28,498 nt of DNA from a virus, in IMG/VR virus record IMGVR_UViG_3300030380_003752, positions 1 through 28,498 of that record, one strand, 5' to 3'. The notes under the pieces are model-generated. The model was not told where the DNA came from. It worked only from the letters and a program-made list of their open reading frames with translations, and did not search any database. This document shows, one piece after another, positions 1 to 28,498 of the stretch. Position 1 is the first letter of the stretch. Each line of letters starts with the position of its first letter. The translations under genes were made by a program, and so were the position numbers.

Positions 1-869
1 ACTTCTGGAGCGTCAGGACTGTTCAACGCCTCAAGGTCGTCAATCTGGTCCATAGCCAGGTCAGCATCCTTTGGCTTAATGCTTGTACCTTTGAACGCCT
101 CAAAACCGCGCCTTGCCTGGTCAAAAGTTAAATTAACAGCCGTGGACCCACCCTTTAACACAGGCGGCAACGCGGCCCCGATAACCAGGCCAGCCGCAAC
201 ATTTGTGAGAAACTGGTCATAGCCGTAGTCCAGGCCCAGGGAGTTATACCACTCCATGACCCCCGCCTGTAGTTGCGCTTCCATGCCCCCGCCAATGATA
301 GCCTCTCTTATCATGGTCTGTCCCAGGGTTGCAGATGACCTGGTGAAAGCAGCAGGGCCCATCATAAAAATTTGCTCTAGGAAGGCGTCATCAGCGAATA
401 TGCCGCCAGCAGTGCCAATGAACCCACCAACAGAGCCAAGTGTTGTTTCTCTTTGGGCGGACTCACGCCCTGTCTCTATTGCTTCCAGTGCCGTTGATGT
501 AATGCGCTCATGCAGACTTTCGCGGGTCAGGTCTTGAAACTCTGGGTATAGTTCACGGTTGGCGTTGAGGTGGTCAAACAACTGCCCCAGGCGATATTCA
601 CGCATCCCATCGTTGTGACCCTGGCTGTCTGATGCGCCAAAGTAATGACCTGGGTTGATGAAGGTCTGGTCCTCACGCTCCTTGATAGCGTCAATCAGTG
701 GCTGCAATTCGTCAGTCATCAACTCGACATAGGTGTCTATATTGGAGCCCCGTATCTGACTATCATAGGCCTGACTAAGAGCATCAGCAAAGCCAACCTC
801 TTCACCGCCATAAGCAAAGGGCGTGTCACCTATGCCCGTGTTGTAGTATTGCTCATAAAAAATGCTCAT
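1..869 (-). CDS. Internal virion (ejection) protein, gp16-like, 3' part outside window
   Basis: This open frame starts with ATG at 869 and runs off the left edge, so only the first 289 codons are visible. The start overlaps the stop of the gp15-like gene in an ATGA junction, the coupling used throughout this operon. The N-terminal ~125 residues are polar and helical. They are followed by glycine/alanine-rich hydrophobic stretches around residues 130-165 (including GGFIGTAGGIF) and 220-235 (VAAGLVIGAALPP) that could insert into membrane. Position after the gp14-like and gp15-like genes is that of T7 gp16, the large ejection protein that enters the cell envelope with the DNA. The T7 protein carries a transglycosylase domain, but no such catalytic motif can be recognised in this fragment. 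The role is inferred from synteny and composition, not from a diagnostic motif. Confidence 0.6.
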   Translation of the reverse strand, partial: MSIFYEQYYNTGIGDTPFAYGGEEVGFADALSQAYDSQIRGSNIDTYVELMTDELQPLIDAIKEREDQTFINPGHYFGASDSQGHNDGMREYRLGQLFDHLNANRELYPEFQDLTRESLHERITSTALEAIETGRESAQRETTLGSVGGFIGTAGGIFADDAFLEQIFMMGPAAFTRSSATLGQTMIREAIIGGGMEAQLQAGVMEWYNSLGLDYGYDQFLTNVAAGLVIGAALPPVLKGGSTAVNLTFDQARRGFEAFKGTSIKPKDADLAMDQIDDLEALNSPDAPE

Positions 870-3463
870 TGGTTGACCTTCTTCAGGTCGATGAGATAAG
901 GCTGGCTGTTTGGCGCAAATAGGACGTTGCCTTCATAGGCCAGCTTATAAACGCCGTCACCAACAGAAATAAGGTTAGCTTTCTTTATCACGCTTAATGG
1001 GACTGCTGTCTGGTTAGCCACGCCGATAGGAGCCTGGTCGTAGTTTACCAAGTTGCCATTATCATCCTGGGTAACAGCTAATGAAACTAAATCGTCAACG
1101 CTGCTCATATTGTCGAACACATCATCAACGCCGTCATCATTGCGGATGTTGCTTGGCAAGATAATGTTGCGTCTGTTGTATTCAGTGATTCCGCCGAAAG
1201 CCTCACCCCCGACCATGCGCTGACCAGCCGCTTCCTGGAGTGCCTGTTCATAAAGTTTTCGGTCAAAGGTTGCGCCCGTACTGCCGCCACGGCCCAGATA
1301 GATGAGGTCTGCAACTGACTTGAGACGGTCTACAGTTTTGACCATGCCCTCTGTTTGACCTAATCCCTCTAGCATCACCATCCGCATATCGCGTTGGTCT
1401 GTCATCTCGCCCAGGGCTCTATCTTCTTTGCCAGCCTTGATAACCTTGCCAAGCATCGCCGCATTGATAATATCGTCTGACGCACCTGAGGCCATCAAGC
1501 CGCCGATGTGCGCTAGTTCTGGTGCGTCCTTTGATATTTGGCTCAAAGCATCCAGGGCGTTTGCGCCAAAGCCATCCACGACTCTTTTGAGCAATCCGGC
1601 TTGTGCTTCAATCGGTGCCTCTTCCAAAGCAGTAGCCAGGCTAGTTGCCTCAGATTGTGTAAGGATTTTGCGCGGTATCTGGTAATGACCCGCGACCTTG
1701 TTGGCGTGATTGACTCTCATGGCAACAGACGCCTCTATCGCGTCCTGGTCAGACCCTGCAAGGATTGTCTCAACAACATTTACTTCCAGGCTTACAACAC
1801 CCGCGCCATTGGCCCAGGACATTGGGTCGCTCTTGAGGGCGGTTCTCATAGCAGTGAGCCGCTTGTCCATCGCGTCCAGGATTTCGCTCTCATCTGTTGA
1901 CAGACCGCCTTCCTGTGCTTTCTGCCCCAGGGCTGCAATCTTATCTTCCAGGGTCATGCTACTATCATCAGCAATATCATTGAAAAACTCAGACATTCCC
2001 TTGAGCCTGGCCACATCCTGGCGCAGAGCTTGGATCATCTCAGGCGGTGCGCCAGCTTCTTCCATATCATTGATGTTGTTGGTTACTGCTTCCAGGTCCT
2101 CATCTCTGATGGGGTCGAACCGCTTGACGACCTTCTCAAGGGCGTCAACGCCTTTGCCAACAGCCGTGGCCGCAGTCTTCCAGGTGGCGTTCTGTGCCGT
2201 TGCCTCTGCCAGCATAGGAGACAGACGGGACTTAACAACTTTCAAGCGCAGTATGTCATCCGGCGTTGCGGCTGTATCTTTGACGCCCTCTAGCCTGGTC
2301 TTTTCAGCCGCAAGCTGTTCAATGTTATAGCCCTGGATGCCCTTGAAATACTCAATGTTTCCCTCAGCCCTGGCCAGTCTGTCTTTTAGAGCGGCAATCT
2401 TTTCTTTGTTTCCGCCTTGCTCTTCTAGTGCATTGACACGGGCTCTGAGTTTTTTGACAACGCCATCGCCTGGCACACCGCCAGCCGTCACAACACTAGA
2501 AACATCCAATTTAATATCTGCGCTTAGGACTGCTATTTCTGAGTTCAGTGCAGTCTTATCAGCATTTGCCAAAGTTTTAAATTGTTTGGCTAAAGTCTGA
2601 GCGGTTGCATCTGACATACCACGGGCCAGGCCACCGTCCTTACCAATAGACTCCTCAAAAGCCTCTGCATAGTTTAGCCTTTCCTCAACCGAGGTTAGTC
2701 GGTCAAATTCTCCGCGTGACCTGGCTATTACAGCTTTCTTCTTTGAGGCAATCCTTTCCCTGGCTATCTCCTCTGCGCTGAAGTCTTGCCCAGCAAGAAA
2801 AGCATCATGACTATTTAGAGTTTCTTCAATCAACTCATCAACACCAGCTATCTGAGACCTGGCTAAGTTCTCCAGACTTTCATTCATCATGTCTAACTTA
2901 ATTGCGCCTTCAGCCCTGGTTGTCTGCTTCTGCTTCTTGATGTGGTCTTCAGAGAAGTTTAGATACTGCGAGTTCCTGTAGTTCTCTAGGTTAAGGCTCA
3001 ACGACTTGGCAGATGCAGGGTCCATCAAGGCCAAAGCATCAGCATAGCCAAGCGTCACCATATCCAGACGCTCTGCTAGTTGCTCTGGTGTTTCGCCCAG
3101 CTTCTGTGACTCTAGCATCTCCAGGCCCATAGCTTTCTTAGCTTCGACCTCAACCTCTGCTGTGAGGGCCTTTACTGCTGTGCCAAACGCTGCTTGGTCT
3201 CTGAAGTTAAAGCTTGAAGGGTCTTTGTCCTCTAACTCAGCCAGGGCTCTCCTGGGGTCGGCTGCTCCCTGTTGCTGTCCTTCTGTAATTTGAGTTTCTT
3301 TTGCCTTTTCAAAGGCGAAATTAGTAATGCGGTCCATTGCTCTTACTAGAGCCTCAGAAGTACGAACCGCCTCGCGGCCAGCAGCAAAATCTATATTTCG
3401 GATATTTGCCGGACCGACAGAACGTATCGGCTGACTTGCTAATCTTTCAAACAACTCACTCAT
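866..3463 (-). CDS. Large internal virion protein, gp15-like
   Basis: An 865-residue protein rich in Ala, Glu, Lys and Leu, with long heptad-like helical stretches and no signal peptide or clear membrane segment. The N-terminus begins MSELFERLASQPIRS. I chose ATG 3463 over a GTG 45 bases upstream because it follows the upstream stop by four bases and has a G-rich ribosome site (GGGGGG about 8 bases before). The upstream start would overlap the gp14-like gene by 41 bases. Its place between a gp14-like and a gp16-like gene, and its size, match the second internal core protein of T7-like podoviruses. That protein forms part of the inner core stack and the ejected DNA channel. No enzymatic motif was recognised. 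Assignment rests on gene order, size and helical composition. Confidence 0.65.
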   Translation of the reverse strand: MSELFERLASQPIRSVGPANIRNIDFAAGREAVRTSEALVRAMDRITNFAFEKAKETQITEGQQQGAADPRRALAELEDKDPSSFNFRDQAAFGTAVKALTAEVEVEAKKAMGLEMLESQKLGETPEQLAERLDMVTLGYADALALMDPASAKSLSLNLENYRNSQYLNFSEDHIKKQKQTTRAEGAIKLDMMNESLENLARSQIAGVDELIEETLNSHDAFLAGQDFSAEEIARERIASKKKAVIARSRGEFDRLTSVEERLNYAEAFEESIGKDGGLARGMSDATAQTLAKQFKTLANADKTALNSEIAVLSADIKLDVSSVVTAGGVPGDGVVKKLRARVNALEEQGGNKEKIAALKDRLARAEGNIEYFKGIQGYNIEQLAAEKTRLEGVKDTAATPDDILRLKVVKSRLSPMLAEATAQNATWKTAATAVGKGVDALEKVVKRFDPIRDEDLEAVTNNINDMEEAGAPPEMIQALRQDVARLKGMSEFFNDIADDSSMTLEDKIAALGQKAQEGGLSTDESEILDAMDKRLTAMRTALKSDPMSWANGAGVVSLEVNVVETILAGSDQDAIEASVAMRVNHANKVAGHYQIPRKILTQSEATSLATALEEAPIEAQAGLLKRVVDGFGANALDALSQISKDAPELAHIGGLMASGASDDIINAAMLGKVIKAGKEDRALGEMTDQRDMRMVMLEGLGQTEGMVKTVDRLKSVADLIYLGRGGSTGATFDRKLYEQALQEAAGQRMVGGEAFGGITEYNRRNIILPSNIRNDDGVDDVFDNMSSVDDLVSLAVTQDDNGNLVNYDQAPIGVANQTAVPLSVIKKANLISVGDGVYKLAYEGNVLFAPNSQPYLIDLKKVNQ

Positions 3464-3467
3464 TACA

Positions 3468-3923
3468 TCAGCCCCCCACAAGCCCCGCAGCTTGTATTGC
3501 CTTGTCACTCATAATGCCAATAGCGTTGATGTACCCCTGTTGCCTGGCTAATTTACCAGCCATACGGTATTGCGCTGACTGCATTGAGCCACCAGCCTCT
3601 ATGATGCTTGACTGAGCCTGACCAATCATTTGGTTTTCACGGGACGTATAAAAATCAGTTGCGCCTTTGCCCAAGTTGTAAATGGCTAGATTCTGGACAG
3701 ACCCAGAGAAGGGGTCTATTGAACCAGCAGCGGCTCTGGCATTAATAGATGCCAAATTTTGTGAAATCTTTTTGAGAACCTCAATTCCCTGCCGCTTGTG
3801 GTTTAGGACTTCAGCGCGGTTCTGTAGGACCTGGTTCCTGGCTTGCATCTCTGCTTGCTTTGCCTGAGCATTGTACATATCCTGTTGGGCTTTGCCCATG
3901 TTGATTGCGCCTATTGCTTCCAT
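3468..3923 (-). CDS. Internal virion protein, gp14-like
   Basis: A 151-residue protein. ATG 3923 lies one base after the TAG stop of the tail tubular B gene, with GGGG about 9 bases upstream. A GTG 15 bases earlier would overlap that gene and is less likely. The sequence is a long Gln/Ala-rich helix (residues about 10-60), then the segment INARAAAGSIDPFSGSVQN, then another helical Ala/Gln-rich part. This pattern, a long amphipathic helix followed by an 'ARA..GS.dp.SGS' turn, is typical of podovirus internal virion protein B (T7 gp14), which is ejected into the outer membrane at infection. Neighbours on both sides are tail tubular B and the gp15-like protein, the same order as in T7-type phages. 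The family call is fairly good; the precise role is inferred. Confidence 0.72.
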   Translation of the reverse strand: MEAIGAINMGKAQQDMYNAQAKQAEMQARNQVLQNRAEVLNHKRQGIEVLKKISQNLASINARAAAGSIDPFSGSVQNLAIYNLGKGATDFYTSRENQMIGQAQSSIIEAGGSMQSAQYRMAGKLARQQGYINAIGIMSDKAIQAAGLVGG

Positions 3924-3924
3924 G

Positions 3925-5898
3925 CTACTGCCCCACACTCACTTTGTAGTCCAGAGCCAGAACCGTCATATCAAGAGGCACACTCTGGGTTATTGTTATT
4001 TGACCTTCTTTATTGTAGCCCAGGAGAGGGCCCACAGTTTTAATACCTGTAAACTTCTGGACCGCCGTATTAAGATTGTTCTGACCGAACTGCCGGAACT
4101 GCACTTGCTGTGAATTGACAGTCAAAGCCTGGGTCTCAAATAGTTCTGCGTTTACTTCCAGGATGCGCTTCTTGAAGCCCCGCAAGGAGCCAGACTGCAT
4201 TTGCGGCTCTACGGGCATAGTTTTGATTTCAAGGGAGTAGCCTAAGCCCAACTCAAAGTCTGTCGCACTTGGCCTGGGGAAAGTGGCTGTGTTGCTTGAA
4301 ACTGTTACGTCAGGCTGAATAATCCCATCCAGAATGACCTTTACAGCCTCTGTGTCCAGGTGAGCCATTGACGTTGAACTTGCAGAACCTGTGCCCCGCA
4401 CTGCGCTATCCAGGTGCAAACTGCTGTCAAAATACTCCACAAAGTATTGCGCCGCGTTATTCACAGTCCGCTTAACCACAGCATAGATGGTATCCACATC
4501 TACACCCACAGCCACAAACTCGCCGCTCGTTGTGAACCTGGCAGGGGCCGTCACCTCTTGAGACCGCAGCAAACTGAACACCGTCATTGAGCCATCATCG
4601 CCGTTGACAATCATCAGGCGGTCACTTTCATCAGTAGAAGTGGCGCGGCGTATGGCCATATCTACTGGCGTTTTAAACAAGTGGCCGGACAGCATAGATA
4701 CGTTGCTGGTGTTGTAAGCCAGTTCTGTGTCTGTAAAAGCCAGTTCGTTAAGAGACTTGCCTTTGCGCTGAATAAACAGAGTGCCGCTATCAACGCCGAC
4801 AATAGGAACGTCAGCCTTAGAGCCATTGCGGGTGGCAATCTTCACAATAAAATTTGACGGCGTTATCGGCTCTAAGTTTGCCTGTGGGATATAGAACTCA
4901 CCACCAGTGGTAAAGACTTGTAAGTCACGACCAGAGAAAATGTCTGTGATACTGTTGAGCGTAGACGTTGAGATGGTAGCCTCTAGAGCTGCATCATCCA
5001 GGCCTTCGCCTTTGTCAAAGTTAAAGAAGTCGTTAGACCTTGAGGCCCAGACTGTCGAGGGCAATGACTTTGACCCCGCCAGCCATAAGCGACCCTCATG
5101 AAACGTCACAGATTTAGGCCAGCCTCTGGTGTTAGACCAGGCATTTTCATACCCTGACTCCAACTCCCAATCGCCAGAGTTTATAACATCTGTAGAGAAA
5201 AGCGGCACTTCAGCCACGCAGTTAACAACAGTGCTTGAAACAAACTCTACAACTCGCAAACGGCCAAAGCTGCTGGTGACATTAATATATTGATGAACAT
5301 TGCCTGACGCAAAAACGCCGGATGAAGCTGTTATTTTTATATTCCCATCTGTTGCGCTAGGAGTAATGTTTGCGCTGGGGCTGCTAGTTGATATTGTAAA
5401 TGGGTAATATGGCCGCTCAGTAAATGTGATGGTTGATTTAGTCCAGGATGAATTGTTTGCCCCTCGCACCAGCTTGAGCGGCTCCAGGTCCTCATGCACA
5501 AAAATGATTGTATCAGCAGACTGAGCAAAGCGCAGTTGCGGTAACATCGCCGCAGTGATTTCTGATATTGCCAGGAAGTTGTTTCCTGTGCCGTTTATGT
5601 CTGTGATTAGAACTTTGTCGCGGAATACATACAGCTTCCCCGCCGTAATGGCGAACATATAGCTGTCATCTGTATTGAACTCGAAAGGAACCAGGCGTAC
5701 ACCGTTAGCTGCACCAGAGTCCAGGGTTGTTAGATACCGCAAGCCCTCTCTGCGCTTCGCCCCGCCCTGAGGCTGTATCACCACGTTTGTAGCGGTCTGC
5801 AAGGCTGAGTAATACTGCTTGAGGTCAATCCTGGCGCGGAGTAGGGGGTCTATCTCACCGACAGAAAAGTTTGTTTGTATCTGTACAATTCGGCTCAT
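3925..5898 (-). CDS. Tail tubular protein B (tail nozzle), gp12-like
   Basis: A 657-residue protein beginning MSRIVQIQTNFSVGEIDPLL. The N-terminal 60 residues carry the signature of podovirus nozzle proteins: an FSVGE(I/L)-P-L..R.D...Y...L....N..V...GG..RR.GL pattern. A beta-rich middle follows, with W-x-x-TRGWPKSVTFHEGRLWLAG around residues 255-280. That segment is characteristic of T7 gp12-type propeller proteins. Length is close to the usual 650-800 residues. The ATG overlaps the tail tubular A stop (ATGA). The protein would form the distal tail nozzle under the adaptor ring, a virion structural role. This is one of the safest assignments in the window. Confidence 0.9.
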   Translation of the reverse strand: MSRIVQIQTNFSVGEIDPLLRARIDLKQYYSALQTATNVVIQPQGGAKRREGLRYLTTLDSGAANGVRLVPFEFNTDDSYMFAITAGKLYVFRDKVLITDINGTGNNFLAISEITAAMLPQLRFAQSADTIIFVHEDLEPLKLVRGANNSSWTKSTITFTERPYYPFTISTSSPSANITPSATDGNIKITASSGVFASGNVHQYINVTSSFGRLRVVEFVSSTVVNCVAEVPLFSTDVINSGDWELESGYENAWSNTRGWPKSVTFHEGRLWLAGSKSLPSTVWASRSNDFFNFDKGEGLDDAALEATISTSTLNSITDIFSGRDLQVFTTGGEFYIPQANLEPITPSNFIVKIATRNGSKADVPIVGVDSGTLFIQRKGKSLNELAFTDTELAYNTSNVSMLSGHLFKTPVDMAIRRATSTDESDRLMIVNGDDGSMTVFSLLRSQEVTAPARFTTSGEFVAVGVDVDTIYAVVKRTVNNAAQYFVEYFDSSLHLDSAVRGTGSASSTSMAHLDTEAVKVILDGIIQPDVTVSSNTATFPRPSATDFELGLGYSLEIKTMPVEPQMQSGSLRGFKKRILEVNAELFETQALTVNSQQVQFRQFGQNNLNTAVQKFTGIKTVGPLLGYNKEGQITITQSVPLDMTVLALDYKVSVGQ

Positions 5899-6512
5899 CC
5901 ACGCACCGAAATCAGACTGAAGTCTTCAATCGCCTCTGTCTGTCGGTTCTGGCTGTCTATGGATGTCGCAACGCGGAAAAAGCCGCCACGCATATTCTCA
6001 GAGGGTGTACCCATAGCAATCCCTCTAAAATAATCTGCTTTGGTTATCTGGTCAGTCACAGTTTCTGCGATATTCCAGGCCATCATATATTTTAAAAGTT
6101 GCACAAAGTATGTGGGCATTTCACCTTCTGGCGTAGGGAACTGATAGTCCACAAATATTTTCTCTTCTGAGGATAGCAGCTTGTCACCCATTATTTCCCA
6201 GCCATAACGTATGGGCTTTGCGCCAGATGTGCCGCTGACAAACACAGCCCTGACATTGTTCAGCCTGTCACCTGGCAACTGGTATTCGTACAGGAACTCG
6301 TTGACAGGAGTGCTAGTTGTCCTGGATAGCTGGGTCTTTTTGAATGAGAATGTCCAGGGGTGCATCCCAAGCGTACTGTCGCGGATGTCGTCATAGAGGC
6401 GGTCCGTAATTTGTGCGCTATCTGTGCCCTCTGAAAAAGAAGAAAGCGGCGCGGCTCCAAGCATTATCAAAGCGTCTGAGCATATAGACAGTTTGGTATC
6501 ACCTGAGGCCAT
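5895..6512 (-). CDS. Tail tubular protein A (head-to-tail adaptor), gp11-like
   Basis: A 205-residue protein starting at ATG 6512 with AAGGAG seven bases upstream. The N-terminus (TKLSICSDALIMLGA, then YDDIRDSTLGMHPWTFS) has the typical adaptor pattern of an N-terminal helix with 'ALi.lG', and a later 'Y...r...L..hpW.fa' segment. The segment EYQLPGDRLNNVRAVF, followed by a W-E-I...L and DY motif, is also typical of T7 gp11 family adaptors. Residues 125-155 (PTYFVQLLKYMMAWNIAE) match the usual 'P..f...l...lA..la...t' helix. It forms the dodecameric ring between portal and nozzle. It is translationally coupled to tail tubular B downstream. Confidence 0.9.
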   Translation of the reverse strand: MASGDTKLSICSDALIMLGAAPLSSFSEGTDSAQITDRLYDDIRDSTLGMHPWTFSFKKTQLSRTTSTPVNEFLYEYQLPGDRLNNVRAVFVSGTSGAKPIRYGWEIMGDKLLSSEEKIFVDYQFPTPEGEMPTYFVQLLKYMMAWNIAETVTDQITKADYFRGIAMGTPSENMRGGFFRVATSIDSQNRQTEAIEDFSLISVRG

Positions 6513-6533
6513 GCCACTCTCCTTAGTTGGCTA

Positions 6534-6559
6534 GGGCGGGAAAATGATAAAACCCGCCC
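6534..6559 (-). other. GC-rich hairpin in the gap before tail tubular A
   Basis: Perfect 7-base arms GGGCGGG (6534-6540) and CCCGCCC (6553-6559) flank an A/T-rich 12-base loop. On the transcribed minus strand the loop is TTTTATCATTTT. No T run follows the stem, so it is not a classic intrinsic terminator. It may instead stabilise or process the late mRNA, or act as a weak pause site, between the abundant capsid message and the tail genes. Function is inferred. Confidence 0.45.
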
Positions 6560-6571
6560 CAGGGGAGGAAG

Positions 6572-6847
6572 TTAGTCGCTATCTGTAACAGCGATAGTTG
6601 TACCGTCAGAAACGTCCACAACACCTGAGGCATTGCTCAACACAATGACCAAAGAGCCAGTTGGTGTGTTTGAATCATGGATGTACATCAGGTCGCCAAC
6701 CTTCAGAAGGTCAGAGGCGTCATTGAAATAACCAGCAGTGTTAACTGTAGCTATCGCATCCGCTGAAGTGTAAGACCACATTTGCGGTGCAGTTCCAGCT
6801 TTGCCTTGACCACCGATAGGCTGAAGACCAGTTTTTGAATAAGCCAT
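6572..6847 (-). CDS. Small probable virion protein downstream of coat protein
   Basis: A 91-residue protein with a good ribosome site (AAGGAG, 8 bases before ATG 6847). It reads as a Gly/Thr-rich beta protein: residues 1-25 (MAYSKTGLQPIGGQGKAGTA), then W-S-Y-T-S-A-D-A, then AGYFNDASDLLKVGDLMYIH around residues 39-58. The combination 'Y.s.Da..tv...gYFn.a...lk.GD.i.v' is common in small proteins encoded next to podovirus coat genes. It is usually annotated as hypothetical, head fibre or decoration protein. The 12-base gap to the coat gene implies co-transcription and high expression. A capsid-surface role is a guess from position and fold type; no binding site is visible. Confidence 0.55.
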   Translation of the reverse strand: MAYSKTGLQPIGGQGKAGTAPQMWSYTSADAIATVNTAGYFNDASDLLKVGDLMYIHDSNTPTGSLVIVLSNASGVVDVSDGTTIAVTDSD

Positions 6848-6859
6848 ATCTCAGTCTCC

Positions 6860-7705
6860 TTAGCTTTCGCGGCAAGTGATTTTTGTAATGCCCTCTGGGT
6901 CAATCGCTACACTGCCAGCGGAGAACATTGACGCGACCAGGAAGGATGTCTTCTCTGGAATGTAATCAACGCGGCTCTGCTGCCCCATGCCGATACCCAG
7001 GCCCATAGCGTCCTTATGGAAAGCATAGACAATACGGTCATTTGAACCATCAATGGCCAAACCACCCTCATCTCTGTCTCCAATTTGGACAAACCGAAAG
7101 CCGAGGAATGTATTGTCTGCGACCTGGCCCGTGACCAAGGCTTTGACGCTGTTGAAATCAGAACTTGTGACTTCTGTTTCAGCAAGCAAAGCATCCATAT
7201 TGTTGGCGTGTGCAATAATACAGCGGCCCTCTGCTGGGACGTTTTTGGCGTCCATAGCTTTCTTTGTTGCCCGTAGCTTGGCAACATTGAGGTTCGTGTT
7301 AGAACCCCCGACAGAATTTGCCACAGTGTTTGTGCCGGATGCTGCAACCAGGGCGTCAATTACAACCTGGTCCATACGCCGTCCAATCGCTCCAGAAACC
7401 ACCTGGACTAGCTCTGCTCGGTCCTGAAAGTTTACTTTAGCTTGATTAAATATGTCACTGTATTCTGCGGCAATATAGTCTTCCATAGTCGCTGTGACCT
7501 GGCTATAGGTCACTGACATTGGAGTTACATCAGTTTGAGGCACGCGAATAGATGCGGTGCCCTTACCGATTTTCGGAAATTTTACAGTTGAACCCTCAAC
7601 AGTGCGCTCACGAGTTAAGCCAGCCAGTATCCGTTGACCCTGGTAGGCTTGCTTCACCTCACTGTCGAATAAAGTCACAAATGCGTTGCTGATAGAAACA
7701 GCCAT
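6860..7705 (-). CDS. Major capsid (coat) protein
   Basis: A 281-residue protein. I start it at ATG 7705 (MAVSISNAFVTLFDSEV) because GAAGGAG lies 7 bases upstream. An in-frame start at 7723 would lack a ribosome site. The sequence shows coat-protein features of the P22-type/HK97 fold family: an N-terminal 'F...f...v...yQ....l.gl......eG.tv.fPk.g' segment and the TEM-like 'YSQVTATMEDYIAAEYSDIF' region near residues 75-95. A variable loop with GSNTN follows, and then 'R.VYAFHKDAMGLGIG' near residues 220-240. Gene order scaffold, coat, small virion protein, adaptor supports it. It is separated from the scaffold gene by a strong terminator-like hairpin, so its transcription may be set separately. 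Confidence 0.85.
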   Translation of the reverse strand: MAVSISNAFVTLFDSEVKQAYQGQRILAGLTRERTVEGSTVKFPKIGKGTASIRVPQTDVTPMSVTYSQVTATMEDYIAAEYSDIFNQAKVNFQDRAELVQVVSGAIGRRMDQVVIDALVAASGTNTVANSVGGSNTNLNVAKLRATKKAMDAKNVPAEGRCIIAHANNMDALLAETEVTSSDFNSVKALVTGQVADNTFLGFRFVQIGDRDEGGLAIDGSNDRIVYAFHKDAMGLGIGMGQQSRVDYIPEKTSFLVASMFSAGSVAIDPEGITKITCRES

Positions 7706-7790
7706 TTGCTTTCTCCTTCGCAAATTAAAAACAAGGTTTCACATCGCTTACGGTTGTCCATGAGGGCCGTGTATTGCGAGAACTGGCCGC

Positions 7791-7856
7791 AAAAAAACGG
7801 TTGTCAGTTACACCAGTTATATCCCCCTTAGGGGCACTGTGCAACTAACAACCGTT
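7791..7856 (-). terminator. Intrinsic terminator or attenuator between scaffold and coat genes
   Basis: On the minus strand AACGGTTGTTAGTT (7856-7843) pairs with AACTGACAACCGTT (7809-7796), 13 of 14 positions Watson-Crick and one G-U-type mismatch. A run of seven T residues (7797-7791) follows. Between the arms sits a second small hairpin, CCCC-TAA-GGGG. The long stem followed by a T run is a classical intrinsic terminator read in the direction of the late genes. A third copy of the stem core (ACGGTTGT on the plus strand, near 7750) could compete for pairing, so an attenuator is possible. Confidence 0.7.
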
Positions 7857-7859
7857 ACT

Positions 7860-7873
7860 ATTGGCCATTGTAT
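7860..7873 (+). promoter_or_regulatory. Copy of the recurrent 14-base intergenic motif (site 5)
   Basis: ATTGGCCATTGTAT lies in the scaffold-coat gap, immediately downstream of the scaffold stop and just upstream of the terminator. It fits the consensus WTTRGCYWTTGTAW shared with sites at 14474, 18776, 19650 and 25641. Nothing resembling a -10 box is found at the right spacing on either strand here, so a protein-binding site is as likely as a promoter. Confidence 0.4.
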
Positions 7874-7879
7874 TACGCC

Positions 7880-8695
7880 CTACGCTTCACCAAACGCTTT
7901 CATGAACTCTTGCTCAACATTGCGGGTGAAGGCCATGTCCTTACCATAACGCGGGTCTGCAACCATCTCATCCAACTCCTGGCGTGTCATAGTTGCCCCT
8001 TCCTGTAAATCTATGGTCGGGATAGGGGCCTCATTGTAAGACTGGCGTATCTTATTCATGGCTGTGATGAAGTGCCCATTGGTTGAGGCATTGGCCAGGG
8101 CCTCTGTCTCTTGCTGGGTAATCACGCCAGAAGAACTCATTTTCATGAGCCACTTCTCAGTCTCACCAATGATGCGGTCAGCATTGCGGCCTATCTTTGC
8201 TTTTTCATCTGCCACGCTGACAGCGGCCATCTCTTCTGCATCTCCAACAATGTTGAAATAGAAGGACGCAATCTCGTTAAAAGCATCCTGGCTAATGCCA
8301 TGCTTTTTAGCCAGTTCAACAAAGCCGCTCGCCATTTCATCGCCTTGTTCAACGCCAGCATCAGACAAAATGTCCATTGCGTATTCCCCGTCCTTAGGTG
8401 CCTTGTGAAGTCCTTGGGACATCTTAGCTTCAATTTCACTATAGGACTTGAAGACACCCTCAACATCTGGGCCATCAGTGTCAGACCAAAACTTTGACGG
8501 TATCCAGTCAGGCTTCTCACCCCAGTCAATCGGCTCATCTACGTCCGCTTCTTCCTGGATGTGAGGCATGGCCTCTGGTTCTGTATCCTGGGCTGGTTCT
8601 TCTTTTGGTTGTAAATCAAGGAGAGTTTGTTGCTCCTGGTTATCGGTTTGCGGCTCTTCCGAGTTGTCGCTCACCGCCAGTTGTTCTTCACTCAT
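7880..8695 (-). CDS. Capsid assembly scaffolding protein
   Basis: A 271-residue, strongly acidic protein. The first ~55 residues are Glu/Gln/Asp-rich and probably disordered. Next comes a W-rich segment (PIDWGEKPDWIPSKFW, about residues 55-70) followed by Y-S-E-I-E-A-K near residue 85, then helical regions. The 'p.Wlp.kFw........f.sy.elE.k' pattern is typical of T7-like scaffolds. The C-terminus (RNVEQEFMKAFGEA) ends in the helix expected to bind coat. It lies between portal/Bbp19-like and coat genes. ATG 8695 has AGAGGT upstream and overlaps the previous stop (ATGA). The role is to guide procapsid assembly and then exit. Confidence 0.82.
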   Translation of the reverse strand: MSEEQLAVSDNSEEPQTDNQEQQTLLDLQPKEEPAQDTEPEAMPHIQEEADVDEPIDWGEKPDWIPSKFWSDTDGPDVEGVFKSYSEIEAKMSQGLHKAPKDGEYAMDILSDAGVEQGDEMASGFVELAKKHGISQDAFNEIASFYFNIVGDAEEMAAVSVADEKAKIGRNADRIIGETEKWLMKMSSSGVITQQETEALANASTNGHFITAMNKIRQSYNEAPIPTIDLQEGATMTRQELDEMVADPRYGKDMAFTRNVEQEFMKAFGEA

Positions 8696-8895
8696 AGGGT
8701 TCTACCTCTTTTGATACGCTTCTCAATATCTCTGACCAGGGAGTTCTGCCCCTCACGGTGAAAGCCATGAGAGGGGTCATCCCCTGGGAACCAGGTAGGT
8801 TGTTCTATTGTTGTGTTTCTTAAATATTCCAGAACTGCCTGGCCGTCCTTTGTGGAGAAGCAACGCACAAAGGTCTTATCTATTTCCTCACTCAT
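8692..8895 (-). CDS. Bbp19-like small phage protein
   Basis: A 67-residue protein overlapping the portal gene by 8 bases and the scaffold start by 4 bases. The pattern F...FST.DGQAVLEYLR followed by a variable loop and REGQNSLVRDIEKRI resembles the small Bbp19-like family, named after a Bordetella phage BPP-1 protein and encoded between portal and scaffold genes. Its function is not established; location suggests a head-assembly factor. Family call is by remembered pattern and position only. Confidence 0.5.
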   Translation of the reverse strand: MSEEIDKTFVRCFSTKDGQAVLEYLRNTTIEQPTWFPGDDPSHGFHREGQNSLVRDIEKRIKRGRTL

Positions 8896-10432
8896 TCGCC
8901 GGACCCTTCATCTCCGCCATAGCAGCTTGCATTTGCTCTACTACGGCCCCGCGCTCTTCTGCGCTATTAACAACGCGGCGAGGGACGCCCATTTTCTCAA
9001 TGATATAATCCAGCATCTCATCCTGGTTGATAGCGACCTGACCCATAGGCCCAGCAGTCTGAGCAATCTGAGCGAACTGCAATACATTCTGTAAGTCGTC
9101 CATGTTCTGAGCCTGAGCCAGGGGAGAGACAGGAATAACCCTGACAACCTTGCCATCCGCTTTCAGCGGCATATCAATCAGGTTTTGTTCATCCATCACA
9201 AACAGGATGCGGTTCACCAGGGGCATCATACATTCTGTAATCAGACGCCCATAGGCGGCACCCATGTTCTGTGACAACTCCTTCATGCGCTCCACGATTT
9301 CTGTAGCTGACCTGGCTGATTGAGTGTCCAGGGGAAGGGTGTCGTCCAAAAGCATCTTCTTGATACCCATGATAAGGTCGTTGATGACTAGCTGGCCCAC
9401 ATTGAAGTCCGCAGCAGAGCGCAATGGCTTGATACTTTCGCCCTGGGGACCGCCGTTCCTGGCCACAGGAATGATGGCACCAGGCGCAATGGTGATGTTT
9501 TGCGGGTTCAAAACGCCGTCATCTGCGGCTGTATAGACACCAGCTACAGCGATAGAGGCGTTTTTCAGTACCAGTTCTTTCACCTTATTCAGGGTCTTAA
9601 TATCCGGCAACGCACTGACCAGGGGGCCGCGCCCATAGACTTCGCCGGAAACTTTCATATACCTGGCGACAATCCAGGGGCTGACAGTCATGGTTCGATA
9701 TACCAGGTCAACTGCCCCAGCGTGTTTCTTGTCCTTTGAATAGACCAGGTGATAGCAATAGGTCTGCATTTTCTCAGACCAGACAGTCGCCTCAATCAGG
9801 TCAATCTCTTCATCTGGCTTGTCCTGGACCTTTTGCGCCAGGTCTTCTGGCAGCTTGGCATCTGGCCACTGCCTTTGGATTACATCCACGCGGACCCGCA
9901 TTTTGCGGTAGACGTTATCGACCACGCCATAGGGCCCCTCTTCCAGGCTGACCAGGTATTGTGGGACAGCAGTAAAGCGGACAGGGCCATCATCATCGCC
10001 TGGCTGAACCAGCATGACAGCAGTGCCAACACATAAATCCAGGAGAAACTCTGACATTGCCAGGTCAAAGTTAGTCTGCCGGATAACGTCAAACATTTTC
10101 TCAGTATAGATATCCAGGGCCTGACCAATCTCTTCTTTGCGTTCCTCAGGCACATCATTCCCTGCTTGCAGGCGGCACCAGTTACGGTAAGGCGGGAAGA
10201 GGGCAGACTGGATACGGTTAGCGAAACGCTGTGTTGAGTTTACGGCTGTAGCGTCAAACACCCTGGCCATTTTGTTTTGCCCTGGAGTTTTGCCCTCATA
10301 GTAGCCGCTGTAAAGGTTGCGTTGTGGGAGCGCAAACTCATAGCACTCCTCATAGATGGTACGCCACTGGTCCTTCCTGGCTTCGGCTTTTTCAGCCCGT
10401 TTCATTATCTCGCGGGGTTCAAGCTGTGCCAT
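8888..10432 (-). CDS. Portal protein (head-tail connector), T7 gp8-like
   Basis: A 514-residue protein starting at ATG 10432. The N-terminal 100 residues carry the collar/portal signature of T7-like phages: W..iyeecy.faLPqrn, a short loop, then R.FDaTAV.stq.fAnriqsalfPp...W. A central region has VSPWIVARYMKVSGEVYGRGP (about residues 250-270, described here by its key W, R, Y and GRGP). Residues 395-420 hold the 'SATEIVERMKELSQNMGAAYGRL' helix typical of head-tail connectors. Length matches the 500-560 residue family range. It forms the dodecameric vertex through which DNA is packaged and ejected. The start overlaps the preceding small gene by 14 bases. Confidence 0.92.
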   Translation of the reverse strand: MAQLEPREIMKRAEKAEARKDQWRTIYEECYEFALPQRNLYSGYYEGKTPGQNKMARVFDATAVNSTQRFANRIQSALFPPYRNWCRLQAGNDVPEERKEEIGQALDIYTEKMFDVIRQTNFDLAMSEFLLDLCVGTAVMLVQPGDDDGPVRFTAVPQYLVSLEEGPYGVVDNVYRKMRVRVDVIQRQWPDAKLPEDLAQKVQDKPDEEIDLIEATVWSEKMQTYCYHLVYSKDKKHAGAVDLVYRTMTVSPWIVARYMKVSGEVYGRGPLVSALPDIKTLNKVKELVLKNASIAVAGVYTAADDGVLNPQNITIAPGAIIPVARNGGPQGESIKPLRSAADFNVGQLVINDLIMGIKKMLLDDTLPLDTQSARSATEIVERMKELSQNMGAAYGRLITECMMPLVNRILFVMDEQNLIDMPLKADGKVVRVIPVSPLAQAQNMDDLQNVLQFAQIAQTAGPMGQVAINQDEMLDYIIEKMGVPRRVVNSAEERGAVVEQMQAAMAEMKGPANE

Positions 10433-10718
10433 TTTTCTTACCCTTCAATCTCTTTGATATTGCCGCAGACTTACGCCTGGCATCTGCCTTTGATGATGCG
10501 CCCCAAGCCTGGAGACTCAGGAGCAACCTGGTCGGCTTTCCCTTTGCGTCTCGCTCAGGTCCGCTGTTGCCAGCCATTCTGGCCAGGAAAGAAGCGCGGC
10601 GTGGGCTGTCTCCGCGTCTGACGGGCGGCTTTAGGTTAGAACCAGTTGTCCTGTTGAAGTGCGCCCGACCCGCAGCGTTCAGACCGCCTTTAGGATTTTG
10701 ATGTTTTTTTAGTGTCAC
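10419..10718 (-). CDS. Small basic conserved phage protein upstream of portal
   Basis: A 99-residue, Lys/Arg-rich protein with the conserved opening KHQNPKGGLNAAGRAHFNR, then LKPPV and RRASFLARM. This arrangement recurs in small phage and bacterial proteins of unknown function. No ATG is near the conserved N-terminus, so it probably starts at GTG 10718, with AAGG about 10 bases upstream, overlapping the previous gene by 29 bases. It overlaps the portal gene by 14 bases. The very basic charge and position between terminase and portal genes suggest a DNA- or head-associated role, but nothing diagnostic is visible. Confidence 0.6.
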   Translation of the reverse strand: MTLKKHQNPKGGLNAAGRAHFNRTTGSNLKPPVRRGDSPRRASFLARMAGNSGPERDAKGKPTRLLLSLQAWGASSKADARRKSAAISKRLKGKKNGTA

Positions 10719-10929
10719 CAGACTTGCCTTTCAGTAAATCAGCGTCAGCCTTCCTTGCGCCGCCCTTTCCTGTGACAAAAGATTTCACGCGACCCATCGC
10801 CCAGGCGTTAGCTGATACCTTTGGCCTGGAGCCACTTGAGTAGTAGGCACCCAGCCCACGGCGGTAGACTTGCATCAGTTTGGACTGAGAGAACTTTCCG
10901 GCACCTGGTATGCCGCTGAAGCTAGGCAT
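10690..10929 (-). CDS. Small conserved phage protein (79 aa), unknown function
   Basis: The protein is Lys/Gly/Ser-rich. Residues 20-60 contain V-Y-R-R-G-L-G-A-Y-Y-S-S-G-S-R-P followed by W-A-M-G-R-V-K-S-F and G-G-A-R-K-A-D-A-D-L-L. This 'AYySSGSRP..s...W.maRV.sF..gg..ARkAD.dLl' pattern is widespread in phage open frames next to portal or terminase genes, sometimes as a domain of larger proteins. Its role is unknown to me. It overlaps its upstream neighbour by 8 bases and its downstream neighbour by 29 bases, so this is a tightly coupled operon. Confidence 0.6.
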   Translation of the reverse strand: MPSFSGIPGAGKFSQSKLMQVYRRGLGAYYSSGSRPKVSANAWAMGRVKSFVTGKGGARKADADLLKGKSGDTKKTSKS

Positions 10930-11104
10930 TTTCGCGCTCCTTTGATATGCGGTCCATCATGGCAGGCGTTAGCTTGCCAGCCCTATACAGCCGCCTTGTG
11001 TTGAGGATTTCTCTGCGCCTGGCGTCAGGATTCTTTGACCCAGAGATATATTTCTTGGGGACGCCGGACTTCTTGTCCTTTGGGACTTTCTTGAACTTAG
11101 CCAC
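10922..11104 (-). CDS. Small basic conserved phage protein (60 aa)
   Basis: It begins at GTG 11104 (MAKFKKVPKDKKSGVPKKYI) and overlaps the previous gene by 8 bases. The pattern kKVPkDkKtGvPkkYlsG.knp..r..Ei..t..lYk.GkLtp.mmd.Isk is recognisable from other phage and viral small proteins of unknown function. It is highly charged, without cysteines, membrane segments or enzyme motifs. Location in the terminase-portal interval suggests a packaging or head-related accessory, by inference only. Confidence 0.6.
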   Translation of the reverse strand: MAKFKKVPKDKKSGVPKKYISGSKNPDARRREILNTRRLYRAGKLTPAMMDRISKERENA

Positions 11105-11363
11105 CTAATGTGGTCCCAGAACCTTTAATGCCTGTCGCAGCCGAACCACCACGGGCTGAAGACAGCAACAAACGAAATGCCCCACGACCTCTGCGCCGTG
11201 ACCTGGCTGATGCAGCGGCTGTCGCTTGTGCCGACTTCTCTTGAGCATCAAGCCTAGCTTCTTGCTGATTAAGCATTTCTGTTTGCTTTTCCAACGCCTC
11301 TGACTGAGCCTTTTCAGCCGCCGAGGTGTCAGGCATTTTTGGCCTTGATAAAACTCCTGCCAT
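11097..11363 (-). CDS. Small coiled-coil/Arg-rich phage protein (88 aa)
   Basis: Residues 12-50 form a Glu/Gln/Ala-rich helix with heptad character (EKQTEMLNQQEARLDAQEK). An RSRRRGRGAFRLLLSSARGG segment and a Gly/Ser/Thr tail follow. ATG 11363 has GAGG about 8 bases upstream and lies inside the end of the preceding gene (35-base overlap). Similar helix-plus-RRRG.R.LLS proteins occur between terminase and portal in many podoviruses; their role is unknown. No enzyme or membrane signature is visible. Confidence 0.6.
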   Translation of the reverse strand: MAGVLSRPKMPDTSAAEKAQSEALEKQTEMLNQQEARLDAQEKSAQATAAASARSRRRGRGAFRLLLSSARGGSAATGIKGSGTTLGG

Positions 11364-11838
11364 CGTAAAACCTCACATACACATGATAATCATCACCCTC
11401 AGGACCGTAGGCCTTGAGAGTAGCTTCTTTGTCAAAATACAACGCTTCAGCAAAACGTGTCGCCTGTAAGTGAGATGAACGAACCATGAACTGCAATCGC
11501 CGCAGTTGCATAGCAGTACCAATCCTGTCGAAAACAATCCTTGCGCCCTTAATCAAGGCAATCGCTCTGCCATCAATATGATTGCTTGGCACCATCCAGC
11601 CTTCTCCCAGGCCTGGCCAGATGGGAAACACGCCAAAGGACAGGGCCACTTTTCCCTGGTCAATGATTGTAAAAGCAGGGGTTCCGGCTGTTGTCCGCTC
11701 CATATAGCGCAGATAATCCGGCATGGCGGCCCCTAACTCCCTGGCTTTGTCCTTCACATCCATCAGCGCAATATGACCATAGTGAAAGTCAACGCACCTA
11801 TGTCCGCACCAGGTTTCGATATCTTGAGCCGTCACCAT
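11329..11838 (-). CDS. Gp13-like protein with GNAT-type fold
   Basis: A 169-residue protein. The core (residues 50-150) resembles the T7 gp13/DUF2833 family, whose members look like GNAT acetyltransferases. It contains A-F-T-I-I-D-Q-G-K-V, then F-P-I-W-P-G-L-G-E-G-W-M-V-P-S, a helix ending in R-L-Q-F-M-V, a second helix with H-L-Q-A-T-R-F-A-E-A-L, and a final aromatic-rich strand. In T7 gp13 is needed for normal virion assembly. Here the gene sits directly after the large terminase (7-base overlap), not with the internal virion genes. Catalytic acetyltransferase activity is not shown by any motif I can see. The family call is moderate. Confidence 0.6.
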   Translation of the reverse strand: MVTAQDIETWCGHRCVDFHYGHIALMDVKDKARELGAAMPDYLRYMERTTAGTPAFTIIDQGKVALSFGVFPIWPGLGEGWMVPSNHIDGRAIALIKGARIVFDRIGTAMQLRRLQFMVRSSHLQATRFAEALYFDKEATLKAYGPEGDDYHVYVRFYDGRSFIKAKNA

Positions 11839-13382
11839 ATGTTGAAATCAGTCTTAGCCACGGCCTGTTGAAAGTTGTTGCGACTTGAGCCCCTGGTCAT
11901 GCGCCTATGCTCACCAGCCCCCAGGAGAAGATAGCCATAAGCATCGCCAACGTGGGATGAGTCATTCTTATTCGGCGCATCTCTAAATCTATCATTGCCG
12001 CCGGAGATACCCACACGCTTGAAGTGATAGCCACCAGCCAGGGCCTTCCTCAGCTTAGTACACCTGGCATTGACCCGCAGCCCAGGCTTACCATCCACCA
12101 GGCGCAACATAGGAGCGGCACCCGCTTCACGCCGCACCTGGAAGTCGTTTGACGCTGTAGGCTGTGCCTGGAAGCCTATGGTTCTCAAATGGTCAAAGGC
12201 CGTTACCTCAAAGATTTCATCGCGCTTCATACCCGCAGGGTCGCCCCAGACCTTCACCTCAAACTTAGGATACTTCATGTTCAACTCATACAGCAGCATC
12301 TGGCCGAACCGCTCTAACCCCATATCCTCTGTGACAATCTCATCCAGGATATGCCACTTGCCTGACGCATACCGCTGACCAATCACAGCCGCAGGGGTAA
12401 GGCCAAAGTCCAGGCCGACATGAAGGGGAAGGGAAAGGTCCAGGCCCAAGTCCTGGTCAACCATTATCGTGTCATCAAACTCATGCCAGACAGGCTTGCC
12501 CTCTTGAACATACACATACTTCCCGCCGATATAGCACTCAATCCAGTCAAGCTGTTTATCTCCTAGCTGCTGTTCATAATATCCAACAGGCAAGTTCTTC
12601 ACGTTCTCCGCCTTAGGATTGTTAGCCCACAACCGTCCGCCACCAGGCAAAGCATCAGGATTATCAGCCTGGCTCTCCAGCATACCAGGCGGCTGCTTGT
12701 AGAAGTTCCACTTGTACTTTCCGCGCACAGGCTCCTTCTCAGACAACCGAAACCACCAGTGGTCGTCTGGCATAGGGTTCGTGTCAGCCCATATCCCGCG
12801 CCAGGGGCAACCACCATTCGCCTTGGTAGGATAACGCCCCACGCGATGCGTGAGCCCCTGGACAATACTCAAGGGCAACTCTCTAGCCTCGTTTACCCAG
12901 GCCCCACTCAACTCCAATGACAACAGCTTCCGCACATCCTTAGGCTGGTCCAGGGCCAGGAATATAACCTCACAGTCAATCCCCGCAGCATCTCCCCTGG
13001 CTGGCAACTTAATATGATGGGTCAAGGGCGGCGACCAACGCATTGGTCCAAATATGTTTTCTGGGAAGAGTTCAAGCCAGGTCTTAATAGTAGTCGTCCG
13101 CAACTCAGGATAAGAGTTCCGCACCACCACAACCCTGCTATATCTCACTCCATCCTTAGGAGACACAGGCTGCTTAACAGCCCTCAGCATAACCTCAGCC
13201 GCACAGGCATAAGACTTGCCGGACCCCACAGGGCCCATCAATCCCCGAAAGAAAGCATCATCACCCAAGAACTTCCACACCGTAGGGCTGGTGCTAAAAT
13301 CCAGGTCTAACCCACCAAAGACCCCATCCGCGTCAGTCTTCCGCCTGGATGACCTGTCACTCGCTGCTTTCGTCCGACCCAT
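11832..13382 (-). CDS. terL: Terminase large subunit
   Basis: A 516-residue packaging ATPase-nuclease. I start it at ATG 13382 (MGRTKAASDRSS) because GAGGAAAG precedes it. Longer in-frame starts at 13394 and 13430 extend further into the small-subunit gene. The Walker A motif GPVGSGKS is at residues 50-57. An adenine/arginine-finger-like VVVVRNSYPELRTTTIKTW segment follows. Walker B is represented by LSGAWVNEA near residue 160. The C-terminal RNase H-like nuclease has its first acidic residue in VGLDFG, a second region in WGDPAG, and the last in SSHVGDAYGYLLLG. It docks on the portal to pump and cut DNA. It lies just after the small subunit, overlapping it by 26 bases. Confidence 0.93.
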   Translation of the reverse strand: MGRTKAASDRSSRRKTDADGVFGGLDLDFSTSPTVWKFLGDDAFFRGLMGPVGSGKSYACAAEVMLRAVKQPVSPKDGVRYSRVVVVRNSYPELRTTTIKTWLELFPENIFGPMRWSPPLTHHIKLPARGDAAGIDCEVIFLALDQPKDVRKLLSLELSGAWVNEARELPLSIVQGLTHRVGRYPTKANGGCPWRGIWADTNPMPDDHWWFRLSEKEPVRGKYKWNFYKQPPGMLESQADNPDALPGGGRLWANNPKAENVKNLPVGYYEQQLGDKQLDWIECYIGGKYVYVQEGKPVWHEFDDTIMVDQDLGLDLSLPLHVGLDFGLTPAAVIGQRYASGKWHILDEIVTEDMGLERFGQMLLYELNMKYPKFEVKVWGDPAGMKRDEIFEVTAFDHLRTIGFQAQPTASNDFQVRREAGAAPMLRLVDGKPGLRVNARCTKLRKALAGGYHFKRVGISGGNDRFRDAPNKNDSSHVGDAYGYLLLGAGEHRRMTRGSSRNNFQQAVAKTDFNIW

Positions 13383-13767
13383 CTCTTTCCTCATATTCTG
13401 TAACTGTAGGCCCATGCAGATTAATCCCAAGGACAGACGGCCTATCCGACTTCTCTAGCCCTGGCTCTAACAACCCATGATGTTTGGCCAACATCCGCAA
13501 AGCTGAGACCTTATCGTGCATCTCCACCTCAATCGCGTTCCCCATCCTGGTTGGCGTGACCTTCACCTTCTTAATCGCCTTCCTGGTATGCAATGGCACA
13601 TCCTTAGCATCCTTCAGCGTCACACGGCCCATCTCGTCCCAGGACATCACCTCAGTTATATCTGAAGCCGCAATGGTAGACAGTTCATGCTTGACCGCCT
13701 CTTTCTCATCATCAGTGCCAAAGACCAGGGCGTTCCGCGCCTGGCGGGTCGTAATCTTCTTGCTCAT
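13357..13767 (-). CDS. terS: Terminase small subunit
   Basis: A 136-residue protein preceding the large terminase. The segment from residue 30 to 100 follows the C-terminal pattern of Terminase_2-type small subunits: 'aasDi.evm.wDe.Grv.lkd...vplhtr.aIkkvk....g...ievemhdK..AL.mLakh.gll'. The N-terminal DNA-binding part is short compared with typical 150-180 residue members, only about 30 residues before the conserved region (MSKKITTRQARNALVFG). It either has a reduced DNA-binding domain or uses a partner. It starts at ATG 13767, overlapping the zinc-ribbon gene stop in ATGA. It would recognise the packaging site and stimulate the large subunit. Confidence 0.75.
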   Translation of the reverse strand: MSKKITTRQARNALVFGTDDEKEAVKHELSTIAASDITEVMSWDEMGRVTLKDAKDVPLHTRKAIKKVKVTPTRMGNAIEVEMHDKVSALRMLAKHHGLLEPGLEKSDRPSVLGINLHGPTVTEYEERDGSDESSE

Positions 13768-14057
13768 AGTTCATCCTCATCAAAGCGAACACTGCCATCA
13801 AAAATTGCTGACTCTAACTCCTCATCGCTCATGCCACTGAAATCCACAATCACAACATCCGGCTCAAGAACTGGTCCTTTGCGCTTCTTCACCTTCTTCG
13901 CAATCACAGGCTTGCGCTCCGGCGCGGCTTCCAAAACCTCAATCGTGCGGAACCTATGGCCGCAACCTGTACACACACGGCCCCGCCTGGTCGTGCCCCG
14001 CGCTTGCCTGGAATCGTAAACCTCAGTCCTTCTTTCGCATTTTGGACACAGCATCAT
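13764..14057 (-). CDS. Zinc-ribbon protein resembling the N-terminus of NrdR
   Basis: A 97-residue protein. Residues 4-42 hold CPKC...C(T)GC (C4, C7, C29, C32) with VYDSRQARGTTRRGRVC and HRFRTIEVL. This closely follows the zinc-ribbon layout of the ribonucleotide-reductase repressor NrdR ('CP.C......v.dSR......RRRR.C..CG.RFtT.E'). The ATP-cone that follows in true NrdR (about 100 residues) is absent. The rest is Lys-rich and then acidic (MSDEELESAIFDGS). ATG 14057 has AAGGA upstream. It sits directly before the small terminase and may bind DNA. Regulation of the operon or a packaging accessory role are both inferences. Confidence 0.6.
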   Translation of the reverse strand: MMLCPKCERRTEVYDSRQARGTTRRGRVCTGCGHRFRTIEVLEAAPERKPVIAKKVKKRKGPVLEPDVVIVDFSGMSDEELESAIFDGSVRFDEDEL

Positions 14058-14340
14058 TCACATCCTTCTCAATATCAGCTATTCCGCGCCCGATACCGCC
14101 ATAGCCAATAACATCCGCCCAGGAATCATCATGCGTGGGCTCATGAATAAGGCGGCTAAGTTTCACAGCAACCATGCACATGACCACTTGCTCAGGGCCT
14201 ATGTCCTTGCCCAACAGAACAGACCACAACTGGGCAGTTGCCACATGATTGGCATACGGGGTCCCGTAATTCTGATTCCGCGCCTTGAGGATGTCGGCCA
14301 CCGACTCTATGGATTCGACATAGCGGTCAATGTTGTTCAT
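14023..14340 (-). CDS. DUF6378-type protein
   Basis: A 105-residue protein from ATG 14340, with GGAG about 9 bases upstream; a longer frame back to 14403 has no ribosome site. It shows the DUF6378 pattern: R.Q.YG.p..N......W...lG..i.pe.v..mm..vKl.Rl....h.DsW.D..GY. The visible key residues are R21, Y25-G26, W39, K60, R63, D72-S-W-D and GY near residue 80. These proteins resemble all-alpha nucleotide pyrophosphohydrolases in layout, and some phages carry them near replication genes. No activity is proven; nucleotide metabolism or hydrolysis of a signalling nucleotide is an inference. It overlaps the zinc-ribbon gene by 35 bases. Confidence 0.7.
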   Translation of the reverse strand: MNNIDRYVESIESVADILKARNQNYGTPYANHVATAQLWSVLLGKDIGPEQVVMCMVAVKLSRLIHEPTHDDSWADVIGYGGIGRGIADIEKDVNDAVSKMRKKD

Positions 14341-14473
14341 GATGAAAATCTCCAAAATTTTGAGTGAACCCCCCGTATACACACGCGGACGGGGAGGGGG
14401 CAAGGTGCCTTTGTCAATGATTTCAATATGTTACGCAAAAAGCAGGGCCCCTTATACAATAGCAATGCCAGCG

Positions 14474-14487
14474 TTTGGCCTTTGTAA
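14474..14487 (+). promoter_or_regulatory. Copy of the recurrent 14-base intergenic motif (site 3)
   Basis: TTTGGCCTTTGTAA lies in the 157-base gap 14341-14497. An imperfect reversed copy (GCTATTGTAT on the minus strand, 14461-14452) sits about 10 bases away. The gap also holds a perfect minus-strand TTGACA (14417-14412) with no -10 box at normal spacing, and a G/C-run-rich leader before the DUF6378 gene. A promoter for the downstream packaging genes may be here, but no convincing -10 box is visible. Confidence 0.4.
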
Positions 14488-14497
14488 ATCCAGGCTA

Positions 14498-15169
14498 TCA
14501 TAATGCTGCCCATTGTGCGACCTGTTCGATTGTAAGCGGTGGCGTCCGGCCTTGCTTTAGGTTAGCCCTTGTCATCTCTATGGTTGCGGCCTTCACCTGG
14601 TCAGCCTTGACGCCACGTTCTGCCAGGACACGGGCGAAATCCTGGTTCGGTCCTGGCAATCTGCGCTGACCAGAAGCCAATTCCACGCCTAAAACGAACG
14701 CTTGTGCCAATATCTTAAAGTCAGCATTTCCACCCTCAGACTCCCTTCTAGTATGTGTTACAGCTTGCGTATCTTCATCGAGTGCCTCAGCCACCAGTTT
14801 CGGACGCGGTGCCCAGAATTGCTCCTTACTTGGCAGCTCTGTCTGTGCGCCATCGAATAGCACCTGGTATCTGTTGGTTCGCCAGGTGTTTTTGGCCTTT
14901 ATCTTTGGCGGGTAGCTTCTGGGGTGCAGCTTTCTGACGTAGCCAGCCTTTATCAACCTGGACACATGAACACTGACGGTCTTTGTACTGCGTGAGATAT
15001 GCCTGGCAATCGTCATCCTTGAGGGCCAGGCTATTCCATAAGCATTGGTATAAAGACATATGGCTCCAAGAACTCTGAGCGTTGTCCAGTGCAAGTCGTC
15101 ATCCTGTATGGCTCTTGCTGGCAATACACTATATTTCCTGATAGGCGGCTTAGAAGGGGATTGGGTCAT
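14498..15169 (-). CDS. Winged-helix DNA-binding protein, possible replication initiator or regulator
   Basis: A 223-residue protein from ATG 15169, overlapping the previous gene by 20 bases. Residues 10-90 form a winged helix-turn-helix: I-R-K-Y-S-V-L-P-A-R-A-I, a short helix (TLRVLGAICLYTN), G-I-A-W-P-S-R-M-T-I-A-R-H-I as helix 2, then STKTVSVHVSRLIKAGYVRK as the recognition helix and start of the wing. The remainder is Lys/Arg-rich and ends in a helical segment. This 'aWPS...lA...g.s..tV...i..L...GyI.k' arrangement is typical of phage replication-initiator-like and regulatory proteins. It lies downstream of the primase-helicase and a repeat cluster that could be its binding sites, but that link is inferred. 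Confidence 0.65.
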   Translation of the reverse strand: MTQSPSKPPIRKYSVLPARAIQDDDLHWTTLRVLGAICLYTNAYGIAWPSRMTIARHISRSTKTVSVHVSRLIKAGYVRKLHPRSYPPKIKAKNTWRTNRYQVLFDGAQTELPSKEQFWAPRPKLVAEALDEDTQAVTHTRRESEGGNADFKILAQAFVLGVELASGQRRLPGPNQDFARVLAERGVKADQVKAATIEMTRANLKQGRTPPLTIEQVAQWAAL

Positions 15170-15752
15170 CTGGCACTGTATCCTTTGGTTTCATGTCAGT
15201 TACTTTGGCACCACCGAAAGCCTCTTTAATCATCAACACAGTAGGCGGCACAAACTCAATCATCTCCTCAGCGCAGACATAAGCCACGCCGTCAGGCTTC
15301 ATCACAGGCATCTCTTCAGCGGTTCTGACCAGGCGTACTGTAATCCCTTCTGCTCTGGGGTGTTTCATCTCCCAGTAATCATTCGGGTCAATCGTTTTAC
15401 AGCCCAGCCTGTCAGCCTCTTTGTCCAGGACATCATAAGCCCTCTTCATAGAAGCCCCATGCTTTCGGATGTCAGCTTCATCATTCCTGGCCAGAGCAAT
15501 ATTAAACTTGTCGAGTTGAGCCTGGAACTTCTGACCCAGCGCATCATCAACCAGACGCTGCAACCTTCCGACCCCCCACTTCAATTCCATCTCCCTGGCA
15601 ACCATGTCATGAGCCTCGACAACCAACCTGGTTTCGGCGGACATTGGGACAGTGGGACAGGACTCTAGAGAGTGTCCTGTCCGTCCCGTCTGTCGGACAT
15701 TTGTCCCACGCTTGTCCCGTTTGCCGTAACCTCTTGTTTTCATTGCGGACAT
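15150..15752 (-). CDS. Unknown replication-region protein (200 aa)
   Basis: I do not recognise this protein. ATG 15752 is preferred because AAGGAG lies 9 bases upstream, while a frame back to 15908 would run inside the primase gene. The first ~35 residues are basic and low in hydrophobics (KTRGYGKRDKRGT) and are encoded by the GGGACA repeat cluster. They may therefore be a by-product of DNA-level repeats. The rest is a charged alpha/beta protein with no cysteine cluster, Walker motif or membrane segment, and it ends DDPIPF, an acidic-hydrophobic tail like those that recruit replication partners. It sits between primase-helicase and the winged-helix gene. A replication accessory is a reasonable inference. 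Confidence 0.6.
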   Translation of the reverse strand: MSAMKTRGYGKRDKRGTNVRQTGRTGHSLESCPTVPMSAETRLVVEAHDMVAREMELKWGVGRLQRLVDDALGQKFQAQLDKFNIALARNDEADIRKHGASMKRAYDVLDKEADRLGCKTIDPNDYWEMKHPRAEGITVRLVRTAEEMPVMKPDGVAYVCAEEMIEFVPPTVLMIKEAFGGAKVTDMKPKDTVPDDPIPF

Positions 15753-15774
15753 TTTGTCCCACTCCTTTGTCCCA
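15646..15774. repeat. Cluster of six GGGACA/TGTCCC repeats with palindromes, candidate origin or operator array
   Basis: GGGACA occurs at 15646 and 15654, and TGTCCC at 15702, 15713, 15755 and 15769, all within 129 bases. Between the two orientations lies an inverted repeat, GGACAGGAC and GTCCTGTCC, separated by about 10 bases (roughly 15655-15682). CGGACATT is repeated at about 15638, 15694 and 15746, and forms GGACA-TT-TGTCC palindromes at the second copy. The cluster covers the 5' end and ribosome site of the 200-residue gene next to the primase-helicase. Iteron-like repeats here suggest a replication origin or binding array, but this is not proven. Confidence 0.55.
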
Positions 15775-15777
15775 GGC

Positions 15778-17610
15778 CTAATTGCACTTCCAGACGAGAT
15801 TCTGCCATTTTGCCACGATTTTCTTCTGAACAAGCACCTCAGCAGCGCGGCTAAAAGCCTTCCTTTCGGCATCAGGATTGCCCGTTGATATGCTCTTTGC
15901 CAGGGCAACTTGACGCCAATAATTCTCCTGGACCACAGTCACGTTGCTGGGGTAGTTCTCTCCGCCTGGTGATGGTCCGCCATGTCTGATGAGGGCCTCA
16001 GTCAGGGCATCCAGGACAGCTTTCTGCGCTGGTCTCAGCTTGCTTGTGTTGCCGCTTGGCTGCTGGTCTGTCCTATCTAGGACCAGGCTTGTCTCTACAT
16101 CCAAGGCGAGGGCGTCAGTTTCTACCTCTACGCTGACTGTGTTCATCCATATTGGGTCCAGCATCTCAGCGTCCTTTTGCTTCTCTACAACCAGGCTGAC
16201 TGTCTCTCCAACCCGCTCCACCTTCATAGATGCGTCAACGGCTCCCAGGATTGCAGAACTGCCCCTGGCTCCTCTGGCACTGTCCTTGCCACTGTGATGA
16301 ATAGCCATGACACAGCAGTTGAACGCCTCTCTGACGCCATCCATAGCCCTGATGGCCTGGCCTATATCCTGGGAAGAGTTCTCATCGCCTGTCATGCTTC
16401 TGGCCAGTGTGTCGAATATCACCAGGGAGACAGGCCCGTCAGCTACAGCCTGGATAGTCAGGTGAAGGTCAGCCGTGTTGTGTTCATCCAATAGGTCAAC
16501 CGCACTGGGAACCACGACAAACGGGGCCTGTTGGCTCAACCCTTTATGTATATGCCAGGCAGCTATTCTCTTTTTGAGACCGCCGACACCTTCACCCGCC
16601 ACATATACAACCTGGCCACCTGTTACAGTCTGTGACTGCCAAGCCACCTGATGGGCAACACTCAAGGCCATATCCAGGGCAATGAAAGTCTTACCGCAGC
16701 CAGGCTCTCCATACATCATGGTCAGGCTTTTCTCCGGCATCAGCCCTTCTACTAGCCATTCTACAGGCGGAAGCTGTGCAATATCGCCCAGCGTAAGGAC
16801 GGGCAGGGGTGTGACCCGCTCAGTTACCTCTTGTGCGGCCTTTATCAGGTCCCTGAGGGCTTTTGCATCGCCGCCCTGGTGCAACCAGTCAGAAACATCG
16901 CCCTTGTCCCCTACGGGCAACCTGACGACCTTTATGCGCCTGGCTATGCCCTGGAGATTGCCCAGGATAGTCTTAACGTGCTTTTCGCCGGCCTGGTCAT
17001 TGTCCGGCAGAATAATAATATCACGCCCTGTAAAGTATCTGTTGAGACTTTCAGCCCACTTGCCAGCCCCGCCACTGTTACAAGTCGCAACAAAACCCAG
17101 GTGTGTTAGCGCATCAGCGTCCTTCTCACCCTCAACCACCAGGACAGGCTTGTCTGGATTGCTGATGATGTCCGGCAGCTTATAGGGCAGGGGCTCTGTA
17201 TCACCCAGGCCCCAGGTCGTTTTGCCATTGACCACACGCCTCTGCCGGAAGGTCTTAGGCTCGAACCGTAACACCTCATATGTAACCTCGCCGTCCTCAT
17301 TGACATAAGGATAGGTCGCTACCAGGGAAGTCCTGATAGTGTCATGACCGTTGCGCTGCGGCTTGTCGGTCTCAATGCCCAGGCCTTCCAGGACATCATT
17401 TATATCTGCTAAAGGATTATCTCTGCGGATAAGGTCAATGACCCCGCCGCCTGTATCATTTTCATGGTCGAACCAGGTGCCTTTTGCCAGGTCTACTGAC
17501 ATTGACCCATGATTTCCCCAGCGTAATTCGCTTGAACTGGACAGTTTCGGGTTCGGCTCTCCCAACAAAGCCTTGGCGACTGTCTCTATATGTTGTGAAA
17601 TCTCTGACAT
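15778..17610 (-). CDS. Bifunctional primase-helicase (TOPRIM plus RepA-like AAA)
   Basis: A 610-residue protein starting at ATG 17610. The N-terminal ~100 residues have W-F-D-H-E...G-G-G-V-I-D-L, as in primase N-termini, but no zinc-binding cysteines. The TOPRIM domain is at about 154-245: VLVVEGEKDADAL with E160, and IIILPDNDQAG with D203 and D205. A RecA/RepA-like AAA domain (AAA_25 type) follows: Walker A GEPGCGKT at 301-308, Walker B VIFDTLARS around 397-405, and the sensor-like HHSGKD at 438-443 with GARGSSAI after it. A C-terminal helical part is rich in basic residues. It would prime and unwind DNA for replication with a host polymerase. It is preceded by a terminator-like hairpin overlapping its leader. 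Confidence 0.9.
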   Translation of the reverse strand: MSEISQHIETVAKALLGEPNPKLSSSSELRWGNHGSMSVDLAKGTWFDHENDTGGGVIDLIRRDNPLADINDVLEGLGIETDKPQRNGHDTIRTSLVATYPYVNEDGEVTYEVLRFEPKTFRQRRVVNGKTTWGLGDTEPLPYKLPDIISNPDKPVLVVEGEKDADALTHLGFVATCNSGGAGKWAESLNRYFTGRDIIILPDNDQAGEKHVKTILGNLQGIARRIKVVRLPVGDKGDVSDWLHQGGDAKALRDLIKAAQEVTERVTPLPVLTLGDIAQLPPVEWLVEGLMPEKSLTMMYGEPGCGKTFIALDMALSVAHQVAWQSQTVTGGQVVYVAGEGVGGLKKRIAAWHIHKGLSQQAPFVVVPSAVDLLDEHNTADLHLTIQAVADGPVSLVIFDTLARSMTGDENSSQDIGQAIRAMDGVREAFNCCVMAIHHSGKDSARGARGSSAILGAVDASMKVERVGETVSLVVEKQKDAEMLDPIWMNTVSVEVETDALALDVETSLVLDRTDQQPSGNTSKLRPAQKAVLDALTEALIRHGGPSPGGENYPSNVTVVQENYWRQVALAKSISTGNPDAERKAFSRAAEVLVQKKIVAKWQNLVWKCN

Positions 17611-17619
17611 AATCACCCC

Positions 17620-17654
17620 AAAAAAAGGGGCGGAGAGCCTAAACCCCCCACCCC
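17620..17654 (-). terminator. Terminator-like hairpin just upstream of the primase-helicase start
   Basis: On the minus strand GGGGTGG (17654-17648) can pair with CCGCCCC (17633-17627), with one G-U pair. Seven T residues (17626-17620) follow immediately. The T run is directly followed by GGGGTG, the only G-rich sequence that could serve as ribosome site for the primase-helicase, whose ATG is at 17610. It may therefore act as an attenuator after the SSB gene, limiting primase-helicase expression. Confidence 0.55.
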
Positions 17655-17663
17655 AGGCACTGG

Positions 17664-18185
17664 CTAGAATAACGGCTCATCATCTTCCTGGGCCTCTTTT
17701 GGCTCAGGGGCAGGGGGTGTATCTGCCTGAGGCATATCATTCCATTTGACCAACTCGAAATTTGGGATGCGAGTTGCACCCTTGCCGCTGGTGTCAGCGG
17801 TGGAGCCAGTGTATTTCAGTCCCGCAACCTTGCCCTTATTGTCCTTCATGCCATCATGAATAGACTTCCAGACACCGCTGAGGCCCTTGTTGACGCCAGC
17901 CCCGTTAGATGACCACTCGCGCCAGCCTACGTCCTTGATGTAAACCATCACACTAAAGCCACGCTTATATTCACCGTCTGGCCGTGGGCCCTTGACGCCA
18001 ACTTGTTCGTCCCACACCCATTGAGGGGCTTCACCCTCTTGAATAAGGCCCCAGCCTGTCTTCAGTGAGTCAGGATTGAGAGACATACCCTTGAGGTCGA
18101 ACTCTTCCCCGTCAACATACCAGGCGTTTACTGAAGGCTTGAAGCGGATGTACTCACCGCCGGAACCATTATCTAAATCAAGCAT
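17664..18185 (-). CDS. Probable single-stranded DNA-binding protein
   Basis: A 173-residue protein from ATG 18185. The main domain is beta-rich with many aromatics (Y-I-R-F-K-P, A-W-Y-V-D-G-E-E-F-D, W-G-L-I, Q-W-V-W-D-E, V-G-W-R-E-W). The C-terminal 30 residues are Pro/Glu/Asp-rich and end DDEPLF, like the DDIPF tip with which SSBs recruit replication proteins. Position between a resolvase-like nuclease and the primase-helicase fits. It is not a classical Ssb by sequence, and belongs to a phage family often left unnamed. It overlaps the nuclease gene by 8 bases. Confidence 0.6.
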   Translation of the reverse strand: MLDLDNGSGGEYIRFKPSVNAWYVDGEEFDLKGMSLNPDSLKTGWGLIQEGEAPQWVWDEQVGVKGPRPDGEYKRGFSVMVYIKDVGWREWSSNGAGVNKGLSGVWKSIHDGMKDNKGKVAGLKYTGSTADTSGKGATRIPNFELVKWNDMPQADTPPAPEPKEAQEDDEPLF

Positions 18186-18540
18186 TTCCTATTTCTCCTT
18201 GCTCGTTTTCTTTTTGAACCCAGCCCATTTTGATAGCCATGATGGCCATCAGGGGTTCTGGGATAATGTACAAGCGAGGCTTGCGGTCTGCTCTGACCAC
18301 TAATAAATCAGCCTCATCTTGCTCGAACCAGTCGTAGAGGCTCTTGAAGCCACTACCACCCTTACGCCGCTTACACTCGACCAGGAGCCCATTTAGTTTG
18401 AGGTCTCCCGCCAGGTCTGCGGAGTAATTCTTAAATGCGCCTGACCCCAGGATGCGGTGACAGGGGACGCCTAATTTCGTCCAGAAATCTTGCACTTCTT
18501 TTTCGAGTTCATAGCCCCGCCGCTTGTTTCGGCTAGTCAT
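18178..18540 (-). CDS. Holliday-junction-resolvase-like PD-(D/E)XK nuclease
   Basis: A 120-residue protein with the Hjc/VRR-like nuclease pattern: an N-terminal basic start with acidic helix (RRGYELEKEVQDFW, E11-E15), G-S-G-A-F-K-N..S-A-D-L-A-G-D with catalytic D42, then LLVECKRRKGGSGFKSLYDWF with E55-x-K57, followed by A-D-L-L-V-V-R-A-D. All three catalytic elements (E, D, ExK) are present. It would cut branched DNA or junctions in replication or before packaging. ATG 18540 overlaps the ribbon-helix-helix stop in ATGA, so both are made from the same leftward message. Confidence 0.8.
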   Translation of the reverse strand: MTSRNKRRGYELEKEVQDFWTKLGVPCHRILGSGAFKNYSADLAGDLKLNGLLVECKRRKGGSGFKSLYDWFEQDEADLLVVRADRKPRLYIIPEPLMAIMAIKMGWVQKENEQGEIGNA

Positions 18541-18737
18541 CTGACGCTCTTGGCAATATTTTCTAGATGTTCAAGCTGGGTCTTATGGCTATTGAAATCA
18601 CTTTCACGCCTGGCAAGACCCTCTGTCAGCAATTCTTCAGCCAAACTTGAGACACTGCGCCTTTGGCTCTTTGCCGCAGATTTAAGCAGTTCTCTCAATG
18701 ATTTAGAGAGGTAAAGCTGCTGTTGCTGTACGTCCAT
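18537..18737 (-). CDS. Ribbon-helix-helix (Arc/CopG-like) DNA-binding protein
   Basis: A 66-residue protein. ATG 18737 has AAGGTG upstream; a GTG two codons earlier is unlikely. It shows the Arc/CopG layout: a short strand (QQLYLSKSL), helix A (SLRELLKSAAKSQ), a turn with R-R-S-V-S, and helix B (SSLAEELLTEGLARRE), then a charged tail. Its gene is the first of the leftward replication operon and lies next to the divergent promoters sharing one -35 box. It is therefore a natural candidate for autoregulation and for the early switch. The operator is not proven; a palindrome TTGTA-A-TACAA lies on the shared -35. Confidence 0.8.
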   Translation of the reverse strand: MDVQQQQLYLSKSLRELLKSAAKSQRRSVSSLAEELLTEGLARRESDFNSHKTQLEHLENIAKSVR

Positions 18738-18760
18738 TTTCACACCTTTTTAAAAAAAAT

Positions 18761-18789
18761 TGTATAAAAGTACCATTTAGCCATTGTAA
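18761..18789 (-). promoter_or_regulatory. Leftward sigma70-like promoter of the replication operon
   Basis: On the minus strand TTACAA (18789-18784) and TATACA (18766-18761) are separated by 17 bases. Transcription would begin near 18754, about 17 bases before the ribbon-helix-helix ATG. The -35 hexamer is the reverse complement of the -35 of the rightward promoter, so both occupy the same six base pairs and cannot fire at once. Confidence 0.7.
18776..18789 (+). promoter_or_regulatory. Copy of the recurrent 14-base motif (site 1)
   Basis: TTTAGCCATTGTAA. It contains the -35 hexamer used by both divergent promoters. It is the copy nearest to the ribbon-helix-helix gene and is shared almost exactly with site 2 (one base different). 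Confidence 0.6.
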
Positions 18790-18812
18790 TACAACTCCAA
18801 TGCACTTATATT
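18784..18812 (+). promoter_or_regulatory. Rightward sigma70-like promoter P1, with overlapping palindrome
   Basis: TTGTAA (18784-18789), a 17-base spacer, then TATATT (18807-18812). Start is expected near 18819, about 29 bases before the first gene. The upstream bases TTTAGCCA are shared with P2. An 11-base palindrome, TTGTA-A-TACAA (18784-18794), overlaps the -35 box and could be a repressor operator. Confidence 0.75.
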
Positions 18813-18847
18813 GAAGGTGTAAGAGAGATGAACAACAGGAGAAAGTG

Positions 18848-19045
18848 ATGACTAAAGCAGAAAAAAGAGCGTTGCGGATAAGGGGAATCATGATGCAGGA
18901 CAAAATGCTTTCCCCATTCATCAACAACTTTGATGTGTACTTCATGCACACAAAGGACCCTGAAAAAGCCCTGGAACTAGTCCTTCCTGACTACGTTCCT
19001 GGCCAGAAAATCGCGGTAATTATTAAGGAGGCTGCCAATGCCTAA
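18848..19045 (+). CDS. First gene of rightward operon, unknown (65 aa)
   Basis: A 65-residue, Lys/Met-rich protein. ATG 18848 has AGGAG 6 bases upstream; a GTG directly before it is a weaker choice. It starts MTKAEKRALRIRGIM, followed by a helical region, then PEKALELVLPDYVPGQ and a charged end. No known domain, membrane segment or cysteine pair is visible. As the promoter-proximal gene of the early operon it could be a host-takeover or anti-restriction factor, but this is speculation. It overlaps the next start by 8 bases. Confidence 0.75.
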   Translation: MTKAEKRALRIRGIMMQDKMLSPFINNFDVYFMHTKDPEKALELVLPDYVPGQKIAVIIKEAANA

Positions 19046-19382
19046 GACACCACAAGTAAAGCCCGACTGGGCGACAGGAATTTATATTGGAAACGGGGTG
19101 GTTGCCACCCCAACAACTGCGCCCACTGAGTACCAGGTTGTCGGCCTGGGCAATGCACCCTGCGAGACATTCAAAACCGTTGCTGAGTTAGAGGCTTTCA
19201 TGGCCTACCACGGCAAAGAACACGCCGGATATTTCGAGCGGCATAAGCGGGATGATGGCAGCTATGTTCAGCGGGAGATATTAGAGGGTGCGCCAAAGTT
19301 CAAGGACATGGCGGGTCCGATGGGTAACGGTGACGGTCTGCGGTACGAGACCTGGGCTGTCTATGACTTGATGAGTAAATAG
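19038..19382 (+). CDS. Unknown early protein (114 aa)
   Basis: A 114-residue protein starting at ATG 19038 with AAGGAGG upstream. It contains an N-terminal Pro/Thr-rich strand region (G-I-Y-I-G-N-G-V-V-A-T-P-T), a central helical part (F-K-T-V-A-E-L-E-A-F-M-A-Y-H-G-K) and an aromatic end (Y-E-T-W-A-V-Y-D-L-M). No cysteine motif, Walker motif or membrane segment is seen, and I cannot name a family. It belongs to the small-gene block behind P1. Confidence 0.75.
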   Translation: MPKTPQVKPDWATGIYIGNGVVATPTTAPTEYQVVGLGNAPCETFKTVAELEAFMAYHGKEHAGYFERHKRDDGSYVQREILEGAPKFKDMAGPMGNGDGLRYETWAVYDLMSK

Positions 19383-19393
19383 GAGACTGCTTG

Positions 19394-19654
19394 ATGTACG
19401 AAGTAGGACAGGAAATCTATTACACGGGCGACATGGCCAACCGCAGCGGCTGGGGCAAGATAACCAAGGTCGAGCCCTGCAAGTGGTACGAATACAAATA
19501 CACACTTGAGATGGAAGACGGGCGGGTCAAGCATTTGACCCCATACGTCATTGGCGAGGTCTATGAGGGCCACGCCGGAACGCGGTTCGTAACGCTTGAG
19601 GCTTACAAGGCCTACAAGAAAAAAGTCTGGGCACAGTATGAGAGTGCCGTTTAG
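19394..19654 (+). CDS. Unknown early protein (86 aa), small beta-rich
   Basis: An 86-residue protein from ATG 19394, with AGGAG 9 bases upstream. It reads like a small beta-barrel: VGQEIYYTGDMANRSGWGKI, then Y-E-Y-K-Y-T-L-E-M-E-D-G-R-V-K-H-L-T, and a C-terminal Lys-rich helix (AYKAYKKKVWAQYE). The 'vGq.iyytgd.an..gwG.i..v' opening is seen in small phage proteins of unknown function. The stop codon TAG is part of promoter P2's upstream motif (TTTAGC). Confidence 0.7.
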   Translation: MYEVGQEIYYTGDMANRSGWGKITKVEPCKWYEYKYTLEMEDGRVKHLTPYVIGEVYEGHAGTRFVTLEAYKAYKKKVWAQYESAV

Positions 19655-19686
19655 CTATTGTAAATTAGGTGAAGAAACCCTATATA
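19650..19686 (+). promoter_or_regulatory. Second rightward promoter P2, carrying motif site 2
   Basis: TTTAGCTATTGTAA (19650-19663) contains TTGTAA as -35 (19658-19663). A 17-base spacer leads to TATATA (19681-19686). The upstream 14 bases match P1 except one, and the -35 to -10 spacing is identical, so P1 and P2 are related. Expected start near 19693 gives a leader of only about 13 bases before ATG 19706. Confidence 0.7.
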
Positions 19687-19705
19687 AGAAGTGAAGGGAG
19701 TAAGT

Positions 19706-19855
19706 ATGACAACAGCAATAGGGTTCCTGGCTTTCATGGTCAAGTTTCCAACCGCCAAGTTAGAAGAGTTGCTTGAGCGGTTCGCGGAGTTGCCAACAGA
19801 AGAGAAAGCCAAGGTCAAGGAAGCGTTCAAGACTGTAGATAAGGAGACAGCATGA
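19706..19855 (+). CDS. Tiny helical early protein (49 aa)
   Basis: ATG 19706 follows GAAGGGAG and P2. The protein begins MTTAIGFLAFMVKFPTAKLE, a short hydrophobic start, then a charged amphipathic helix (ELLERFAELP, TEEKAKVKEA), and ends DKETA. No family is recognised. The stop overlaps the next ATG (ATGA). Its tail and the next gene's start are encoded by a 23-base sequence repeated 304 bases downstream. Confidence 0.6.
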   Translation: MTTAIGFLAFMVKFPTAKLEELLERFAELPTEEKAKVKEAFKTVDKETA

Positions 19856-19860
19856 CTAAG
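19838..19860 (+). repeat. 23-base ribosome-site/start repeat, copy 1
   Basis: This 23-base sequence contains AAGGAG, the stop-start overlap ATGA and the first codons of the next gene. It recurs without change at 20142-20164, while the flanking bases differ. A shorter match (AGGAGACAGCATGA) is at 20298-20311. It covers the junctions of adjacent small genes. Confidence 0.8.
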
Positions 19861-19986
19861 GTTGAGGCTATAAAGTATTGGAAAGATATGCTTAAGGCCC
19901 TCAAGCGGAATAAGGCAAGCCCAGGCAATGGGTTCGCTAAGGTCAAGTGTGTAGAAAAATTAGCTGAGTTGGGAGTAGCAGCATGA
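19852..19986 (+). CDS. Tiny basic early protein (44 aa)
   Basis: A Lys-rich protein (MTKVEAIKYWKDMLKALKRN, then KASPGNGFAKVKCVEKL). ATGA overlaps on both sides, so it is translationally coupled. AAGGAG lies 6 bases upstream, inside the previous gene's end. Function unknown; the basic charge allows nucleic-acid or protein binding but shows nothing specific. Confidence 0.55.
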   Translation: MTKVEAIKYWKDMLKALKRNKASPGNGFAKVKCVEKLAELGVAA

Positions 19987-20159
19987 GTGAAAAGAAATTT
20001 GTAAAGCTGATTGGCCGCAACGGTAAAGAGGCAATCGGCGTTTGGGTAGGCGACTCAATCAAAGTCAAAAATGAGGAGGGTGCCTGGACACCAATTACAT
20101 GGAAAGACTTTGGCGGAGAGGCTGAGATTATCCACAACCTTGATAAGGAGACAGCATGA
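19983..20159 (+). CDS. Small early protein (58 aa), probable beta fold
   Basis: It starts MSEKKFVKLIGRNGKEAIGV and has strand-like segments (G-V-W-V-G-D-S-I-K-V, A-W-T-P-I-T-W). It ends DKETA, the same five residues as the 49-residue protein upstream. This is because both stops lie in copies of the repeated ribosome-site sequence. Function is unknown. ATGA overlaps at both ends. Confidence 0.6.
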   Translation: MSEKKFVKLIGRNGKEAIGVWVGDSIKVKNEEGAWTPITWKDFGGEAEIIHNLDKETA

Positions 20160-20164
20160 CTAAG
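20142..20164 (+). repeat. 23-base ribosome-site/start repeat, copy 2
   Basis: Identical to 19838-19860. It spans the end of the 58-residue gene and the start of the 46-residue gene. Such repeats could let homologous recombination add or remove small genes without disturbing the operon. Confidence 0.8.
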
Positions 20165-20296
20165 AATCAGTTTGTAATCATTTGTAATAAATACGGTATT
20201 CACCCCGCACTGGCATTAGAAAATGATGAATTAGTCGCGCTTCTTAAAGAAAAAAAATATCACAAAGTCGAAGCGTTTATAAAGAACAACTACTAA
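20156..20296 (+). CDS. Tiny early protein (46 aa)
   Basis: MTKNQFVIICNKYGIHPALA, then L-E-N-D-E-L-V-A-L-L-K-E-K-K-Y-H-K-V. The ATG lies in the second copy of the 23-base repeat, so its first codons match those of the 44-residue gene. The mix of a short hydrophobic strand and a charged helix gives no clear fold. A 12-base gap with AGGAG leads to the next gene. Confidence 0.55.
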   Translation: MTKNQFVIICNKYGIHPALALENDELVALLKEKKYHKVEAFIKNNY

Positions 20297-20307
20297 TAGG
20301 AGACAGC

Positions 20308-20655
20308 ATGAGTATTCAGTTTTATAATGATGAGTTAGCCCATATGACAGGCGGCAAGATAATCCACGATAGCCTGGACTATGACCCAAAAATGTATAAG
20401 ACCTGTGCGGCTGCGGCTAAGGGATTGTATAAGGCCTTATGTAAACGGGCTGCGGCTGAGGGGCAGAAGCCTGAGATGGAAGTCGCCATCTGGACTCCAG
20501 AAGAAAACTTCAAACGGGACGGGACCAAGGCCTGGCGGGTTAGCTGGGAAGCGGGGCCGTATGAATGGGCCATTGGCGCGAGTTACAAAATCACTGGGCC
20601 CTGGGGTTATACCGAACCCTACTACAGCTTTGACCTTGAGTTTGTCGAGGCATAG
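20308..20655 (+). CDS. Unknown early protein (115 aa), aromatic-rich
   Basis: A 115-residue protein from ATG 20308 with AGGAG upstream. It has an N-terminal region, a helix rich in Ala and Lys (CAAAAKGLYKALCKRAAAEG), then an aromatic C-terminal half (A-W-R-V-S-W-E-A-G-P-Y-E-W-A-I, G-P-W-G-Y-T-E-P-Y-Y-S-F-D-L-E-F). Two cysteines lie in or next to the helix, but not in a metal-binding pattern. No family is recognised. Its stop lies 2 bases before the recombinase ATG. Confidence 0.75.
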   Translation: MSIQFYNDELAHMTGGKIIHDSLDYDPKMYKTCAAAAKGLYKALCKRAAAEGQKPEMEVAIWTPEENFKRDGTKAWRVSWEAGPYEWAIGASYKITGPWGYTEPYYSFDLEFVEA

Positions 20656-20657
20656 TG

Positions 20658-21356
20658 ATGGCACCGCACTCCGGCAAGTTCGTTGTATATCTCAGGGTTT
20701 CAACCCCACGCCAGGGTCAATCTGGCCTGGGTATTGAGGCCCAGCGAGATATCATCGACCAACATTTGAACGGCGGCGACTGGGAGGTCATCGCCGAATA
20801 CACTGAACACGAGAGCGGCAAGCGGTCTGATAGGCACCGTAAACAACTAAAGGCCGCTCTTGACCATTGTAAGCGCGAGGGAGCCACGCTTATCATCGCA
20901 AAGATTGACCGTCTGACTCGTAACCTGGCCTTTTTGACCAGGCTGTTAGAGCAAGGCGTCCCTGTCATTGCGTGTGACATACCTCAGATGCACAACCCAG
21001 CCGCTACAAAATTTGTCTTGCAACTCATGGCCAATATTGCTGAGTATGAGGCGGAGATAATATCTGAGCGGACCAAAGCAGCCTTGGGCGCAAAGAAGGC
21101 AAGGGGAGAAAAGCTAGGGTCTCCGGCACCAGAGAAGGGAGCCCGTAAGGGCGGGGCAGCTACCCAGGCATCAGTCGATGAGTGGGCAGAAGAACTGCGC
21201 CCTATCATAGAAGACTTGAGGGCTTATGGGTGTGACACATTACAGAAGCTGGCAGACGGCCTGACGGCCAGAGGTGCCAAAACATTTAGAGGCAAAACAA
21301 CCTGGGCCCTTAGTTCGGTCCGCAACTTAGTGAGGCGTTTAGATGAACGACATTGA
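20658..21356 (+). CDS. Serine recombinase (resolvase/invertase family)
   Basis: A 232-residue recombinase starting at ATG 20658. The catalytic serine is S15 in YLRVST. Other family motifs are E-A-Q-R at 27-30, DRLTR at 84-88, and ISERTK at 135-140 in the long E helix. The C-terminal ~60 residues contain a short helix-turn-helix part with R-G-K-T-T-W. It is far shorter than the 450-600 residue large serine integrases, so it may be a small resolvase/invertase or a compact integrase. No integrase of the tyrosine type is seen in the window, so this may be the lysogeny enzyme or resolve multimers. Which one cannot be decided here. It overlaps the next gene by 14 bases. Confidence 0.9.
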   Translation: MAPHSGKFVVYLRVSTPRQGQSGLGIEAQRDIIDQHLNGGDWEVIAEYTEHESGKRSDRHRKQLKAALDHCKREGATLIIAKIDRLTRNLAFLTRLLEQGVPVIACDIPQMHNPAATKFVLQLMANIAEYEAEIISERTKAALGAKKARGEKLGSPAPEKGARKGGAATQASVDEWAEELRPIIEDLRAYGCDTLQKLADGLTARGAKTFRGKTTWALSSVRNLVRRLDERH

Positions 21357-21807
21357 GCAAAAAATCATATCTGAGTATGCAGTTGCTTTGGCTAAGTGGC
21401 AGATTGAACTCTATCAGGGCAGACAAACTCGCATGGACAATCATATACAGCGTTACTTTAACTCGACACCTGTTAGAAATACTTTTGCGCGGATGATGTT
21501 TCTTGCCTACCAAGATGACAAGTCACTTTACACAAAAGCAGTAATTTCAAGACAGTTGCATATCACACGACAAGCCGCCTCACTGATGGTTGATGACTGT
21601 CTGGCGGAAGGGTGGATTGAAACTTGTGGAAATGGCTACAAAGCAAGTCAAGCCTTAGCCGATAAGGTGATGAACTATGTTGAGTTTCATATAGACACAC
21701 TGACAAGAAACCCCGTCACTGACCTCTATGTGTCTTTGCGTTCATACCAACGAGCGCATGACAAAAAAGCGTCAAGTGACTTTACGTCTAAACGTGTAGC
21801 CAGTTGA
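21343..21807 (+). CDS. MarR-like winged-helix protein
   Basis: A 154-residue protein. Residues about 60-105 form a winged helix: S-L-Y-T-K-A-V-I-S as first helix, RQLHITRQAASLMVDDCLAEG as helix-turn-helix, and WIETCGNGYKAS as the wing. Helical regions flank it, with many Lys and Ser at the C-terminus. MarR-type dimeric regulators look like this. The gene begins the CCWGG-poor block and is A/T-richer than the recombinase before it, so it may be imported. It could regulate the following genes or lysogeny; no operator can be assigned. Confidence 0.65.
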   Translation: MNDIEQKIISEYAVALAKWQIELYQGRQTRMDNHIQRYFNSTPVRNTFARMMFLAYQDDKSLYTKAVISRQLHITRQAASLMVDDCLAEGWIETCGNGYKASQALADKVMNYVEFHIDTLTRNPVTDLYVSLRSYQRAHDKKASSDFTSKRVAS

Positions 21808-21835
21808 TATTGATTTTAATTCTCAGGTGAACAAA

Positions 21836-22249
21836 ATGAGTAAAGAACGAGACAAGAAGGTGAAGATGACGCGATATGGCAGAATGACAGATGCTCAGAA
21901 GTCACTCCAAATGGCGCGGGAAGTGTGGGACATCCATAAAGGGTCTGCCACATCACGGGCCAAGCGATGGGCAAATGAGGAGCATTATCAGAAGACTCTG
22001 GGCGGAAGGTCAGCGGTGCGGATAACGCTCCCTGCACTCAAGTCCAGTCACCTGGACAATGCCATCTATCATCTCAAACATCTGGTTGCTGAACTTGAGG
22101 ATGTACAAAAACAGGAGACTAACACACAGTCTAAAATGTTTTACATGCGGAGTCTCGTTTATACCTGTCACCGCAATCTGAAGCATGACGCAGATAGGGG
22201 ATACAGTAATCCTATGCGACCTGATGAGGACTTTCGTGGTGCAAGGTAG
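21836..22249 (+). CDS. Unknown accessory protein (137 aa), helical and basic
   Basis: ATG 21836 has AGGTG 7 bases upstream; a GTG at 21827 is an alternative. The protein has a Lys/Arg-rich start (MSKERDKKVKMTRYGRMTDA), a middle with V-R-I-T-L-P-A-L and S-H-L-D-N-A-I-Y-H-L-K-H-L, then a coiled-coil-like helix and R-N-L-K-H-D-A-D. No family recognised. It lies in the CCWGG-poor block. Confidence 0.65.
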   Translation: MSKERDKKVKMTRYGRMTDAQKSLQMAREVWDIHKGSATSRAKRWANEEHYQKTLGGRSAVRITLPALKSSHLDNAIYHLKHLVAELEDVQKQETNTQSKMFYMRSLVYTCHRNLKHDADRGYSNPMRPDEDFRGAR

Positions 22250-22322
22250 AAAATCAATATATAGTAGGTCAGACGCGGAAACCGTTTGGCTATCGCATAA
22301 TCTAGTAGGAAAGGATAGTTTC

Positions 22323-22601
22323 GTGCAAGAACAACAACCTACAATAACCAAACCTAAGAACTTGTCGCATAATATATATTCACACTACAAAGTCGGCAAC
22401 CACAACATCTTGAACCACATAATTAACGCAACTGACCAGACTAGGTTAGTCAGTAACGATGAGAGACGGTTCTCCCTCAAAGAAATTTTCACTTTCATTC
22501 TTGAGTTTGCGGCACTCCTGATTGCGTTTGGTGTGTTTGTCTTTTTTATATCAATCTCTGATGGCCTTGACCAGCATATGATTGAGTGGATGGGGCGGTA
22601 A
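22323..22601 (+). CDS. Small protein with C-terminal membrane segment
   Basis: I place the start at GTG 22323 (92 residues) because GGAAAGGA lies 8 bases upstream. A longer frame back to ATG 22185 would overlap the previous gene by 65 bases. The N-terminal ~55 residues are polar, and residues about 60-80 (F-I-L-E-F-A-A-L-L-I-A-F-G-V-F-V-F-F-I) form one membrane helix, followed by a short acidic tail with H-M-I-E-W. This tail-anchored layout suits an inner-membrane protein with a cytoplasmic domain. Superinfection exclusion or host-membrane modification are possible but not shown. It belongs to the CCWGG-poor block. Confidence 0.55.
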   Translation: MQEQQPTITKPKNLSHNIYSHYKVGNHNILNHIINATDQTRLVSNDERRFSLKEIFTFILEFAALLIAFGVFVFFISISDGLDQHMIEWMGR

Positions 22602-22603
22602 TC

Positions 22604-23581
22604 ATGGTTGGTAAACTCACATCAGATGCCAGGTTATCTGGCCACGTTGCCCCTGTGTTGATGGGGCAGTCTCACCCGACATATGGCATGAGCCAGAATG
22701 ATTTAATGGCAAAAATTCTTAACGCTCAGGGCAAGGGTAATTTTAAAGTTCAGCCCTTCACGGGGTCTGAAGCTGCTGACCACGGCAATGAGTTAGAGCC
22801 TTACATAATCGAAAAGGCCGCTGAACGGTTGGGCATTGAAAAAATAAATAAAGAAGTCACAGAGGTGTTTGACTATGAAGACCTCTTCTCTGTCAGCCTG
22901 GACGCTATCTTTTACAACAAAGCAAGAGACATCCAGGCGTCTGACAGTGTGATTCTAATGAATGGCAAGGACACCATGAGCCTGGAAGGCAATGGGATAT
23001 GTGAGAGCAAACTGACCTCAGCGTCCTTTGTAGAGTCACCACCGCCTTACCGTGGCCCCTGGCAGCTACAGATGCAGATGATGTGCTACGGCGCATCCTG
23101 GGGCGTTATAGCTACGTTTTACCAGGGCACACGCCTGGTCCTCAATGTGTATGAGCGCGATGAGGAGATGCAGCGTCAACTGGTCGAGGCGGCAAAGGAC
23201 TTCTATGAACGCCTGGACGGGCCTGACTGGTATCCGGCAATGAACAGCGCGGACGCTGCCAGGACTTATGAGCGCGGAGAAGACCACCTTCCGGCTGTAG
23301 ACCTGGAGCCCATAGCTGAACTGGCCATGCAATACTTTGACGCCAAAAGAGCGGCTAAAGCGTCTGAAGCCCTGGCTAAACAGCTTGAGCCTAAAATCAT
23401 GGACCGCATGGGCAATCATGACAAGGCGTTTCTCAAGGATGAAAAGGGTGAGATAATGTTTGAGTTGTCCTGGCCTATGCGTAGCTTCAAGGCGCAGCCA
23501 GAAAAGACAACGCCAGCAAAGCCAGCCAGGATTGAGAGGCAGAAGTCTTTGACCATTGCAGCGAAGTGGATGAACGTATGA
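22604..23581 (+). CDS. YqaJ/lambda-exonuclease-family viral recombinase nuclease
   Basis: A 325-residue protein from ATG 22604, with GGGGCGG just upstream. The lambda-exonuclease fold is recognised by H60-G-N-E63-x-E65-P in the first helix, S-V-S-L-D100 as the acidic strand, E134-S-K136 (GICESKLTSA) as the ExK motif, and Q154-x-Q-x-Q158 (WQLQMQMMCYG) in the next helix. The C-terminal part has a coiled helical region and a basic end. It would resect DNA ends 5' to 3' for single-strand annealing recombination. No annealing partner such as Beta/RecT is visible nearby. It stops in an ATGA overlap with the LexA-type gene. Confidence 0.88.
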   Translation: MVGKLTSDARLSGHVAPVLMGQSHPTYGMSQNDLMAKILNAQGKGNFKVQPFTGSEAADHGNELEPYIIEKAAERLGIEKINKEVTEVFDYEDLFSVSLDAIFYNKARDIQASDSVILMNGKDTMSLEGNGICESKLTSASFVESPPPYRGPWQLQMQMMCYGASWGVIATFYQGTRLVLNVYERDEEMQRQLVEAAKDFYERLDGPDWYPAMNSADAARTYERGEDHLPAVDLEPIAELAMQYFDAKRAAKASEALAKQLEPKIMDRMGNHDKAFLKDEKGEIMFELSWPMRSFKAQPEKTTPAKPARIERQKSLTIAAKWMNV

Positions 23582-23817
23582 GCCTTACAAAAAGACAAAA
23601 GGATGTCCTGGACTTCATCGTGGATTACCAGGTAGAGAAGGGGTACAGTCCTACCTATGCGGAGATTGCTGACGGGGTAGGGGTATCATCTATCGGGGGC
23701 GTTGCCGCTCATGTCAAAAAGATTGAGGCCAGGGGATATATCAAAACCCTGCCAGGTAACAGGCGCATGATTGAAGTCATAAAGACTACTGTGCTAGCTG
23801 GTGCGCTTGCTCCCTAG
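23578..23817 (+). CDS. Stand-alone LexA-type DNA-binding domain protein
   Basis: A 79-residue protein starting at ATG 23578 in ATGA overlap with the nuclease gene. The sequence LTKRQKDVLDFIVDYQVEKG, then S-P-T-Y-A-E-I-A-D-G-V-G-V, S-S-I-G-G-V-A-A-H-V-K-K-I-E-A-R-G-Y-I follows the LexA N-terminal winged helix closely. The C-terminal protease domain (about 120 residues, with Ser-Lys dyad) is absent, so it cannot cleave itself in response to DNA damage. It may bind LexA-type or phage operators. It ends inside the endolysin gene on the other strand (32-base convergent overlap). Confidence 0.8.
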   Translation: MSLTKRQKDVLDFIVDYQVEKGYSPTYAEIADGVGVSSIGGVAAHVKKIEARGYIKTLPGNRRMIEVIKTTVLAGALAP

Positions 23818-24316
23818 TCTCATCATTGCGGCGGGTCCATCCGGCTCCAAAGGTTGGGAAGGTCTTTAGCCGTTCGTAAAAGGCTTGTCGCCTAAAATAC
23901 ATATCATCTATCAAGCTGGCCGCGTCATGTTCTCTGATTGCGGCCAGTGTCTTTGGGCCTATGTCTCCGTCAGCTTTGACCTTGAGTATGCGTTGTATTG
24001 CTCTGGCGGAGCGACCTGGACCAGAGTTGACCGCCCAGTCAAAAATGCTCCAGTCCAGGCCCCCAGGGAGATTGTCACCAGATATCTTTATCCAATATTC
24101 CTGGCGGTATATTTGAGACACATGATTGTCAGGTATGTTTCTCAAAGTCTCTTCAGTTACAACAGCGTCCTCATCAATCGTTTCTGACAGCCAACGCTGA
24201 TAGGTTTTGGCAGTGATGCCTTTGTTTGTCATCCCGCCAGGGTCATCAGGATGGTCAACGAACCCACCCTCATGATGCAGCAGCCATCGCAGACACTGTG
24301 CAAAGTTCTGTTTCAC
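23786..24316 (-). CDS. Endolysin, GH108-type muramidase with PG-binding domain
   Basis: A 176-residue lysozyme. Residues 9-35 hold the GH108 signature, L-L-H-H-E-G-G-F-V-D-H-P-D-D-P-G-G-x-T-N-K-G-I, with catalytic Glu E16. Residues about 80-135 match the family's PG_binding_3 domain (L-D-W-S-I-F-D-W-A-V-N-S-G, R-A-I-Q-R-I-L, D-G-D-I-G-P-K-T-L-A-A-I). It has no signal peptide or membrane anchor, so it would need the holin to reach peptidoglycan. GTG 24316 with AAGAGG upstream overlaps the holin stop. Confidence 0.9.
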   Translation of the reverse strand: MKQNFAQCLRWLLHHEGGFVDHPDDPGGMTNKGITAKTYQRWLSETIDEDAVVTEETLRNIPDNHVSQIYRQEYWIKISGDNLPGGLDWSIFDWAVNSGPGRSARAIQRILKVKADGDIGPKTLAAIREHDAASLIDDMYFRRQAFYERLKTFPTFGAGWTRRNDETREQAHQLAQ

Positions 24317-24696
24317 TTGCGCCTCTTAAATTTATCCAGGCCTTTGATGCCCAGGGCCGCACTGCACACCAGGAAAACCAGGTATTGATACCAGTCAGGC
24401 AATTCATTTAAGCGGTCAAAGCCGTTCTTCACGACCTCTTCCATGCCAGGGATGAACACCAGGACCACAGGAATCAAGACAACAATCGTGACTATCTCAT
24501 CCTTGATTGAGGATTTTGTAGACTCAGCCATGATTAGTTCCCACTTGCTATCATGGGTGGCTGCTGTCTTCATTATCTCAGCCTTAGCCTCAGCCTCAGT
24601 CTGTGCCAAAGTGGCCTTGGCTTTTTGCTTTGATACCTGGCCCTCCAGGAAGGACCCTGCCAGGGATGCCAGAGGGCCAATAAGAGCATTAATCAT
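24313..24696 (-). CDS. Holin of the 3TM type
   Basis: A 127-residue protein of the 'holin of 3TMs' pattern known from gene transfer agents. It has a hydrophobic N-terminus (M-I-N-A-L-I-G-P-L-A-S-L-A-G-S-F), an Ala/Glu/Lys-rich helix, then W-E-L-I-M-A-E-S-T-K-S-S-I-K-D-E, followed by two membrane helices (I-V-T-I-V-V-L-I-P-V-V-L-V-F-I; Y-Q-Y-L-V-F-L-V-C-S-A-A-L-G-I) and a Lys/Arg tail. It is immediately upstream of, and coupled to, the endolysin gene. It would form the membrane holes that release the lysozyme. Confidence 0.85.
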   Translation of the reverse strand: MINALIGPLASLAGSFLEGQVSKQKAKATLAQTEAEAKAEIMKTAATHDSKWELIMAESTKSSIKDEIVTIVVLIPVVLVFIPGMEEVVKNGFDRLNELPDWYQYLVFLVCSAALGIKGLDKFKRRK

Positions 24697-24845
24697 GCTT
24701 TGCCTTTTTTCATGGCCTTCTTCTTTGCCGCCATGATTATATCGCCACGAGTGATTTTGTTTTTGTCACCAGACATGGCTGCAAGTTTCTTGTTCTTTGG
24801 TGGTCTGCCCACCTTTGAACCGTAAGTTCCCTTTCCCATAGGCAT
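24693..24845 (-). CDS. Tiny basic AT-hook-like protein (50 aa)
   Basis: A 50-residue protein (MPMGKGTYGSKVGRPPKNKK at the start, then Lys-rich to KAMKKGKA). It contains G-R-P-P-K, the core of an AT-hook minor-groove binder. ATG 24845 has AAGGAG upstream and overlaps the previous stop in TAATG; the stop overlaps the holin start in ATGA. It lies between two membrane-protein genes, where lysis or capsid accessory genes are usual. A DNA-binding role is inferred from the motif. Confidence 0.6.
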   Translation of the reverse strand: MPMGKGTYGSKVGRPPKNKKLAAMSGDKNKITRGDIIMAAKKKAMKKGKA

Positions 24846-25060
24846 TAGCTTTTCTCCTTTGCTTCAGATTTTGAAATATAAATCCCGTAGATTCCTGACA
24901 TAATTCCCATGATTACTGAGATGTATGCGCTCTGCTGGGTGGTAGGCTCTTCCAAATTCATGAACCATTCTGCTGACCGCCAACTCATAACAACACAGGC
25001 TATCATGACCAGTCTGCCAGTAAGGTTGAACCGCATATATCTTTGAAACCAGTCACTCAT
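24845..25060 (-). CDS. Small two-helix membrane protein, possible second holin or antiholin
   Basis: A 71-residue protein from ATG 25060, with AAAGGAGGG 6 bases upstream. Two hydrophobic segments (L-V-M-I-A-C-V-V-M-S-W and Y-I-S-V-I-M-G-I-M-S-G-I-Y-G-I-Y-I) are joined by a short polar loop (N-L-E-E-P-T-T-Q-Q). Both ends are charged. This class II-like holin topology, next to a 3TM holin and endolysin, suggests a lysis role, as co-holin or antiholin. It is translationally coupled on both sides. The exact role is not visible. Confidence 0.65.
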   Translation of the reverse strand: MSDWFQRYMRFNLTGRLVMIACVVMSWRSAEWFMNLEEPTTQQSAYISVIMGIMSGIYGIYISKSEAKEKS

Positions 25061-25503
25061 TTGAACCCTCCTTTGAGCCACACCACCCAGGCTATAAGGC
25101 CAGCCACCATAGTAGATATAAGCAAAGCCACAGCACCCAGCCCCAGAGCGTCAAGGATTTCCGCCCTTCTTCTTTTTGCGAGTTCTTCTTGGACACGCCG
25201 CTCTTTCCTTGCTTCTGCCTGATGCTTCTGCCAGTCATGCCATAAGCCAGGACGCCCTGCGTAAATCATGAACTGCTTGAGTTCTTCTTCTTTTTGTCTA
25301 ATCGCCTCTAGTGCCATGAACTCCTCCAAGTCACTTGTCCTGACGCCTGACTTCTTTTTCTTCTGCCCTTTGCGCTGGAGTTCCTCTTTGGCTATCACAA
25401 AATCAGAGATGGCCTTGCCAGCCTTTGCAATCTCACCAGTGTTGGTGATGGTCTTGCGGATGATGGCGAAAGCTGCGTTAGCTGCGGCAAGTTCAGCGAG
25501 CAT
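25057..25503 (-). CDS. Coiled-coil protein with C-terminal membrane helix, lysis-cassette associated
   Basis: A 148-residue protein beginning MLAELAAANAAFAIIRKTIT. A mid-section of Lys/Glu/Gln-rich helix follows. It includes Y-A-G-R-P-G-L-W-H-D-W-Q, a conserved-looking 'Pg.w..W' element, and R-R-V-Q-E-E-L-A-K-R-R-R. A C-terminal membrane helix (A-V-A-L-L-I-S-T-M-V-A-G-L-I-A-W-V-V-W-L) ends the chain with GGFK. This layout occurs in uncharacterised proteins encoded beside podovirus lysis genes. A spanin-like role is conceivable, but the membrane helix is C-terminal, unlike the N-terminal anchor of inner-membrane spanins. It is coupled to the next gene by ATGA. Confidence 0.65.
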   Translation of the reverse strand: MLAELAAANAAFAIIRKTITNTGEIAKAGKAISDFVIAKEELQRKGQKKKKSGVRTSDLEEFMALEAIRQKEEELKQFMIYAGRPGLWHDWQKHQAEARKERRVQEELAKRRRAEILDALGLGAVALLISTMVAGLIAWVVWLKGGFK

Positions 25504-25604
25504 TAGGTTTTCTTTTTAGGACGACCACGCTTCTTGGGGGCAGGGGCCTTGTCCTTTGTTGGCTTGGGTTTCAGCTTTGGGTTTAAGTCATAGATGTGCG
25601 GCAT
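25503..25604 (-). CDS. Tiny AT-hook-like basic protein (33 aa)
   Basis: A 33-residue protein (MPHIYDLNPKLKPKPTKDKA, then PAPKKRGRPKKKT) with a perfect AT-hook core, K-R-G-R-P-K-K. ATG 25604 has GGAGAG upstream; an in-frame ATG at 25637 would add 11 residues with a weaker ribosome site. TAA overlaps the next ATG in TAATG. It is the first gene of the lysis cassette. A DNA-binding role is inferred. Confidence 0.6.
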   Translation of the reverse strand: MPHIYDLNPKLKPKPTKDKAPAPKKRGRPKKKT

Positions 25605-25640
25605 AATCGCTCTCCACAGTTTCAATATCCATTTCATAGA

Positions 25641-25654
25641 ATTGGCCTTTGTAA
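25641..25654 (+). promoter_or_regulatory. Copy of the recurrent 14-base intergenic motif (site 4)
   Basis: ATTGGCCTTTGTAA lies in the 73-base gap between the fibre gene ending at 25678 and the lysis cassette beginning at 25604. Its 13-base core, TTGGCCTTTGTAA, is identical to site 3. On the minus strand it reads TTACAAAGGCCAAT; a poor TTGCAG-18-TTCTAT promoter overlaps it. Confidence 0.4.
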
Positions 25655-25677
25655 TTTATCTGCAAAAAAAATCTGGT

Positions 25678-26169
25678 TCATCCGACAAACTCCATTACTC
25701 GCAAAAAGCCGTTTGCATATTGATTTGCCGCTATGTAATCTTGTCGTTCAATAGTAAAAGTTTGAAGTTTAATTGTTATTGCGCTTGTCCCAGTTGTCGT
25801 ATGAGTGCAATTTTGCACATCATAAAACATAGCACTTGACCTTGAGCCATCATCATCTCTCAATCCAAGACCATAAAGGTCATTGGGACTGCCCCCTTGT
25901 CTAGCCTTAGCAGTCCCATCAACAACGCACCTGTGCGTAACACCACTCCAACCACTGCTAGTGGCATTGTTTACATAAAAATGAACACAGCTATCTATTA
26001 CTAAAATATTTCCAGAAGCCTCGGGAGTGTAGCTCATAGAACCACCAGTCAAGTCAGTGTATGTGCTTGTAGACTGATTAACTTCGTCTGTTGTAGTGAG
26101 ATTTATTTGTTTTTGTTGGACAAGCGAACCAACTGGTAAAGCAGCAGTGTTTAACCGTGTGAGTGCCAT
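25678..26169 (-). CDS. Tail fibre/receptor-type small protein (163 aa)
   Basis: A 163-residue Thr/Ser/Asn-rich beta protein. It begins MALTRLNTAALPVGSLVQQK, a start typical of short fibre or collar-attached receptor proteins. It continues with Y-T-P-E-A-S-G-N-I-L-V-I-D-S-C and C-terminal strands (I-T-I-K-L-Q-T-F-T-I-E-R-Q). The ribosome site GGAG precedes ATG 26169. It lies in a block of fibre genes and, like its neighbours, is A/T-richer than the rest. Receptor binding is inferred. Confidence 0.55.
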   Translation of the reverse strand: MALTRLNTAALPVGSLVQQKQINLTTTDEVNQSTSTYTDLTGGSMSYTPEASGNILVIDSCVHFYVNNATSSGWSGVTHRCVVDGTAKARQGGSPNDLYGLGLRDDDGSRSSAMFYDVQNCTHTTTGTSAITIKLQTFTIERQDYIAANQYANGFLRVMEFVG

Positions 26170-26178
26170 GTTAGTCTC

Positions 26179-27003
26179 CTATCCCATCTTTGTAATCTTG
26201 ACTTGAGTATAAACACTTTCTGTACCAGCAAGTGATGAGTTCACTCCCAGCCCGTTGCTGCTTTTTCCTGATTCTATATAATGAACAATTTTGTAGGTAG
26301 TGTTTGAAGTTATAACGACCCTGGCATAACCAAAACTAGAGCCATACCCACCATTAGTGCCGTGTGAATATTCCATAGAGCCATATTGAACTGATGCACT
26401 ATTTGTTACATCGTAGAGTTGAGCAATGTGCCTATCTCCAAAATAGGAGGGTGCAGAAAATTCTATAATATACGTTCCTGCACCTAATATAAATTGGTTA
26501 GATGATATTGTGACAATATTGTCTGGGTCGAATAGTTTAGTATTTAAATCTCTGTTGTTTCCACCACTGCCCCATGATACCGATGTACCCCCACCTGTAC
26601 TGTTATCTTTTACATCAGCTATAACTGCCACAGAAATCGGGGCCTGAGCGACCCCGCTTGCTAACTTATCAGATGTCACAGCATCATCAGCAATCTTTGC
26701 AGTCGTAACACTGCCATCGACAGGCGTTACCGCAGAGCCAGTATCACCAAGAGCAATAATAAAATCTATAACGTCACCAGTGACCAAGTTCTCTGTAAAG
26801 GTGATTGTTGACCCGCTAATCGTAAACGCATCGCCAGCAGCTTGTATCACACCGTTAACGCTGACCAGCAAAGCGTTGGCAGTCGCTGGCTTGTAAGCTG
26901 CGCTGTTATGGTTCAGCGTGTATGCAGCTTGACCGTTGACTACAGTGATTGCGTCTAATTTTTTAAACTGGCCTGTCAGGGGCTGAGTTCCAATATAGGG
27001 CAT
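26179..27003 (-). CDS. Tail fibre protein with C1q-like head
   Basis: A 274-residue protein starting MPYIGTQPLTGQFKKLDAI. Residues 1-95 resemble fibre-attachment domains with a beta-hairpin repeat (Y-T-L-N-H-N-S-A-A-Y; L-L-V-S-V-N-G-V-I-Q; I-T-F-T-E-N-L). Next is a short repeat-rich stalk (D-G-S-V-T-T-A-K-I-A-D-D-A-V-T-S-D-K-L-A). A beta-sandwich head with G-A-G-T-Y-I-I-E-F-S-A follows, as in C1q/TNF-like trimeric heads. The fold suggests host-receptor binding. It is overlapped by its upstream neighbour in TAATG. Confidence 0.7.
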   Translation of the reverse strand: MPYIGTQPLTGQFKKLDAITVVNGQAAYTLNHNSAAYKPATANALLVSVNGVIQAAGDAFTISGSTITFTENLVTGDVIDFIIALGDTGSAVTPVDGSVTTAKIADDAVTSDKLASGVAQAPISVAVIADVKDNSTGGGTSVSWGSGGNNRDLNTKLFDPDNIVTISSNQFILGAGTYIIEFSAPSYFGDRHIAQLYDVTNSASVQYGSMEYSHGTNGGYGSSFGYARVVITSNTTYKIVHYIESGKSSNGLGVNSSLAGTESVYTQVKITKMG

Positions 27004-27188
27004 TATTCAGCCTCCTCGATTGTGTTACCTTCAGCTAACCACTCAAGGATTGCTGCGTAGTGGCGGTTGGCTGGGTCAAGGGGAACGGACATCTTAGTGC
27101 CGTCAATCGTGGCAACTATTGATGCGTTGTTTATTCCGTTAACAGTGTCATTTACATACTGCGCTGATGTAATTGTCATTTCATTCAT
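27003..27188 (-). CDS. Small fibre-associated protein (61 aa)
   Basis: A 61-residue protein from ATG 27188 with GGAG 8 bases upstream. It contains I-T-S-A-Q-Y-V, then I-V-A-T-I-D-G-T-K-M-S-V-P-L-D-P-A-N-R-H-Y, and E-W-L-A-E-G-N-T-I. The 'VPlDp.NrhYa.I..W...GNtI' pattern is seen in small phage proteins lying next to tail-fibre genes. A fibre assembly or attachment role is inferred from place only. Confidence 0.6.
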   Translation of the reverse strand: MNEMTITSAQYVNDTVNGINNASIVATIDGTKMSVPLDPANRHYAAILEWLAEGNTIEEAE

Positions 27189-27190
27189 AA

Positions 27191-28216
27191 TTACAACTCC
27201 GCATCAATTTCTATTTCGCGTCTGTAGTAACCACCATTAGCGGAACCAGTTGACACATTAAATAAAAGTGCGCTTTTGGTGTATGAATTGTTTACACCTC
27301 CATTTGCGCTTGTAAAACCACTATCAGTAGAAGTGCCGCTTAACGTAATTGTTGGTACAGCACGTTTTTCAACAAGAAAATAGTAGGGTGTGTAGAGGTA
27401 AATACTTGAGCCAGCAACATAACCACTAAAAAATACTGCGTTCTGGTTTAGATTGTTTTCATAGTACCTTTGACACCTGAGCAAATTATCCCCAATAGAA
27501 CGATGCTCGAATGGTGTTGCCTCGCCTACTTCAAGCTGTACGCCTGTGAGGTAGAACTCATTGCTAGTGCTATCCATTACATTAACTTGACCAGCCGCAC
27601 GATTGACTGTTGTGTTGTGCCAAGTGTTTGCAGTTAGTGTGCCACTGCTATAATTAGAGCCAGCCATTAGCCACCAATTAATAAGAAATCCAAGGGTGTT
27701 GTCGTCTGTTATAGCTGTCGTTTGATAGCCGTCAAAAGTTACTTCAACTTTCTGCCAAGTATTCGCTGATGCTATTGTGTATGGTTGTGGGTTGATATAA
27801 CCAGCATCTGCGTGCTGTATTTCTACAATATGTATTCCTGTTTTAGGAGACCTAACCCAGAATTGAAGAGTTAAAGATTTTGCGCCTGATGTACCATACT
27901 TTAGATGTTGTAGGTCTTGACCCTCAAACCTATGTGACAAAATTTGATAATCTGCAGCGGCTACAGAAGTGTCAGCAGTTGTTACATCGAGCTTGAGAGA
28001 ATTAGAAAACCCCTGTCCAGATGGCACTGTTGTTGACTGACTATATGTTAATAGCTGTGAGCCACTACCCCCAAGACCAAAACGGTCAACTCCGTAGCCA
28101 GTACGAATACCAGTCTGTGTTCCGCGTTGATTTATAGTCATTGCACCGTTGATCACAAGATTCCTAGCACCCACGTATTGAGCTTGCGAGGCTGGTAGTA
28201 TTTTTGATAATGCCAT
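27191..28216 (-). CDS. Tail fibre protein with carbohydrate-binding-like head
   Basis: A 341-residue protein. The opening region has G-A-R-N-L-V-I-N-G-A-M-T-I-N-Q-R-G followed by G-Y-G-V-D-R-F, which is common in phage fibre proteins. A beta-sandwich of carbohydrate-binding type follows (S-L-T-L-Q-F-W-V-R-S-P-K; W-Q-K-V-E-V-T-F), then L-T-G-V-Q-L-E-V-G-E-A-T-P-F-E-H-R-S near residues 225-245 and R-C-Q-R-Y-Y-E. These motifs recur in many phage receptor-binding proteins. ATG 28216 has GGAG upstream. A receptor or glycan target is inferred. Confidence 0.72.
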   Translation of the reverse strand: MALSKILPASQAQYVGARNLVINGAMTINQRGTQTGIRTGYGVDRFGLGGSGSQLLTYSQSTTVPSGQGFSNSLKLDVTTADTSVAAADYQILSHRFEGQDLQHLKYGTSGAKSLTLQFWVRSPKTGIHIVEIQHADAGYINPQPYTIASANTWQKVEVTFDGYQTTAITDDNTLGFLINWWLMAGSNYSSGTLTANTWHNTTVNRAAGQVNVMDSTSNEFYLTGVQLEVGEATPFEHRSIGDNLLRCQRYYENNLNQNAVFFSGYVAGSSIYLYTPYYFLVEKRAVPTITLSGTSTDSGFTSANGGVNNSYTKSALLFNVSTGSANGGYYRREIEIDAEL

Positions 28217-28225
28217 TGCTTGCTC

Positions 28226-28498
28226 CTATCCTAACAGATAACCCATAAATTGATTGTAATTTCCAGAATCTCCGTAAAGACTTCCATTAGTAACTTTTAC
28301 ACGAATTTCATCATTTGCTGATAGGCTTGTAACAACGTGTGCGCTCATTGCATTATGACCAGCAGTATCGCTACCACCGTTATGATAATAGCCTACACTC
28401 AATACATCAGTGCCATTTAGTATTTGGTACTCTTTCACAGCGGTATCACTCGTGCTTAATATGTTTGCGTGAAACACATATACCCCTGCTACTGGAAC
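28226..28498 (-). CDS. Tail fibre, C1q-like head, 5' part outside window
   Basis: An open frame that enters from the right edge and stops with TAG at 28226, leaving 90 visible residues. The first residues are V-P-V-A-G-V-Y-V-F-H-A-N-I, the strand pattern found in C1q/TNF-like heads. N-Y-N-Q-F-M-G-Y-L-L-G at the end is also typical for such trimeric fibre tips. The true start lies outside the window. It is the upstream neighbour of the fibre gene at 27191 and belongs to the same module. Confidence 0.65.
   Translation of the reverse strand, partial: VPVAGVYVFHANILSTSDTAVKEYQILNGTDVLSVGYYHNGGSDTAGHNAMSAHVVTSLSANDEIRVKVTNGSLYGDSGNYNQFMGYLLG

Follow-up and report, generated by a model that had tools for sequence, protein, structure and literature searches.

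Among the closest described systems is the immunity I region of phage P22, where, as at the locus analysed here, a small phage ribbon-helix-helix (RHH) repressor (Arc, Mnt) lies beside an early promoter that is its presumed target. Arc is autoregulated, according to a reference cited in PMC2629481. P22 is temperate, has two RHH repressors and has an antirepressor gene as the target, whereas our locus has a single RHH gene heading a replication operon, no recognised antirepressor and different half-sites. A similar example is found in the RelB/relO system of Escherichia coli, where dimers of the RHH protein RelB, a repressor of its own operon, sit on phased half-sites inside the promoter (PMC2812701). 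The RelB half-site TTGTAATTACAA and hexad [A/T]TGT[A/C]A resemble TTGTAATACAA of our locus (PMC2812701). However, RelB controls a toxin–antitoxin operon through adjacent half-sites with no spacing allowed, whereas in the family described below 22 or 33 bp separate the half-sites, and the palindrome that resembles the RelB site is not conserved. Insertion of a full helical turn between the RelB half-sites did not restore repression (PMC2812701), and tolerance of both 22 and 33 bp is therefore not automatic for an RHH protein.

The divergent switches of lambda (CI/Cro) and TP901-1 (CI/MOR) have back-to-back divergent promoters around an operator, and bistability normally needs two mutually opposing repressors, such as CI and MOR of TP901-1 (PMC7250872). 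Our locus, in contrast, lacks a divergent repressor gene, and a second promoter there is not supported by relatives. Among named phages the closest is Methylophilales phage MEP301, of the MEP301-type marine phages, with a terminase 65% identical, a matching leftward replication and late arm, and a matching rightward arm of small genes, recombinase and YqaJ; no related RHH protein was found in it, and its intergenic DNA is without AGTACC half-sites. No phage RNA polymerase was found in MEP301 (PMC8024684), and since this nearest named phage reportedly lacks a gene for one, the host RNA polymerase is likely to transcribe our phage.

The window, meaning the whole stretch of DNA that was analysed, is an entire IMG/VR virus record (28,498 bp), which is classified as linear and may be a fragment. 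It has the divergent gene blocks already described in the initial annotation, with replication genes to the left and small, recombination and regulator genes to the right. The leftward genes (866-18743 and those right of 23786) include structural, terminase, primase-helicase and nuclease genes, and the rightward ones (18845-23817) comprise small unknown genes, a serine recombinase, a helix-turn-helix protein, a RecE/YqaJ-like exonuclease and a lone LexA-type domain. The stretch between them is best explained as a control region separating two transcription arms of a genome like that of a small tailed phage. The genes referred to below are:

15778-17616, minus strand: primase-helicase of the leftward operon
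17664-18185, minus strand: 173-aa protein of unknown family, following the nuclease in the leftward operon
18178-18540, minus strand: PDDEXK/RusA-like Holliday-junction nuclease, second gene of the leftward operon
18537-18737, minus strand: RHH protein of 66 aa, ATG at 18737
18743-18748, minus strand: Shine-Dalgarno AAGGTG of the RHH gene
18848-19045, plus strand: first rightward gene, 65 aa from its ATG, function unknown
20655-21356, plus strand: small serine recombinase, 233 aa, Resolvase domain only
21343-21807, plus strand: helix-turn-helix protein of the distal rightward operon, weakly MarR-like (MarR_2 below its cut-off)
22586-23581, plus strand: RecE/YqaJ-like exonuclease
23566-23817, plus strand: LexA-type DNA-binding domain alone, 83 aa, distal rightward operon

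The LexA-type domain is without its peptidase part and overlaps the end of the exonuclease gene; a gene for such a domain is found at the equivalent place in three relatives (L004, L005 and L007). The skew minimum was weighed as a possible replication origin and rejected, since the skew turns again with gene orientation near 24 kb and is explained by coding bias. Searches for RNA families and tRNAs found none.

The RHH gene does open the leftward block, as had been claimed: its product passes the PF07878 (RHH_5) cut-off narrowly (26.9 bits against 26) and matches the PHROG family phrog_3431, an Arc-like repressor, at 1.3e-5. A monomer model has helices at residues 12-24 and 29-48, the N-terminal strand forming only in the dimer, and a fold search with this model gives RHH proteins as the leading PDB matches, Arc structures among them, all at E > 0.5. 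Residues Q5 and Y9 of the predicted reading strand are invariant in relatives. The gene is real, and in this family, as in several distant clades, it heads the leftward replication operon.

Relatives were gathered by searching with the sequences of the RHH protein, nuclease and primase-helicase; 17 loci, counting the window itself, proved to be close, and many more were distant. Across the close loci the block 18746-18833 can be aligned gap-free. When viral contigs were scanned with a conserved 18-mer DNA pattern, the family loci were recovered together with one extra relative, L117; two other candidates, L114 and L118, were discarded as chance 18-mer matches within genes. Among 50,697 phage records neither the DNA of the control region nor the RHH protein had a match. 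The elements considered within the control region are:

18761-18766, minus strand: claimed leftward -10 box TATACA, not conserved among relatives
18769-18776, plus strand: intact half-site AGTACCAT, conserved form AGTACC(G/A)T, score 12.7
18779-18786, plus strand: conserved core immediately ahead of the -35 box and extending into it, window form AGCCATTG, form in nearly all relatives GGCTATTG
18784-18789, plus strand: rightward -35 box TTGTAA, at the same aligned position in 17/17 close loci
18784-18794, no strand: palindrome TTGTA-A-TACAA, in one subclade only
18800-18807, minus strand: degenerate partner half-site ATGCACTT, in relatives A(C/T)GGTACT, 33 bp from the left one
18807-18812, plus strand: rightward -10 box TATATT, 17-bp spacer from the -35 box
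18813-18847, plus strand: conserved rightward leader with Shine-Dalgarno AGGAGAAA, kept though the downstream gene varies

The letters and coordinates of the RHH gene, the palindrome and the two promoters proposed in the initial annotation are all as it gave them. Of the two promoters, the rightward one (TTGTAA-17-TATATT, 18784-18812) withstands comparison and is real, being conserved in the close relatives. Its boxes match the consensus at 4/6 and 5/6 positions, and a site with 9/12 matches arises in 17% of dinucleotide shuffles of the intergenic DNA. In every one of the 17 close loci, the window among them, it is the top plus-strand promoter and its spacer is 17 bp long; its -35 box becomes a perfect TTGACA in three lineages (L006/L007/L008, L015 and L023) and TTGCAA in L005 and L009-L011. 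The mean score over nine representatives is 7.8 bits, whereas 400 permutations of the alignment columns, a procedure that preserves sequence relatedness, reach 6.46 at most. TTGACA-like and TATAAT-like boxes, 17 bp apart and conserved, are what a sigma-70 promoter should have, and the predicted rightward promoter is strongly supported. We also sought a conserved leader peptide encoded in the rightward 5′ region and rejected it, as the reading frame is not preserved among relatives.

An operator beside this promoter had likewise been proposed, and this part of the proposal is likely to be right, though the conserved element is an AGTACC(G/A)T half-site and not the palindrome. The latter is carried only by the window, L002, L003, L019, L022, L027 and L104, a single subclade, and is absent from L004, L005, L006-L011, L015 and L023; palindromes with 5-bp arms are expected in 38% of dinucleotide shuffles. 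What is conserved instead, the half-site, lies 15 bp to its left. In the window the left half-site alone is strong, no second strong one being found there, and the best inverted repeat of this single locus is not significant (P=0.18). In relatives the rightward -35 box sits between two half-sites, usually inverted with respect to one another: the partner is 33 bp away, against the rightward -10 box, in L003, L019, L022, L027, L104 and L009-L011, and 22 bp away, inside the spacer, in L023. The last has identical 8-bp arms (AGTACCGT/ACGGTACT) whose GTAC cores are separated by 22 bp, and L009-L011 carry these arms too, at a distance of 33 bp; taken per single locus, the inverted-repeat P values are 0.005 for L009 and L023 and 0.03 for L010. 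Other arrangements are seen in L006/L007, where the second half-site copy is direct, not inverted, at 22 bp, in L004, where the right half-site is kept and the left lost, and in L015, which has the core at 0 and +22 and a variant at +33. The conserved core (AGCTATTG in L004) occurs at the divergent region once per genome searched, and the combined motif is repeated neither elsewhere in the window nor in three longer relatives, with none at a second promoter.

Two further sequences were noted. An outer repeat, ACACCTT/AAGGTGT, was rejected as an operator (P=0.18 for this locus), its arms being ribosome-binding sites or purine-rich leader. At 22277-22302, AAACCGTTTGGCTATCGCATAAT has 12 bp (CCGTTTGGCTAT) in common with the core that relatives conserve; this site falls within a possible reading frame (22185-22601), and no clear promoter is seen there.

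The reading we prefer, with a probability of roughly 0.6, is that the early promoter would be under negative control by the RHH protein, acting as an Arc/CopG-like autoregulator and serving as a timing device, not as a two-state switch. One host-type sigma-70 early promoter would fire rightward into the conserved leader and exchangeable small early genes. The RHH protein would most likely bind the AGTACC(G/A)T half-sites that bracket the rightward -35 box, the left one just upstream of the box and its partner 22 or 33 bp rightward, within the spacer or abutting the -10 box. With dimers bound, the promoter would be covered, and so would the start region of the RHH gene. Early transcription would then be shut down and the protein would limit itself, giving negative-feedback timing; its own synthesis would be turned down because the left half-site lies just upstream of the start region of its gene. 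The weak right half-site of the window may mean looser control there, or control by a single dimer. The gene, the conservation of the promoter, the phased inverted half-sites of relatives and the preserved gene order are observed; that the protein binds these half-sites, and that binding means repression, we infer from position, conservation and protein family. If right, uncultivated marine phages would have a recognisable control centre, made up of a conserved early promoter, an RHH gene heading the replication operon in several distant clades and an operator with half-sites readable from sequence. The RHH autorepressor type is itself already known, and the noteworthy detail is the apparent variation of half-site spacing by whole helical turns; natural 22-bp and 33-bp operators with the same half-site would be a ready test of the phasing of RHH cooperativity.

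Since the window has one strong half-site, its RHH protein might also repress only its own operon through one site, either AGTACCAT or the palindrome, which resembles the RelB hexads [A/T]TGT[A/C]A (PMC2812701), with the rightward promoter a constitutive early one. We consider this unlikely, as the palindrome is absent in most relatives despite the invariant Q5 and Y9, and the relatives' second half-site abuts or overlaps the rightward -10 box or spacer, not a leftward promoter.

The initial annotation had favoured a different arrangement, in which a leftward promoter (TTACAA 18789 to 18784, TATACA 18766 to 18761, 17-bp spacer) uses the same -35 box as the rightward one, polymerases at the two exclude each other, and the whole forms a bistable switch with the RHH protein as repressor. 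The letters do fit this genome, and about 0.6% of shuffled sequences have a 9/12 site and a 7/12 site falling on the same hexamer, an overlap that was noticed post hoc; TTGTAA and TTACAA are alike in composition. The leftward site alone, with 3/6 and 4/6 consensus matches (7/12), is at chance level: at least one such site occurs in 98% of dinucleotide shuffles of the intergenic DNA (mean 3.3, observed 3). Its mean score over nine representatives is negative (-1.15), and in the three TTGACA lineages (L006/L007/L008, L015, L023) the leftward -35 box would read TGTCAA. The best leftward score anywhere in the aligned block is 1.46, matched by 55% of column permutations (P=0.55), and no conserved leftward promoter stands above chance anywhere in 18746-18833. 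A further point in favour comes from L009-L011, where the box TTGCAA reads the same in both directions and TACAAT or TTCAAT lies 19 bp away leftward. A leftward promoter built from the reversed rightward -10 box (TATAAG/TATAGT) was also tried and rejected as not above chance. Support for both promoters, with one hexamer used both ways, was thus not found, and the argument for polymerase exclusion is unsupported because the leftward promoter on the shared box is unsupported. A shared -35 box that is striking in one genome can fail once relatives are compared.

The switch itself fares no better, as no opposing repressor is seen and the first rightward gene is a non-regulatory small gene that differs in most relatives; two opposing divergent repressor genes with back-to-back promoters are not present. 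The two distal rightward DNA-binding proteins, the helix-turn-helix protein (21343-21807) and the LexA-type domain (23566-23817), could in principle oppose the RHH protein, but nothing ties them to the control-region DNA. Nor is there a sign of lysogeny among the genomes searched, because the primase relatives in bacterial and archaeal genomes are distant: matches in 84,980 such genomes reach at most 43% identity over most of the protein, compared to full-length relatives of up to 84% identity in viral contigs. A nuclease search of genome contigs found no relative, and a primase profile reached distant ones only. Taken together, we regard a switch built on a shared -35 box as quite improbable.

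A role as activator, for example by raising the output of a weak leftward promoter at the time the replication genes are required, would suit TACAAT (18764-18759, minus strand), a better aligned leftward -10 candidate that lacks a good consensus -35 box in the manner of activator-dependent promoters and has the conserved half-site just upstream, and RHH proteins can both activate and repress (AmrZ, PMC3325190), but no leftward -10 box is conserved above chance and the geometry equally suits occlusion of the rightward promoter, so that we hold this to be very improbable.

Parts of this arrangement recur in more distant loci. An RHH-like gene heads the leftward operon also in L073/L074 and L111/L112, and likewise in the L032-L048 group, L130/L146, L134-L141, L145, L155, L172 and L205 (primase about 39-51% identical); in most distant loci the RHH assignment is by sequence pattern, Pfam giving no match for L038 and L039 and only sub-threshold ones for L073 and L111. 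With P values again standing per single locus, other inverted repeats around the same promoter are found in L073/L074 (15-bp arms; P=0.005), L038 (AGTGCTAT..ATAGCACT; P=0.03), L138/L141 (ATGTACTATA(G); P=0.007/0.010) and L139/L172 (TTGCTATC..GATAGCAA; P=0.010/0.083), and no significant one in L130, L134, L136, L137, L146, L205 or L039. The L032-L043 group has two arm separations, exactly 11 bp apart in length. We tentatively raise the possibility that the RHH operator evolves by whole helical turns, its two half-sites lying exactly 22 or 33 bp apart in one clade and differing in spacing by an exact 11-bp insertion or deletion in another. If true, two dimers or a tetramer of dimers would have to meet on one face of the DNA, with the promoter held in a short loop or wrap and the recognition sequence free to change between clades.

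Some distant loci show other features. In the L032-L048 group an exact 11-bp insertion or deletion lies between the arms AGTGCTAT and A(T/C)AGCACT, upstream of the RHH-like gene, and a rightward promoter TTGA..-17-CATATT overlaps the right arm. At L075 (3400-4004), L077 (3264-3867) and similar loci, a Cro-type helix-turn-helix gene replaces the RHH gene, with a divergent helix-turn-helix gene opposite. These loci have the nuclease gene in common with the window family, and the type of regulator has apparently been swapped at one control point; a Cro-type protein facing a divergent one is the classical two-repressor layout that is absent from the window.

On the rightward side, relatives of the first gene are found in L002, L004 and L019, and weaker ones in L006 and L023; a small protein family with the pattern ..LPDY.PG.. 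is present in the window, L002, L004, L006, L019 and L023. Across 16 loci the genes that come first on this side, behind the conserved leader, fall into at least nine or ten unrelated families. The slot behind the leader (18813-19045) would thus appear to hold exchangeable early genes, as expected of anti-host or anti-defence genes.

One distant relative lies in a bacterial genome. A 65-kb Candidatus Puniceispirillum genome contig carries a primase relative (39% identity) at L203 (1-13341), where the adjoining gene looks by eye like a tyrosine integrase, and L203 is a possible prophage and a possible hint of the host for the wider family.
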